In this document: piece after piece, positions 1-64,000 of the stretch
Position numbering within the stretch: the first letter of the stretch is position 1
How the letters are laid out: each line of letters opens with the position of its first letter
DNA from: Diacronema lutheri
Lineage: Eukaryota; Haptophyta; Pavlovophyceae; Pavlovales; Pavlovaceae
DNA: 64,000 bases
Direction: 5' to 3'
NCBI GenBank assembly: GCA_019448385.1
Contig: JAGTXO010000006.1
Coordinates: 1,302,001 to 1,366,000 of the forward strand
Translations under genes and position numbers: made by a program
Notes under the pieces: model-generated
What the model saw: only the letters and a program-made list of their open reading frames with translations
Databases searched by the model: none
What the model was told of the DNA's origin: nothing

Positions 1-2
1 CG

Positions 3-476
3 TCAATATGCCTGCCCGAGCGAGGCGTCAATGGCACCGCCATGATCCGGATTGAGGGCGAGGTGGGCGCGGGCTTCACCGGAGACATTGCGATCGACGA
101 CGTGCACTTTGGCGAGTGCCTCGGTGCGCGCACTGTGCCTGTGCTGCGCTGCCGCGCCTCCGCCTGCGCCGCGCCGCACCGCGCCGGCGTCAGACGGCGG
201 CGACGTGGCTATCGGAGCCCAACCGCGCGCGGCTGACGCTCCTCGCCTGGCTCTCACACGCCCCCGCCGCTCCCCGCCGACGCTACGCGCGCAGTCACGC
301 CGCCGCCCTCGCCGCCGCCGCCGCCACCGCCACCCTCGCCGCCACCTCCGCCCTCGCCGCCTCCGCCTCCGTGTGAGCGCCCCACCGAGTATGTCATCAT
401 TGAGGATGGTGGCATCTGCGACCAGGCGGACCCGTCCGTGTACGGCGTGTGTGACCCGTGCGGGACAGCCGAGCGG
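3..476 (+). CDS. Partial MAM-domain protein with proline-rich linker
   Basis: The left edge cuts into a gene read in frame 3. The first residues (ERGVNGTAMIRIEGEVGAGF, then TGDIAIDDVHFGEC) match the end of a MAM domain, whose hallmark is a Gly-rich strand followed by DIAIDDV and a Cys. MAM domains are extracellular adhesion modules, so the product is probably secreted or on the cell surface. After the Cys (about base 118) the frame runs into an in-frame stop. I infer an intron, because the same frame reopens near 285 with a long run of PPSPP units and then CERPTEYVIIEDGGICDQAD and VYGVCDPCGTAER, a Cys-rich stretch that looks genuinely coding. Pro-Ser linkers between extracellular domains are common in algal wall and surface proteins. 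A donor (GTACGC) probably ends this exon near 474. The rest of the gene was not resolved. Confidence 0.6.
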
Positions 477-1208
477 TACGCGCCGCGCCGAGTCGCGTCG
501 TCGCGTACTTTGCGAGCAGCGCGCGCGCGCGCGAGCCGTGCGCGCACGCGCGCACGGCCGCCTGTGGCCATGCAAAAGGGCAAGCGCGCTCACCCCTCCT
601 GGCCGCGCGCTGCCTTGCCCCCGTCCGACGTTCCTCTGGCATGCGCGCCTCGCAGCGGCCCGCTCGACTGCGTATGCGTCTCGTCCTTCATCAGGCGCAA
701 GCGGCGGCACGCGCATGCAGCGTCGAAGCGCGAACTGCTCTTCGGAGGCGTACCGGGGGGCGACGACTTTTGCTACTGCCAACAGGTCGCGTAGACGCTG
801 CACGGGCTGCGGCACGGATCGCAAGTGGCCGGCCGCGAGCGCGTGTGCAGCGGTTTACGACGTGTTGCTGCTCTCCGTCATTCACACCATTGCCGCGCAG
901 CACTGTTCACCAGCAACCGAGCTGTGGCCAGCCTTGGGCTGCGTGGCGCGCGCGCTGTGCCACCACGGTCACCTCAGCACCCATACGGAGGACGTAATTC
1001 CTGCCTTGAACTGTCTGCCTCTTTTCCCATTCCCCCCCCCCCACCCCCCCCCCCCCCCCCGCTCGTCGACATCAATCTGTTGGTCTCGAGCCTGATTGGC
1101 CTTGCCGTCAGGCGCGGGCAGGCGTGAGCGCGGTCACCAAACACGGGGTGTATTGATGTTCTTCAACTTCTACGTTCTTCTTGCCTTGGCTCTTGGGAGC
1201 CGTGCAGC
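477..1208 (+). other. Unresolved continuation of the MAM gene
   Basis: No exon is convincing here. A Cys-containing stretch around 615-790 (DVPLACAPRSGPLDCVCVSS) and a hydrophobic stretch around 1156-1206 (MFFNFYVLLALALGSRA) could be small exons, the latter a membrane segment. A C-run lies between them and is typical of introns in this window. Confidence 0.3.
1032..1060 (+). repeat. Poly-C tract, 28 of 29 bases
   Basis: An 11-C run, one A, then 17 C. It lies between candidate exons of the + strand MAM gene, so it is probably intronic on the sense strand. Confidence 0.9.
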
Positions 1209-3221
1209 TCAGCGCCATCGCCGCGCGCCCGCCGCCCTCGCACCAGGCGACGCGCGGCGGCGCGGAGGCTCGGTGTCTGCTTGCACGAGAGAAGTGCCCC
1301 GTGGGCGGCCACCACCGCTCGGGGCGGGCGGTGAGCGCACCGCTGCGCGTCTGTCGGCAGCCGCCGTCATCGCCTGCTTTCGGGTGCGCGGCGGCGTGAC
1401 GGAGCGCCGCACGCCGCGCTCGCGCGGCCCGCACCGCGGGCGGTCCGCGCGCGACAGCTGTGCGGCATCGGAGGCGGCCACGCTGGCGCCGACACTTGAC
1501 GCACGTCCGTCGCGTGCTGCGGGTTTTCCGACGCGCGCAGCGGGGCTTCGGCTACGCGCTCCGCCCGTCGCGCCTGTCGTCGTACCGCTGAACGAGGCCG
1601 TACGTCGCAGCCGCGGCAGCTCCGCCGGCGAGTTGGCCCCGGGCGGGGGCGGCACGAGCGCGCGCTGCGCGCTGAGCACCGCTGCGACGCCCGTGCACGC
1701 GGCGCCGTCCGCGCGCGCGCGCATGGCGGAAGCTGCAGCCTGAGCCGCGCGCGGCGCGGTCGCAGGCCGAGCCGGCGGAGGCCGGTGCGCGGGCAGCCCC
1801 GAAAGAACGGACATGCGCGGCGGCGTGGTGGCCGTGGGTGCATGTGCGACGACGTGTGCGCCAGCGAGCGGGTCGGATGACGCGACGTGCGGTGACGCGA
1901 CGTGCGGTGACGCGACGTGCGGTGACGCGACGTGCGGTGACGCGACGTGCGGTGACGCGACGTGCGGTGACGCGACGTGCGGTGACGCGACGTGCGGTGA
2001 CGCGACGTGCGGTGACGCGACGTGCGGTGACGCGACGTGCGGCGTGAGCGCGTGCAACGGCGGCGGCAATGCGGGCGCGCGCACCAGCCCGCCAACGAGC
2101 GCGTGCTGCGAGGAGCTGCGCGGCTCCCTTCCCTCGCAAACCAATCCATCGCCACATGCATCTGCGATTTGCGGCGCGCCGCGCGCTTCGCTCTCCTTGC
2201 GTGCACTGCTCAAGGCATCGGGTGAGGCGAAGCTCAAGGCATGGGGCGAGGCGGCGCAGACACGCGCGCCCGTGGTCGCAAGCTGCGACGGCGGGTGGCT
2301 GCGCGCGTCGAGCAGCTCCTTCTCGCGCCCGATCGCGTGACGCCGGTCGGACAAGAATGCCGCACTCGTGTCGCCCGTTTCGGCGGCAGCCGGGGCAAAG
2401 GGTCCAGCGGCGGTGGGACGCGATGCGAATAGGCGCGCAGCGTTCAGCGAGATGCCGAGGCCAGCCGACGCAGCTGGCGCGCAGACCGAACCGAGCGCGC
2501 GCGAGAAGGCGGCGCAGGGATGGCTGCCGTCGGACGTGGCAAACGGTTTGCTCATACGCTCGTCCGCTCGGTCGGGCGCAGCGGGCGCATCGCAGCCGAG
2601 CGCGACGAGCGCAAGCGGCCGTCGTGGGAGGAGTGGGGCTCCGCGATGGCCTGCAGACGGGTCCGCACCGTGAGCAGTCGCGGCAAGCACTGCTGCTCCC
2701 TCGGCAGTTGCGGCGAGCGCGGCAGATCCGGCTCGTGCCCCGCGGCCGTAGCAATGGCGGCCCTCCGCATTGCGCGCCGCGACTCTGTCCGCCCGCTCGA
2801 CGCGAGCGGCGTGCTCCGCGAGCGCAGCGCGCGCTTCCGCCTCGGCCGCACGCCGCCGCTCCCAGCCAATCAGCTGCCACCACTGCCCCTCCGCAGCCGC
2901 GCTCTGAAGCACGACGCGCTCCAACACAGACTTCGGCACGGCGCCGGGCGACGCGCGCCTCACCGCCAGCGCCGCCGCAGCGTCGGCGGGCGCCGCGTGG
3001 GCGCCGAGCCACACCGAAAGCCGCGCAGCCGTGTCGATCGGCTCGCGTGGAGCAAGCGCGCGCGGCAGCTGCGCGACCAATTGCAGCGCGCTCTCTGACG
3101 AAACTGCCACTGCGGATCCGTCGCGATCGTCTGCGGACGTGTCGGCGAAGGCGCTCGCGTCCGCGCGCTCGAGCGCGCGTGTCTTGTCGCCCGGCGCTTG
3201 TGCCACGCTCTGACTGAGCAC
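1209..3221 (-). CDS. Unknown 670-residue low-complexity protein with HVASP repeats
   Basis: One uninterrupted frame starting MLSQSVAQAPGDKTRALERA. I do not recognise a domain. The first 180 residues have balanced composition (ALQLVAQLPRALAPREPIDT, GQWWQLIGWERRRAAEAEAR) and look like a helical, genuinely coded region. The centre carries a perfect five-residue repeat, HVASP, about 11 times, produced by a 15-bp minisatellite. The C-terminal third is basic and Ser/Pro/Arg-rich with short motifs such as SRSPAAR and RRSVTPPRT that resemble phosphorylation-prone disordered tails. Other strands and frames are also open here because of base composition. I chose this one because its start is an ATG, it is the longest frame from an ATG, and the minisatellite period is a multiple of three. 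Function unknown. Confidence 0.5.
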   Translation of the reverse strand: MLSQSVAQAPGDKTRALERADASAFADTSADDRDGSAVAVSSESALQLVAQLPRALAPREPIDTAARLSVWLGAHAAPADAAAALAVRRASPGAVPKSVLERVVLQSAAAEGQWWQLIGWERRRAAEAEARAALAEHAARVERADRVAARNAEGRHCYGRGARAGSAALAATAEGAAVLAATAHGADPSAGHRGAPLLPRRPLALVALGCDAPAAPDRADERMSKPFATSDGSHPCAAFSRALGSVCAPAASAGLGISLNAARLFASRPTAAGPFAPAAAETGDTSAAFLSDRRHAIGREKELLDARSHPPSQLATTGARVCAASPHALSFASPDALSSARKESEARGAPQIADACGDGLVCEGREPRSSSQHALVGGLVRAPALPPPLHALTPHVASPHVASPHVASPHVASPHVASPHVASPHVASPHVASPHVASPHVASPHVASSDPLAGAHVVAHAPTATTPPRMSVLSGLPAHRPPPARPATAPRAAQAAASAMRARADGAACTGVAAVLSAQRALVPPPPGANSPAELPRLRRTASFSGTTTGATGGARSRSPAARVGKPAARDGRASSVGASVAASDAAQLSRADRPRCGPRERGVRRSVTPPRTRKQAMTAAADRRAAVRSPPAPSGGGRPRGTSLVQADTEPPRRRASPGARAAGARRWR
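1878..2042 (-). repeat. 15-bp minisatellite, about 11 copies
   Basis: Tandem copies of TGACGCGACGTGCGG (plus strand), nearly perfect. The unit is a multiple of three and encodes HVASP on the minus strand, so copy number can vary without breaking the frame. It lacks the spacer variation of a CRISPR array. Confidence 0.9.
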
Positions 3222-3353
3222 CTGCGATGGCGACGGAAGGCAGCGAGACGGGGGTGTATGGCGAGCGCAATCGGTGCGCGGGCGCGCAGCGCGCCCAGAG
3301 ATGGCGGAGGGGCAGGGCGCTGACTGCTTGTGAGGGTGCAGCGAGGGCGGAAG

Positions 3354-3850
3354 TCAGGACACAGGAGCCGGCGCTTGCGCAAGCATCGGCACGTCTGCGT
3401 GCGTGCCGCGCGCGCAAAGGCGTGCGTACGGGGGTGGCTGGGAGAGACGAGCGGCGGGCGTGTTGTGTGCGACCGCGCGCACCACTACGATGCGCGCTTG
3501 AGACGCGCCGAGTGGCGCGCCAGCCGCCGACACGCCCGCCGCGTGCGCATCGCGGCCGACGGCAGCTCCAACCTCGCTTACGGCCGCGAGAGCGAAGGCG
3601 AGGAGCACGCGTGGCAGCAGCAACCCGCACACCACGACAACGCCAACGACGAACGCCGTTGGGGCGGCCGCCCCGCCGTCGTCTGCGCACGCGCCCCGTG
3701 CGGCGCCCGCGCAGCGTGCGGGCTTTTCGCCCGCGGCGCGCCGATCGACGGACATGTGCGCAAGTGCGTCGATCCATTCATCCCGCCCTGCGCACGGTGG
3801 GGCACGGAGGGCGTGCGCATCGTGGCCGTGCGATGGTCAGCGAGCGGTCG
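3354..3850 (-). CDS. Probable last exon of the four-domain channel
   Basis: In one minus frame this stretch reads RAPPCAGRDEWIDALAHM, then a short linker, then TAFVVGVVVVCGLLLPRVLL followed by AFALAAVSEV, ending in a short polar tail. The order pore helix (DEWIDALAHM, compare the GDGW-type loops of domain IV in Nav/Cav channels) then a long hydrophobic helix is what is missing from the end of the channel frame at 4305-8603, which stops just after the S5-like helix of its last domain. The placement as the final exon is inference: the intervening intron (about 3850-4330) was not defined base by base. Confidence 0.4.
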
Positions 3851-3863
3851 CGCATGCAACCAA

Positions 3864-3939
3864 GGGTGCGCGCAGCCGAGGGTGCGCGCAGCCAACGGTG
3901 CGCGCAGTCAAGGGTGCGCCCAGCCAAGGGTGCCCAATT
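3864..3939. repeat. Imperfect 16-bp tandem repeat
   Basis: About 4.7 copies of AAGGGTGCGCGCAGCC with single-base variants. It sits in the presumed last intron or exon border of the channel gene. Confidence 0.75.
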
Positions 3940-4217
3940 CCCTTGCGAGAGCGTGCGGTACACGGCGTGCGCGGCGCACGCGCGAGCGCGAGCTATGGCT
4001 CGAGCGCACGTGGCCGGGCGACGCGGCGTACCTGCGAGCTGCAGACACAGCACGAGCGCGGCAGGCGCGGCCGGCCCGTCGGCGAGCCCACGTGCGAGCA
4101 GCAGCTGCAACGCGACACGGCGCCACGCGGGCGCAGAGGCGGCGTCGTGAGCGCGGCGCGCAGAGGAGCGGCGCGCAGAGTAGTGGCGCGCTTTGCCCAC
4201 GGAAAGCAGGCGTGAAC

Positions 4218-4264
4218 GCGCGTGACACGCGTGACATGTAAGACGCGTGACACGCGTGACATGT
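4218..4264. repeat. Two copies of a 22-bp unit, 25 bp apart
   Basis: GCGTGACACGCGTGACATGT appears twice, and inside each unit CGCGTGACA is itself repeated. It lies just downstream of the long channel exon on the minus strand, probably in an intron. Confidence 0.8.
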
Positions 4265-4304
4265 CACGCGGTGGCGCGGGTGGCGCGCGCGCGGCGGGCG
4301 CACA

Positions 4305-7300
4305 TCACGCCCGCCGACGCGGGCGCTGTGCGAGCATGGCGTTGCCGCACACCTGTTGCGTGAGGAGCACGGCGACGGCGAGCACGGCGGCGCTGCACGC
4401 CAACGCGTTCAGCAGAGCGGGCAGCGCGGTCGAAAGCACAGCGAGCAGCCGTGCGGCGCCCGGCGAAAATCGGACGGCGCGGACGGCGCGCGAGGCGAGC
4501 GCAAGCACACGCAGTGCCGCGTCAGCGCCTTCGGCGGGCGCGAGCAGGCCTCCAGCCGTACCCGCGGCGGCGCACGCTTGTGCGCAGCAGATTGGGAAGA
4601 TGAGCAGCCGCTCGGCACGCTCGCTCCACTCCCACAAGCGGCGGGGCCGTGTGGCAGCGCTCGACTGCGCACACGCGGCTTGCATTGCCCGCACGCGCGC
4701 GCAGCCGGCTCCGTCCGCGGCTGCGCGCGCCGCAAGCTCCGCGCCAAGGGCGAGCGTGAAGACGACATCTGTGGCGGCTAGCGCGGCCGCGAGGGCCGTG
4801 GCGCCGAGCGCTGGGCTCGCCGCGGCCTGCGCGAGCGGCGCGACAATGGGCACGGCGAGCGAGACGATTGCCGTCGCGTTTATGACGGCGCACGCGCGGC
4901 CAAACGAGCGAGCGGACGCAAGTGCCGAGCAGTGAGCGTGCGAGGCAGGCGGAGCAGAGGCCGCTGCGGGGTAGCTGCGCAGCAGCAGCGCCCGCCGCGC
5001 GGCCACCCACTCCGCCTGCGCGCCGCTGACCGCCAAGTGCGGCAAGCCAAGCTGGCGCCTCTTTTCAATGGCTCCGACGAGCAACCCGACGATGGTTGCC
5101 GCGGGCAGGTAGCCGAGCAGGGCACTTGCGACGGCGCGCGTCGCGAGAAGGGCCGCGTCATCTGTTTCGTCCTCGTCGTCCAGTGTGACCGCGCGCAGCA
5201 GCTGCAGCGCAGCCACGCCGATTCCATCCCAGTGAAGATTCGGCGCGCCGCTCCACAGCAGTCCAGCGCCTGCACACGCCGCGCGGTCCAGAGCAAGCGC
5301 GCTCGCCATCGTGGCAATGGCGCCATCACTGAGCCGCATGCACACGTGCCCGCGCCCCGCGAAGGCGCGCGCGCATGCCGCGGCGGCGAGGACATGTGCG
5401 AGAGCGATGGCTGCCACAGCGTGCAGAGCATCGGGTGCATGGGCGGCAACTCCAGAGACCGTCGCGCGCATCCCGCTCACGAGCGCGCACAGCCGCAGCG
5501 GGATGAGCGCGGGCGCGGCGCGGAGTGTAGCCGCGACCGGCGGCGCGAGCACGATGCCGCTCGCCGCTGCGGCACGTGTGCCGACGGAGGCTGCCACGAA
5601 GAGGGCGGAGACGAGCGCGTCCACGGCGCGCAGCCACGCGCCGTGGCCGTCGCGTCGCGTGCGCGCGCCCGACGCGACGGCGCGCAGCAGCAGCTCGGCG
5701 ACGAAGAAGAGCGCGCACACACGCGCACAGCCCTCCGCAACGTTGAGCGTTGCCGAGTCGTGTCCGTTTCGCGACGTGTCCGGAACCGTTGCGCCGGACC
5801 CATCGACCGTTGCAGCGCCGACGCGGCCGCCGGCGTCGAGCGCGAGGAGGTCGCGCTGGCGCGCATGGAGACCAGTTTCAAACTTACCGCCCGCAACGAA
5901 CCCACTCGCCAGGGTTGCAGCCGCGAGCAGCGTACACAAAATCGCCACCATGTCGAATGCCGGATGCGCCACCCCGGACTGTGCCCACCGCCGGACAAAT
6001 TCGACGATACGGCGCGCGCGCTGAGCGCACCCGAGTAGCTGTGCGCGCCGCACGTCCGCGCTGCCCAGCAACGACGCCCTCGCGTGGGTGAAGCGCAGTT
6101 GGGCGCTTTCGCCAACGCCGTCGAAGGCCTCTTCGTGCGCCTCGTCCTGATCGTACGCCTTCTCGTCGCTCACCAAGCCCTGCTTTGAGCCTGCACGCCC
6201 TTGGCCGTCGCGCGCCGCGCCGCCCACCGCGGCCGCAAACGCGCACGAGCCCAGCAAGCCGCCGGCGGCCGCGGTCACGCTCACGGTTGGAAGCGCAGCC
6301 GCGACGCCGATCGTCTTTGCTAGCTGCTCCGCATGTCGGACCACACGCCCGCCTGCAATCGCGGCCGCTCCGAACCACGACCAACCCGCGCGCAGCAGGA
6401 GCGGCGGTCGCTCTGTCAACGGCAGCGTCTCGCCCGCCGCGTCGCCCGCCGCGTCTGCCATTGCGCTAGCGGCCGCTTGCCACTGAGCGGCGGGCGGTAG
6501 AGCGAGAGCGACGCACGCAAGCGCGGCCGCAAGGAGTGCGGCAGGCGCCAACGCCGCGTGGGCCGCCGCCGACGACGCGCTGAGCGCGCGCGCCGATCCA
6601 GGCCACGGCCGCGCCAGCCGCAGCGCGCGTGCCAGCTGTGCAATTGCACTTGCGCCGGCGAGCGCGCGCGCATTGGGCGCGCCGCGCACCGCGGCGGGCG
6701 CGCGCGCGAGCGCCATAGACAGAATCGTGTCCGCGAGGCCAAGCGCGACGACGAGGCCATCCGCACGCATCTGCGCCGTCTCCGTCGACGCCGACCGTCC
6801 GTCGCCCGATGTGCGCGCGCCAAAAGCAAACTGGAACTTGCCGTCGTGTAACTGACGAGCCGCGCGCGCCGAGCGCTGGTCGGCGCGCGCCGCGAGCGTG
6901 CGCAGCGCAAGCTCCGCAGTGTACCACCACACGCACACCACGGATACGTCGCGCGCCCACGCGGGCAGCGGCGCGTCTGTGCCCGCAAGAGGCGCGCATG
7001 CGACTCCGGCCGCGAGTCCGGATACCGTTGCGAGGGCGCACGCCGCGCGCGATGCGCGCCATGTCGTGGCCCTGGCGAGCGCGCGCCCGGCGTCGGGCGA
7101 GGTGTCGGCGTGCACGAGCGCGCAGTAGCTCACTCCGCCAACGACGAGGGCGACCGCCGCAGCGACCATGGATTTCATGCTCTCCGCCTCTCCGCTCGAG
7201 ATGAGCGCGCGCGACGCGAATGCCGGAGCAGAGATCCAACTGCCGAGCGCGGAGCACGCGCAAGCGACGCAGGCCGCACCGACGAGCGCTGGCGCGCGCG

Positions 7301-9119
7301 AGATGATCAGCGCATACAGCGCGCCGCCGGCACTTGCCACACCGCGTGGGTTGGGTGTGCCGTCCACGCCGTCGGCCGCGCCAGGCGCAGCAGAGGCGGC
7401 AACGGAAAAGCGGCAACGGAAAAGCGGCAGCGGGAAGGCGGCAACGGAAAAGCGGCAACGGAAAAGCGGCAACGGGAAGGCGGCAACGGGAAGGAGGAGG
7501 CCACAGCAGTCAGGAACCGCACACTGGCGCCGATGCGAGAGCGCTGCGCGGCACGAGATGAACGGCGCGAACTGGTCGACGTGGAGCAGACTCGCGAGCA
7601 CGTCCACGTGGACGGCGAGGAGCTCAGGCGTGTCCGCCATCTCGCCGCGCGCGTCCGCGGCGCCGCGCGGGCTGGCCGCGCGGCCGCTGCCTTCGCGTGC
7701 GCGCCACTCGGCGACGCCATCAATTTGGACGCGCGCAAGCGTTGCGCGCAGCAGGTGCCACGCGTCGTCAAAGCGCGCCTCAGACCATGGCGCACCGCCG
7801 CGCGCGCCACTCCCGGCTTCTGCGCCCGCGCGCAGCGAGACGCGCAGCACCTGCTTGCGGACAAGAGAACCGCTCGCGCACGGCGTGCTGCGCGCGCGCA
7901 GCCTCGCGCAGAGTGCCGCCCATTGCGCCGCTGAGAGCGCCGGCTCGTCGGTGCCCGCATACTCGCACGCTTCGTACACGCCGACCATGAGCGGGAAGAC
8001 GAGCAGCAGCGCGCCAAGCAGCGGCGTGAGTGCCGACCACAGCGGCGCGATCGCGGCCGGCAGCCGCGCGGCCGCACGCTCGCACCCGTCGGATGCGAGC
8101 GCGCACATGACGCCGAGCCAGAGCGGCGCGTCGAACTTCGAGTGCGGAGCGTGGGCGAGTGGCGCCACAGCGCGCGTTCCCGCGCATGGCTCGGCCAGAA
8201 TGCCGCTGCCGCTGCTTAAAGCGGCGCCCCCCGAGCCGTCGATGCCGCATAGCGTCGAAGCGGGCCGGTCGGGCGGTGTGCGCGGCACGCCGCCGGGCAT
8301 GTCGAGGGCAGATGCAGCAAGCGCGAGCAGCAGCGCGGCCGCAGGAAGGGCGATGGGCGCGAGGGCGCGCAGCCCGCGCGCCGCGCCTCGCGCCGCACGC
8401 CGCGCGCTGTCGGAGCGGCCGACCGCGCGCGCTGGCCGGAGCGCGCGCGCAACGAGCAGGCATGCGCTCAGTTCGCGCGCGCCTAGCAGCGCAGGCGTGG
8501 CGCGCGCAAACCTGCGCGCAACGCGCGCGCGCGGGGTGCCGGGACGGGATGCGTGGGTACGGTGAGGCGTCGGTTCGTCGCTTGCGGGCGCGCGCGGGCG
8601 CAATTGCGGGTCGCGTCACCATTCGGGCACGAGCACGCCAACTTCCAGCCAATCGCGCGCTGCGGTATCGCCCGTAAAGAAGGCGCTGCTGTGCGGCCCG
8701 ACGCCGCGCGCGAAGGCGCTCGCGACCAACTCGCCACTCAGCAGCGCGAGCAACGCGGCCTCGCCTGCGGACACGATCGATGCCCACGGCGCATCTCGCG
8801 CGGAGAGCGCGCACGCCGTCACGCAGCTGAGGAGCATGGCAAGCAGCGTGCATGCGCGCACAAAGTCGTCCTCGATGAGGCGGATGACCGCGCGTCGCAC
8901 CGCGCTCGCCGTGCTCGTGCCGTGGAGCAGCCACCCGGCGTACAACCGACCGCGCGCCGAGATGTACGTTGCTGTGCCGCGCAAAAGCAAGGCTTCCACT
9001 TCCGTCTCGCGCACCGCCGCCTCATCAAGCGCGCGGAGTAGCGCACGATACGCCTCCGTCTCTTCGGGCGTGCCCGTCTCGTCGAACCAGGCTTCCTCGC
9101 CCGAATATTGGCTCGCCAT
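4305..9119 (-). CDS. Four-domain voltage-gated-like cation channel
   Basis: Exon 1 (9119 to about 8620) starts MASQYSGEEAWFDETG and carries S1-S3 of domain I (FVRACTLLAMLLSCVTACAL). A GTGACG donor precedes a second exon of about 1,430 residues, open to 4305. That exon holds the S4-S6 part of domain I (S6 about ALLLVFPLMVGVYEA), a divergent domain II, domain III (S1 FDMVAILCTLLAAATL, pore loop LHWDGIGVAALQLLRAV, S6 GYLPAATIVGLLVGAIEKR) and domain IV up to S5 (ALPALLNALACSAAVLAVAV). The order and the helix-loop-S6 spacing are those of Nav/Cav-type plasma-membrane channels. Odd points: S4 helices have few regularly spaced Arg, and the pore loops lack the usual single Glu/Asp ring (SDGCE in I, LDDEDE in III), so ion choice and voltage sensing cannot be predicted. 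A 14-bp minisatellite separates domains I and II and may be an open intron. The gene probably continues into 3354-3850. Confidence 0.72.
7397..7494 (-). repeat. 14-bp minisatellite, 7 units, inside the channel gene
   Basis: Seven tandem units of CGGCAACGGAAAAG and close variants. Three units make 42 bp, so the minus strand reads a 14-residue repeat (VAAFPLPLFRCRFS). The sudden change to Phe/Cys-rich sequence, and GT and AG dinucleotides on either side, suggest an intron whose frame happens to be open. Confidence 0.85.
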
Positions 9120-9413
9120 CGGGCCGTTTCACCCAGGACGAGACAGTTACAAAATTTTGGCTGGTTTCACGGAACGGAAAAGAGGCGCGACCTTTTCTCC
9201 AGGCGCAACCTTTTCTTCGAAAAGAGGTGCTTGGCGAGTCGTACTCGCAGCGAGGCGCGAGCCGCCGACTGGTGCGGCGCGACACGCCACGCGGCCCACG
9301 CCACACGCGGCGCGTGCGGCACTGCCAAGAGCAAGCGCCGGGCGAGGGGGCCATGGCGAATGCGGCGAATGCGGCGCCCGTTGGCGTTGCGTGAGCGGGC
9401 GCACGCTCAGCGC

Positions 9414-10778
9414 TCATCCTTCGCGCGCGTCGACACGCATGGCCGGCTCTGCGGCGGGCATATCGGCCGCGCGTGGCACGTGCGGCGCGCGCGCCTGCGG
9501 CCCGCCCGGCTCGTACAGCCCGTCGTGCGCGCCGTCCGCAGCGTTGGGCGCGGCGGGCGCGAGCTGCGGCTGCGCGGGCTGCTCGGGCTGCGCGGGCTGC
9601 AGCTGGTATCCCGGGAAGAGCGACGACAGGAAGGCAACGCAGCACGCGAGGCAGAAGCGCGCGGTGCCGCCCGCCGCTGCACCCTCGCGCGGCGCGCCGC
9701 CACCGGCGGCGGCGGCGTCGTCGTCGGCGGCGGCGTTTGGGCGCGGCCCGCCGCCGGCACCGCCGCCAAGCAGCGCGGGCGGGCGGAACGAGGTGATCAG
9801 CTGCGCGAGGTTTTGCGTCTGCGCGACGAAGATGGCGAGTGCAATCGTGCACAGGAGGAGCAAGCGGTCAACGTCCCCATCCTGCCCGAGCATGAAGACG
9901 AGAAGCACGAGCTTGAGCGCGAGCTGGAGTGCGTCGCGTTGCGCGCCCTGCGCAGCGTCGCCATCAGCGGGCACGGGCGCTACGGGCGGCGCGAGCGGCG
10001 CGGCCGCGTGCTCGGCGGCGCGTTCGCCGTCGCCCTCGGCGCCCGTGGGGCGGCCGACAGCGTCCGACGCCGCGGCTGCGTGCGGCGCGTCCGCCGAGGC
10101 ATCAGCGCCCGCCGGCGCGTGCGGCTGCGCATGCGTCCATGGCTGTGCGCCGACGGGCGCGGGCGTGAGCACGGGCTGCGCGCCGGGCGGAGCAACCCAC
10201 GGGGCAAAGAAGGCGCCTGGAGGCAGTTGCGAACCGGGAGGCGTGACGAGCCAAACGGGCTCCAGCGCGGGCACGGCGAAGACGTACGGCTGGCCGTGGA
10301 TGTACTGGACAACGTGCTGGTAGCCAATGCATCTGAACGTGCCGTACGACGGGTAAGATGCGTCCGCGCCCGGCTGCGCGCCCGCAGGTGGCTGAGGCGG
10401 CCGACCCGCGTCGTGATCAACGGCCATTGGCTCCGGCAGCGGGCCGGGTAGCGCGGCGCCGAGCGGCGCGGGCGAATTGACGTCGGTGGGCTGTGATATC
10501 CACGTGCTCGCCTGCCGAATGACCAGGTGCAGCGTGATTGGCACGGACGTGTCGTGGCGCGCCATGTGCCCCTCGAGCCCCTCCGAGTCCTGCAGCACCT
10601 TGCCCGCGAAGATGATCTTCTGCTCGTCGACGAGCGGCTTGCACGGGTGCGAGCGATGAAGCCGTTCCTTAAGCTCGAGCACTGATGAGGCGAGCGGCAC
10701 CGTCGCGCGGAACTCCGCGTCTGGCAGGCTCGGGTTCTTGATGATCAGGTCGACCGTCCCGCCGACCGAGGCGGCCAT
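9414..10778 (-). CDS. HERPUD-like ER membrane protein with ubiquitin-like domain
   Basis: Single exon, 454 residues. Residues about 8-90 form a ubiquitin-like domain (VDLIIKNPSLPDAEF, DEQKIIFAGKVLQDSEGL) with the spacing seen in HERPUD1/2. A long Pro/Ala-rich region follows (including QHVVQYIHGQPYVFAVPALE), then two hydrophobic segments near residues 282-320 (ALKLVLLVFMLGQ and LLLLCTIALAIFVAQT) and one near 385-401 (FCLACCVAFLSSLFPGY). HERP proteins sit in the ER membrane with the ubiquitin-like domain in the cytosol and bridge the HRD1 ubiquitin ligase during ER-associated degradation. That role is family knowledge; the sequence shows only the layout. The ATG lies 23 bp from a TTTTTAAAA box shared with the divergent gene at 10854. 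Confidence 0.75.
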   Translation of the reverse strand: MAASVGGTVDLIIKNPSLPDAEFRATVPLASSVLELKERLHRSHPCKPLVDEQKIIFAGKVLQDSEGLEGHMARHDTSVPITLHLVIRQASTWISQPTDVNSPAPLGAALPGPLPEPMAVDHDAGRPPQPPAGAQPGADASYPSYGTFRCIGYQHVVQYIHGQPYVFAVPALEPVWLVTPPGSQLPPGAFFAPWVAPPGAQPVLTPAPVGAQPWTHAQPHAPAGADASADAPHAAAASDAVGRPTGAEGDGERAAEHAAAPLAPPVAPVPADGDAAQGAQRDALQLALKLVLLVFMLGQDGDVDRLLLLCTIALAIFVAQTQNLAQLITSFRPPALLGGGAGGGPRPNAAADDDAAAAGGGAPREGAAAGGTARFCLACCVAFLSSLFPGYQLQPAQPEQPAQPQLAPAAPNAADGAHDGLYEPGGPQARAPHVPRAADMPAAEPAMRVDAREG

Positions 10779-10800
10779 CGAGACACCTCAGCGCCCTCGG

Positions 10801-10809
10801 TTTTTAAAA
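10801..10809. promoter_or_regulatory. Shared TTTTTAAAA box of a divergent gene pair
   Basis: The only A/T block in a 75-bp gap between the ATG at 10778 (minus) and the ATG at 10854 (plus). Its core TTTAAA is palindromic, so it could serve both directions. The same motif occurs at 16430, 52906 and 62161, also between divergent starts. Confidence 0.55.
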
Positions 10810-10853
10810 CGCAGCGGATAATATGCTGCAATCTGTTACACGTGGGCGGAGCG

Positions 10854-12407
10854 ATGACGGACGCCAAGCTCTACGTTGACCGGGTGGCAGTCGCCTCGGC
10901 TTTCGATTCGATCAGCTCGATTGACGCCATCATCTTTGGGCGCGAGGCCGGCGGCGTTGTTAACGAACGCCGACCGGGCGGCGCAATTGGCTCCGCCAAG
11001 CACGCGGCAAGCAAGGTGCGCCGCGCAGCGCGCGCTCGCGTGACGCGCGCGCCACGGCCGGGCGCGCGCGCCACGGCCAGACTGACGTGCGCGCCTGCGC
11101 CGCTGCCTCTTGTGTGATTGCGCGCGCCGTGGTGTAGAGCGCAGTGGCACCCGTCTCGCTCGACTCAATGGAGCACACTGACCAGCTCGTGTTCGAGCAG
11201 GCGCGCGGGGGCGCGCCGGGCGACAGCGCGCGGCCCAAGCTGCCAGAGGGCACACAGGCGCACGCCACGCTGCCGCGCGCAGACAAGACGCGTGCTTTTG
11301 CCACGCACAAGCTTGCAAAGCCCGACCCCTTTGCGGCGCAGAGCGCGCGCCTCCTTTCGGCGCTCGAGACGCATCCGGCGCACCTTGCGAATGAGCGGTG
11401 GCCCGTCGTGCGCGTCGCAAAGGAGTTTGCGTTCCGTCTTGAGCAGATCGGCTCGTCGCTCGAGAACTGCACGCGCAACCTCGGCCGCCTGTGCGTCGCG
11501 CTCAAAATTGGCACCGTCGAGGACAACAAGGTCGTCGCGGTCAGCGCGCTCGACGCGCAGCGAATCGCTGCCTCATGGGGCCTCGTGATCGATCGCGCGC
11601 AGATGCGCGAGCTCTTCGCGCTGCACAAGTGCGCAGCCGACGTGCCAGTGCCGATCAGCCTCTTCGTTCGGCGCTTCTCCGAACCGATCGGTGTGGAGGG
11701 CGGCATCCTCGATTCGTCGCGCCCGCGCTCGTACACGCGCCCGCCGCCCATCGACTATGGCGGGGGCTCGGGGCCGTACTCGGGCGGCCGAGCGAACGAG
11801 GTCGAGCAGGCGCGTGTCGCATCTTACAAGGCCGTGGGCGATCGCCGACGCACCGAGTTTCAGGCGCGCGCGCGCAGCGTGGCCCTCGTATCGACCCTGC
11901 CGATCGCCAGCGCGCGTACCCGCAACGGCGCGCGCATTGACCGCGATGGGTCTCTCCGCGCGCCTTGTGTAAACCCCCGCCCGCCCTCGCCCTTTGCACT
12001 CCGCCTCCATCCGGCCTCCCGGATTCTGGCCCGATCCTTCGGCGGTGCAGGCGGCCTGGTCGAATCACGTCGCGAAGCATGCCGCCAAGGGAACGCACCC
12101 GTCGATGCCGGGCGCCGTGAGCAACGTGGCGCGCTTGCACGAGCGCATGCAGCAAAGCGGCATGACGCATACGGACGCGATCCGCAAGGTCGTGCGCACG
12201 GTCGGCCACGGCACGCTCGCCGCCAACAGCACCGCGTTCGGCGTCAGCGCGCTCCGCCTGAGCCCCGAGCTGCTCGTGCGCACTGCGGCCGCGCTCGGCG
12301 TCACGCTTCACCCGCCGGACGTGGCCACGCTGATGGGCGCGTACGGCGAATGCTCGGTCTCCGAATTTGCGAGCCGCTTTCTCGATTCCGATCCGCTCGC
12401 GGGATGA
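10854..12407 (+). CDS. Unknown protein with two EF-hand-like repeats, about 3 exons
   Basis: Exon 1 (10854-11015) reads MTDAKLYVDRVAVASAFDSI and ends at an AAG|GTGCG donor. Exon 2 starts about 11138 after GTGTAG, in phase. Exon 3 begins about 12050 after GGTGCAG and ends at 12407. I infer a donor near 11966 for the second intron; only the frame change shows it directly. Two segments resemble each other: SALDAQRIAASWGLVIDRAQ followed by about 30 residues ending SLFVRRFSEP in exon 2, and SALRLSPELLVRTAAALGVT followed by a stretch ending EFASRFLDSDP in exon 3. Both have the helix-loop-helix rhythm of degenerate EF-hands without the calcium-loop acids. Such two-lobed proteins are common among flagellar and calcyphosin-like proteins, but I cannot name this one. 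It is divergent from the HERPUD-like gene with a shared A/T box. Confidence 0.6.
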
Positions 12408-12645
12408 CCACGATGGCCAGATGGAGAAGGGCCGGCAGTGCCCAGCAGCCTAGGGCTCAGAAAAGACCCTGCTCAGCCAAGGGTGAGCCGCCTTGGCCCG
12501 ATCAGAATTCGTGACACGGCGCACGCGTCCCCAACGGAGCGAGCGAAAGAGAGCACGCAGCGTCGATGCCGAAGTCAGGGCGACGGTGTCAATATGGAGG
12601 GCCTTTCCAAACTCAAATTTGTAGTTTGGCGCCAAAACGAGGACG

Positions 12646-13773
12646 ATGTTTGCAAAGATCTTTGCAGGCATCACGAGCCTCGCGAACCGCGAAGCGCCGA
12701 CGAGCGCGGCAGACGTTGGCTCGGCGCAAGGCGCAAGCTTTGCTGTCGCCACTGCATCCGCTTTGGGCGAGACCATCGTGCAGACGGGCGCTGCGGCCGA
12801 GCATACCAACGCGATGGCGGACGCATGTGGATCTGGCGATGTTGAGCTTGTGTGCATCCTGCTCAAGCAATGCGCGACCACAGAGCTGATCGACGAGCTC
12901 GGCTGCTCGCCCCTCATTCATGCAGCGCGTGCCGCATCTCCGGGGTGCGTGCGCGTTTTGATGCTCGCTGGTGCGAACGCGCACCACCTCGACACGTTTG
13001 GGTGGTCTGCGCTCTCGTACGCGTGCGCTGGCGGCTTTCTGGGCTGCGTGCGCGAGCTGATCGCGGGCCGCGCGGACGTCGACTGGGCGGCGGCGTGCGG
13101 CGTGACGCCGCTGATGACTGCCTGCTTGTACTCGCACGTCGATTGCGCACATGCCTTGCTCGAGGCCAGAGCCGACGTGCACCGCTCCACTCCAAGTGGC
13201 TCATCGCCAATAACGCGCAGCACATCCCTGGAGGCGATGCAGCTGCTCTGCGCGTGCGGCGCTGATCGCGAGGCGCTCTTCGCGAACCCGCTGGTGTTCT
13301 CGCGGCTCGTGCCGGAGGTGCAGGATTGGATCATCGCAACGCGCGAGTGGACGACTCCGCTCCACCACGTGCAGTTGCTCACAGCGCCGCGAGTGCGCGA
13401 GCTGCTCGCTGCCGGCGCCGATGTTCATGCGCGGTCGGGCAGGCAAGGGTCGCAGACGCCGCTCACGATTGCGACGTCCCTGCTCGAGAGCGGAGCGCAG
13501 CATGTGGGCGCCGCCATGATCGTCGCCGCGGCGGGGCCATGGTCGTCAGGCGTGCATGCCCTCTTCCCACCATGGGCGCGCGCGCGCGCCGTCCAGCTGC
13601 TGCTGATCGGCTACGGCATCTCGAACGTCTACGATTGCGCTCTGCTCGACGTGTGGATCGAAACGCTCATGCCTTTCGCTGTGCGGCGAAACGAGGACAC
13701 CACATGCAGTGCTGAGGGCGCATGCTCTCACGTCGGCTGCCATCGACCGGGCGTCGGCGTCGGCGCTGCATGA
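12646..13773 (+). CDS. Ankyrin-repeat protein
   Basis: 375 residues from MFAKIFAGITSLANRE. Ankyrin units are visible from about residue 45 to 175: NAMADACGSGDVELVCILLK, GCSPLIHAARAASPGCVRVL, GWSALSYACAGGFLGCVREL and GVTPLMTACLYSHVDCAHAL, each with the TPL-A-A-G helix pattern and the loop GA-A-V/N. A further unit (TTPLHHVQLLTAPRVRELLA) follows a diverged stretch. The C-terminal module (HALFPPWARARAVQLLLIGY then DVWIETLMPFAV) is a recurring tail in large protist ankyrin families, and I know of no function for it. Ankyrin repeats bind other proteins; the partner is unknown. The frame ends in low-complexity residues, so the true 3' end may be spliced just after MPFAVRRNED. Confidence 0.75.
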   Translation: MFAKIFAGITSLANREAPTSAADVGSAQGASFAVATASALGETIVQTGAAAEHTNAMADACGSGDVELVCILLKQCATTELIDELGCSPLIHAARAASPGCVRVLMLAGANAHHLDTFGWSALSYACAGGFLGCVRELIAGRADVDWAAACGVTPLMTACLYSHVDCAHALLEARADVHRSTPSGSSPITRSTSLEAMQLLCACGADREALFANPLVFSRLVPEVQDWIIATREWTTPLHHVQLLTAPRVRELLAAGADVHARSGRQGSQTPLTIATSLLESGAQHVGAAMIVAAAGPWSSGVHALFPPWARARAVQLLLIGYGISNVYDCALLDVWIETLMPFAVRRNEDTTCSAEGACSHVGCHRPGVGVGAA

Positions 13774-13838
13774 CGACTACGCAGCCGCATGCGGCACGCC
13801 GCTGCCGCGCACGGCATCAACTTGCACATCCCACGGTC

Positions 13839-15071
13839 TCAAGAGCGTGGCATCTCCCTTTTTTTCGGGGCCGCGAGCTCTACTCGAAGCGAGCGCGAGA
13901 GGAAGTCCTCGCCGTTGAGTGCGCACGCCGCGTGTGCGTGTGTCGCGCTCTCGAAATCGACAAAGCAGATGCCGCGTGGCTTGTTCGTTTCCTTGTCGAG
14001 GGGAAAGTGCACCCGCGTGACCGTCCCATATGCCTCGAGAAGCTCCTTGACGTCCGATTCCTCCGCCTCGTACGGCAAATTCGCGATGAACACTGAGGTA
14101 CGCGTGGGATCGATCGCCTTGCCCGGCGCGAGACCAAAGAGCGCGGACTCGTCGGTGACGAGACGCTCCATCTTTGCAATCTCGTCGTGCAGCTGCCGCT
14201 GCTTCTGCTCAAGCGCACCGATCATCCGGCTTTGGTCGATCGTGACGGCGTACGTGCGCGACGAGCCGATGCCGAACGCGAGCTCGGCGCCTGAGCGAAT
14301 GGTCATCGGCACGAGCGCGAGCGCGGCGACGCCGTCGACGGTGCTCCCCGCCTTGGACGCCAGGTCGACGAGCACGACGCCCGTCGGCGAATCACGATCA
14401 AAAGCAAAGAGCGCGTGCTTCCGCGAGCTGGTCGGGTGCGCGAGCACAAAGTCCGACGACTCGAACTTGCCGACCGTGAAGAAGGGGCGGCTCGCGAGCT
14501 CGCGAGTCTCGACGTGTTCGCCTTTTCTCCGGACGGTCACGGTCACGAGCGGGGCGGTGTCCGGCGCGAAGGGCTTGCATGTGGAGGCGACCCACGCGCT
14601 CAGCTGCTTTCCAGACGCGATTTCGTCGCGCAGCGCCTCGAGCAGCCTGCCGAGGTGGTTTGTGCCCACGCCCGCTCGCACGCCCCAAAACTCATCCGCC
14701 GAGTCGTCGGCGTGCACAATCGTCGCCTCCTCGCTGTCGAGGAGAAGCTGCCTGATGTGCGGATGCCGCATCAGCTTGTCACGCAGGCAGTTGCGCATGA
14801 TCGACAGACGCTCCGCCGCCTGCACGTGCTGCGCGGGCTGGAACTGGCGGAGCTGCGAGGCAGGCGGCGGGTTTTCGCCGGCGAGCCGAGAGCGCAGCTC
14901 GTCCGCGGCGGCGCTCGAGCCGGCAACTGCGGCGGCAAAGGCGTGCTCGAGGGTGGGGTAGAGCACGCGCCCAAAGAGCACGGGCGAGGGGTGCCACGGG
15001 TGCAGCTCGGCCCAGCGTTTCACCAGCCCCATCACCTTCTTCTCGCCTGCTCGTTCCCTCTTGCACGCCAT
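13839..15071 (-). CDS. NADAR-FHA-RRM fusion protein
   Basis: Single exon, 410 residues. Residues about 30-152 match a NADAR/YbiA domain: PSPVLFGRVLYPTLEHAFAA, then IMRNCLRDKLMRHPHIRQLL, DSADEFWG and GTNHLGRLLEALRDEI, the conserved order of that family. NADAR enzymes cleave N-glycosidic bonds, notably ADP-ribose from guanine bases or nucleotides, and also act in riboflavin chemistry. Residues about 178-275 form an FHA domain (GKFESSDFVLAHPTSSRKHA, then AGSTVDGV and MTIRSGAELAFG), a phosphothreonine reader. A short coiled coil (about 282-305) leads to an RRM at about 325-402 with RNP2 VFIANL and RNP1 KPRGICFVDF. The ATG at 15071 is followed directly by the conserved domain, so the start is sound. 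The combination suggests an RNA-bound, phosphorylation-guided ADP-ribose or nucleotide hydrolase, but that is inference. I know of no such three-domain protein. Confidence 0.82.
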   Translation of the reverse strand: MACKRERAGEKKVMGLVKRWAELHPWHPSPVLFGRVLYPTLEHAFAAAVAGSSAAADELRSRLAGENPPPASQLRQFQPAQHVQAAERLSIMRNCLRDKLMRHPHIRQLLLDSEEATIVHADDSADEFWGVRAGVGTNHLGRLLEALRDEIASGKQLSAWVASTCKPFAPDTAPLVTVTVRRKGEHVETRELASRPFFTVGKFESSDFVLAHPTSSRKHALFAFDRDSPTGVVLVDLASKAGSTVDGVAALALVPMTIRSGAELAFGIGSSRTYAVTIDQSRMIGALEQKQRQLHDEIAKMERLVTDESALFGLAPGKAIDPTRTSVFIANLPYEAEESDVKELLEAYGTVTRVHFPLDKETNKPRGICFVDFESATHAHAACALNGEDFLSRSLRVELAAPKKREMPRS

Positions 15072-15396
15072 CGTGCCGGAGCTAGAGTCAGTGTGGCGCG
15101 GACCGGTGAGTGTGAGCGCGACACCTCGCCGCGGTGCGTGTGCTCATGGGGCGGGGCGAGTGCGGCTGTGCGGGTGAAGGTGCAGAAGATGCGTATGACG
15201 TGTCGCAGCTTCATTGCTTCAGTTTCGGATCCGGTTCGAGTTGGCAGCGTCAGACGCTCACGCCACGGGAACGCCGCAAACGTGTGCGGCATGGCGCGTG
15301 CAAGTTTGCAACACGAGGCGCACTCGGCACTCGCCGCCTGCTTGCTGGCGGCCCTGTTGCAAGGCCTTTGACCAGCTCGCGAGTCGCGCGGCGGCC

Positions 15397-16402
15397 TCAG
15401 AGCAGGTCTTTGAGCACATCGAGGTTGCTCTTGCCCTGCTCATCGACATCGTCAATGCCGCCCCCTTCGCCACTGTCGTCATCGTCGCCCCCGCCGCTCG
15501 GCTCGTCGGTTGGCGCCTCGCCGCCCAAGCCTGGTATGTTGGGCCTGTTCTGGTTCTTCTGCTCAAACTTCTTCTTCTCGCCGGTGATTGGGTCGACAAT
15601 CTCCTCGATGTCACCGGCGTACGGATTGACGTACGAGCCGGTCAGGTCGATCTCGCGCTGCATATCCTCCCTGTCCTTCGCCGCGCGCCAGCTGCGCGCA
15701 GCGCGCGCAGGCGGCCGGCGCGGGCGGTCGATCGCGCGCGGCGTGGCCGTGGGGCGGTCAGCGTAGGCATGACACAGGCTCACGCATGCGTTGCTTGCGG
15801 GTCAAAGCTCCCAGCCGGCCCGCGCCCGCGCGCGCGTGCCGATCGAATCGCTTGAAGAGGTCGGTCGTAATCGCGACGCCGACAGACGACACGCCGATGA
15901 AGGTCACGATGCCGAGCACGCGGTCGGAATCCTCGCTCAGATCGGCGTCGACGATGTCGAACATCTCGCGCTGCGCCTCGCCCACTGGCATGTCGCTCCA
16001 CGCGACCTTTGCGACAATCTCGTCGACTTTGATGCCCGCGTTCTCGCAGGACTGGCGGTCCCACTTCTTTTTGAGGAAAAGCTGCTCGACCTCGACGGTA
16101 TGCTCGAGAGGCTGGGGGCTGTCCCGCGCAAACGACGGCCGCGCGCCGCCAAAGATGACGCTCGCACCCAGCGCGACCGAGACCGCTGCCCGTTGCGCCG
16201 GCCTCCACTCCAGCAGGCGTCGCCGGAGACCTTTGAACGCACGCGGCTCGCCGGCACTGGGCGTCTCCACGCTCACGACGCGTGACGCCGCCGACGTTGG
16301 CAACATGGGCCTGTGTACGCGAGCGCTCCCACGTGCCGCTGATGCGGGCGCGAAGGCCAACGCCGCGCCCAACGCCGCGACGAATGCGGCCATGACCGCC
16401 AT
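15397..16402 (-). CDS. Unknown plastid-targeted membrane protein, 2 exons
   Basis: The start at 16402 gives MAVMAAFVAALGAALAFAP, a signal peptide ending at the Ala-Phe-Ala-Pro step that marks bipartite plastid targeting in algae with red secondary plastids. A second hydrophobic stretch (RAAVSVALGASVIFGG) and an ARDSP cleavage-like site resemble a thylakoid transfer signal. The mature part (EVEQLFLKKKWDRQSCENAG, MFDIVDADLSEDSDRVLGIV) ends exon 1 with one membrane helix (GIVTFIGVSSVGVAITTDLF). A GTGAGC donor at 15783 and a GCGCAG acceptor at 15692 join to exon 2 (15691-15397): MQREIDLTGSYVNPYAGDIE, EIVDPITGEKKKFEQKNQN and an acidic end. The layout suggests an integral thylakoid protein with a C-terminal soluble domain. 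I do not recognise the family. The gene is divergent from 16500 with a shared box. Confidence 0.68.
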
Positions 16403-16429
16403 CACCGCCACGCGTCGCCAAGCCTCACC

Positions 16430-16437
16430 TTTTAAAA
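16430..16437. promoter_or_regulatory. Shared TTTTAAAA box
   Basis: A perfectly palindromic A/T octamer in a GC-rich gap, 28 bp from the ATG at 16402 (minus) and 63 bp from the ATG at 16500 (plus). Confidence 0.55.
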
Positions 16438-16499
16438 GGGACTGAAACCGCCGTCTGTGGTTCGGGCTTCTCGGGCTGCACCAGCTCGAGGCCGCGGCA

Positions 16500-16885
16500 T
16501 GACGTGGATGGACTGCGCGACGACGCCAGAGCGACACCAGCTGGCCGCCCGGCTGTCGCCGTCGTTCGCGCGCGCGCTTCCTTTTGCTTACGAGCGCTGC
16601 GGCGACGACTGGTCGCTCGCCTTCAACGAGTACTTGCACCGTCGAGCGAGCTACGAGCTTGGGGATCACCACGACACGCCGTCGCCGAAACCGGCGGCGG
16701 CGACGCCACGCTCGAAGCGCAAGGGGGGCGATAGCTGCGGGGAGGTGAAGCGTGCGTGCCACCGCCCGCTGCAGGACATGAACCTTCGCCCCTTTGGCAA
16801 CCTCGAGCAACAGCAGTGCGCTCACTCGACGGGCTTTGTGGCGCTCAGGTCAGCCGGCCATGACGACAGCGCGATGCAGCTCTGA
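16500..16885 (+). CDS. Small unknown protein, 128 residues
   Basis: ATG at 16500 gives MTWMDCATTPERHQLAARLS, then FARALPFAYERCGDDWSLAF and NEYLHRRASYELGDHHDTPS, a plausible folded N-terminal half, followed by a basic linker (PRSKRKGGD) and MNLRPFGNLEQQQCAHSTGF. No domain was recognised. The head-to-head arrangement with the plastid-protein gene and the shared A/T box support expression. The frame opens upstream of 16500, but there the box region would be coding, so I prefer the internal ATG. Confidence 0.45.
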
Positions 16886-17270
16886 CCGTGCAGGTGGGAG
16901 CTCTTGCGGCGGCAGAGCATGCGCTCCGCGGCTAGGTGCTAGGCCGACGCGCACACCGGCGTCCGAACGTGTGTGCACTCGCCCAGGCTCAGCCGCACGC
17001 CGCCAGCACGCCGCGCGGGCGCGCGCTCAAGTCTGAGCCACGACCAGGCTTGGGCTGCTCGTCTTCCGGCGTTCGGCGATGATGCGGCTGGCAATTGCAG
17101 ATGGATGATGGCGACTGCGTGTTGTGCGAACGAGCGCCCATGTTTGATGAGCTCAAGGCGCGCGCTGCGCGTGCATGCCGCGCGCATGCATGCACACGCA
17201 CATCCTTGCAAAGCTTCATTTGGCTGACAAGCGTGGCGTCACCGGCGCGGACGCACGCTGTGTAGCGCGG

Positions 17271-17313
17271 CAGGACGTGCGGGAACACCCCGTGGGTGCT
17301 CCCGCACGTCCTG
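17271..17313. other. Strong inverted repeat, 14+5 bp stem and 3-base loop
   Basis: CAGGACGTGCGGGA (17271-17284) pairs perfectly with TCCCGCACGTCCTG (17300-17313). After one A-C mismatch, CACCC pairs with GGGTG around a CGT loop. It is 57 bp from a poly-C tract, in non-coding DNA, downstream of genes converging from both sides. It could be a structured RNA, a 3'-end element or the footprint of a small foldback element. Confidence 0.7.
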
Positions 17314-17369
17314 TGACTCCTGTCGTCCACGATTGCCGAGCCCCCGAAATCAACGTCGAATGTTGCCAG

Positions 17370-17396
17370 CCCCCCCCCCCCCCCCCCCCCCCCCCC
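17370..17396. repeat. Poly-C tract, 27 bases
   Basis: An uninterrupted C-run, 57 bp after the hairpin. The nearest coding frame (17532-18059) is on the minus strand, where this reads as poly-G beyond its stop. Confidence 0.9.
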
Positions 17397-17531
17397 GCTG
17401 TGTAGCGCTTGAGGCAGGCGGGGGCAAAGCAGCAGGTGCGGGACACGGCTGGACAGCGGCGGCGGTGGGCCTCGTCTCGAGCGAGCTCGCGAGCTTTCCC
17501 ACCCTTCGAGTGGTTGGGCGCCATGCCGCCA

Positions 17532-18059
17532 TCACTCGCCCGCCCGGGCGCAATCGCGCGTGGACCCGGCGCCTGACGGCGGGTGCATGCTTGATGAGCC
17601 GGTGTACGCGTGTGCGGAGGCTGTCGTGTTGTCGTCGTCGTCATCGCCGTCGACATCGCCGTCGCCGAGAAGCGCGTCGCGCTCGTCCTCGGCGAGCGCC
17701 GCATATCCGTCGGCCGGCTGCGTGGGAGCATGCGACGCGCTCGGAGGCTGTGCGCATGGCAGGCCCGTGTCCGGCGCCAAGCCAATCCGAAGCCTGGTGC
17801 CCATGCCCGCCGCACCGCCGTAGAGCCTGAACCATGAGGTCGAGGCGCGAGGCCGAGGCTGACCAGGCGTACGCGCCGGTCGAGACGTCGAGCGCGGCCT
17901 CTTGGCACTGGGAGCTTTCAGCTTGAACTGGTAGGGCATGGACATGGGCGCCTGTCGCGCGACAAAGGCGAAGGTAGAGAGCGTCCACCAGCCCTTCGCC
18001 TGCACGCAGACGAGCGCGACGAAGACCGCGCGGACGAGCGCGACAAGGTCGAGCGCGCC
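17532..18059 (-). CDS. Unknown protein with hydrophobic N-terminus (5' part missing)
   Basis: The minus frame is open to a CTTAAG acceptor-like site preceded by a T-rich tract (TTTTGTCTG), so the first exon probably lies upstream and was not found. The exon starts GALDLVALVRAVFVALVCVQ and continues AKGWWTLSTFAFVARQAPMS, one or two membrane-spanning stretches, then MPYQFKLKAPSAKRP, a Ser/Pro/Arg linker, WFRLYGGAAGMGTRLRIGLA and an acidic region (GDGDVDGDDDDD). The hydrophobic-basic-acidic succession is unlike random reading in this base composition. No family was recognised. If no upstream exon exists, the first ATG is at 17945. Confidence 0.45.
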   Translation of the reverse strand, partial: GALDLVALVRAVFVALVCVQAKGWWTLSTFAFVARQAPMSMPYQFKLKAPSAKRPRSTSRPARTPGQPRPRASTSWFRLYGGAAGMGTRLRIGLAPDTGLPCAQPPSASHAPTQPADGYAALAEDERDALLGDGDVDGDDDDDNTTASAHAYTGSSSMHPPSGAGSTRDCARAGE

Positions 18060-18087
18060 CTTAAGCAGACAAAACGGCACGTCTTTT

Positions 18088-18120
18088 ATTAATACTAACG
18101 ACGCTTTCCGACGGGTCAAC
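18088..18120 (+). other. Candidate 3' splice site with TACTAAC branch point
   Basis: TATTAATACTAACG is followed by a pyrimidine-bearing stretch and TCAACAG, then ATGGGGTCAGGAAG. TACTAAC is the ideal branch-point consensus, and the same 14-mer recurs at 18420. No exon could be confirmed downstream. Confidence 0.4.
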
Positions 18121-18355
18121 AGATGGGGTCAGGAAGTGCGCAGCGAGGCGCCAGGCGGAGCAGGCCCAAAGGCCTACACGCGCCTAGCCACCGCGCGCCG
18201 CCGCCCGCGCGCCGCCGCACCGGTGGCTGCCGTCAATCACACCACCGGCCGACGCGCACGCGCACGCCGAGGCCCGAAGATCGTCGGCGACGACCGCCAC
18301 CCCCGAGCCGCCGCCTGCCACGTCGCCAAGCCGCCCGCCGCCGCTGCAGAGCTGG

Positions 18356-18503
18356 CTTACGTCAGGACAGCTGGGTCAGCACCAGCTGCGGGGGAATCGA
18401 GTAGCCACCAATGTCGTCGATATTAATACTAACGGCGCTTACGTCAGGACAGCGGGGTCAGCACCAGCTGCGGGGGAATCGAGTAGCCACCAATGTCGTC
18501 GAT
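18356..18503 (+). repeat. 66-bp direct repeat, two copies 82 bp apart
   Basis: Copies at 18356-18421 and 18438-18503 differ by one base (CTGGGTCA versus CGGGGTCA). Each starts CTTACGTCAGGACAG and ends CACCAATGTCGTCGAT. The spacer completes TATTAATACTAACG, so the second copy starts with a branch-point plus acceptor arrangement. Confidence 0.85.
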
Positions 18504-18863
18504 CCCCGCGCATCCCGGTCACCAGCGAGCGGGCAGCGCAAGACGTAACCACTCAAAAACCGCCCTCTATTGGGCGCCCTAGTGGGCGCGGCGCGCGGCG
18601 CGGAGCCACGGACAGCGCCCGTCACGCGGTCCGTCCGACGGGTTGTTGGAACGCGTCACGCCGTCGTGACGGGCGCGATCTGCCGGAATGAGGACCGCGC
18701 GGACCGCGCCCGACGGCCGACAAGTGCCCACCGGCGGGCACCAAAAACTATATAGGGCGCGGTCCGGGCTGGTCCGGCCAGTGTAAGGCTGAGAGTACGA
18801 CCCGGGTCGTACAATCAAGGGTTAAAAGCCAGCCAATGAGCGCTCGAGGGGTCGGGGCGAGGC
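18504..18863. other. Gene-free stretch with TATA-like motif and 18-bp palindrome
   Basis: ACTATATAGGG near 18748-18758 is one of few true TATA-like strings in the window. GTACGACCCGGGTCGTAC (18795-18812) is a perfect palindrome 40 bp further on. No coding region was recognised. Confidence 0.45.
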
Positions 18864-19466
18864 TTATGACGAGCCTAGGACCGAGACACCCTCCTGACCG
18901 GCCGATTTGGAGTAGAATTCGGGGTCGAGCGGGCGCGGCGGACGGAGGGCCCGAGCCGGGCCGACGGAGGGTCCGACCCCGGAATGCGGGCGACCGGAAG
19001 GGCTTGGGTGATTTACGCCTAGTAGAATAGAATGGCGGATTCCGGGGGGGCTCGCAACTGGCATCGCGCAAGCTGAGGCCCCCTGACTGACCGGACCGCG
19101 CCGAGTGCGCGTGCACCCCGTGGAGGGCGCGGCCAGTCGGACACTCTTCGCGACTGAGCTCGCCGCGGCATACCGTGCGCTGCGCCGGCGCGCTACTTGC
19201 CGTTGGCCGAGCTGCGGGTGTTGCGCACCGCCGTGTTGCGCAGCCAGCGGCTGGATGCGCCGGTGGCCGGAACCTTGGCGCGCTTTGGCTAAGCGACCTC
19301 GGCCTGCACAGACTCGAACGCGTGCGTAAACTCGAGGCGTTGCAGGTGGCGAGCACGTGAGTTCGCGTAGGAGGTCTTGTACTCGGTGGCCTGACTGTCG
19401 ACCGACGAGAGCTTGGGCGAGTTCGGCGGCACGTTGGCTCACTTGGGCTCGGTGCGCGGCTCTGCC

Positions 19467-19499
<33 letters not shown>

Positions 19500-20332
19500 C
19501 TTCGGACTCGCTGCCCGGCTCTGCCTGTGCGGGCGCGATGCACTCGGACTCGATGCCCGGCTCTGCCTTCGTGGGCGCGGTCGCGGGCACGGGCGCGCCC
19601 TCGACCCCGTCGCGGTTGAAGACATCGAACTCGACGCACACGCCGTGGTCCTTGAAGTCGGTGGCCTCGCTGTCGTTCGCGTAAGCCTCGGGCGAACTCG
19701 CAACGAGCGACGACATCTCGGCGTGGAGCCAGCACATCTCATGCTGCACCGCGTGTTCAGGTTCTCGAGCGCTCCGTTGAAAGAGTCACTCTCACCGAGG
19801 CGCTCGCTGCACCACACCAGATAGCCATCGAGCTTGTGAGCGTGCTCGTGCGCCCGTGCGAGGTCCTTGGAGAGCGCGTCGGCGCGCGCGCACATGCCGT
19901 CGCATGACTTGGCCGGTGTCATGCTGTGCTTCCAAGGCCTGGTGCTCGGCGTTGAGCGTGTCGTGATCCTCGCGAACGAGCTGCAACCAGCTGCAGCAGC
20001 CGCGCGACGCCGCTGTCGCCGACGATGCGCTGGAGCATGTGGCCCATGAGGTGTGCGCGGCACGTGGCGAGCGCCACATTTTTGCGCAGCAGCGCGAGGA
20101 TCCGGGCGCCGCGGACGAGCCGGCCCATGCACTTGAGCGCGTAGATTCGGCCGCACATGCACGCGCCGACGACCGAGTCGGCGGGCCCGCCGTCGAGCCA
20201 AAAGTTGGCCTCGGCCGCATCGCGGCGGCGGGCGACGCGCTGAAGGATGCGCACGCGGTAGTGCCGGTCGACGAGCAGCTCGTCGCCGAAGATCTCGTCG
20301 GGCAGCAGCTCGGAGACGTTCTGGGGGTACAT
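18864..20332 (-). pseudogene. Decayed coiled-coil protein gene of unknown family
   Basis: The best start is the ATG at 20332 (MYPQNVSELLPDEIFGDELL). The first 115 residues look well preserved (VVGACMCGRIYALKCMGRLV, ILALLRKNVALATCRAHLMG). Downstream the coding character moves between frames about two or three times: a coiled-coil segment (EDHDTLNAEHQALEAQHDT), ALSKDLARAHEHAHKLDGYL, and FKDHGVCVEFDVFNRDGVEG, ending in a Pro/Arg/Glu-rich repeat. Short unrecognised introns are an alternative to decay. I do not know the family. It lies at the left of the accessory block. Confidence 0.4.
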
Positions 20333-20418
20333 GCTGTGCGAGCGTGCACGCGACGAGATCTCGTCGGGCGTGCCGTCCGTTCGTTCAGAGCAGAGCGCGT
20401 CGGACCGGCAGACAGACG

Positions 20419-20622
20419 ATGCAGCGCGCGAAGGCACCTGCGGCGCGCGGCGTGGCCTCGCGTGCCGTCACGAAGCCGCCTGCGCGCACTGCGGAGGCGG
20501 CGAGCGCGACGAGGGCGGGCGCGGACGAGGTGCTGAGCGGCGTCACGTACGCGCCCTCGCTCGCCGAGCTCGACGCCGCGGCGCTGACGATGCGCGCGGC
20601 GTACCACACCGACCGCCCCTGA
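20419..20622 (+). CDS. Small unknown protein, 67 residues
   Basis: ATG at 20419 gives MQRAKAPAARGVASRAVTKP and ends EVLSGVTYAPSLAELDAAAL then TMRAAYHTDRP. The last 30 residues look coding. It is divergent from the start at 20332 with an 86-bp gap. The short length and favourable base composition keep confidence low. Confidence 0.3.
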   Translation: MQRAKAPAARGVASRAVTKPPARTAEAASATRAGADEVLSGVTYAPSLAELDAAALTMRAAYHTDRP

Positions 20623-20750
20623 GACGATGCGCGGCGCCCGCGGAGGACTGGTCCGTTGGCGCGCAAACCGTGGGCGAAAGGGCGCGAAGCCAACGGCCGT
20701 CCGCGCACGTTCAAACGCGCGCATACGGGTGGCATCCTCCCACCTTCGGC

Positions 20751-21063
20751 GCCGCTTTCTAAAAGGGTGTAGGGTGTAGGGTGTAGGATGCAAAACAAGC
20801 CCTCCCCACATTTGGGCCCGACGTCATTCCTTCTTCGAAGCCGTGACGTTACTCACATACGAGTACCTTTACTTAGTGTAGGATGTATCTATTCTCTAGG
20901 CATTTGCATAGTGTAGGGTGTAGGATAAGTACGGTTATGAAAGTCCCATAGGGGGGAGAAGGAATGACGCTGTGACGAAAGAAGGAATGACGTCGGGCCC
21001 AAATGTGGGGAGGGCTTGTTTTGCATCCTACACCCTACACCCTACACCCTTTTAGAAAGCGGC
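20751..21063 (+). mobile_element. TIR element (MITE-like), copy 1
   Basis: About 313 bp, non-coding. It has terminal inverted repeats of about 85-90 bp beginning GCCGCTTTCTAAAAGGG and running through three GGGTGTA heptamers, GGATGCAAAACAAGCCC and CGACGTCATTCCTTC. The interior is A/T-rich relative to everything around it (ATACGAGTACCTTTACTTAG). No transposase is present. Long TIRs and no coding capacity fit a MITE or foldback element. No clear target-site duplication was seen. Confidence 0.85.
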
Positions 21064-21302
21064 GGCGCCTCGGAGCATGGCGGCTCGACAGCATGGCGCC
21101 TCGACAGCATGGCGTCGTCCAGCGTGGCGTCCAGGATGGCGACTGCGCCCGGGCCGTGACGCCGCGACGTCGTTCGGCTGCGTCACGGAGGAGCGCCATC
21201 CGTGCGCCACGGAGGAGCGGCAGGACCACGACGCGGCGTGACGCTGGACGACGCCATGCTGTATAGGCGCCATGCTGTCGAGCCGCCATGCTCTGAGGCG
21301 CC
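21064..21302. repeat. Palindromic spacer between the two TIR elements
   Basis: The outer thirds are inverted copies of each other. Around 21074-21133 there are repeated CGACAGCATGGCG units and CGTCGTCCAGCGTGGCG. Around 21235-21293 come the complements (GACGCTGGACGACGCCATGC and so on). This extends the symmetry of the flanking elements inward and leaves only about 100 bp of unpaired centre near 21183. Confidence 0.8.
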
Positions 21303-21614
21303 GCCGCTTTTCAAAAGGGTGTAGGGTGTAGGGTGTAGGATGCAAAACAAGCCCTCCCCACATCTGGGCCCGACGTCATTCCTTCTTTCGTCACAGCGTC
21401 ATTCCTTCACTCCCTGTAGGACTTTCGTAACCGTACTTATCCTACACCCTACACTATGCAAATACTTAGAGAATAGATACATCCTACACTAAGTAAAAGT
21501 ACTCGTATGTGAGTAACGTCACGGCTTCGAAGAAGGAATGACGTCGGGCCCAAATGTGGGGAGGGCTTGTTTTGCATCCTACACCCTACACCCTACACCC
21601 TTTTAGAAAGCGGC
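21303..21614 (-). mobile_element. TIR element (MITE-like), copy 2, inverted
   Basis: It is the reverse complement of copy 1 with a few substitutions and small indels, including the interior (ATACATCCTACACTAAGTAA). The TIRs extend outward on both sides into CATGGCG/CGCCATG GC-rich ends (to about 21285 and 21632), which copy 1 has only on its right. Together the copies and spacer form one 860-bp imperfect palindrome. Confidence 0.85.
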
Positions 21615-21714
21615 GGCGCCTCAGAGCATGGCGCCCGCCCGCTCGAGCCGGACCTCCGCGCAGCCGGACTCGCCCCGCCCCGGGCTGCTCTGGCTGGGCG
21701 ACGTCGTGCGCGCC

Positions 21715-22190
21715 TCAGAACGCCGCGCTCGCCACGCGCACGTAGCCCTCGTCCGGGTCCGGCTCGGGCGCCGCGTCGCGCACCGAGCGCGACGCGGCCT
21801 CGACGCCCGGCGTTTCGGCACGCGAGGCGACGGATGCCTCGTCCGGCCGGCCCCACGGCAGCTGCAGCTCGAGCTGGCGCTGGATGATGCGCGGCGTCGC
21901 CACGCGCCCGTGCTGCACCTCGCGACGTCGCGCGCGCACGTAGAGCACGATCGCCACCGAGCCGCTGAGGCCCATCATCGCGCCGAGCAGCACCGAGATT
22001 GTGGTCTCATTGTCTGCTTGGGCGCGAACGGAAAACGCGCGAAGGGTGGCGACGAAGATCGTTGGGTTGGGTTGGGCCACCGGCTCCCGAGGATTGCTTG
22101 TGGCGCTCGACTGACCGTTGGCCCAGCTTTTTTTTTTCTCGAACCTACTGTGGAGCCGCCTGCAGCGTGATCTCCCGCGCACAACGACCA
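21715..22190 (-). CDS. Single-pass membrane protein, unknown
   Basis: The end of the frame reads DNETTISVLLGAMMGLSGSV, then AIVLYVRARRREVQHGRVAT, then a hydrophilic tail (LELQLPWGRPDEASVASRAE, EPDPDEGYVRVASAAF). One transmembrane helix followed by a basic stop-transfer cluster and an acidic tail is clear. The N-terminal part and the start are uncertain: an in-frame ATG lies at about 22190, but that overlaps the divergent helicase gene, so a spliced 5' end is possible. No family was recognised. Confidence 0.4.
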
Positions 22191-24836
22191 TGGCCGCCAT
22201 CGACCTGCGCGCCTTCGACGCGGCGCTCGTCAACTGCGAGATCGTGAGCACGCGGCCGGTCAAGCCGAGCGAGCAGGCGCGCACGGTCGACAAGCTGAGC
22301 TACGGGCCGTCGCGCCGCGCGCTCGCCTTCGTCTCGCCGCCCTGCGTCGTCGACTGGCCCGAGCTCACGGGCGACGGCAACTTTGGCACCATGTACGGGC
22401 CGACGGACGTCGACAAGGCGGCGTACACGGCCGGCGTGACCGACAAGGAGCTGCCGATTGAAGGCGCGCCGCTCGCGCAGATGGACGCCTACTTTGGCGC
22501 CCTGCGCGCCATCGACGATCAGCGCGTCGAGACGGTGCACGCGCGCCAGAAGGAGCTGCTCAACACGCGCGGCCTCTCGAAGGAGGAGGTGCGCGGCAAG
22601 CTCTCGCCCGCCGTCAAGCCCAAGTACGAGGACGACACGCTCGCGCACACGCGGCTGAACATGTCGACGCGCACGTTCACGTGGGCGGGCTCCGAGCGCG
22701 TCGTGCCGCTCGTCGACGCGCGGCGCGAACCGGTCGACGAGATCCGGCACGAGGACGTCTGCGCCATCGCCACGCAGCTCGACCGCGTCTACACGGGGCT
22801 CACGGGCTCGATGTTTGGCACCAAGTGGAACGTGTGCGGGGTCATGCTCCTGAAGCGCGCCGAGCAGCGGCCGCAGCCCGGCTCGGACGCCTTCGCCTCG
22901 TACGGCGTGCCCGCCTGGGCCGACACGTTCGACTCCACGGGGCTGTACGTGCCCGACGAGCGCGAGCGCGCGGCGGCGCTCGCGGCGGTGGCCGGTCTGC
23001 GCACGGCGCGCGCGCCGGCCGGGCCGGGCGGGCGCGAGCTCGCGCGCGCGCAGGGCTACCATCGCGCCGAGCGGGCTGCGAGCGCGGCGGCGGCGCGCGC
23101 GGCGATGGCCGAGGGCGGCCAGCAGTGCGCGCTCCACGGCGCGGTCGTCAAATCGGCGCTGCGCGGCGTGGGCAACCGGCTGCATCTTTGCGACGCGCCG
23201 GGCGGAACGGGCAAGACGTTCGTCGAGCGCGCCATTATCGCCGCCGTGCGCGCGGATGGGCACGCGGTCGTCGTGGGCGCGTCCTCGGGCGTCGCCGCCA
23301 CGCTGCTGCCCGACGGCCGCACCTTCCACTTGACCTTCAAGGTGCCCGGCGGTGCCGACTCCGACGGGCAAGCCGTTCAATGGCGTGCCGCGCTCCGAGC
23401 GCGGGCGCTCCCTGGCCGCCGCGGCGGCTGGTCGTGTGGGACGAGGCGCCGATGCAGACGCGGTGCCACCTCGACTCGCCTGATCGGTGTTTGCGCGACG
23501 TGACGGGCGTCGACGAGCGCTTCGGCGGCGAGACGCTGCTGCTCGCCGGCGACTTTCGCCAGTGCTTGCCGGTGGTGCGGCGCGGCTCGCGCGCGCAGAT
23601 CGTGCGCTCCTGCCTCAAGTACTCGGCGCCGTGGCAGCACGATCGGCAGCACGCCTTGGTCGAGAACGTTCGCGCCTCGAGCGCGGCGCGCGACACGGGC
23701 GACGCGCTCGGCGCGGGCGAGTGGGCGGAGCTGCTGCGCAGCCCCGGCGACGGCGCCGTTCCCGCGGCGGTGCCGGCGGCCGGGGCCATGCCCGGCGCAT
23801 TCCCGCTCGATCCCGTGCAGCTGCCCGAGGCCGTCGGCGGCGTCCCCATCCGCGTGGGCTCGGCCTACCCGACGGAGCTCGTGACGACTTTGTCCACGGC
23901 GCGACGTGTTGGACCGACGACGGCTCGCTGTGCGACCGCGCGGTGCTCTGCGCCAAGCAGACGGACGTGGCGCGGATCAACTGGCTGGCGATCGGCCGCT
24001 TCCCGGGCGCGGCGGCGAGGTGCGCGTCGGCGGACGAGCTGGCGCGACGACGGGGCGGGCAAGCAGATTGCGCTGGCGTCGGTCGAATTCCTCGACTCGC
24101 TCGAGCACGCGCAGATGCCGCACCGCGTCCTCGACCTGAAGCCCGGGATGGTGGTGATGCTGCCGCGCAACCTCTCGCCCGGCGAGGGGCTGTGCGGCGG
24201 CACGCGGCTGATCGTGCGCGGCATGCGCGCCGGCGGCCGGCTGCTCGAGTGCGCACGCCCCGGCGCGGCCGCCGGGCGCGACAGCACCGTGCTCGTCGCG
24301 CGTGTCGACCACCACTCGCCCGACGACGGCACGTTCGCGCTTGTGCGGATGCGCCGCCAGTTCCCCGGTGCGGCCGGCGTAACGAGGCGCAGGGGCAAGC
24401 GCTCGGGTGCGCGGGCGTGTGGCTCGCCGAGCCGTGCTTCACGCACGGCCAGCTCCACGTGGCCGCTTCGCGCGTCGGGCACACGTCGCGCGTCCGCTTT
24501 GCGCTCGGCCCGGACCTCGTGACGCGCAGCGTCGTCTTCAAAGAGGTGCTCCGCGCGGTCAGCGGTGGCGAGGCGGCGGCGGCGGCGCTCGCCGCGGCCG
24601 CCGTCGCCGCCGCGCGCGAATGCGCGGCGGCGGCGCGTGGTGGCGGCGGGCGCGGACGGCGCGCGCGGCGCCGGCGGCGGGCGGCGCGCTGGCGGCGGGC
24701 GCGCCGCCGGCGCGCGGTGCTGGCCAGCACCCGCCGGCGCGACGCCCGCCGCGCCGCTCGCGCCGACGCGCAGCCGTCGGGTGCTCGCCAGCACCGCGCG
24801 CCGCGCGACCGGCCCGCGTACCTGCGCGCCCTTCTA
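22118..24836 (+). pseudogene. Fossil: single-strand-binding-like domain plus Pif1 helicase
   Basis: The first 270 residues from about 22190 (AIDLRAFDAALVNCEIVSTR, LTGSMFGTKWNVCGVMLLKR) resemble the OB-like single-strand-binding proteins found in phycodnaviruses and relatives. That match is from memory and tentative. A Pif1/Helitron-type helicase follows: Walker A in LCDAPGGTGKTFVERAII, then ASSGVAATLLPDGRTFHLTF, Walker B in LVVWDEAPMQTRCHL, GETLLLAGDFRQCLPVVRRG and a late motif HGQLHVAASRVGHTSRVRFA. The helicase is broken, with about four interruptions in reading, but the motifs are still easy to read, so decay looks recent. The tail is Ala/Arg low complexity. Either a giant-virus-like or a Helitron-like source would fit; no Rep/HUH domain was seen. 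Confidence 0.7.
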
Positions 24837-26095
24837 GGGCGCGCAGGGCGGCGCCAATGCGGCCGGCGCGCAGGGGCCTCACGCTGGCGCGCTGCCCGCC
24901 GCCGCGTGGGTCGCCGCTGCGCGCGTGCCGTCGGCGCTGCCGCCGCCCGGCGTCGCGCTCGCGCCGCAGCCGCAGCCGCCGCCGCCGCCGTCGCCGCCGC
25001 CTGCCGCCTGCCGGCAAGCTGGGCAAGTGCGCAGCGGCGGCGACGGCGGTGCGCGACCCGGCGAGCAGGCGGCGCGCCGCCGAGCCGGGGGCGGGCTCCG
25101 TGGGCGACGAGGCTCGCCCGCCACTCGCACTACTCGCGCGCCAAGTGCGCACAACGCGCCCCCCCCCCCCCCCCCCCCCACCCCACCCCCCGATGAATTT
25201 AATGCTCATACCATGGCGTCGCGCCACGGCAGTACGCCCGTGGCCCCGGCGGCCAGCCTCGCGCCGCTACGCCGTGTCGTCGCGGCCGGCGCACACAGCG
25301 AACTGTGTTTCCGCGGCACATGCCCGGCTGCTCGCGCGCTGCAAGCTTGCCGAACTGCTCGCGCTGGAATGGCGCGTTGCGGGCGTGCCCGCGCACCGCG
25401 CGTGTGCCATGCGCGTTCCGGGAGCGCCGCGCCGCGCGCCAAAGCGGCGCGCGGCGGACGTGCGGCCTCGGGCCGAAGAGGGGCCGGCGCGACCGGCCGC
25501 GAGGCGGGCGCAGACGCTCGGCGTGCCGGTCGATGCGTCGTCCAAATCCGCGTCGGGCGGATGCGCGCCTGGGCCGGCGCTGCGTGCAGTCGGCGGGGCC
25601 CGGCCACGCGCTCGGGCGTAACGTTCGCGCCTGTTCGGCCGAGGCGCACTCGCCGTCCCCTCGCGCCGGCAACGTGCGTGCGGGCCAGCACGCAGGCAGC
25701 GTACGATGCCACGGCAGCGGCGAGCGCGTCCCCGCCGGTGTGCCGCTCGGCGCCCCGTCACGCGCAACGTGCGCGCCGCCCGCTGCATGCGCACGCATAC
25801 GCGCGCTGGCAGCGTGCGCAAAATTGCCCGGGCAAGATCGTCCCGCGCTCGCGCCGCCGACGCATCATTCCATGTGTCCGTTTCGGCATCTGCCACCATC
25901 CACCAGCCCTCGAAAGCCGGCTTGCGCGTGGGCGCCCGTCCGGTGCGAGAAGCGGCTCGCGTCCTCGCGCGGGGCGCCTCCGCGCCAGGCGCCCGGCGCG
26001 CGCTCGTCTTGCCGCGCCACCACGCTGATCTGCGCCCAACCCTCGCTCGCCAATTCCCCCGTCGTCCCTGCTGCGCAGCCCGCAACAGCGCGCGC
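24837..26095. other. Low-complexity stretch with C-run, no supported gene
   Basis: Pro/Ala/Arg-coding GC-rich sequence, then a C-run (25159-25191, two A interruptions) and the only A/T-rich spot (ATGAATTTAATGCTCAT, 25193-25209). A minus-strand snippet near 25870-25960 (KPAFEGWWMVADAETDTWND) looks coding but is isolated. It could be an exon of an unrecognised gene. Confidence 0.4.
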
Positions 26096-27764
26096 ATGGC
26101 GCGTGCACGGCGCGGCGCCTTGAGCAAGTTTTACGTCGTCGGTCGGCAGCCTGTGGAAGACGCGTTTGACGGCCCGATGTGGCCGGTGAGAGTGCCCGGC
26201 GTGCCGCGTGGTGAGCGCCTGCACGGCTTGCCGGGCTCGGCGCGCGCCCAGCCAGCCTCCCTCCATCCCGCCGCAAACCGTGCGTGCGCACCCCGCACAC
26301 CCGGCGCTGCGCGGCGCGGCGCAGGCGCGAAAAACGAGGGCAGCGCGTGCTACACGACCGTCCTTATGCAATCGCTCTTCGCCCTGAACATGCTCCGTGC
26401 GATGCTTCGCTCCGCTTCGCGCCGTGCCAACAGCGTCGAGAGGGCGCGTTTTCGGGACTTTGGCACGCTGATCGAGGACACCAGGGCGCCGACACGGCTG
26501 TGTCTTGTGTCCGTCATCGACGTCATCTCGGGCCGTGGCGCGCGAAGGACGCCGCAGGATGCCGCTGAGTTCTTCCGGTTGCTGCTCGGCCGAGTGCCCG
26601 GGCTCGCTGCGGCCTTTGAAGCCGACACACGCGTCGGGCCAGTGCTCGAGCAGATCGCCGTGCCTTCAGAGGCCGGCGAGGGCATCGCCGTACTCGTCAG
26701 CGTCGGCGGCGATGCGGCGCGCGCGCTTGCACACGCTCTGGGGGGCGCCGCTGGGCCGCCGCGGGATCGCCACACGAACGCGGGCCACTCGGGCGTGCTC
26801 ACGCCAGCCAGCATTGCTGTCGAGGCGCCGCGCACGACGCGCGGCAATGGCTCGCAGTGCAAGAACAACCGCGCGCTCGTGTGCGCGCCGCGGCTGCTGC
26901 TCGGCGGGCGCGACCACCTCCCCGTCGCCGGCGTGGTGCACGTGGGCGAGGGGCCGATGAGCGGGCACCTTGTCGCCATCGTGCTCCGCAACGAGGCTTG
27001 GTTTCCGTGCGACGACTACAACGTGCGGCGGCGCGCACGGTCGCTCGGTGCCGCGACCGGCGGTCGAGCGCAGCCGCGACCGCCCCGTCCTCCCGCGCGG
27101 CACGCGCGCGTGGCCTGAAAGCTCGCGCGCGCGCCTGCCGCACGCACGCGCGTTGCCCGCGCAGATCTACAACGTGCCTGAGTCCGACGCGCTGGCGTGG
27201 GCAAGTGGTGCGAGCATGCTCGTTCACAGCCGGCTCGACGTGGAGCCGTTGGACCCGGCGCTGGGCTCAGCGTCACCGCCGTCGGCCGCATCGCCTGCGT
27301 GGCCGAGCTCGGAGCCCGACGCGCCGACCTTGCCGGCAGCCTGGCCGCGGGTGCGGCAGATGGCAGCGGTGCCAACAGATGCGACGATCGGCATCGCGGA
27401 GACGGCTGCAGACATCTCTACGGCGGCGATCGGCCCAGCTGCGTGCGAGGCCCGCCAAGTTGTCTCCGTGACGCGCGCATTGCCAACAGCGGTGAGTGCG
27501 TCCTCGTCTCCGGCGGCCGCTGTGCCCCCCCCCCCCCCCCCCCCCCCACACACACACACAACTCTCCCTACCTTCTTCCTCCTTTCGCACCTCGCACGCG
27601 CACGCCGTCCGCTGTCCGCTGTCCGCGGCCCAAATTGCCTTGCGGAAGCCGAGCAGGCAGAGCCCTGCTTGGATGGCTCCAGCGCGCATCTTGTGGATGG
27701 CGACGCTGTGGGCGAGCACGGACGCTCAAATGTGACCAGTGGCGCGCACGTGCACGTGCGCTAA
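26096..27764 (+). CDS. Compact USP-type ubiquitin hydrolase, about 3 exons
   Basis: The catalytic Cys box is GAKNEGSACYTTVLMQSLFA (Cys codon 26348). TPQDAAEFFRLLLGRVPGLA matches the QQDA-EFL box. The His box is VVHVGEGPMSGHLVAIVLRN followed by AWFPCDDYNV (His codon 26966, Asp pair 27011-27016). The peptide ASGASMLVHSRL near 27205-27240 is the usual last strand (ASGAY-LFY), reached after an intron of about 140 bp ending GCGCAG at 27165. A consensus GTGAGT donor at 27492 opens a second intron containing a C-run and (AC)n. The last exon ends GRSNVTSGAHVHVR at 27764. The core of roughly 250 residues is small for this family. Its role would be removal of ubiquitin from proteins; the target is unknown. 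The start at 26096 ([20 protein letters not shown]) is a guess. Confidence 0.72.
27525..27560 (+). repeat. C-run (23) followed by (AC)n, intronic
   Basis: Twenty-three C, then about six AC dinucleotides and a CT-rich stretch, inside the second intron of the USP gene (donor at 27492, acceptor near 27654). Confidence 0.9.
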
Positions 27765-28102
27765 CTGGACGTCGAGCGTGTGCGCCTTGTCCGCACGTGT
27801 GCACTCACGTGCGTCTGCGGCGATCTGCCCGGCGTAGTAGTCCGCGCGCGCGGGAGCCGCGTCGGCAGTAGGAGCAGGATAACGTACTTGCGCCTGACGA
27901 GGACGGCGAGAAGTGCGGCTTTTCGCTCGGGGTCTACCATGCCGCCGAGGTTGGCGCTGGCGCGCGTGAGGCAGTCGGAGCGCGCTGGGCCCGGGTTGAA
28001 GGCCTCACCCCGGGGGACGGGAGGATTCAAGGCGCCGAGCCGCTGCGGGTGCGGCGGGAGGCCCCGGGCGGGTGTGCTAATGCGGCTCGATGGCCGCCTG
28101 CC

Positions 28103-28137
28103 GGGGGGGGGGGGGGGGGGGAGGGGGGGGGGGGGGG
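28103..28137 (-). repeat. G-run, 34 of 35 bases (C-run on the minus strand)
   Basis: Nineteen G, one A, 15 G. It lies inside the LINE-like remnant, whose reading strand carries the C. Confidence 0.9.
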
Positions 28138-28540
28138 CGTTGGGCCGCCCGCGGAAACGGAGGTGAGCGTGTGGGAGCGGCGCGCGTCGGCGCGCGCGGC
28201 TGGCGTGCAGCACGGATAAGTCTTGTGTGGACTTCGCGGGGCGGATCCCGGTGCAGGGATTGCCGACGTAGGCCGCGAGCGCGAGCAGGGCGGGGATGAA
28301 GACGGATGATGGGGTTGGGGCCAAGGCCGCCGCACCCGCAGCTATCACGGTGGCAGCAACCGCCACGGTCAGTGCGAGGCTCGCGTGGCCGCTGCGCGGG
28401 CAGCTCGCCCGCCAGGTCCAGGAGGGCCGGCCTGCGGCCTCAGTGCCCAGCGTTGGGCATGTCAGCGTCTGCGTCTGCGGGCCCGCCACTGCGATGGCGC
28501 ATTGAGCCTGGCGCACCAAAACGCAATCGGTCCGCCGATC

Positions 28541-28562
28541 GGGGGGGGGGGGGGGGGGGGGG
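28541..28562 (-). repeat. G-run, 22 bases
   Basis: Uninterrupted. It lies in the same remnant and is a C-run on the reading strand. Confidence 0.9.
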
Positions 28563-29330
28563 CGAGGCGTGCGCGGGGGCTTGGGGTGGGCTCCGGGTGC
28601 CGGCGCTGTGCCAGCGGCGGGCTTGGTTGACGCCGTCTCGCCGGGGCCCTTGCGCCTTGCGGCGCGAGCGTCGCGGAGGGGCGTCGGCTGCGCTGGCTCC
28701 GCGTCGGCGGTGGCGTGGGGCAGGCTCTTGTGGAGGGCGGAGCGCTCGCGCACGAGTCGGTTGCCAAGGCGGGCTGTCTGCGTGCCGTTGGGCTGCGCTT
28801 GGGCAGGTAGGACCTGCGGCCTCGGGGGCGGGCGGGTTTTCGTGTTGGGCCAGGCGGCAACGCGCACCGGCCGTGTTCGCGGCCGGCAGGCGGACGTCCG
28901 CAGCGGGGCGGAGAATGCGGGTGAAGCGCTTGCACGGGCGCGGTTCGCACCTGGCGGCCAGGCGATCACGAACCGTTGGGTCGCCCGGCTGTTTGGTGGA
29001 GCCGAGGGCAGCAAGGATAGCGAGCTTGGCCGCCTCATCGGTGACGAGCGGCACTGTTGCCCAGCTCTGTACCTCGAAGCCCTGGATGTGCAGGCGTCGG
29101 GGAAGTTCCCGGCAGCGTCGCCTGCGTCCGTCGAGAGGCGGACCGAAGTCGCGCCCGTGCCCCCGTTGGCGACACCGAGCTCTCGCTCGTTCACACCGGC
29201 CCGCCGACGCGGGCGCGTGGTGCGCGCGCGTTGGGTGCGTGTCTGCCTCGAGCAGCGTGCCCAGTCGCAGTGTGGGCGCGTGTCCGTCTGCCTCAAAACG
29301 CCACGTGGAGGGGAAGGCGCGGGGCGGGCT

Positions 29331-30467
29331 CGCCGAGGAGGTGCCGCCGCTCGCTGCCACCCGGCGCGGGCTCGGGGCAGCCGTCTTCGGGTGCCGCGCT
29401 CTTCGCGCCATGCACGAACGTTCCGCCGCGCTCGCAGCGCGCGAGCGCACACACAGAGCGCGCGGCGACCCCGGCGGGGGCAGTGCGTCCCGGTGGCACT
29501 CGCGGGCGCGCGCCTGGCCTGGGCGCAGCTGGGCGCGTTGCCGCCCGCGCAGCGAGCCGCCCGCGCGCCTCGCCGCGCGCGCGCTTCGTCGCACGCGTGC
29601 GCCCTGCATGCACGCGCACAGCGCGCGGCGGCTCGGCGCAGTGCAAGGCAGAGCGTGCTGCAACGGTTGCGAGGGCGCGCACGCGCGGCGCGGCGCGCCC
29701 CTGTGTGGTCGCCTGCGCGCGGCGCGTGGTCCGGACGCAGCTCGGTGGCGTGATGCCGTTCGTGCAACACAGTGCGCGTGAGAGCCGCACGTGCACACCT
29801 GCAGTGCAACGCGGCATTGCGCGCGTTGCGTGGGCGGAGCGCGGCTGGATGTGCTTGAGGTCGCGCAGCATGCCGCGCGCCGCGCGCTGTGCGGCGCAGC
29901 GAGTCGGCCATGCCCCTGGTCCTCGTCTCCGGGGGGGGGGGGGGGGGGTGGTGGTGGCAACCAGGATCCGCCAGCGCGTGGTGGGCGCCGTCCAACTCCC
30001 AGCCAGGATGCGCCCCGTTCTTCCCCGACACTCTCCGTCCAAACCCGCCGCCCAGCCTGCCGCCGCACCCGCCGCCAACGCCGCCGCGCACCCATCCGCC
30101 GAGCTCACCTCGCGCGCGCTCGCGCTCACGCTGCGCGACGAGGCTGCGCAGGCCGGCGCGCGGCCGTGCAGAGCAGCGCAGGCCGGCGCGCGGCCGCGCG
30201 CGCGCGCTCACGTTGCGGCCGCGCAGCGAGCTTTCGCCGCGTCGCAGCCCCTCCGAGCAGCCACGATGCACGCCCCCGGAGGACGTTGGCCGCGCTCGGA
30301 GGCCGCGCTCGGGCGCGCAAAGAGAGGCGGCGCGGGCAAACGAGTAGGCTCGGCGCGCTGGCGGGTCCTGGTTGTGGGAGAGCGGGGCATTCTCCAGGGC
30401 ATCATGTAAATTCTCCCAAGTATCATCCGGGCCGCCATCCGGACACTGACGTGCCCACAGTCTGCAG
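29331..30467. other. Gene-free GC-rich stretch before the giant ORFs
   Basis: All frames are open and Arg/Ala-rich; none is convincing. It holds an 18-G run at 29931-29948, and the direct repeat GCAGGCCGGCGCGCGGCCG occurs twice (about 30148 and 30179). The last 60 bp (ATGTAAATTCTCCCAAGTATC, 30403-30423) is relatively A/T-rich and may hold the promoter of the next gene. Confidence 0.45.
29931..29948. repeat. G-run, 18 bases
   Basis: Uninterrupted, preceded by CCTCGTCTCC, the same lead-in as the intronic C-run at 27525. Confidence 0.9.
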
Positions 30468-33400
30468 ATGGAGGACTCCGTGAAGGACGCTTTGCCCGGC
30501 GGGCGGGGCGGCTCGGACAGTTTCTCGCTGGCCCTCAGCACCATTCTGTCGCCGGGAGATACCCACCCCCACGTGGTCCCATCCACTTGCCTCATCGCCC
30601 TGCTGCGTTACGCGGATTTCGGCACGAGCAGGGTTAGGGTGGGCGACACGGGGTGCTCGCAGCATGCGCTCAAGGTGGCGCTGCGCAACCTGCGCAAAGC
30701 ATGCGCGGATGCGGACCGGTTTGGGCAGGTGCTCGTGGTCGTGCTACCGCTCTGCCTCCGCGCGTCCAGCGGCCTCGTGCACTGGACGGCGGCGTACCTG
30801 CTCCTCGCGCCGCCCGCGCAGCGCGGCGCGCCGCCCGGCGCCGCGCTCGCCCTGCTCGCCGATTCGCGCACCTTGGGCAACGGCGAATCGGCGTACGCCA
30901 CGGCGGCCGGCGTGCTCATCAAGAAGCTTGCGCAGCGCATCGGCAGAACAGCGCCGCCCATCGATGCCTTCAAGGCGCCCCCGCAGAGTGGGGCCGCGTG
31001 TTGCTTCGCCGCGGCAACAGTCGCGGCCGAGGTCGTGGCGAGCGCATCGACGCTCTACGGCCGCCGCGCGAGTGTCCTTGTCGACATCAAGAAGGCTTTG
31101 GACGCGCGCCTCGCGCGCCTCACGACGGCCGCGTACGAGGAGACCCGCGCGCGCACGCTCCGCGCCGCCATCGGCGCTCTGCTCGGCGACCGCGCCAGGC
31201 GCTTCGGCCCGTTCACCCGCGAGGCCGCGCGGCTCGCCGAGGCCGCGCGGCTCGCCGAGGCGTGCGATGCCAGTGTCGGCGGATCCGCGCCCGACGGGCT
31301 GCTGCAGGCCGTCGAGGCGGCGCTGCGCGCGCCCGACGACCGCATCGCACGCACGGCCGCGCTCGACGCGCTCACGGGCGCTGCAGGCCGCGCGCTGTCG
31401 ACGGCGGCCAGGCCGCGCGGCGCGGCGGCGCCAAGGCCGCCGTCGCGAGCGCCACCGCCGCGTGCGCCGCAGCGGCGCGCCGCCTCGGCGTGGGGGCCCC
31501 GACCATTCAGCAGCCTCGGCGGGGGCGAGGGCGACGGGGACGATGGCGACGCCACCACCGCTGACGACGGGGAGGGCGCGGAGGACGGGGACGACGACCC
31601 CGCGGGCGCGGCGGCTGCGGCGGTGGCGACGGGCACGGCGGCGACGAGCGCGGTGGCGGCGGGCGCGGCGCCAACCTCGCCGGCGGCGGCGGACGGCGGT
31701 GGCTCGGCGCCGCTCGAACGCCGCTGCGTCTACACTGCGCCTGATGAGGGCGACGCGGACGCGCGCGTGTACGACGCCAAGGACCCCGAGCAGCTAAAAG
31801 CGGGCAGGGCGCGGCTACGGGCGAACAGCGGGCGCGCGCCCGCCGTGGTCGACACGCTTTTCGCGCACGCGACGGGCACGATCGTCACGCGGCAGCGCAC
31901 GGAGGGCGTGACCGGCGCGGGCATGCACCACCTCGCCGCCCCGACGCAGGGCGCGGGGTACGGTGCCGTCGTGCGGGCCGAGCTGGGCGAGCCCGGCTTC
32001 GCGGGGACGACATGGCACATGACGTCGGGCGTGGAGAACCAGCCGCGCGCGGTACGAGCGGCCGCGCGCGCGTACGCGCACGACGGCTGGGGCGGCGTGT
32101 ACAATGCGCACGAGGACTTTGCCGCCTTCGAGGGCTTGCCGCGGCTCGCCGCGCCCGAATCGCTCGCGGCCATCGCCGGCGGGTCGGCGGACGCGGTGTT
32201 CTGCTGGCGGTCCGGCCGGTCCGTCATCGGCGAGGTGACGACGGTTCACTTCAATGGCGACCGCGCCGCCGCCATCGACCACGCGCGGGCGCTGCGCGTC
32301 AGGCCCGATTGGCGCTCGCAGCCCAGGATCTACGAGGCGGCGTGCGGCGCGGAGGGCACGGTGCTGCTCGTGTGGGTCGTGCCCGACCGTCACAAGAACC
32401 CGCGGCTGGACTGGGCGCCGATTCTCGTCGTGATCCACCTGCCCGCCGACCCCGACTGGCTCGCGCGCGCCACGCCGGCGATCGCGAAGGCGCGGCGCGA
32501 GGTCGAGGACGGACGCGCGCGCGCGGAGGCGCGCGGCGTGCCGCAGCACCTCGCCTACACGCTGAGCCCACGCTTCCGAGGCACCGCGCCGCGCGGAGCC
32601 GCGCGCGTGCCGCCGCGCCTCGGCGCGAGCGACGCGCGCGAGGCGCGCGCGCTCGCGGCGCTCGAGCCGGCGCTCATGTTCGCGCCGGCCTGGCGGCGCG
32701 CGGTGCGCGCGGCGAGCCGCGCCCCCGGCAGTGGCGCCGCGGCCGTCGAGCGCGCGCTCGCGCGCCTGCACAACGCGCTCGAGCCCGATGACGAGAGCGC
32801 GCCCGAGTCGACGCGCGTCGCGCCGCTCGCCGCCGCGCTCGAGCAGTCGGCGGGCTGGCCGGCGGGCACGGCGCGCATGGCGGCAAGCGTGACCAAGGGC
32901 CCCGGCGTCGGAGATGGCGCAGGTGGCGACGAAGTGACCAAAGTGGAGGAAACGGCGAAGACGAGCGGCGACGGCTGCACCGGCACGCCTCCTCTGCGCC
33001 CGGCCGCGCGCGCGGCCGGCGCGGCGGACGACGGAGGGGCGGCGGTCGTGGCGGGCGTCGAGGGCGAGCGCGACGCACTCGCCAAGACGGGTGCCGGCGG
33101 CTGCGACGACGACGCTCGCGAGCCGCTGTCGGCCGGCAAGCCCGGCGCACTCGCCGCCGCGGCGACCGTCGGGGGTCTCGGCGAGCTCGTCGGCAGCCTA
33201 TGCGCGTGGCTGGCGCGCGGCGCGGCTGGCGGCGCCATCGCGGCCATCTCCCCCGGGACGGCCGCGCGCGGAGCAAACGGCACGCCGCAGCGCGCCGAGC
33301 CGCCGGCCGCCGGCGATCCCGTCGCTCCGCACGCGCGCGTCGCCGCTGCGGCGCCCTTGGCGGGCAGCGCGGCGGCGCCGTCGTCGGCCGCGCGCGACGC

Positions 33401-34487
33401 GCAGCGCGGCGTCGCGGGATTCGACGCGGCCGCGCACGCGCACGCGCGCGACGGCAGGCGGGCGGCACGGCGGATGCGCGAGCAGGAGGGGGCGGTGCAC
33501 AGGGCCTTCCGCATGTCCCTCTGGCGCGACGCGACGTTTGTCGAGTTCGTTGAGAAGCTGCGCCCCGACGGCGGCGCGCAGCTGCTCGCGCGCGAGCCCA
33601 CGCGGCGCGCGGCGGCGGTGCTGTGCGAGCTCGCGCGCGGCCGCGACGGCGCGAGCGGCGCGGCCGGGCTGCTGCACGAGATGAGAGCCGCCGATGCGCG
33701 CGCGCGCGAGGCCGCCAAAGCGGCGGAGGCAGCGCAGCTTGCGCACGGGACGCTGCGCATCGTGGCAACCGTGGCGCTGGGCGGTGCGGTCTTCGCCGGC
33801 ATGTCAGCGCTGGTCGTTGCTTGCGCGGCGCGCACGGCGACCGGTGCGCTTTTTGGGGCCCGCCGCCCGCGGGCGGCCGCGCGCGGAGCCGACGACGCGC
33901 TCGGCACGCTGCAGCGCGCCAAGCCGCCGCCCGCCGACAAGGGCAAGCGCAGGCGCGCCAGAGCCAACGACGACCCCGTCGACGCGGCGCGCAAGGCCGT
34001 GGGCAAGGCGGAGGGCAACTGCCGCAAGGCAGCCCGCCGGCTGCACCTCGCTGCACTGGGCGAGGAGGAGGCGCAGCAGCGCGTGCTCGACGCCGAGGCG
34101 GCGGAGCAGCTGGCGCGCTCGCGCGAGCCGGCCGGCGGCTGGGTAGGCAGCGCGCGCGCGCGCGCGCGCGCGCGCCCCGCCGCGCGCGCGCCCGTCGATT
34201 GGCGTGCGCGCAGCGCAGAACGGCGCGCCAGCTCCGTCACCTGCGCGCCGCCGCGCCCGTGCCCCTCGCGCGCAGGGGCGCCCTGCGGACCTGCGGCTGC
34301 AACAGGCGCACTTTGGCATGCGCGAAGATGCCGACGCGGAAGTGCGCCGCGCGCACGAGGCGCTGCGCCGGGCGAGACAGGGTGTGGCGTGCGCCAAGGC
34401 CAGCGTGCGGCAGATGGAGGCGGCGTTGCTCAACGCGACGCGCTGCGCCACCGCGGTGCTCGCGCCGCGTGGCGTGCCGGAGGGTGA
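30468..34487 (+). CDS. Giant ORF 1: Ulp1-like protease, PD-(D/E)XK-like domain, membrane helix
   Basis: ATG at 30468 (MEDSVKDALPGGRGGSDSFS). Residues about 40-190 have the C48/Ulp1 signature order: His105 in LVHWTAAYLLLAP, Asp132 in LLADSRTLG, Gln173 and Cys178/179 in APPQSGAACCFAAAT. A disordered acidic linker (GGGEGDGDDGDATTADDGEG) follows. Around 31,850-32,560 a conserved-looking region includes MHHLAAPTQGAGYGAVVRAE, TTWHMTSGVENQPRAV and ADAVFCWRSGRSVIGEVTTV, whose D...(E)-x-T spacing fits a PD-(D/E)XK nuclease; this is tentative. After long linkers comes one hydrophobic helix (VALGGAVFAGMSALVVACAA) and a Lys-rich coiled coil (AVGKAEGNCRKAARRLHLAA, EEEAQQRVLDAEAAEQLARS). Past about 34,140 the frame turns Arg-rich and probably is not coding, because the next giant ORF takes over within 200 bp in another frame. 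Confidence 0.7.
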   Translation: MEDSVKDALPGGRGGSDSFSLALSTILSPGDTHPHVVPSTCLIALLRYADFGTSRVRVGDTGCSQHALKVALRNLRKACADADRFGQVLVVVLPLCLRASSGLVHWTAAYLLLAPPAQRGAPPGAALALLADSRTLGNGESAYATAAGVLIKKLAQRIGRTAPPIDAFKAPPQSGAACCFAAATVAAEVVASASTLYGRRASVLVDIKKALDARLARLTTAAYEETRARTLRAAIGALLGDRARRFGPFTREAARLAEAARLAEACDASVGGSAPDGLLQAVEAALRAPDDRIARTAALDALTGAAGRALSTAARPRGAAAPRPPSRAPPPRAPQRRAASAWGPRPFSSLGGGEGDGDDGDATTADDGEGAEDGDDDPAGAAAAAVATGTAATSAVAAGAAPTSPAAADGGGSAPLERRCVYTAPDEGDADARVYDAKDPEQLKAGRARLRANSGRAPAVVDTLFAHATGTIVTRQRTEGVTGAGMHHLAAPTQGAGYGAVVRAELGEPGFAGTTWHMTSGVENQPRAVRAAARAYAHDGWGGVYNAHEDFAAFEGLPRLAAPESLAAIAGGSADAVFCWRSGRSVIGEVTTVHFNGDRAAAIDHARALRVRPDWRSQPRIYEAACGAEGTVLLVWVVPDRHKNPRLDWAPILVVIHLPADPDWLARATPAIAKARREVEDGRARAEARGVPQHLAYTLSPRFRGTAPRGAARVPPRLGASDAREARALAALEPALMFAPAWRRAVRAASRAPGSGAAAVERALARLHNALEPDDESAPESTRVAPLAAALEQSAGWPAGTARMAASVTKGPGVGDGAGGDEVTKVEETAKTSGDGCTGTPPLRPAARAAGAADDGGAAVVAGVEGERDALAKTGAGGCDDDAREPLSAGKPGALAAAATVGGLGELVGSLCAWLARGAAGGAIAAISPGTAARGANGTPQRAEPPAAGDPVAPHARVAAAAPLAGSAAAPSSAARDAQRGVAGFDAAAHAHARDGRRAARRMREQEGAVHRAFRMSLWRDATFVEFVEKLRPDGGAQLLAREPTRRAAAVLCELARGRDGASGAAGLLHEMRAADARAREAAKAAEAAQLAHGTLRIVATVALGGAVFAGMSALVVACAARTATGALFGARRPRAAARGADDALGTLQRAKPPPADKGKRRRARANDDPVDAARKAVGKAEGNCRKAARRLHLAALGEEEAQQRVLDAEAAEQLARSREPAGGWVGSARARARARPAARAPVDWRARSAERRASSVTCAPPRPCPSRAGAPCGPAAATGALWHARRCRRGSAPRARGAAPGETGCGVRQGQRAADGGGVAQRDALRHRGARAAWRAGG

Positions 34488-37400
34488 CGAGCAGGCCGCG
34501 GCGAGAGAGCAGGCGGCGCTGGACCGGGAGGCGCCGCCGGCCGCGCAACGCGCGGCGCCGACGGCGCGCTCGCCCTCGGAGCCGCCGTCCGAGTGGGGCC
34601 CGCCAGCGGTCGGCCGGCGCCCGACGCCGCGTGCACTGTCGCACGCCGCGGGTCGCGGGGACGACAACCCGTTTGCGCCGCTCGCAACCGTCAGCGGCGA
34701 TTGGTCGCCCACGCCGAGCTCGCGCTCGCCGTCCTCGCCGCCGCGGCAGCCGCCGTCCGACCGCCGCAGCGCGCAGCGTCGCAGCGCGCGCGCGCGGCCG
34801 CCGAGGCCGACCGTTTCGCCCGAGGACGCGCTCGCAGCCGAGCGCCAGGCGCGCGCGCTGTCGGAGCAGGCGGAGCAGAGGCGCGCCAAAAAGGCCGCCG
34901 CCAAGGCCGCGCGCCGCGCCGCGCGCGCCGCCGACAAGCGGACGGCGCGCGTCGTCCACGCGTGCGTAAGCGCCGCCTTGCGGCGCGTCTGCACGAGCGT
35001 CGCCACGGGCACGCCGCTCGCCGTGCTCCGCGAGCGCGCCGAGGGGCCGCGCGCGCCGAAGCCCGCGCCCGCGCCGCCACGCCGCGCAGCGGACGGCGGC
35101 CGCGCGCTCCGCCACGCGCGCCGTGCGGCCGCCGCGGCGGCGGAGCGCGAGGCGGCGGTGGCGGCCGACGCCGACGAGCGGTTCGAGCGGCAGCCCTCCG
35201 CCGCCCGGTTCGACGGCGGCGATGGCGGCGGAGGCGGCCACGTCGAGGCGAGCGCGCGACCGCGCGCCGGCGAGGCCGGCGAGGCTGGCGCGCACGGCGC
35301 GCCTGGCGCAGCGGGGACCCCGGCGGCGTCGCTCGCGTCGCGCAGCCCGTGTGATGCGCGCCGCACGGCACGCCTCCCGCACGCACGCGCCGCAGCCACC
35401 TGCGCACGCAACGGCGGCTGGGGTGGCAACGTCGGCGGCGACGTGTGCGGCGGTTGTTTCGGCGGCGGCGGCGTCCGTCGCGACGCCTGCGGCGGCGGCG
35501 ACGCCACCTGCGGCTGCGGCGATGGCGGCGTCGGTGCTGGCGCTGGCGAGGCCCCTGCACACGGTGCGCCGGCGCGCGCGACGGCGTCGCGCTTGCTGCG
35601 CTTGCTCGGCGCGCCACGCGCCGTGCTCGGTGCGATGGCGCACGCCGCGGCCGTGTTGGCGCGCGGCGTGGCCGCAGCCGTCGCTGGCGTGCGCGCCGCC
35701 GCGCGCGCCGTGCGGCGCGCGCGCCGCCGAGCGCCTCGCGCGCGCCGCACGGCTGCGCGGCGGGCTCGCGGCCCGCCGATGCGCGACGTCGACGGCGCCC
35801 TGCGGCCCTCGCCGTCCTGGTTGCGCACACGCCTCGTCTGCGGCCGGCGCCTCGCGCCTCTGCGCCGCGCGGGCGCGCGCCCGCCGCCCGCACACGCCGC
35901 GCCGAGTTCCCGCGCGCGCGCTGCGCAACCCGACAGCGACGCGCCGGCGTGCGCGCCGCGGCGCTCGGCGCCTGTCGGTGCGCCGCCGCGCGCGCGTGGC
36001 CTGCGCGCGGCGCGCGCACGGCGCTTCCTCGACGTCGCCGGCCGCGCGGCGCGGAGCGCGCGCCTCGGCGCGCGCATCACGCGCCAGCGCACGCCGGGTT
36101 CGCCATCGGAGCCCTGCACGGCCGAGAGCGGCGACGGCGCGGGCGCCGGCGGCGTCGGCGCGGCGGCGCCTGGCGCGGCGACGATGCGCGCCACCGGCGC
36201 GCGCGCAGCGCGCGCTGCGGCGGCGGCGGTCGGTGGCGCCTCGCGTCTCGCGCGCCGCGCGATGGCAAGCGCCGCCGCCGCTGCCACCTCCATCGCCGGC
36301 GCTGCCGCCTCCACCGTCGCCGCCGCCGCCGTTGCCATCGGCGCGGCCGTCACGTCACCGGCGTTCGCCGCGGCGCGCGGCATGGCGGCCGCATGCGTCG
36401 CTGCCTGCGCCCGCCCCACCGCCGCGCAGGCGGCCGCGTCGCGCGCGCTCGGCGCGCTCTTCGTGCTCGTCGACGCGGCCGACGCGGCGGGCGACAGCGA
36501 CGCCGCGCTCGGCGCGCTCGCGGCCGCGGTCGACGCGACGGAGCTGCGCCCGCCGCCGGCCTTTTGGCGCGCGGGCCGCGCCGCGGCGTACGCACCGCGT
36601 CCGCCGCCCCTCGACTCGGCGCGGCCGCGCTACAACCGGCGCGCGCGCGCACCTAGCCCTCCCGTCGCGGCCGCGCGGCGCAATCTCGCGCGCGCGGTGC
36701 GCGAGCTCACGCGCGCCGCGCGCGCTGAGCGCGAGCGCGCGCCGGCGCCGCGCGGCGCGCGCGGCGGCGTGCTCCACGCGCTGCGCGCGTCGCTCCCCGT
36801 GCACGCGCGTGCCGCGCTCGGCACGGACGCGGAGCTGCGCGCGGACATCGCCGCGTTCGCGCGCGCGCGCCGCGAGCTGCACAGCCTCACCGACGCCGAG
36901 GTGGCGGCGCTCGCGCGCCCGGACGGGCCGCCGCTGCCCGTGCGGCTCGCGTGCACGGCGGTCGCGCGCGCGCGCGGCGTGACCGTGCTGCTCGACATCG
37001 TGCCGCGCGGCGGCGGCGCGCCCGAGCGGCTCGTGTGCCGCGCCCGTCGCCGCGGCGCCGCCACGCGCACGCCACGGCCGACAGCCGCCGTTATCGCGCG
37101 CGCGCCTTGCATAGCGGCGCGCGTTGGCCACACTGAGCCGGCGCGCGCGTGCGCGGGCGGATCGATCGGGGTCGCGCGCCTCCGTTCAGCGCGCCGCCGC
37201 TCTTGGCGTGGGGCGCGGCTCGACGTGCACACCCGCGAGCGGCTGGCCACACCGGTGCCAGGCCACGTCGTGGCCTGCGCCGCCGCCTCGGCCATCGGCG
37301 CGTGCGTCGCTCGCGCGCGGCTTGGGCTTGCACGGCTGGCGCGCGCGTGGCCCTGCGCCTCCGCTCCACTGGCCACTGCTGCTGTCGCCTTCGCGCCTGC

Positions 37401-38723
37401 CGCCGACGGTGTTTTCTGCGCCCCGCTGGGCGCTCCTGCATCCGCCTTCGCGCCTGCCGCCGACGGTGTTTTCCCCGCCGCACTAGCCGCTGCTGCATCC
37501 GCCTTCGCGCCTGCCGCCGATTTTCCCGCCCCACTAGTTGCTCCTGCACTCGCCTCCGCGCCAGCCACCGACGGCGTTTTCCCCGCCCCACTAGTCGCTG
37601 CCGCTGTCGCGTCCGCGCCTGCCGCCGCGGGCGTGTCTTCCGCCCCACCAGCCATCGCCGCCGCGCCCGCCGCCAACGTGCGCACCGCCAACGTGCCCGT
37701 TGCCAACGAGGCTACCGCCACCGAACCAGCCGCCCTTGAGCTTCCCCTCCAACCCGCCAACTCGGCGCTGCTGGCGTGGGCGGGCGACGCGGCTGCGCGC
37801 CGGCTGGCCTCCGCCGCCGCGAGCGCCGGCCTCCCGCAGGCAGAGGTGGAGCGCATCGCCAGCGGCGACATGCTCGCCTCAACCGTCGACGCGTGCTGCG
37901 AGGTCGTGCTGCGCGTGCACGGGCAGGCCGGCGGCGGGCATGTCTGCCACGTGCCGCTCGCCGCGCAACCCGCGGTGTTCCAGGACGGCGCCGAGCGCGC
38001 CGCGCTGCTGCACCGCCTGCGCAGCGAGGCGACAACGCAGGCTGTCATCGGCGTGTGGAGCCCGTCGGACGAGCGCGGCGGCGCGGGCAGTGACGACGGC
38101 GCGCAGCTCGCCTCCGGCCATTTCACCGCGTTGCGCCTTGTGCGCGTCGCGCGCGCGGGCGAGCATCGCTACGACGCGGTGCTCGTCGACACGCTCGCGT
38201 CGCCCTGCAGGCAGGCGCTCATGCTCGCCAAGGCGATAACTGCCACGCTGCACGCGGCGGGTCTCGACATTTCGCGCGTGCGCCGCGCGCTGCTGCTCAA
38301 CGAGGCGGCGCAGCGTGGCGCGACGTGCGGCCTCGCGATAGTGGGCGCGCTCAACGACGCGCTCGCCGCGGCGGGCTGCTCGTCCGCGCCGCGCACGTTC
38401 AGCGTGGCGGACATGTACGCTGTCGGCGAGCGCCTCCGCGTCGCGCTGACCGGCGCGGCCAGCGATCGTGCGCCGGGCGGCGTCTGCGCGGTCACGAGCG
38501 CGGTGCGTGGCGGGGGCAGCCCCGATCGCGCCGAAACGCCGCCGCAGACGCGCGGCGCCAAGGCCGCCGCTGGCGTCACCGCCGCCGCCACCGCCGCCGC
38601 CACGCCGCCGCCGCCCGCGCTGGGCGCCGCCGCCGCCGCCACCGCCGCCGCCGCCGCTGCTGCCGCCGCCGTGGCCGCGCCGCCACCGCCGCCACCGCCG
38701 CCGCCGGCCGGCGACGAGGGCGA

Positions 38724-38811
<88 letters not shown>

Positions 38812-41800
38812 GCCGCGCGCACGTTCTTGAAGCTCGCGCCCAGGGCGCGCGCGGCCGCCTCGGCGCGTGAGGCGTTGCGCGCCGCGTGTGCGCGCGCGGA
38901 CGCGGCGGCGTCGTCACACGCGTCGGCGCCGCACGCGCCCGCCGGTGCGCGCCGCCGGCGGCGCGCGGGCGCAGGCGAGCTGGCGCTCGCGGCTGCGCGC
39001 GCGCTCGCCTCGACGGAGCACGGCGATTTGACGGACGACGCGCTCGAGGCCGCCGTCGAGCAGGAGCTGGGCGACGAGCGCGGCCAACTGCTGCTGTGCA
39101 CGCGGGGCGCAGCGGCGCAAAGGCCCGCGCTTTGCCGGCTCCTGAAGCACGCGTGCGCGTCGGCGCGCGCGGCGAAGCGCGCGCAATTCACGGTGTTCGT
39201 CGTGCGCGCGGCCACGCGCGGCGAGCGGGGGGGCGCCGCCGCGAGGCGCGTGGACTCGGTGGTCGAGCTGTCGTGCGCGCTGCACGAGAAGGCGGGCGCG
39301 CTCGGCGGCCTCCAGCGCGTCTGTGTGCGTGGCTTCGCCCTCGAGCGCCGCCGGACACTCGACGCTGGCGCCGAGGCCGGCGCGTCCGCCATCGGCCAGG
39401 ACGAGCAGGTCGAGGCAGAGGCGGGCGAGGCGTGCGTCGCCGGCGTGACGATGGCCAAGCAGCTGCGTCAGTTTGCCGAGCAAGCTGCCCGCGACGACGT
39501 GCTCTTCCACGTCGCCGTGTCCGAGGCCGACGCCCACGCCCGGCTGGCGCGCGTTGCGGGTGACGATGTCGGCGCGTACAGCGTCGTGCTCGCAGTCGCC
39601 GGGCTCGTCTGGCTGGCCAAGGCCGACGAGGTTGCGCCGGCGGCCGCCCAGCCCGCCGCCGTGCCGCCCGCCGCCCCGCCTGCTGCCGCCACGTCCGCCG
39701 ACGCCGAGCGCGACGCCTCGCCTTCCGACCGCCTGCGCGCGCTGACGCTCGCCGTGCCAGTCGCGCTCGCGCGCGGCGTGCTGCGCCACCTCCTCGCCGA
39801 CGCGTCGCCGGGCGCGTCCGCGACCGCTGGCGGTAGTTGCGCGACGCCCGTCGAGGCGGCCACGTCCGCCGCCGCGCCGCCCGCCACGGGCGTCGTGACG
39901 AGTGGCGTTGCGGCGGGCGCTGTGGCGGCCGCACCGGCTGCTGCGGGCGGTGCGATGGCGGGTGCATCGCCCATCACGCGGCCGGCGAAGCGCGCGCGGC
40001 GCACGCTCACCGCCGCTCCAGCCGCCTCGGCCGTTGCGGCCGCTGGAGGCGCACGCGCGGGCGCACGCGGCGCGGCCGGCGCGCCTCGCGCGCGCGCCGC
40101 GCGCGCGCCGGCCGAGTACGTCTGGCTTGCCATCGCGCGCCGGATGCTGGCGGCGCGACACGCGGCGGCCGCGGGCGGCGACTTTGTCGCGTCGTGCGTC
40201 GCCGCGATGCAGGCCGAGTACGGCGACGGCTGTGCCGTCGTCGTCGGCGACGCGCCTGATGACGCCTTGGTCGAGGCTGCGGCGGCGGCGCTGCTCGAGG
40301 GCAAGCACGCGGCGGTGAGCCTCGGCTGCGTCGACCGGCCGGCGGTGCTCGTCGTGCAGCGCGCCGTGGACGCGCCCACGTCGCGCGTGCACGGGTGGTG
40401 CGCGCACGCGGCGGGCGCCGCCGAGTTTGACGAGGGCGCCGCGCGCGGCGTGTTCAACGCGATCGTCGAGCGCGCGTGGGCGCTGCGTCCGGACCCGGCC
40501 GACGGCAGCCCGCCGCCCACGCGCACGTGGGAGGTCGAGCAAATCGCTGGCGACGCGCCCGACCAGGCGGGCGTGGCCGCGCTGCGCGTGCTCTACGCGC
40601 TCGTCGCGGCGCACGGCCGCTACCGCTCGGCCGCCGCGCTCTTTGGCGCGCTCGCGCAGCTGCACGCGCCCGACGCCGCCGGCGCGCGCGCGGAGGTCGT
40701 CGCGGCGGCGTGCGCGGTGCCGCCCGGCGCGCGGCCGGGCGCCGCGCCGGCGGCCGCGCGGGACGACGCGAGGGAGCGCGCATGGGAGGGCGCTCAGATC
40801 GCCGCGCTCGCCGTCGGCGCGGACGCTGCGCGCAGGCGTGTCGCGCCCGTGCGCGCGCTCGTCGACGCGCTCGGCACGCCACCGACCTCGGCGATCACGG
40901 GCGGGCCGGCGGTCCGGCTCGCGGGCGCGGGCGACGGCGGCCACGGTGCACGGTGGGTGGGCGGGCAGGCGGCGACGCCCGCCGAGCAGCTGCCGAGGGA
41001 GCTGCTGCGCGCCTACCACGAGGCGGTGCTGTGCGTCACGCCCGGCAGCCTCCAGCTCGGCCCGGCGGCGCTCGACGCGGTCACGCGGCCGCGCGAAAAC
41101 GACACGCTGGAAGGCCTCCTCGCGCGCGTCAGCTGGCAGTGCGGCGCGAGGGCGAGCACGTGCGCCATGCTCGCCACGTTTTCCGAGCAGGCGGGCACCG
41201 GCTCGCGCGTCGCGCTCAAGGCCCTCCGCACGAGCTCCGACCTGGCCGGGCTGACGGCGGCTGCGGTCGGGCAGCAGGCGCCGCAGACGCCGCCGCCGCC
41301 GCTGCTCGTGATGCTCGGCCGCTGCCCCAGCCCGCTCGTCGGCGGTGGCCTCTTCCCGCCCGACCGCGCGACGGGCGAGCCGGCGGTGCACGCGGCGACG
41401 TCCGAGCTCGCCGTCGAGCTGCTGCGCGACGCGCGCGCGCTGGCCGGCACGGACGGGCGGCTCGTCGTGCTGTGCCTCGAGGCGTCCAACCCGCTCTGGT
41501 TCTGCCCCAAGGTGCGCGAGCTCGAGCTGCCGCGGACGCGGTCGGACGGCGTGCGCGCGTCCGGCTGCACCTGCCCTGCGACGTGCAGCGATGCGCGCGG
41601 CGCGGCGGGTGGCGCTGCCCGCGGCGCATCGACGCGGCCGGCGGCGCGCGCGATCAACAAGGCGGTGCTCGACCACTTCGTCGCGCTTTTCGGCCGCGAG
41701 GGCTTCGCGACCTTTGAGTTTGCGGGCGGCGGCGAGGCGAGCTGGCTGTGCGACAGCGCGGCCGGCACGACGACCGTCGCGGCGTGCGCGTCGCTGCCGC

Positions 41801-44800
41801 CGCGCATGGGCGATGGGCAGCTGGCCATCCGGCGGCACACGCTCGGCACGGGCGCCGACGCGCCGGCGCACGCCGTCGTCTCGCTCCGCGTCGCGCACGT
41901 GAGCCACGCCATCCGCCGCGCGGCGGACGACGGCGGCGCGCGCGCCGAGCGGATGGCGCGCGCCGCGCGCGCGTTCTGCGATGTGGCGGCCGCGCTGCGC
42001 GTCGACGCGATCCTGGCGGAGGTGCCCGAGGACCGCCCGACGGGCACGCCCTTCCTTGGCGGGCTGCTCAAATGTTGGGACAAACGCAACGGGAGCTGGA
42101 CGGCGCCAGCCACGCTCGCGCTCGGAGACGTGCGCGAGGTGGCCAAGCGGACGGCCGACGCAGCGGCCGGCCGAGCGGACGAGGTCCCTGCGGCTGGCCG
42201 TCCGCAGGTCGCGGCGCGCGCGTGCGCTGGCGCGATTGGCGGCGGCGCGGGCGCGGCGGGCGCCTCGGACGCTGCGCCGCGTGCACTGGCGGGCGCGTCG
42301 GGTGCGCGCACGGACGGCGGCCCTGCCGACGCACCGCGCCAGCTGGAGAGCCGCTACGGCGAGGCGAGCAAGCTCGACCTACCCCAAGATTCCACTACGG
42401 GCCGCGTCCTCGACGCTCGCGAGGCCCAGGACCGCGCGCGCGTGCCTGCTGCGCCCGACGGCACAGCGCTGCGCCGCGTGCTCGACGCCGTCGGCGCGGG
42501 CGCGCCCGCGCAGCGCAGCCCGCGCTGGCACGACGAGCGATGGGAGGAGGTCACGGGCAGCAAGGTTGGCGACGTCGTGAACGACAACGCCGGCGTCGCG
42601 CACGAGACGCTCACCGACGAGTACGTGCACCGGCGGCGGCGCGAGGTGCGGACCAAGGCGACGACCGCGGGCATCCTCGGCGAGGCCGTCGCGCTGCGCA
42701 AGCTGGCGGCCGCGTACGGCATCACCGTCGTGTGCAACCTGCCGATGGTGCGTGCGGACCCGCACGACAAGAGCGCGCCGTTCGCCTTCTCGCCGGACGG
42801 GCTCGCCATCCTCCCCGAAAACAACGAGCAGGTCCTCGTCGAGGTGAAGACGCTCACCAAGGCGGGCGCCACGGCGCACGAGGACGGGCCGCCGCAGCCG
42901 CACCGCGATCAGCTGCAGCTCGGCATGCACGTCCTCGGCGTGAGCAAAGCGCTCTACGTGCAGTACCTCAGGCACGAGGACCGGATCGTCGTGCACGTCG
43001 TGACGCGCGGCGCCGGCTGGCTTGCATTCGCGCAGCCGAGGGTGCAGGCCTTCTGGGCGCGCGTCGTCGAGCGGCGCGCGCGGCTCGAGCGCGCGCGCGC
43101 CGACCACCCGGCTGCGAGCCGGCGGCACCGGCGGCAGCAGACGCCGGCCGGGCCGCCGCTCGTGCTCGCGCTGGACGGGCGCATCCCCGCCGCGCGCGCC
43201 GCCGCGCTGCACGCCGTCGCGCACGGCACCGCGAGCGCGGCGGCGGTGACGGCGGCGGCGGCGACGGGCGACGCGACGGCGTTGCAAGACGCGATCGCGG
43301 CGCTGCGCGCGCCCGTCGGCAATGCGGCGATCGACAGCGCAGCGCGTGCGGAGCGCGCGGCCGTCGAGCGGGCGATCGCGTACCTCGGGCAGCCGGCAGG
43401 CGACGCCGCCGCCCGCGGCACGGCCGAGGCGGCCGAGGAGGAGAGGACGGTCGACGCCGACATCTGCGCGTTGCTGCACCAGCTCGGCGCGAGCGTGGCG
43501 CACGTGCACGTCGAGGACGCGGATTGCGTCACGCGTGAGCACTGGGGCGGGGCGGTGCTCGCTGCAGCGGGCGACCCGTCGAGCGCCCCCGCCATTTCGA
43601 GCGTCATCGTCGCGCACATCGTGCGCCTCGCCGGCTTTGGCGTCGAGCTCCCGCAGTCGATTCGCGTCGCCCCCAGCACGGCCGACTGGCACGAGGGCTG
43701 GCTCGACGTGCAGTGCGTGCTGCTGCGCACGCGCCGGCGCGGGCGGCGCGACGACGACTTTGTGGCCGTCGTCAGGCGCGGTGGGCGCTGGTTTGCGTGC
43801 GAGCCCGGCCGCGCGCGGCGGCTGCAGTGGCGGTCGGTCCTGCGCCGCGCGCGCGGCGGCGTCGACGGGACCGGCGAGGAGGCGTTCGCGGTCGTCTACG
43901 TGCGGCGCGGCGACGCGGCCGGCGACGCGGCTGGCGACGCGCAGGCCGAACGGGCGCGCGGCGGGCGCGCGCGCAGGCGCACGCGCGGCGGCACGCGCAA
44001 GCGCAAGCGCGGCGCCTCCGCCGGGCTCGAGGCGGCCGCGCCCGCCGGCGCGCCGGCGGGCGCTGCTCACCGCCCGCCCGCCAGGCGTGCCACGGTCGCC
44101 GCGCGCACCACGCGCTCTGTGACCGACGCGCGGCACTCGGCGCCTGCCGCCACGGTTGCACCTGTCTTCGACTGGCGCGCCGGCCGCCCGCCCCCTGCCG
44201 CCGCCGCCGCCGCCAAGCGCGGCCAGGCGCTCGAGCCGGGGCAGTTCGCGCGGCCGCGTGGGCGCGCGCCATGGGGCAAGGTCTGGGACAGAGTCTCGGG
44301 TGCGTGGGCGGACAAGCCGACTGGTGCTGCCGTCGCCGCCGCGCCGCCGCCGCTGCCGCCCGCCGCCGCGCCGCCGCCCGCCGCCGCGCCGCCGCCCACC
44401 GCCGCGCCGCCGCCCGCCGCCGCGCCGCCGCCCGCCGTCGCGCCGCCGCCCGCCGCCGCGCCGCCGCCGCCGCCGCCACCGGCGGCGCTCGGCCGCCGGC
44501 AGCACGTCGGCGCGGGCGGCAGCGCGGCGGGCCGGCGGCTCGCGGCCATCGCACGGCGGCAGCGCGGCGTGCGCGCGCCGCCGCCCGCCGCGCGCTTCCT
44601 CGCCACGCTGCCGCCACCGCCACGCGACGGCCTCGCGCGCACGAGCAAGCAGGCGCGCGCGAGGCGCAACGCGGACGGACGGCCGGCGCACGCGCGCGCG
44701 GCCAACGCGCGCGCCTTCTACCGCGGCGTGGAGCTCGGCGTGCACGCGACGCGCGCCATCGTCGACGCGCGCCACGCCGACCTGCCGCAGGCCGTCTTCG

Positions 44801-47703
44801 TGGCGGAGGCGCGGGCGATCGTCGCGCGCTCCGCCGGCGGCGGCGCGCTGCTCGCGCCGGACGACGTGCGCGACCTGTGCGACGCGCAGACGGACGCCGA
44901 TCGCGCTGCGATCTGGGCGTCGGTGGGCGCGCACGAGGCGACGCGCATCTTCGCGCTCGTCACGCGCAACGCGAGCTTGGCGGGCGCGGCGCTGCTCGTG
45001 CTGCACACGCCGGCGGGCGCGCCGGCGCGCGCGCTCGGGCTCCTGGCGACGCGCTCGCGCGCGCCGTCGACGGGCGCGCCGCGCGACGCGCACAGGGCGC
45101 TGGTGCAGCGGTTGGACGTGCTGATGGACGCGATCGCCGCGGCGCGAGGCGCGTCGCCGCTCGAGCTCGAGCTCGCGCTCGCGCCCGAGCCGCAGAGCGC
45201 GTGCAACGCGCGTGCGGCCGCGCTGCTCTGCCTGCAGGCCGTCGCGGACGCGAGCGGCCGTCCCGCCGCTGAGGACGCGCTGGCCGCGCTCGACGACGCG
45301 CGCGGCATCGACCGGCACTGCCACGCCGTCCGGCAGCAGATCGAGGCGAAGCTCGCGTGGCGGCGCGCCGACGGCGCCGTCGGCGTTGACGGCGCCGACG
45401 GCGCGCCCGCGCTCGCGCCTGCCGCCGCACCGCCGGCGTGCGCGCCGGCGCACGCTGCCGGCGAGGCGGCGGTCGACCAGGCGATCGTCACGCGGGTGCG
45501 CGACGCGCTGCGCGCGTGGGCGACGACTGGCACCGCGCCCAGCGCGGCGGTGCTCGACGACGCCTGCGCCGCGTACACGGCCCGCGCACGCGCGCGCAAG
45601 GACGCGCGCACGGCGCTGGGCCCGACGCGCGCGGCCGAGCTGCTCGCCGCGGCCGCGCGCGGCGGAGCCGACGGGGCGGATGCCGCGCGCGCGCTGCTCG
45701 GCGGCACGCCGCGCCTGCTCGTCGTGCTCCTCTGCGTGCCCGTCGCCGCGCCGTCCGGCGAGCCGCCGCGCCCGGTCGGGCTGCTCGTCGCCGACCGGCC
45801 GACGGACGACTCGCGCCCGGCCGCGCTCGTGCGCTACGACTTTGCGCCGCTCGACGCGGACGTGGCCGTCGCGGTCGGCGCGCATGCCGTCGCGCTGGCC
45901 AGTGCGATCTGGCCGCTGCTCGCGGCCGAGGGGGAGCCGCGGCCATCGCCCGTCGTGCGCTCGCAGCCGCGCGGCGGCGACGATGGCGCGCGTGCGCTCG
46001 CAACGTTCGCGTGCCTCGGCGCGCTGATGACCGCCAGCGTCGGCGCGCACGGCCTCGCGGGCGGCGCGGGCATGCTGCCCGCGCTGGTCGCGCGAGGCGC
46101 CGCGGCCGCCCAGCGCGAGCGGCAGCTGCGCGCGGCCGCCGAGAGGCTGGGCGGCACGGTCGCTGGGTGGCCGGACACGGGCGCGAGCGCGGCGGGCGCG
46201 AGCGTCGACGAGGAGGCGCGCACGTACGAGGTCGAGGCGGTCGTCGACGAGCGCCGCAAGGCGGGCAAGAAGGTGACGTTCCAGTTCCGGATCAGGTGGC
46301 GGGGCTACGACGAGAGCGCCGACACGTGGGAGCCTGAGGCCAACGTGAGCAGCGACCTCGTCGCCCAGTTCCGCAAGACGCGCGACGAGCAGAAGCGGCG
46401 CGCGGGCGTATCGGGCAGCGGCAGCGGCAGCGCGGGCGCGGCGTCGGCATTGGCGTCGGCGCCGCTTCGCGCGCACGGCGAGTCGGGCGCCGCGGGCAAG
46501 CGCGCCGCGGCGGGTGCCGCCGCGAGCGCGCGCGACGCCGCGAGCGCGCGCGCGCCGAGCGTTCCCCGCGCGCGCGGCGTCGAGCGCGCGCGCGTGGACG
46601 AGCCCGCTGCGCCGAGCGCGCGCGCCGCCGGCGGCGCGACGGCGCGCACGCGCGTCAGCGTGCTCCCGGGCTTCGTGGTCAAGCGCTCGACGCTCAACGC
46701 GGGGCCGCAGGCGGTGACGGCGCAGCCCGGTGCGCGGAAGGAGCTGCGGCGCATCGCGGCGGCCGTGCACAGGCTCACGACACAGGCGTACCGCGTCATC
46801 AACAAGGTGGTGCGCGACGAGGCTGCGGTGGCGAGCGCGCAGGCCGTCGGCGCGGCGTCGGGCGGCCCGTCGACCAGCGTGCACACGTCGACCACGATGG
46901 ACAAGGGAACCGTCCGTGCGATCTTCTCGGCCATCGGCTGGCACAAGGACGAGAGCACGTACGGTGCAGCGCCCCGAGGCAAGCCCGCCGAGCAAGCCGC
47001 CGCGCAGACCAAGGCGGCGACGGCGCGCGCCGTCGGCGAGATGGCCGAGGGCGTCCAGCCCGTCTGCGCGGTGGGCCTCACGGAGATCCTCGAGGCGGAG
47101 GCGACGCAGGTGTCCACCGCGTGCCTGATGCATCCATCGCGCGTCGTGAACGGGCTGCTCCGCGACGTCGTCCGCGCGGCAGTCGAGCGCGACGAGGCGC
47201 TCGTCGCGCTGCCCGAGATGCAGCGAAACGCGCGCGTGCGCGAGCTGTGCGAGCGGCTGCTGCGCGGCGACGTGGAGGGCGCGCGCGTCGGCTGCCCCGC
47301 CGCGCTCGACCGCCACCTGCCCGACATGGTCCTCCACAAGATCGACTACAAGTGCACGCCCACGAAAAGGTGGAACTACGACCGGCACACGACGCGCTAC
47401 TTCCTCGTGCAGATCCGCACCCTGCAGCACGTGGCCGAGGGGCAGGCGCTGCTCTGCCGGCTCGCGCACATCCACACGCAGCTGACCGGACGGCCGCCGC
47501 GGTACAATGTGGCGCCGCTGCGCACGCACAATGTGCGCGCGAGGCGTGGCTGCCGCTGCCGCCGCCGAGCGCCCAAGCGCGCGCGCCGCCGCCGTGCGCG
47601 CCGCCCCGCGGCCAGGTTGGTCACGCGCCCGCGCGCTCGCGCGCCGCGCGCTGCGCGCAGGTGCCGCGCAACGTGCGCCTCGCCGCGAGCGCCATCTGGG
47701 TGA
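34318..47703 (+). CDS. Giant ORF 2 (about 4,460 residues): Ulp1-like, YqaJ-like, chromodomain, start of Fanzor
   Basis: Open from 34204; the first ATG is 34318 (MREDADAEVRRAHEALRRAR), continuing the coiled-coil style of ORF 1, so the two may be exons of one gene. Modules in order: Ala/Arg-rich disordered regions; a second Ulp1-like protease (about 37,740-38,450; His in ASGHFTALRLVRV, Asp in AVLVDTLASP, Gln and Cys in AAQRGATCGLAIVGAL); a poly-Ala tract; helical regions with no known fold; a possible endonuclease/phosphatase-like strand (about 41,880-42,060, RVAHVSHAIRRAAD, VDAILAEVPED); a YqaJ-like exonuclease (42,515-43,090; SPRWHDERWEEVTGSKVGD, FAFSPDGLAILPENNEQ, VLVEVKTLTKAG, HRDQLQLGMHVLG); Pro/Ala linkers; a chromodomain (46,221-46,390; TYEVEAVVDERRKAGKK, FRIRWRGYDESADTWEPEAN); and the helical front of a Fanzor (46,660-47,540; DMVLHKIDYKCTPTKRWNYD). 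No close relative was recognised for the whole. Minus-strand frames here are shadows. Confidence 0.72.
37381..37640 (+). repeat. Imperfect 60-bp coding repeat, about 4-5 units
   Basis: Each unit encodes variants of SAFAPAADGVFPAPLVAAA. It is in frame and lies just before the second Ulp1-like module. Ala/Pro/Phe composition suggests a flexible spacer. Confidence 0.8.
38725..38812 (+). repeat. (GCC)n tract encoding about 27 alanines
   Basis: A nearly pure GCC microsatellite just after the second Ulp1-like module, in frame with giant ORF 2. It gives poly-Ala in this frame and poly-Pro or poly-Arg in the others, which explains several long shadow frames. Confidence 0.9.
44340..44490 (+). repeat. 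24-bp Pro/Ala coding repeat
   Basis: Tandem APPPAAAP units (about 6) in giant ORF 2, between the YqaJ-like region and the chromodomain. A probable extended linker. Confidence 0.85.
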
Positions 47704-49385
47704 CGCTTTCGGATGACGAGCGCAAGGAGCTGCGCGCGCGGCTCAAGGCGCTGGACCTGCGCGACCACGATGGCGAGCCGATCAAGTGGACAGGCACAAA
47801 CGGCAACACCCCGCCGATGTCGGACGTGCGCGTCAGGTACGCGGTCTTTGCGACGCGCTTCGACATCTCCAACCGCGTCTTCGACTACGCCGGGCGCGAG
47901 CGGCCGCCGGCCGATCTGCCGTGGCACGCGCGGCGCTCGTGGGTTGGCCTCGCGCCGCTGCCGCGCGTGCCGCTCCCGGGCCGGCAGCCCGTCAAGTCGG
48001 TGGTGACAGATGGCGTCGCCGTGCACGCCGTCGGGACCGTCCTCGTGCCGAAGGCGCAGGCGCCGGCCGGCGGCTCGGGCGTCCTGCACCGCTGGCGCCG
48101 GCCGGACGGGCGCATCGCCGTCGCGCTCGGCTCCGAGCTGCGGCGGGCGATCGACGTCGAGGCGGCGGTCGTCGTCGCGGCCGACCCGAACATGGGCAAC
48201 ATCACCACCTACTCTGCGCACGTCGGGCGGGCGGCCGTCTGGCGGCAGTTCACGCAGCGCGCGCGCGCGCGCGCCGCGGGCTTTGCGCGCGAGACGGCCA
48301 AGACCAACGCGGCGCGGCGGCGCGTGCGCAAGGACGGGCGCGGCGAGGAGTTCAGCGTGGAGGCGGACGAGGCGCGGCTTGGCGAGGCGCACAGCGCCAA
48401 GGTGCTCGGCGAGGGCGAGTTCCACGCCTTCCACCGCGAGAGCGCGCGGGTGCGCGAGCGCGCCGCCGAGCACGTGTACGACGCGCCGGCGCGCCGGAAG
48501 GAGCGCTGGCGGCGCGACAGCGGCGGGCGGTCCAACGCGGCGCGCGTCGCCGAGGCGCTCATCGCGGCGCACTGTGTCGACGGCGTGACGCGCGACCGGC
48601 TGCTCGTGTGCGTGGGCAAGTGGCTGCGCGACCACAAGGGCGCGCAGCCCAAGGGCGCGCCGCCCGCCTTCCAGGTGGGGCTGCTGCGCGAGCTGCGGCG
48701 GCGCGGCGTCGCGGCCGTCTTCGTGCCCGAGCCGTACACGTCGATGCACTGCTCGATGCCGCGGCTCGCCAAGGGCGGCAGGCTGCAGCGCTGCGGCGCG
48801 GAGCTCGCGCAGAACCCGCGCCTGCCCGTGGCAAAGGGCGGCACGCGCACGGTGCACGCGCTCGTCATCTGCCCGGCGTGCAACGGCGGCAAGAAGCCCG
48901 TGCACCGCGACTACAACGCCGCGCGCAACATCTTCTACGACGTGCACGACATGGCGGCGCACGCGGCCGGGCGCGACACCACGTCGACGCCTGAGCGCTT
49001 TGCCCTCGTGCTCGCCTGGTGGGCGCGCGGCGAGGTGTGGGAGCGTGAGGAGCGCATGGTGCACGGCGAGGGCGACGACTGCGACGACGAGTGCGACGGC
49101 GACGACGAGGGCGACGACGAGGGCGACGACGACGACGACGACGATGGCAGCGGCGACGGCGGCGGCGGCGAGGGCGACGGCGACGGCGACGGCGACGGAG
49201 GCGGCGGCGGCGACGACGACGATGACGGCGGGGGAGGCGGCGGCGGCGACGGCGGTGGCGACGACGGCGGCGGGCGCGGCGGCGGTGGCGGCGGCGGCTC
49301 TCGCGCCCGCACCCCCGCCCGCGGAGCTGCCAGCGCCAGTGCCGGCGGCGGCAGCGCGCGCGGGCCGAAGCGCGGCCGGCGTTGA
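47662..49385 (+). CDS. Fanzor (TnpB-like RNA-guided nuclease), C-terminal part
   Basis: The frame follows giant ORF 2 after a GTGCGC...GCGCAG interval of about 130 bp that looks like an intron. RuvC-I is VVVAADPNMGNITTYSAHV (Asp codon 48182). The region GAPPAFQVGLLRELRRRGVA leads to VFVPEPYTSMHCSMPRL (Glu codon 48729), where Fanzors keep the E-(Y/F)-x-TS-x-x-C motif that replaces the classical RuvC-II Glu. Zinc-ribbon Cys are in LQRCGAEL and LVICPACNGGKK. RuvC-III is VHRDYNAARNIFYDVHDM (Asp codon 48909), the near-universal TnpB/Fanzor D-x-NAA-NI motif. All catalytic acids are present, so the nuclease part looks whole. Fanzors are eukaryotic RNA-guided DNA nucleases carried by transposons and giant viruses. 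A Asp/Gly-rich tail of about 90 residues and a basic end (RGPKRGRR) follow the core. Its N-terminal half is in the preceding frame next to a chromodomain. Confidence 0.85.
49060..49290 (+). repeat. Asp/Gly-coding low-complexity tail
   Basis: GAC, GAG and GGC triplet arrays encode DDEGDDEGDDDDDDD and then alternating GGG and DDDDD blocks at the end of the Fanzor frame. Strongly acidic, then basic at the very end. Confidence 0.9.
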
Positions 49386-49453
49386 CGCACGGCCGAGCCG
49401 CGCAGCGGTCGACGCTTTGCGGGCTCTGCCCAGGTCGCGCGCGGCTGGCGACG

Positions 49454-49471
49454 CGTGCCGCGCGCGGCACG
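49454..49471. other. 18-bp perfect palindrome after the Fanzor stop
   Basis: CGTGCCGCGCGCGGCACG, 69 bp after the stop codon. Candidate hairpin of a guide-RNA scaffold, terminal structure or 3'-end signal. CG-rich palindromes also arise by chance in this composition. Confidence 0.5.
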
Positions 49472-49784
49472 ACCGTGCACGCCGCCACCCGTGGCCGAGC
49501 GCGCCGCACCAGCCGGCCCGCTCCAACCGCCGTGCGGATCACGGACGCTCGCTACGGCTCGTCGGCGCGCGTCACCTGCGCCGGCGGCCACGGCGCCGTC
49601 TGCTCCGGCCTCGTCGCGAGCAGCCCGACCGCTGCTCGCCGCCCGCACGCCGCCGCAGCAACGCTGCGCGTCGTGCTCCCCCGCTCGCCAAACGCGAAGA
49701 GCTCCCTCACAAGGACGTCCTTCCGAACGGCCCGCGCTGCACTCGGGGCGCGATCGTGCCCCTGATCGGATTTGGCTTGACCAT

Positions 49785-50095
49785 CTATACGACTGACACG
49801 CCTTGCAGCGTTGGCGATTGGCGGGCGACCCTTGCGTGCACGCATTCCACGCTCTCATCGTCGCCCTGCTCAATCTCTGCGGATCCGCGAGCAGACCCGC
49901 GTGCAGCCTTGGCATGCCCCGGGTTGCCTGGTGTGGCTGGTGTGCGCGGCCGCACGACTCGCATCATCCGCGTCTCGTCCCTCGAGCGCCCGCCCGCGCG
50001 CATTGGCTGCATGGCAGCCAGGCGATGCGTAGCGCGTAGTCTCTGTGCGTGGCGCGACGCCGAGGCGAGGCTGCCGAGGTCGTCGTCGTCCGACA
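49785..50095 (-). CDS. Weak ORF, about 103 residues
   Basis: ATG at 50095 gives MSDDDDLGSLASASRHAQRL and ends GDDESVECVHARVARQSPTL. The acidic start and end are unlike the Arg/Ala shadows around it, but no domain or partner exon was found. Confidence 0.25.
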
Positions 50096-50564
50096 TCGCC
50101 GGCGAGGCGGGGGCGGGCTGCCGCGATTGCGCCCGGGCGGGCGTCTGACTCGGCGTCAGGGGAGGGCGAGTCCGGGGCATTCGCCAGGCCGAGTGCCGAG
50201 TATGATGATCACGCGCCGCCGGATGATCGCGCGCCGCTAGTTGGCTCGATGCGCACGGCTTTTGCGCGGAGTTCTTTGGCGCGCGATCCGACGCGCGATG
50301 CGCGCCGGCCGCCGCCGTCCGCCGCCCGCCACTGGCCGGCGTGGCGCTGACCGACGCGCACGAGCCGTGAATGGTGATCTTCGAGATCGCAAGCGCGCGC
50401 CGCGGAGCGTCCTCGTCCTCTGCCCCCGCATCTCTCCCTTGCTGTCGCGTCCGTCCGTCCACGCCCGCGGCCCGCCCTTGATAGGGCCGTGCCACTGAAT
50501 CCGCGTTTTTCCCTTCTCAACCTATCCCCCTAGGTTGCAGAGGGTGGGCGCCATCGTCGCCGGG

Positions 50565-51632
50565 ATGAACGCCCAGGAGGCGCAGGAGAGTGTGGCGCAC
50601 ATGACGGTGAGCGAGCTCATCCGAAAGTGTCCGAAGGGCATGCCAATGAAGGAGGCGGTCGGCCGCGCGATCAGCCGCAAGCGAAAGCAGCCGGCCACCG
50701 CGCCGGAAGGGGCCGATTATGACGAGGAGGAGGAGGCGGCCATGCGATCGCTGGTGGCGCACCCGCGCGGCCTCGACGGCGCGCGGGGCCCGGGCGCGGG
50801 CGACGGCGCGGCCTCGCGGCCGAGCGCGCGTGGCGACGCCGATGAGGCGAACGTTGACGGTGGCGTCTTCGCGCCGCAGCTGCGCGTCATCGACGGGCGC
50901 GTGGTGATCGACGAGCAGTCGCTCGAGGTCACGGCCGGGCGGCCCGACACGCGGCTGGACGAGCCGGCGCTCGTGATCGAGGGCAACATCTCGGTGACGT
51001 ACGGGACGTACCTGAACAAAACGGCCTCGGAAAAGTGGCGGCCCGACGAGACCGAGACCTTCTTCCGCGCGCTCGCCCAGTACGGCACCGACTTCTCCCT
51101 GTTGGAAAAGATCATCCCCAATAGGAACCGGCGGCAGATCAAGCTCAAGTTCAAGCGGGAAGAGCGCGAGAACCCGGCGCGGGTTAATGACGCGCTCACC
51201 CGCCGCCTCCCGGCCAACGCTCAGGAGCTGCAACGCATCGTCGAGCAGGTGCAGAGCGCGCGCGCCGAGCGGTCGAGCTCGACCGTGCCGCAAACAGACG
51301 ACGGGGACGAGGGGCCGCCGCACGCGCAGGCGCTCACGGCGCCCGAGATACCGACGACGGCGCGCCTGCCGTCCGTGCTGGTTAGCGGCGCGATGAGCAC
51401 ACCACCCTTCGACGAGGCCGCCAGCACGACGCTGCAGCGCGCGCGCGCGCGTTCGCCGCCGGCCGAAGAGGTTGACACAGGAGGGCGCGTGTACGTCAAC
51501 GAGGGCGATGGCGCGGACGACGAACGGGCCGAGGGCGAGCGCGCGGCGGAGTCGGGCCTCGAGGCTGACGAGGAGGCCGACGAGGAGCTGCCCGTCGACG
51601 ATGACGACGACGGCGACTTTGACTATTACTAG
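50565..51632 (+). CDS. BDP1: TFIIIB subunit B'' (BDP1), Myb/SANT protein
   Basis: 355 residues from the ATG at 50565 (MNAQEAQESVAHMTVSELIR). Residues about 102-120 (FAPQLRVIDGRVVIDEQSL) and 156-202 (EKWRPDETETFFRALAQYGT, DFSLLEKIIPNRNRRQIKLK, FKREER) match the extended SANT region that defines BDP1, including the PQ-(K/R)-DG-(I/V)-DE-SL segment in front of it. BDP1 joins TBP and BRF1 on RNA polymerase III promoters and helps open DNA. The rest is acidic and disordered, ending DDDDDGDFDYY. An acceptor-like TTGCAG lies just upstream, so a short 5' exon may be missing. The gene converges tail to tail with the SBPase gene, 26 bp apart. Confidence 0.85.
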   Translation: MNAQEAQESVAHMTVSELIRKCPKGMPMKEAVGRAISRKRKQPATAPEGADYDEEEEAAMRSLVAHPRGLDGARGPGAGDGAASRPSARGDADEANVDGGVFAPQLRVIDGRVVIDEQSLEVTAGRPDTRLDEPALVIEGNISVTYGTYLNKTASEKWRPDETETFFRALAQYGTDFSLLEKIIPNRNRRQIKLKFKREERENPARVNDALTRRLPANAQELQRIVEQVQSARAERSSSTVPQTDDGDEGPPHAQALTAPEIPTTARLPSVLVSGAMSTPPFDEAASTTLQRARARSPPAEEVDTGGRVYVNEGDGADDERAEGERAAESGLEADEEADEELPVDDDDDGDFDYY

Positions 51633-51658
51633 AAAAGGCCGGCCTGCAGCTCAGCGTG

Positions 51659-52753
51659 TCACTTGCCGAGGACCATCTTGTTGAAGCGCTCGACCTCGTT
51701 GGCCGAGCCGATGCAGAGCGCCGTGCGCTGGTCGACAGCGGTGATCTTCACGTCGAGGATTGAGCCACCCGTGACGCCGTCGGACGTCTTGCCGCCCGCC
51801 TTCTCGACGAGGAGCCCAAACGGCGCGGCCTCGAAGGCGAGGCGGAGCTTGGCCGGTGCGTTCTTCGAGGTCGGGTTAGAGAAGACGCCCTGGCGCTTGG
51901 TGAACTGCTGATAAACGTCCGGCACAAGGCCGCCCGAATAGCGGAGCGTGTAGCGCTCAGCCATCCAATGGTTGACGAGCTTCTGGTAGCCGTCAACGTC
52001 CTGCGCTGCGCGGAGGTTGGCGGGCGCGAAGATCTTCGCCTCCGGCGCAATCTGGATGTTGGAGCGCGAGCAGATCCACTTGTTCCCCTCCGCGAGCGTG
52101 AACTCGGAGACGCCGTTGTCGAGCGCGACGAGCACAGTCGTGCGCGGGCCGTACAGCGCGATGATGGAAGTGACCTGGTCGCGGCCAGTCGCGCCGATGA
52201 AGCCGGTGCGCTCGTGCCAGATGCCAATCATCGTGCCCACCGCCCAGTTGTTGTCCACAATCGACGAGCCGTCGAGCGGGTCCCAGCAAACGATGTACTC
52301 GCCACTCGCCTTGATGCTCTTGACGACCGGCTCCTCCTCGGACGACGCCTCCTTCACGAGCTCCGAGTTTTGGCAGGCCTCCCACATGAGGTTGTCGGCG
52401 ATCACGTCGACGCCGAGCTGCACGTCGCCAAACGTGTTCGTGCTGTCCGCGACCGTCACCAGGTTGTTGCGCAGTGCGATCGTGATCTTCACGCACGCCT
52501 CCATCTGCTCCTTCACGAGCGCGCGCAGCTTCACGTCCGCCATGGACGTGGCAAGCACCTCGTCGAGGGTGTCATACTTGTCCTTCTTCTGCTCGCTCGT
52601 GTAAAAAGACGTGTGCGACGCGCCGTACCCCTCAGTCGACATGCGCACCGCCGAGGCGCGCGGCGCCATGTGCGTGCGCGATGCGGCGCCCATGTTGAAG
52701 CCGCTCGCCGGCGCTGCGAGCAGGACTGCGGCGAGCGAGATGAGTCGGTACAT
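51659..52753 (-). CDS. Plastid sedoheptulose-1,7-bisphosphatase
   Basis: Single exon, 364 residues. Signal peptide MYRLISLAAVLLAAPASGFN with a Gly-Phe cleavage step and a transit region rich in Ala, Arg and Ser indicate a secondary plastid. Catalytic and metal residues are in IVCWDPLDGSSIVDNNWAVG, and GATGRDQVTSIIALYGPRTT, MAERYTLRYSGGLVPDVYQQ and FGLLVEKAGGKTSDGVTGGS follow the SBPase rather than the FBPase pattern. It would remove the C1 phosphate of sedoheptulose bisphosphate in the Calvin cycle. Oddity: where plant enzymes have the thioredoxin-regulated CGGTAC pair, this protein reads VADSTNTFGD, so that redox switch is absent. The 5' region has TTTTAAA 153 bp upstream, shared with the divergent coiled-coil gene. 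Confidence 0.9.
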   Translation of the reverse strand: MYRLISLAAVLLAAPASGFNMGAASRTHMAPRASAVRMSTEGYGASHTSFYTSEQKKDKYDTLDEVLATSMADVKLRALVKEQMEACVKITIALRNNLVTVADSTNTFGDVQLGVDVIADNLMWEACQNSELVKEASSEEEPVVKSIKASGEYIVCWDPLDGSSIVDNNWAVGTMIGIWHERTGFIGATGRDQVTSIIALYGPRTTVLVALDNGVSEFTLAEGNKWICSRSNIQIAPEAKIFAPANLRAAQDVDGYQKLVNHWMAERYTLRYSGGLVPDVYQQFTKRQGVFSNPTSKNAPAKLRLAFEAAPFGLLVEKAGGKTSDGVTGGSILDVKITAVDQRTALCIGSANEVERFNKMVLGK

Positions 52754-52905
52754 GGCTGCAGCGGGCGTGACAGGTCGCGAGCGGACGTAACATGGGGGTG
52801 AAAAGGACGCACGTGAGAGCGGCTCGCGCCTGCCGGCTCGAGCGCCGCGCCTTGCGCTCGCCGCGAGCGTACCGGAACGCAGGTGTAATGAGCACCGATT
52901 CTCGG

Positions 52906-52912
52906 TTTTAAA
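52906..52912. promoter_or_regulatory. Shared TTTTAAA box
   Basis: In the 196-bp gap between the SBPase ATG (52753, minus) and the coiled-coil gene ATG (52950, plus; 38 bp away). Confidence 0.5.
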
Positions 52913-52949
52913 GGCGAGACCCGCGCGCCAACGGAGCTTCAAAACCAGC

Positions 52950-54215
52950 ATGGAGAAGCCGGCATGGGCGAGCGTACGCTCGCAGCGGCCGGTGTGGGCG
53001 GACGGGCTCGAGGAGCAGCGGCGGATCGTCGAGTCGATCAGCGTGTCTGCGCGCGACAAGTCGGCCGTGCATAAGCTCCTCACGCGCATGGAGAACCACT
53101 ACTTCGCGCTCATCCGCGAGCGCGACGCGCATATTCAAAAGCTCATCGACTCAGAGGCGGCGATGAGCCTGCGGCTGGGTGTGCTCGAGCGCGTCGGAAA
53201 GGCGGCCGAGCTGAAGCACGCGATTGATCTGCAGGCCCTTGAGAGCAGCGCGCTGGCCTCCGAAAGTGAGCTCCGCGCGCTGCGGAGCGAGATGTCGCGC
53301 GCGCGCAACGTCTTCAGCACCGCCGAGGCGGACACGACGGCCGCCGTCCGCGCGCTTGGCTCGGAGCTTGCGCGCCTTGAAAACAGCGAGATGGAGGTGA
53401 GGCAGGTGCTTGGATTTCTACGCCAGAGCAGCCGTCTCAAGGACAAGCGGTATGCTGCACTTGTGCGCGCGCGCGCGCGCGCGCGCGAGCGCACTCACTC
53501 CCGCGACGGGCGCTCCGCCGCTCGCAGGCTCGAGGCGCTCGAGGCGAAGAGGCGCGAGCTGCACACGCACTACGAGCAGGCACGCGGCGCGCTTGCCGCG
53601 CAGCAGAAGCGTGCTGGCCGCTTCGGCGACCGCGCGGTCCGGTTGGAGAGCCTCGATGCGCGTCACAAGGCGAGCCTCGCGTCCGCGCACCGCGAGCTCG
53701 CCAAGGCGCGGCGCGAGTGCGAGCAGCTGCGCGAGCAGCTGGAGGGCGAAATCCACTCGGCTGCGGCCGCACGCGAGGCGCTCATTGTTGCTCAGGAGCA
53801 GCTGCGCATCCACGCCGCGCGACGGCAGGCGGAGCGCGCGTTCGGCGACCACGCGCAGCTGTCCGCAGAGAACCGCGCGATGCGTGCGCGCGTGCACCAG
53901 CTCGCGCGCGCGATGGAGCGCGCGATGATGCGCGAGGACGTGGTGCTGCGCGCAGGGGGCGGCTACGTGACGCTCCCAAAGTACCTGCAGCGGCTCATGA
54001 TGCAGTCGGCGCCTCCCGCCGAGCCGGAGCCGGCGGGCGCCGGGCCGGACGAGGGGGACGCGAGCGCCGAGGCCGCGGCGGCGGTGGCCGCCGCGAGCGA
54101 GGCGGGGAGGCGCGCGGCCGTCTCTGCGGGAGCGGCAGCTGGCGGCTTCGACGGCGACGGCGGCAGGCGGACAGACCGCGCCGCCGTGATTCGTTGTGAG
54201 GGGCGGGGGCCGTGA
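52950..54215 (+). CDS. Coiled-coil protein, 421 residues
   Basis: From MEKPAWASVRSQRPVWADGL the protein is helical almost throughout: KLLTRMENHYFALIRERDAH, IQKLIDSEAAMSLRLGVLER, then long heptad-like stretches (ELRALRSEMSRARNVF, RRLEALEAKRRELHTHYEQA, REQLEGEIHSAAAAREALIV). Residues about 318-350 (EDVVLRAGGGYVTLPKYLQR) break the coil, as in basal-body and flagellar coiled-coil proteins where a short conserved box ends the rod. That comparison is only suggestive. The C-terminal 80 residues are Ala/Glu/Gly-rich. A (GC)n stretch near 53466-53488 encodes an RARARARA run. No named family. Confidence 0.65.
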   Translation: MEKPAWASVRSQRPVWADGLEEQRRIVESISVSARDKSAVHKLLTRMENHYFALIRERDAHIQKLIDSEAAMSLRLGVLERVGKAAELKHAIDLQALESSALASESELRALRSEMSRARNVFSTAEADTTAAVRALGSELARLENSEMEVRQVLGFLRQSSRLKDKRYAALVRARARARERTHSRDGRSAARRLEALEAKRRELHTHYEQARGALAAQQKRAGRFGDRAVRLESLDARHKASLASAHRELAKARRECEQLREQLEGEIHSAAAAREALIVAQEQLRIHAARRQAERAFGDHAQLSAENRAMRARVHQLARAMERAMMREDVVLRAGGGYVTLPKYLQRLMMQSAPPAEPEPAGAGPDEGDASAEAAAAVAAASEAGRRAAVSAGAAAGGFDGDGGRRTDRAAVIRCEGRGP

Positions 54216-54457
54216 TGACTGATGCAGTGATTGTCCCGAGACTCGAGACTTGCGACCGCCATGCTGATGAAAAGGCGCGCGGATTTCCGGGAGAGGGCGC
54301 CGCCCAAAGGCGAGGGTCGACGACGGGTCCCCGTGCCCATCAGCACCGCGTTCACTCCGACGAGCGCACGGACGGTCTGCGAGCGCGCGACGGGCTGGCG
54401 CTCGATTGTCGCCCGCCCACGACGCGGCCGCTGCGCCGTGCCGCCGAAGCTGATCGG

Positions 54458-56335
54458 ATGGAGATGAGCTTCGACCCAGCGTCGGCCGAGTATGCCGCGC
54501 AGATGCAGGCCGCGGACCGCGCGGTCGACGGCGTGCTCGAGCGGCGGCTGGCGACGATGCGCGACGGCGCGCGGCGCGTGTGCGCGCCCAACGTGTCGTC
54601 TGCCCAGATCGCCGCGCGCTTCGCCGTCTCCGAACTTCCTGCCGACGGCTGCGCGCCGGACGCGTACCTGGCGGCGCTCGAGGCGCGCGGGCTGCACGAC
54701 GAGATGCTCATCCAGTCGCCGCACATGCTGGGGCACATGTCGGGCGCGATCACGCCGTGGGCTGCGCCGCTTGGCCGGCTCGTCCACGCGATGCACGCCA
54801 ACGTCGTCAAGACCGAGACCGCAAAGGTCGCGACCGCCGTCGAGCGCGAGACGGTGGCGATGCTGCACCGCGAGTTCTTCCGCGAGGGCGGCGACTTTTA
54901 CGCAAAGTACGCACACGAACCGCGCGCGTGCCTTGGGCACGCAACGAGCGGGGGCACGACGGCGAACCTCGAGGCGCTCTGGCTCGCGCGCAACCTCGCG
55001 CTACCCTCCGCCGAGGCCCGCGGCATCGGCTCGGCGCTGCGAGATGGTGGCTGGTCTGAAGGCGTTATCGTCACGTCGCGCCTCGCCCACTACTCGGTCA
55101 CGGCCAAGGCGTGCGGCGTGCTCGGGATCGGCACAGACAACGTGCTGCGCGTACGCACGGACGCGCGCATGCGCATCGATCTCGCCGACCTGCGCGCCAC
55201 GCTCATACGCTGCGCTGCACGCCACCTCAAAGTGCTCGCGATCGTGGCCGTCGCCGGCTCGACGGAGTGTGGCTCCTTCGACCCGCTCACGGAGTGCGCC
55301 GCGCTCGCGCGCGAGTTCGGCACGTGGCTGCACGTGGATGCGGCGTGGGGTGGCGGGCTCATCTTTGGCCCAGCCGTGCGCGCCACCCTCCTCCGCGGCA
55401 TTGAGCTCGCGGACTCGATCACCGTCGACGCGCACAAGCAGTTGCTCACGCCCATCGGCCTCGGCATCGTGCTCTACCGATCGCCGACCGCGGCGCTCGC
55501 AACGGCGAAGAGCGCGAGCTACATCATCCGGCCGGACTCTCACGACCTTGGACGTTACACGCTCGAAGGCTCGCGCCCCGCCTCCGCCTACTTCCTGCAC
55601 ATGAACCTCCTCGTGCTCGGCGCGCGCATGCTCGGGCAGCTTGTCGACCGCAAGCTGCGCGTCAGCCGGGCGCTCGCGCACGCGATCGAACGCGCGCCCG
55701 ACTTCGAGCTCCTCGTCGCGCCCGAGGCAGACATCCTTCTCTTCCGACACGTGCCTGCCGGCCTCGCTGCCGGCTTGACCGCGCCGTCCGCCTCTGCCGC
55801 GCGCGAGGCCGCTGAGAACGCGCTCGACGACGTGCAGAGGCGCGTGCAGGACGCGCTCAAGGACGCAGGCCGCACGTTCCTCTCGCGCACCGCGCTGCTC
55901 GACCCGCGCGTCGAGCGCGCCGGCGGCACGCCCACGGTCTTCCTGCGCGCGGTGGTCAACGTGCAGTCCTCCCAGGCGGATGCCCTCGCCGTCCTCGACG
56001 ACGTGCGCCGCACGCACGCGCTTCTCCCGCGCGCCGAGCCGGCCGACGCGCCATACCGCGCGCGCTCCGTCGCCGAGCAAGCAGGCGCGGCCGACAGCAG
56101 GCGCGCGCCTCCGCTCAAGGATGCCGAGGCTGCTTCGGAGCGGCGGTGCGCGCAAGGTGACGTGTCCTGCGCGCACGAGCGCTGCCCCGCGGCGGAAGGC
56201 GCCCAGCCAGAGGCGCTCGACACACGGCGACGCCGACTCGCAGACGCGCTGCCGGCAAGCGCGAGTCTCGTTCGCTCGCCGCCAGCGATGGAGGCGCCCC
56301 TTGTGATGGTCGCCGGCATCATGGTGGCCCTGTGA
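54458..56335 (+). CDS. PLP-dependent group II decarboxylase, PanP-like
   Basis: About 625 residues from MEMSFDPASAEYAAQMQAAD. The PLP lysine is in DSITVDAHKQLLTPIGLGIV, with the cofactor Asp in WLHVDAAWGGGLIFG and the substrate region in HATSGGTTANLEALWLARNL. The distinctive SASYIIRPDSHDLGRYTLEG and SRPASAYFLHMNLLVLGARM segments match the branch annotated as pyridoxal-dependent aspartate 1-decarboxylase (PanP) and glutamate decarboxylase-like proteins. Likely reaction: loss of the alpha-carboxylate of aspartate to beta-alanine (for pantothenate) or of glutamate to GABA; the sequence alone does not decide. No targeting signal is seen at this ATG. The frame is open further upstream but is Arg-rich. 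The last 100 residues are low complexity, ending in a short hydrophobic stretch (LVMVAGIMVAL). Confidence 0.8.
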   Translation: MEMSFDPASAEYAAQMQAADRAVDGVLERRLATMRDGARRVCAPNVSSAQIAARFAVSELPADGCAPDAYLAALEARGLHDEMLIQSPHMLGHMSGAITPWAAPLGRLVHAMHANVVKTETAKVATAVERETVAMLHREFFREGGDFYAKYAHEPRACLGHATSGGTTANLEALWLARNLALPSAEARGIGSALRDGGWSEGVIVTSRLAHYSVTAKACGVLGIGTDNVLRVRTDARMRIDLADLRATLIRCAARHLKVLAIVAVAGSTECGSFDPLTECAALAREFGTWLHVDAAWGGGLIFGPAVRATLLRGIELADSITVDAHKQLLTPIGLGIVLYRSPTAALATAKSASYIIRPDSHDLGRYTLEGSRPASAYFLHMNLLVLGARMLGQLVDRKLRVSRALAHAIERAPDFELLVAPEADILLFRHVPAGLAAGLTAPSASAAREAAENALDDVQRRVQDALKDAGRTFLSRTALLDPRVERAGGTPTVFLRAVVNVQSSQADALAVLDDVRRTHALLPRAEPADAPYRARSVAEQAGAADSRRAPPLKDAEAASERRCAQGDVSCAHERCPAAEGAQPEALDTRRRRLADALPASASLVRSPPAMEAPLVMVAGIMVAL

Positions 56336-56347
56336 ATCAGAAGGAAA

Positions 56348-56373
56348 GGGGGGGGGGGGGGGGGGGGGGGGGG
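56348..56373. repeat. G-run, 26 bases (C-run on the minus strand)
   Basis: Uninterrupted, 13 bp after the decarboxylase stop. It is a C-run with respect to the minus-strand H+-PPase gene that converges from the right. Confidence 0.9.
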
Positions 56374-56793
56374 AAGGAGGCGGGGTGGGAAACGATCAGG
56401 GCCTCAATTTTCGCTGTCTTCAGGATGCGTAACGAACCAATTGCCGAGCCGATTGCTGATGCGCGCGTCGCAACCCGGCGACCCGAGGGACGGTGCCGCC
56501 ATGGCGCAGTGCCGCACGCCGTGGTACGAGGGTGTGCGAGGGGCAAGGTGTGCGTGTGCAGCATGCCACCTCGCCGTGACGATGAGCCGGGGCGCACTGG
56601 CCTCCGCCCTCGCACCGCGCGCGGTGGAGCCTTGAGATGGCGGACGAAGAGGCGCTCGAGCCCGCGCGCCTATATCGCCGCGCGTTGCCCGAGTGGGACG
56701 AGGGCGCGCAGCCGCAGCGCGCCACGGCGCGCGCGCGCCGAGCCGTCGCCGGGCGAGCCGCACGCCCCCTTGGGCGTCTGGCGTTCCAACGGC
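56374..56793. other. Convergent intergenic gap
   Basis: Between the stops of the decarboxylase (plus) and the H+-PPase (minus). Only Arg/Ala shadow frames. Some A/T-rich stretches (CTCAATTTTCGCTGTCTTCA, 56402-56421) may belong to 3' ends. Confidence 0.5.
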
Positions 56794-58635
56794 TTACTGC
56801 ACGTTGAGGTAGCCGTGGCCGCCGTTGATCGACATGAAGTAATCGGCAAAGACGAGCGAGATGATCGCCATGAGCTTCATCACGATGTTGATCGCGGGGC
56901 CCGACGTGTCCTTGAGCGGGTCGCCGACCGTGTCGCCGCACACGGCCGCCTTGTGCAGCTCCGAGCCCTTGCGCTGCGCGACGGGCACGCCGTTGACGAG
57001 GATGGAGACGCAGCCCTTCTCGACGTACTTCTTCGCGTTGTCCCACGCGCCGCCCGTGTTCGACTGCGAGATGGCGAGCTGCACGCCCGAGACGAGCGCG
57101 CCGACGAGAAGGCCGGAGACGGCGTGCACGCCAAGGAGCGCGCCGACGAGGATCGGTGAGAGGATTACGAGCATGCCGGGCGGGACCATCTCCTGCGAAC
57201 GGCGGGGGCGAGGTGGTGGCGCCGGCGGCGGCGAATGCCACAGTCCGGCGCGGTGAGCGCCGGACACGGGTGCGGTGCGCGCGCGCGGCTCCGCGCCGCC
57301 GAGCGGCCGGGCGCGAGCGCGCGCAGGGGCTCAGAGGGCGCACCTTGAGCGACGCGTCCGTCGAGATCTTGATGCACTTGGCGTGGTCGGGCGGGCCGTG
57401 GCCGGGCGTGCCCTCGAGCAGGCCGGGGATCTCAGCGAACTGGCGCGCAACCTCCTTGACCATGGCCATCGCCGCCGTGCCGACGCTCTTCATCGTCATC
57501 GCCGTGAACCAGTACGGGATCATCGCGCCGATGAAGAGCATGCAGAAGGTGATCGGCTTGAGCACGTTGACGCCGGACGCCTGCACGGGCACCCATGCGC
57601 GGCGAGCGCGCGCCGCACGCGTGAGCCGAACGTGCGCGCGGCGTGGCGTGGCGTGGCGTGTCGTGGCGCGCTGTGCTGCGCGCTGTGCCGCGGTGCGGCG
57701 CGGTGCGCACCTCCATGCCGATGCGCGTGACGAAGCCGCCAAAGAGCGCGAGCGAGACGAGCGCCGCCGAGCCGATCGCAAAGCCCTTGCCGATCGCCGC
57801 CGTCGTGTTGCCCGCCGCGTCAAGCGCGTCGGTCTTGTCTCGCACGTGCGCGGGCAACTCGGCCATCTCGGCAATGCCGCCCGCGTTGTCGCAGACGGGG
57901 CCGTAGACATCGATCGAGAGGCAGGTGGCGAGCGTGCCCAGGAAGCCGAGCGCGCCGAGCGCGACGCCGTACATAGCCGCGTACGTGAACGAGATGAACG
58001 TGACGATCGCGATAACGCCGATCGGAATAACGGCCGACTTGTAGCCGAGCGCGAGCCCATAAATGATGTTGGTCGCGGCACCCGTCTCGCATGACTGGGC
58101 AACCTCACGCACGGGCGTGTACGAATGCGACGTGTAGTACTCGGTGATGAAGCCGACGACGCACCCGCCGATCAGGCCGGCGGTGATGCAGATCCACGCG
58201 GAGAAGGGCGTCGCGAGGACACCGCCGATGGTGAACTGCGCGGGCAGCAGGAAGTAGGCGAGCGGGTACGTGCAGCCCGTCATGAGCAGCGCGGTCACGG
58301 CGAGCTGCACCTTGAGCACGGTCTCGACGTCAGTCTCCTTCTTCACCGGCGAGATGTCCGTCGCGAGGAACGATGCGAGCGCGCACACGACGATGCCAAA
58401 CGACGAGAAGCAGACCGGGAAGAGGATGGCGCCCCAGCCGGCCGCGACCATCTCCGCCGACGACGCGGCGACGATGAGCGCCGCGCAGGTGGACTCCGCG
58501 TATGAGCCGAAGAGGTCGGAGCCCATGCCCGCGACGTCACCCACGTTGTCGCCCACGTTGTCCGCAATCGTCGCCGGGTTGCGAGGGTCGTCCTCCGGGA
58601 TGCCCGACACGACCTTTCCGGCGAGGTCGGCGCCA

Positions 58636-58674
<39 letters not shown>

Positions 58675-59498
58675 CCAAACATGGCGATGCACGAGCCGCC
58701 GAGGCCGTAGCCGGCGACGCACTCGAAGAGCACCTTCGCAAAGTCCTCGTCCTCTGACAGGCTGCCCGGGATGATCGACGCGAGCGCGCCGATCAGGCCG
58801 AGGAGGACGAGCATCGCAAGCGACGTGAGCGAAAAGCCCATCACGCCGCCCGCGCGGAACGCCGTGTTGAACGAGGCGGACCAGCCGGCCTCGTTCTCAC
58901 CCTCGGCGGCGATCGTCGTGCGCGCGTTCGAGTACACGGCGACCATCATGCCCGCGTAGCCCGACACGATCGACGTGAGCGCGCCGACGACGAACGACGC
59001 CGCCGTGCAGCCGCCGATCAGCATGTTGAAGCCGTCGGGCGTGTTGGACGTGAGGACGAAGACAATAGCGCCAAAGACGACGACGAAGATGCCGCAGAGG
59101 ACGTACTCCGCCGCGAGGAACGCCTTGGCGCCATCCTGGATCGCGAGGTACACCTCGTACAGCTTGAGCTTTGAGTTGGTGTCCGAGCCATCCTCCATGT
59201 TGGAGTAGCCCTCCGCACGCTTCCCGGGCTCGACCTCAATCTTGGCGACGTGGTAGAGCTGGAAGAGCGCGAAGAGCAGGCCGAACACGCCGCCCGCGAC
59301 GATGATGCCCACCGCTGGACCGAACGTGCTTGCGCCGGCCGCGCTGCCCGCGCTGGGCTCGACGGCCGGCACAGGCGGCGGCGCGGGCGGCGACGGCGAC
59401 GGCGCAGGCGGCGACTTGGACTTGGGTGCCGCGAGCGCGGGCACCGCGCAGAGCGAGAGCGCGAGCGCAGCGAGCGCCACAGCGCGCATGGCCACCAT
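56794..59498 (-). CDS. Vacuolar-type proton-translocating pyrophosphatase, K+-dependent type
   Basis: Three exons: 59498-57711, 57580-57344 and 57192-56794, with GTGCGC donors and GCAG acceptors. The start [20 protein letters not shown] is a signal peptide, followed by a Pro-rich spacer and then a typical 15-16 helix membrane pump. The pyrophosphate-binding core is [20 protein letters not shown], then [20 protein letters not shown]. The potassium-dependence motif reads [10 protein letters not shown], with Ala where potassium-independent enzymes have Lys. The last exon has [17 protein letters not shown] and [20 protein letters not shown], also near invariant. The enzyme hydrolyses PPi and pumps protons into vacuoles or acidocalcisomes. 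The 315-bp gap upstream (59499-59813) must hold its promoter; no TTTTAAAA box is evident there. Confidence 0.93.
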
Positions 59499-59813
59499 CG
59501 CTTCGAGCTCGGTCCCTCGCCGCGAGGGTCCGACAGGAGCGCCGCAACACGAGATCGAGGGTCTGACAACTCGGCTCGGTCGGGAATCACACGTGGCACA
59601 AGTCTTGTTACTGAAACCGCTCGATCCGGGAGCAGCCGGACGCGCCCAAATTATTGGCGATTTTCGCGCTCTAGCCACATTTTGATTTTGCCGCCCGAAG
59701 CTGGTCGGTGGCCGCCGGCCGGTCAGCGGTGGCTCGCCGCACCGGCCGCCCGGCCGGCCGCCGCGCCGGTCGCCGGCGCGCGCCGGATGGCGAGTCGCGA
59801 GCGAGGGGCGCGC

Positions 59814-61947
59814 TCACTTGAGCACGGGCGAGCGGAAGGCGTACCCTTCGGGCACGCGCGGCGCCTGCGCGAGCACATCCTTGCCCACTTTGGCCGCAAA
59901 GCCCTTCTTGTCAAAGTTGGACACGAACGCGGCGGCGAGCTTGGCGCGCGCCGTTTGGAACGCCTCCTGGTTGTCCCAGTTGTTGGACGACGTGAGGATC
60001 TCGCTGGGCACGCCGGCGCAGCTCGTCGGGAAGGGGAGGCCGAACACGTCGTCGCGCGCGTATTCGGCCGCCGCGAGCTCGCCCGAGTGGACCGAGTCGA
60101 TGATGGCGCGCGTGTATTTGAGCGGGCAGCGCTTACCCGAAGTGCCGAGCCAGCCCGTGTTGAGCAGCCACGCGTTGGCGTTGTGATCGCGCAGCTTGTC
60201 GGCGAGCATCTCGGCGTACTTGAGAGGGTGCCACACGAGGAACGGCTCGCCGTAGCACGACGAGAAGACGACGATCGGCTCGGTCACGCCAATCTCAGTG
60301 CCGGCCATCTTGGACGTGAAGCCACTCGCAAAGTGATAGATCACCTGCGGGCGGGCGAGTGGAAGGAAGGCGGGTGAGCCAAGGGCGCGCTCGCGCGCGC
60401 GCGCGCGCATGCGGGCGCGCGCGCCGCCGGCGCGGCGCGGCGCGGCGCGGCGCGGCGCGGCGCGCACCTGCTCGCGCGTGAGCTTGGAGACGAGCGGCAG
60501 CACGCCGGTCGCGTCGCACGTGAGCAGGATCACGTTGGTCGGGTGACCGCCGACGGCGTGCGCCTTGGCGTTGGGGATGAAGTGCAGCGGGTACGCGCAG
60601 CGCGTGTTCTCGGTGATCGACAAGTCCTCGTAGTCGACGACGCGCGTGTGCGCGTGCATGACAATGTTCTCGACGACGGCGCCAAAGCGGACGGCGTGGA
60701 AGATCTCGGGCTCCTTCTCCTCGGAGAGAGACGCGCACTTGGCGTAGCACCCGCCCTCCACGTTGAACAGCCCCTTGTCCGTCCACACGTGCTCGTCGTC
60801 GCCAATCAGCAGCCGCGCCGGGTCGGAGGAGAGCGTCGTCTTGCCCGTGCCTGAGAGGCCGAAGAAGAGCGTCGTGTTGCCCGTGCGCGGGTCCTCGTTG
60901 GCCGAGCTGTGCAGGCAGAGCTGCCCGCGGAGCGGCATCAGGTACATCATCAGGGTGAGCACGAGCTTCTTCATCTCGCCCGCGTACTGCGTGCCGAGGA
61001 TCACGGCCTCGCCGCGCTCGAGGTTGAGGTCGATGGACGCCGAGCTCGTCATCCCGTCCACGTACCGGTTGGCCGGGAAGCTGCCGGCGTTGTAGATGAC
61101 GAAATCGGGCACAAAGTCGTCGAGGTCGCTGCCCGTCGCCGGGATGAGCATGTTGAGCATGAAGAGCGCGTGGTCTGCGGGTGCGTGTGGCGTGTGACCC
61201 CGGGGGGCGGGGTGCTCTCGTCAGAGGCGCGTGTGCGCGTGCGCGCGTGCGCGCGGCCGGCGCGAGGCGTTGGGGCGCGAAGCGCGAGCAGCGGTTGCGC
61301 GCGCGCGCGCACACATGCTCGCGAGCAGATGATGCGGATCTTGATACGGTACTCCGTGTCGTGCCCGGCAAACGCGTCGACGACGAAGAGGCGTTCGCGC
61401 GTGCGCAGGTAGTCGATCGCGCGCTCGCGGTTGATCATAAACGACTGGTGCGACAACTTGATGTTGACGGGGCCCCACCAGACGTTCTGGTTGGACTCGG
61501 GTGAATCGACCACGCGCTTGTCCTTAGGCGAGCGGCCGGTCTTGGCGCCCGATAGGCACGAGAGCGCGCCGGTCGACGTGAGCGACGACGTCGTCGATTC
61601 GTACCGCAGCGAGAGCTCGATGATGTGTGCGGGCGAGCTGTTGCGGATGAGGTCGGGAAGGACGGCGTGGTCGTCGACGTGATCGTTCTTCTGCTCGGCG
61701 CACGCGCGCGCGAGCGCGCGGCGGAGCGGAGGAGCTGGTGCTCAGCCAGCGCGCGCGGCGCTAATGACGCGCGCGGCGCGCGCGCACGCGCGGCGCGCGC
61801 GCACGCGTGGCGCGCGCAGCGCGAGGTGCGTGCGGCCGCGCGTACGAGGACTTGCGGCTGCATCTCCTTATAGTACTCGAGCCACTGCGACGGCGCGACG
61901 TCCGAGCCTGCGAGCAGCGCCTCCATCTGCACCTTGAACGAGCCCAT
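59814..61947 (-). CDS. ATP-dependent phosphoenolpyruvate carboxykinase
   Basis: Four exons, approximately 61947-61846, 61690-61315, 61174-60468 and 60344-59814. Exon 1 gives [20 protein letters not shown]. Exon 2 holds [18 protein letters not shown] and [20 protein letters not shown]. Exon 3 holds the kinase P-loop [35 protein letters not shown] and [15 protein letters not shown]. Exon 4 holds [19 protein letters not shown] and [20 protein letters not shown]. These are diagnostic of the ATP-using (plant, yeast, bacterial) family. It interconverts oxaloacetate and PEP with ATP in gluconeogenesis or C4-like carbon flow. No plastid or mitochondrial presequence is obvious at this ATG. Introns are GC-rich, and the third (60345-60467) is open in frame and contains a GCGGC array, a trap for gene finders. 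Confidence 0.92.
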
Positions 61948-62160
61948 GGTGGTGGTGCGCCGAAGTCCGTCCTCCTGCTTCCGCTCAGTATGATTGGCGC
62001 TTTTTCCTCCCTGTGCCGGTGCGTGCCAAGCATGACGACTTGCTTGTGACTAAACTCGAATTCGTGCGCCCACACGATGGCGGCCCGCTGCGGCAGGTAC
62101 ATGCTCGGCCTCGGCCACGGCCGTCGTGCGGCGCTTCGCCTACTGGCGTCGTGGCTTCTC

Positions 62161-62171
62161 TTTTAAAAAAA
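62161..62171. promoter_or_regulatory. TTTTAAAAAAA box
   Basis: The strongest A/T block between the PEPCK ATG (61947, minus, 214 bp) and a small plus-strand ORF (62233, 62 bp). Same motif as at 10801, 16430 and 52906. Confidence 0.45.
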
Positions 62172-62232
62172 TTGCTTGCCGAGCCGGCGGGCGCAGCGCG
62201 TGGCTTCTCGCCCGCGCTCGGACGTGGCGGCC

Positions 62233-62466
62233 ATGTGCGTTGAGGTCTGCGACTTTCGGCCCGCGCCTCCAGAAGCGCCAACTCGTCGCGTGCTCTTTCT
62301 GCCCGGGCGCGCGCTTGCCGCCGCCGCCGGCGTGCGCACAGCGGGACGCGCGCTCAGCGCGATCGGGTGCTGCGCGCGGTGCAGCGCGCTGCCGGTTGAT
62401 GCGCTCTTTTTTGAAGCGGCCACCGCCACAGAGCCACAGACGCGATGCAGATCCGTGGTGACTTGA
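62233..62466 (+). CDS. Small ORF, 77 residues, weak
   Basis: ATG at 62233 gives MCVEVCDFRPAPPEAPTRRV, then LFLPGRALAAAAGVRTAGRA and SALPVDALFFEAATATEPQT. It could be a short protein or the first exon of a larger one. Support is its placement 62 bp from the A/T box and the mixed composition. No family. Confidence 0.3.
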   Translation: MCVEVCDFRPAPPEAPTRRVLFLPGRALAAAAGVRTAGRALSAIGCCARCSALPVDALFFEAATATEPQTRCRSVVT

Positions 62467-63019
62467 GAGGCAGTGCAAGCCAGTCGCCCGCAGCTGCACC
62501 CGGCTGCACGAGCAGCTGCTCGACGGCCTCGTCCCGCTCCTTGGCCAATGGAGGCCCAAGGCAGGGGACACGACGCGCAGCGAGCGATGTAGTCGGCGCG
62601 CCCATTGTCGCCGCACATGCCGCAGACGTGCGCGGACGGCCGGCTGCTCGCATGCCGCATGCGTCGCGTCCGCGCAGACCGCCTGCCTGGGCCGAACGGC
62701 GCGCGATGGACGAGCACGCGTGCCGCACGTGGCGAGCAGTGGCGATTGACAATTGCTCGCGCGCGTCGCGCGCCGCTGCAGCGATGCGCGTATCGTGGGC
62801 CGTGCACGCCCAGCGCGAAGCGCGCCGCCTGTGCCGATCGCGCGCGTCGAGGAAAGCAAGCAGCTGCAGAGGCGTCAGAGGCGCGGCCGACGGCGGCCGA
62901 TTTGGTCTCGGCGTCGGTGACTGCGGCAAAGACGGCGTAGGCGGCGGCAGCTGCTGGCGCACCTGCGCTACGTGCCGAGCTCGCGGCGCGCGATGCTGCG
63001 CACGCGCCAGGCGCCGCGG
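62467..63019. other. Unassigned stretch
   Basis: Both strands have open frames. On the minus strand VCGMCGDNGRADYIARCASC (about 62,560-62,630) has a four-Cys zinc-finger-like spacing, and in another frame ERDEAVEQLLVQPGAAAGDW looks coding. I could not build a gene from either. An acceptor-like GCGCAG lies at about 62965 on the minus strand. Confidence 0.3.
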
Positions 63020-64000
63020 CTACTCGCGCTTGCTGCTCTTTGAGCGGGAGATTTTGTCATCGCTCCTTGACTTTGACCCCTTGCCCCCGTCGTTGTCCTT
63101 GTCGCGCTCCCTCTTGTCCTCCTTGCCCTCCTTGTCGGACTTGCCCTCCCTCTTGTCAAGCCTGTTGGACTTGTCCCTCTCCCGGTCCTTCTTGTCCGCC
63201 TTGTCCTTGTCCCCGTCCTTGTCGTCCCTCTTGTTCGACTTGTCCTTGTCCTTGTCGGACTTGCCCTCCCTCTTCTCGGGCCTGTCGGACCTGTCCCTCT
63301 CTCGGTCCTTCTTGTCCGCCTTGACCTTGTCCCCGTCCTTGTCGTCCCTCTTGTCGGGCCTGTCTTTGTCCTTGTCGGACTTGCTCTCGCGCTTGTCGGA
63401 CTTGTCGCGCTCGCCCTTGTCCGCACCTTCCTTGTCGGACCTCGCCTTCTCCCGGTCGCGACTGGTCGCGGACTCGCGCGGAACCTGCTGAGTGCGCTCG
63501 CCGTCGTCGCCGTCGCTGTCCAGCATGTCACCATCGCTGTCGTGCGGCCGGTGCGAGGTCACCTGCCCTCCGCCTCTGCCCTCGTTGGCAGCATCGGCGC
63601 CAAATGAAGTATTCCAATCTGCGAGCGGCTGCGGCGCGCTCAATCCGCCGCCAATAGCGTCGCCCGGGTTAAGCATCGCCCTGCACAACCGACGCCGCGC
63701 GTGGCGATCGGGTGACGGGCGGGCGGGCGGGCGCAGGGTAACGGGCGAGGCTCGGCGCGATGAGCGGGGTGCAAGTCGCACGCCGAGGCGCACGCGCACG
63801 CCCGCCAAGTCAAGACGGCACTGCGCCACGCCACTAGCATGATCCTGGACCCCACCGCCAGGCCCGCACGCGCGCCGCGGCCGTCCACCCACGGCGCGCA
63901 TTCTGGCCGCGTTACCCACATTGCGGCGAGGTATGCGGGCATGCTGTTGAGCGCGTTAAGGCTTGGATTGGGCGCATAGTTGCCGTACGCCGCGACACCC
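63020..64000 (-). CDS. Partial nuclear-type protein with charged K/D/R repeat tail
   Basis: The right edge carries an exon (64000-63920) reading GVAAYGNYAPNPSLNALNSM then PAYLAAM, ending at a GTGGGT donor. After an intron of about 240 bp with a TTGTGCAG acceptor, the second exon (63680-63020) reads MLNPGDAIGGGLSAPQPLAD, WNTSFGADAANEG, an Asp/Ser stretch and then about 150 residues of almost only Lys, Asp, Arg, Glu and Ser (KSDKDKDRPDKRDDKDGDK). The tail has a 40-residue (120-bp) near-repeat, KADKKDRERDRSDRPEKREG versus KADKKDRERDKSNRLDKREG. Such tails occur in RS-like splicing and chromatin proteins, so a nuclear role is likely. The 5' part is outside the window. Confidence 0.65.

Follow-up and report, generated by a model that had tools for sequence, protein, structure and literature searches.

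A young, high-copy family of Fanzor-bearing DNA transposons of about 31 kb in the haptophyte Diacronema lutheri

Genes and features of the locus

The window analyzed here, a 64,000-nucleotide stretch of a Diacronema lutheri contig, contains a mobile element of 31.04 kb (18749..49790, plus strand as judged by its coding strand), bounded by blastn comparison with copies at other sites; because of TATA motifs at its ends, these are placed to within about 6 bp only. The 5′ non-coding part includes a palindromic tandem-repeat region (20747..21618), about 91% self-complementary in self-blast. Downstream, successive plus-strand frames (22118..24551) make up a PIF1-family helicase gene of the Helitron type (Pfam PF05970 and PF21530; tblastn), spliced, with segments at about 23120-23347, 23425-24423, and 24381-24551 and an N-terminal 330 aa that has no assigned domain. 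All 3 relatives among the matches listed (8,000 candidates scored) carry PF14214 together with PF05970 and are of the Helitron type, and we class the helicase accordingly. Compared with the Helitron RepHel protein (PF14214 + PF05970), the helicase part aligns over its length in three segments, while the Rep (HUH) half of RepHel is without a match and a different N-terminal part stands in its place. No HUH Rep joined to a PIF1 helicase was found in the element, which in this respect falls outside the Helitrons, and no Helitron-like HUH motif lies near the helicase.

The next gene (26003..27115, plus strand) encodes a USP-type (C19) deubiquitinase-like protein (UCH, E 3.7e-6) with both a Cys box, at 26333, and a His box, the combination expected of C19 peptidases; its PDB matches are to USP12 at the His box (E 0.016) and USP7 at the Cys box (E 0.39). 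While it shares these boxes with known USP deubiquitinases, it differs from them in being compact and in lying on a mobile element. Judged from its sequence, this protein at 26.3-27.1 kb is the cysteine protease that can be clearly recognized in the element, and it falls outside the span covered by the original prediction. A second stretch that looked USP-like by eye, within ORF2 (43051-43893), gave no relevant match in Pfam or in other searches.

Three long plus-strand frames follow, ORF1 (30468..34487), ORF2 (34204..47703), and ORF3 (47121..49385), all of them open as first described and supported as coding by codon-position GC, although by their coordinates ORF1/ORF2 and ORF2/ORF3 overlap instead of abutting. 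Since DNA of 75-82% GC, as in this window (129 ORFs of at least 200 aa), is expected to give long frames on every strand, openness alone says little. Codon scores were computed as well, and at the positions proposed for the joins, near 34.0-34.3 kb and 47.5 kb, the codon-position GC signal passes from one frame to another; between 35 and 38 kb it is ambiguous. Large portions of ORF1 and ORF2 match nothing in Pfam, the N-terminal 1,200 residues of ORF2 are largely low complexity, and none of 1,397 scored candidates proved to be a giant relative of this frame. An internal module of ORF1 recurs, at 71% identity, beside another Fanzor at a second locus (L027).

Profile searches upheld some of the modules that had been read into these frames. 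A nuclease domain of the YqaJ/lambda-exonuclease family (42526..42936, plus strand) fits the PD-(D/E)XK nuclease profiles of this family in a Pfam search on pieces (E 5.1e-4), TIGR03033 (E 1.9e-6), and a RecE-like PHROG (E 8.1e-11), with scores below the curated cut-offs of Pfam (20.8 of 22 bits) and TIGR03033 (28 of 68 bits). Its likeness to lambda exonuclease, YqaJ, and RecE is this profile match over the nuclease domain; it is unlike them in being embedded in a giant eukaryotic frame, with no RecT/Bet partner in profile scans. A chromodomain (46225..46377, plus strand; Pfam E 5.6e-12) lies near the end of ORF2, also as predicted. By contrast with the YqaJ and Fanzor matches, no Ulp1 match emerged: for the two supposed C48-like proteases, and likewise for a first PD-(D/E)XK-like domain, there was no relevant match in Pfam (on pieces, up to E 10), PDB (up to E 10), or NCBIfam (up to E 1). 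A C48-like triad pattern does occur once in ORF1, as H-D-Q-C from residue 105, where a protease function is putative, and once in ORF2; its strict form arose in 0 of 2,000 shuffles and its loose forms in 2.9% and 14%, the patterns having been chosen post hoc. In a self-comparison, the modules taken for proteases shared no repeats.

The Fanzor was proposed to be split across ORF2 and ORF3. Its RuvC half is confirmed in the ORF3 frame (47661..49385, plus strand, the frame being open from 47121) by PF07282 at 48693-48932 (E 2.4e-6), whereas the N-terminal half, placed approximately at 46600..47540 on the plus strand in ORF2, is suggested by position and frame switch; no homology supports it, and searches with 46201-47538, the WED/REC candidate, returned no useful match. 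Going by the frame switch, it is plausible that the remaining half of the Fanzor lies in ORF2. The ORF3 motifs stand in the order of Fanzor and TnpB nucleases, D-X(125,275)-[TS][TS]XX-C4 zinc finger-X(5,50)-RD, with D355, T540-S541, CPAC at 584, and R596-D597; these were located one by one, the automatic pattern having begun at another D and finished at another RD. The protein is 46% identical to a second protein over 95%, and no relatives were found in prokaryote genomes.

The RuvC half sits 400 bp from the 3′ end of the element, and the non-coding region between them (49386..49785, plus strand) is by its position a candidate omega-RNA scaffold. The fold of 49540-49789 has a z of -2.0, equaled in 7 of 200 shuffles, and 49589-49788 is identical in all 40 copies scored (269 candidates); no Rfam match was found for the region. 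In its RuvC/zinc motif order, and in that the nuclease is encoded close to the right-hand end of the element, the system resembles TnpB (IS200/IS605) and Fanzor nucleases as presented in the available text of PMC10432273; it differs from what is described there in that the nuclease probably forms one protein with the chromodomain, in that no IS-type TnpA partner was found, and in that its guide RNA is putative.

Together with its nuclease of the RNA-guided, DNA-cutting kind, the element bears a helicase, an exonuclease, and a deubiquitinase, but no recognized transposase. In the frames scanned, Pfam gave no match to DDE, tyrosine-recombinase, or HUH domains. Of the features of a cut-and-paste element, neither terminal inverted repeats nor, in the frames scanned, a DDE profile was found, and for tyrosine recombinases of the Crypton or Starship kind there was no Pfam match in the frames scanned and a loose motif scan was empty, although a very diverged one is possible.

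Copies, ends, and sequence variation

Terminal patterns of the element were counted 223 times for the 3′ end and 219 times for the 5′ end in the D. lutheri genome (reversed-pattern controls, 0), and blastn showed sharp boundaries in copies that have different flanks and occupy different genomic sites. Fetched copies are 97.6-100% identical, and the family makes up roughly 14%, or about one-seventh, of the genome. Many copies share common ends at different sites, and these are almost certainly members of a DNA transposon family that is young and high in copy number and whose complete elements measure about 31 kb. The 19-kb run of frames reported initially (30468..49385) is the inner genes of one element copy: these frames are indeed connected pieces of a single entity, the shared 31.0-kb repeat with sharp bounds, while as a unit that span leaves out the element ends and the helicase and USP genes. 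Many 3′ ends fall at contig ends; a link to telomeres was considered, and repeat-driven contig breaks explain this equally well.

A same-strand 3′ partner was present for 68 of 93 typed 5′ ends, and the paired copies fall into size classes of 31.0 kb (34 copies), 29.2 kb (9), 26.2 kb (7), and 21.5 kb (12), with 6 others, the shorter copies being marked by internal deletions that retain both ends. The ORF1 module is absent from entire copy classes. YqaJ is kept in 62/62 and Fanzor in 57/58 assayable paired copies, including those from which the helicase or the ORF1 module is gone, a pattern that chance placement of deletions could also produce.

The 5′ terminus reads TATATA[G/C]GGCGCGG (18749..18762, plus strand), with TATAGAG in 1 of 14 copies and a preceding C in 11, and the 3′ terminus reads CCATCTATAC (49781..49790, plus strand). 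All 14 five-prime junctions carry TATA; on the three-prime side, TATAC marks 32 of 33 distinct interior copies. The element has no terminal inverted repeats, its end-to-end inverted similarity not exceeding that of shuffles over 40, 100, or 200 bp, and hairpins at the ends were no stronger than in shuffled DNA. Duplicated flanks yielded no empty target site, the sole candidate sharing just 28 bp, so the data fit 0, 2, or 4 bp duplicated at the target as well as TATA being part of the element; one copy (L018) has CTAACG on its 3′ side, which speaks against TATA as a strict duplication of 4 bp. The ends are not those of Helitrons: we found neither 5′-TC with CTRR-3′ and a 3′ hairpin (Helitron1) nor ATIRs with two hairpins (Helitron2), the 3′ end being CTATAC and not CTRR. 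A 10-bp near-match, GCGCGGTCCG / GCGCGGGCCG, lies at the position expected for Helitron2 asymmetric repeats, but 222 of 500 shuffles score equally high.

Variation among copies gives signs of selection on the helicase, USP, and Fanzor. Three copies compared with the window have 0 SNPs and 0 indels in the helicase, the USP, and the start of ORF1, against 39 SNPs and 19 indels over the remainder of 18.75-31.5 kb; as the latter are concentrated in repeats and homopolymer runs, some of this contrast could be due to hot spots of mutation or assembly. In the Fanzor exon, 22 of 54 variants are synonymous where 12.3 are expected (P 0.0024), and shifted frames gave nothing significant. This excess comes mainly from singleton variants (10/13), the shared variants (12/41, P 0.075) not being significant, an odd pattern if selection were confined to active lineages. 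No synonymous excess was seen in ORF2 (3/16 vs 5.0 expected; 8/36 vs 7.7; unmasked run, 14/67 vs 20.0).

Possible modes of movement

Taken as a whole, the explanation of these data by a young Fanzor-bearing transposon family is somewhat probable, and the combined set of steps that we infer for its movement is held tentatively. Unwinding by the helicase would let the element transpose replicatively, as a single strand, into TATAC-like sites; a putative guide, read through the element 3′ end into flanking host DNA, would direct the Fanzor to cut those copies of the site that are empty; resection of the break by the lambda-type exonuclease would then allow recombination to copy the element in; and the USP and chromodomain may counter ubiquitin- or chromatin-based silencing by the host. 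On the broadest version of this idea, which we regard as decidedly speculative and improbable as it stands, the family would represent a new superfamily of giant transposons without a classical transposase, in which a Helitron helicase lacking Rep, an exonuclease of the lambda type, and a Fanzor tethered through a chromodomain together spread the element by RNA-guided breaks and copying through recombination. A deubiquitinase would protect it against silencing by the host, and the family would in this way have come to occupy about one-seventh of an algal genome.

It is possible, if rather doubtful, that the family is instead a rolling-circle element of the Helitron2 kind, relying in trans on the HUH Rep of the only locus in the genome that bears one (a single PF14214 match, C63:35738-36019, E 8.3e-23). 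The affinity of the helicase to Helitron helicases among the matches listed, the absence of terminal inverted repeats, the 10-bp near-match (at its chance-level score), and the accessible account of Fanzor1 in algal Helitron2 elements (PMC3627910) are all in keeping with such a history; against it stand the lack of a Rep in the element, a 3′ end in CTATAC instead of CTRR, hairpins at chance level, and 202 helicase pattern matches in the genome to one Rep match. An unrecognized recombinase or transposase acting at TATA sites and encoded in ORF1, ORF2, or the helicase N-terminal part would account for the consistent TATA and TATAC junctions, and big stretches of ORF1 and ORF2 that match nothing leave room for one. 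We nevertheless find this unlikely: the frames scanned gave no profile match to an integrase of any family, and a single-sequence AlphaFold model of the helicase N-terminal part (pLDDT 36) was useless.

Large DNA viruses commonly carry lambda-type exonucleases, helicases, and proteases, and with these genes and a length of 31 kb the element might be taken for an endogenous virus or its remnant. This is very unlikely: Pfam gave no match to capsid, polymerase, or packaging genes in the frames scanned (for capsid and packaging, those apart from most of the minus strand at 28.7-38.7 kb and the minus strand at 47.7-49.8 kb), no relative was found among viral contigs in a pattern-based search that detects mainly close relatives, and phage records held no DNA relative. 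Least credible is the reading proposed originally, that of a single host gene or a polyprotein, some 6,000 residues long, which Ulp1-like proteases within it would process. The frame switches fit short introns, and the post hoc triad patterns, one each in ORF1 and ORF2, are rare in their strict form; yet the frames belong to a 31-kb multi-gene repeat of about 220 copies with common ends, which rejects a unique host gene, whole copy classes lack the ORF1 module, and no C48 profile match was found.

Relation to known elements and significance

We found no description of an element with this set of modules in the accessible open-access literature, in agreement with the original prediction. The nearest comparison is with CRe-1 to -3 of Chlamydomonas reinhardtii, which the available text of PMC3627910 describes as non-autonomous Helitron2 elements bearing Fanzor1, inserted after TTTT and often 5′-truncated. 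As far as that text goes, both are algal DNA elements whose Fanzor gene is spliced, both are linked to Helitrons, and both occur in many copies with internal deletions; they differ in that the D. lutheri element is about 31 kb, has TATA ends, carries a USP, a lambda-type exonuclease, a chromodomain, and a helicase, and has no Rep.

The accessible part of the 2023 activity paper states that the role of Fanzors in eukaryotic elements is not known (PMC10432273). As the present family is young, near-identical, and high in copy number, its Fanzor shows signs of selection, and the alga can be cultured, a role of the Fanzor in spread is directly testable here. A Rep-less Helitron-type helicase together with a transposon-borne deubiquitinase and a chromodomain would widen knowledge of the ways in which elements spread and escape silencing. 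Finally, the D. lutheri genome paper, in its available text, reports 22.9% repetitive sequence and names LTR and LINE elements; much of the repetitive DNA of this genome could consist of the family described here.

A high-copy element among host genes

The 31-kb region running from 18,749 to about 49,790 of the window (G000:C89:1302001-1366000, in a genome assembly of 43,492,796 bp and 103 contigs) is a mobile element. It is flanked by ordinary host genes, namely a NADAR-FHA-RRM gene and genes for FBPase, a decarboxylase, an H+-pyrophosphatase and PEPCK; the first combines its three domains in a single minus-strand frame (13842-15143). The first 15 family loci compared were 97.6-99.9% identical. 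On the right, the match ends at 49,787-49,791 in the seven loci with sequence past this point (L015-L021), the other 8 of 15 run into a contig end there, including L011, whose match ends at 49,596; on the left, it ends at 18,745-18,748 in all three copies followed. Beyond the right edge, flanks differ among 33 distinct interior copies, the window's included, with a local repeat common to a few.

Genome-wide, with at most one mismatch allowed, there are 223 matches to a 24-mer from the 3' end and 219 to a 28-mer from the 5' end, against 0 for the reversed patterns. The 5' end reads (C/G/T)TATATA[G/C]GGCGCGG in 13 of 14 copies and TATAGAG in the remaining one, TATAC stands at the 3' junction of all but one of the 33 distinct interior copies, and inverted similarity between the two ends was level with that of shuffled sequence, not above it. 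One copy (L053/L070, C9:2.91-2.94 Mb) has GAGGACTATAT flanking the insertion on both sides, longer than in other copies seen.

Pairing the typed ends (93 of 100 listed 5' ends and 97 of 100 listed 3' ends) gave, among the ends listed, 68 pairs. Of these, 34 span about 31.0 kb, nine 29.2 kb, seven 26.2 kb and twelve 21.5 kb; single pairs span 14.6 and 12.6 kb, and 4 are longer. Another 25 typed 5' ends lack a partner within 60 kb. A mean of 28.3 kb over 219 copies amounts to 6.2 Mb, or ~14% of the genome, a rough figure, since the ends left unpaired could come from shorter pieces.

For nine of the 100 listed 3' ends and one of the 100 listed 5' ends (C32), the contig stops no more than a few bases away; the 3' cases are on C1, C3, C5, C6, C8, C10, C12, C13 and C14. 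Such positions may reflect either assembly breaks or placement at chromosome ends. Within the element, 100-bp repeats that alternate between inverted and direct orientation fill about 870 bp (20747-21618), forming a long palindrome that contains CACCCTA-like repeats and varies between copies.

Coding content

Three long plus-strand frames, originally predicted to form one giant gene or polyprotein, are present (ORF1, 30468-34487; ORF2, 34204-47703; ORF3, 47121-49385), with a codon-position GC signal like that of coding DNA. This signal switches frame at ~34.0-34.3 and ~47.5 kb, where short introns are possible, and is ambiguous from 35 to 38 kb. It also points, at ~20.0 kb, to a possible small spliced minus-strand gene (19700-20470), for which a Pfam search returned zero matches.

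We scanned profiles against 18.7-28.7 kb (both strands), 28.7-38.7 kb (plus strand, three frames), ORF1-3 and 38.7-47.7 kb (minus strand). Of the predicted domains, the chromodomain (E 5.6e-12) and the YqaJ/lambda-exonuclease-family nuclease were recovered, the latter by PHROGs (E 8.1e-11) and at scores under the curated cut-offs in Pfam and NCBIfam; the two C48 proteases and the ORF1 nuclease are reduced to residue patterns that homology searches did not support. A ubiquitin-specific protease (USP) matches the UCH profile (E 3.7e-6) and, in the PDB, the USP12 His box (best E 0.016) and the USP7 Cys box (best E 0.39). PIF1 and Pif1_2B profiles match a helicase in successive frames. Scoring 8,000 candidates, the upper limit, yielded at least three relatives with E values no higher than 1e-10; all three combine a Helitron Rep domain with PIF1 and align to the element over the helicase only; the whole genome contains a single Helitron Rep (PF14214) match (G000:C63:35738-36019).

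The Fanzor was thought to be split between ORF2 and ORF3. Its RuvC half is indeed encoded in ORF3, with 46% identity to a second protein (P0005) from 47,661 onward and motif residues in the expected order; the N-terminal half probably occupies the ORF2 end, a placement suggested by the frame switch, and a homology search with that stretch gave no useful match. The Fanzor lies 400 bp from the element's 3' end. In known systems, the guide RNAs of TnpB and Fanzor are produced at the element's 3' end; the predicted fold of the 3' region here is a little more stable than those of shuffled sequences (z -2.0).

Other Fanzor families in the assembly have PF07282 scores above the window's (L001-L008, L024-L028; for example C9:378667, C71:952894, C4:1222915 and C53:160833). 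Several sit in frames of 1,300-1,780 codons, and the loci fetched have little DNA in common with the element. One, L027 (C53:158000-163000), is composite. It combines a fragment that on visual inspection is Copia-like reverse transcriptase/RNase H, a relative of the internal ORF1 module (71% identity, frame-shifted), DNA resembling the 5' part of the element and, on the minus strand, a 642-codon frame for a different Fanzor.

Size classes and selection

Genome-wide, 27-mer patterns matched 202 times for the helicase, 219 for YqaJ, 178 for the ORF1 module and 230 for the Fanzor (at most two mismatches; controls 0). Scoring a pattern as absent from a paired copy when nothing matched within two mismatches, we found the helicase in 34/34 copies of 31.0 kb and missing from 9/9 of 29.2 kb, 12/12 of 21.5 kb and 2/7 of 26.2 kb; the ORF1 pattern was missing from 12/12 of 21.5 kb, 7/7 of 26.2 kb, 6/9 of 29.2 kb and 1/34 of 31.0 kb. 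YqaJ was kept in 62/62 assayable paired copies and the Fanzor in 57/58. The short classes look like non-autonomous derivatives retaining the 3' half. The diverged copy L011 (C8:1-6000) has 83-86% DNA identity to 37,976-38,670 with a large deletion adjoining, hinting at an older subfamily.

Across 18.75-31.5 kb, three copies differ from the window by 39 SNPs and 19 indels. The helicase gene, USP and ORF1 start contain none of them, a contrast to which mutation hot spots may contribute because these changes cluster in repeats. Variants in the second Fanzor exon were taken from 41 copies at the 3' part and 14 at the 5' part, with two low-complexity stretches masked and with L011 and three duplicates of loci already included (L043, L049, L050) left out. 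Of these variants, 22 of 54 were synonymous where 12.3 would be expected (P 0.0024), an excess that did not appear in shifted frames; it comes mostly from variants seen once (10/13 synonymous, P 0.0023), while shared variants fall short of significance (12/41, P 0.075). The net indel of each copy is divisible by 3 in 7/7 entries for unmasked coding parts and in 2/7 indel-carrying copies for the 3' non-coding part. ORF2 had no synonymous excess (3/16 and 8/36 variants), which counts against reading these patterns as selection on the element.

Novelty and a possible mechanism

Fanzor1 carried by algal Helitron2 elements has already been published (PMC3627910, in the text available). As the original prediction held, searches of the open-access literature yielded no description of this gene set in the text available, an absence that is no proof since only open-access papers were covered; the accessible text of the genome paper (PMC8379373) has no word starting with 'transposa'. 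The likeliest use of the gene set, which we propose tentatively and at rather less than even confidence, is that the Fanzor would make RNA-guided cuts at empty sites and the exonuclease would aid recombination after cutting there.
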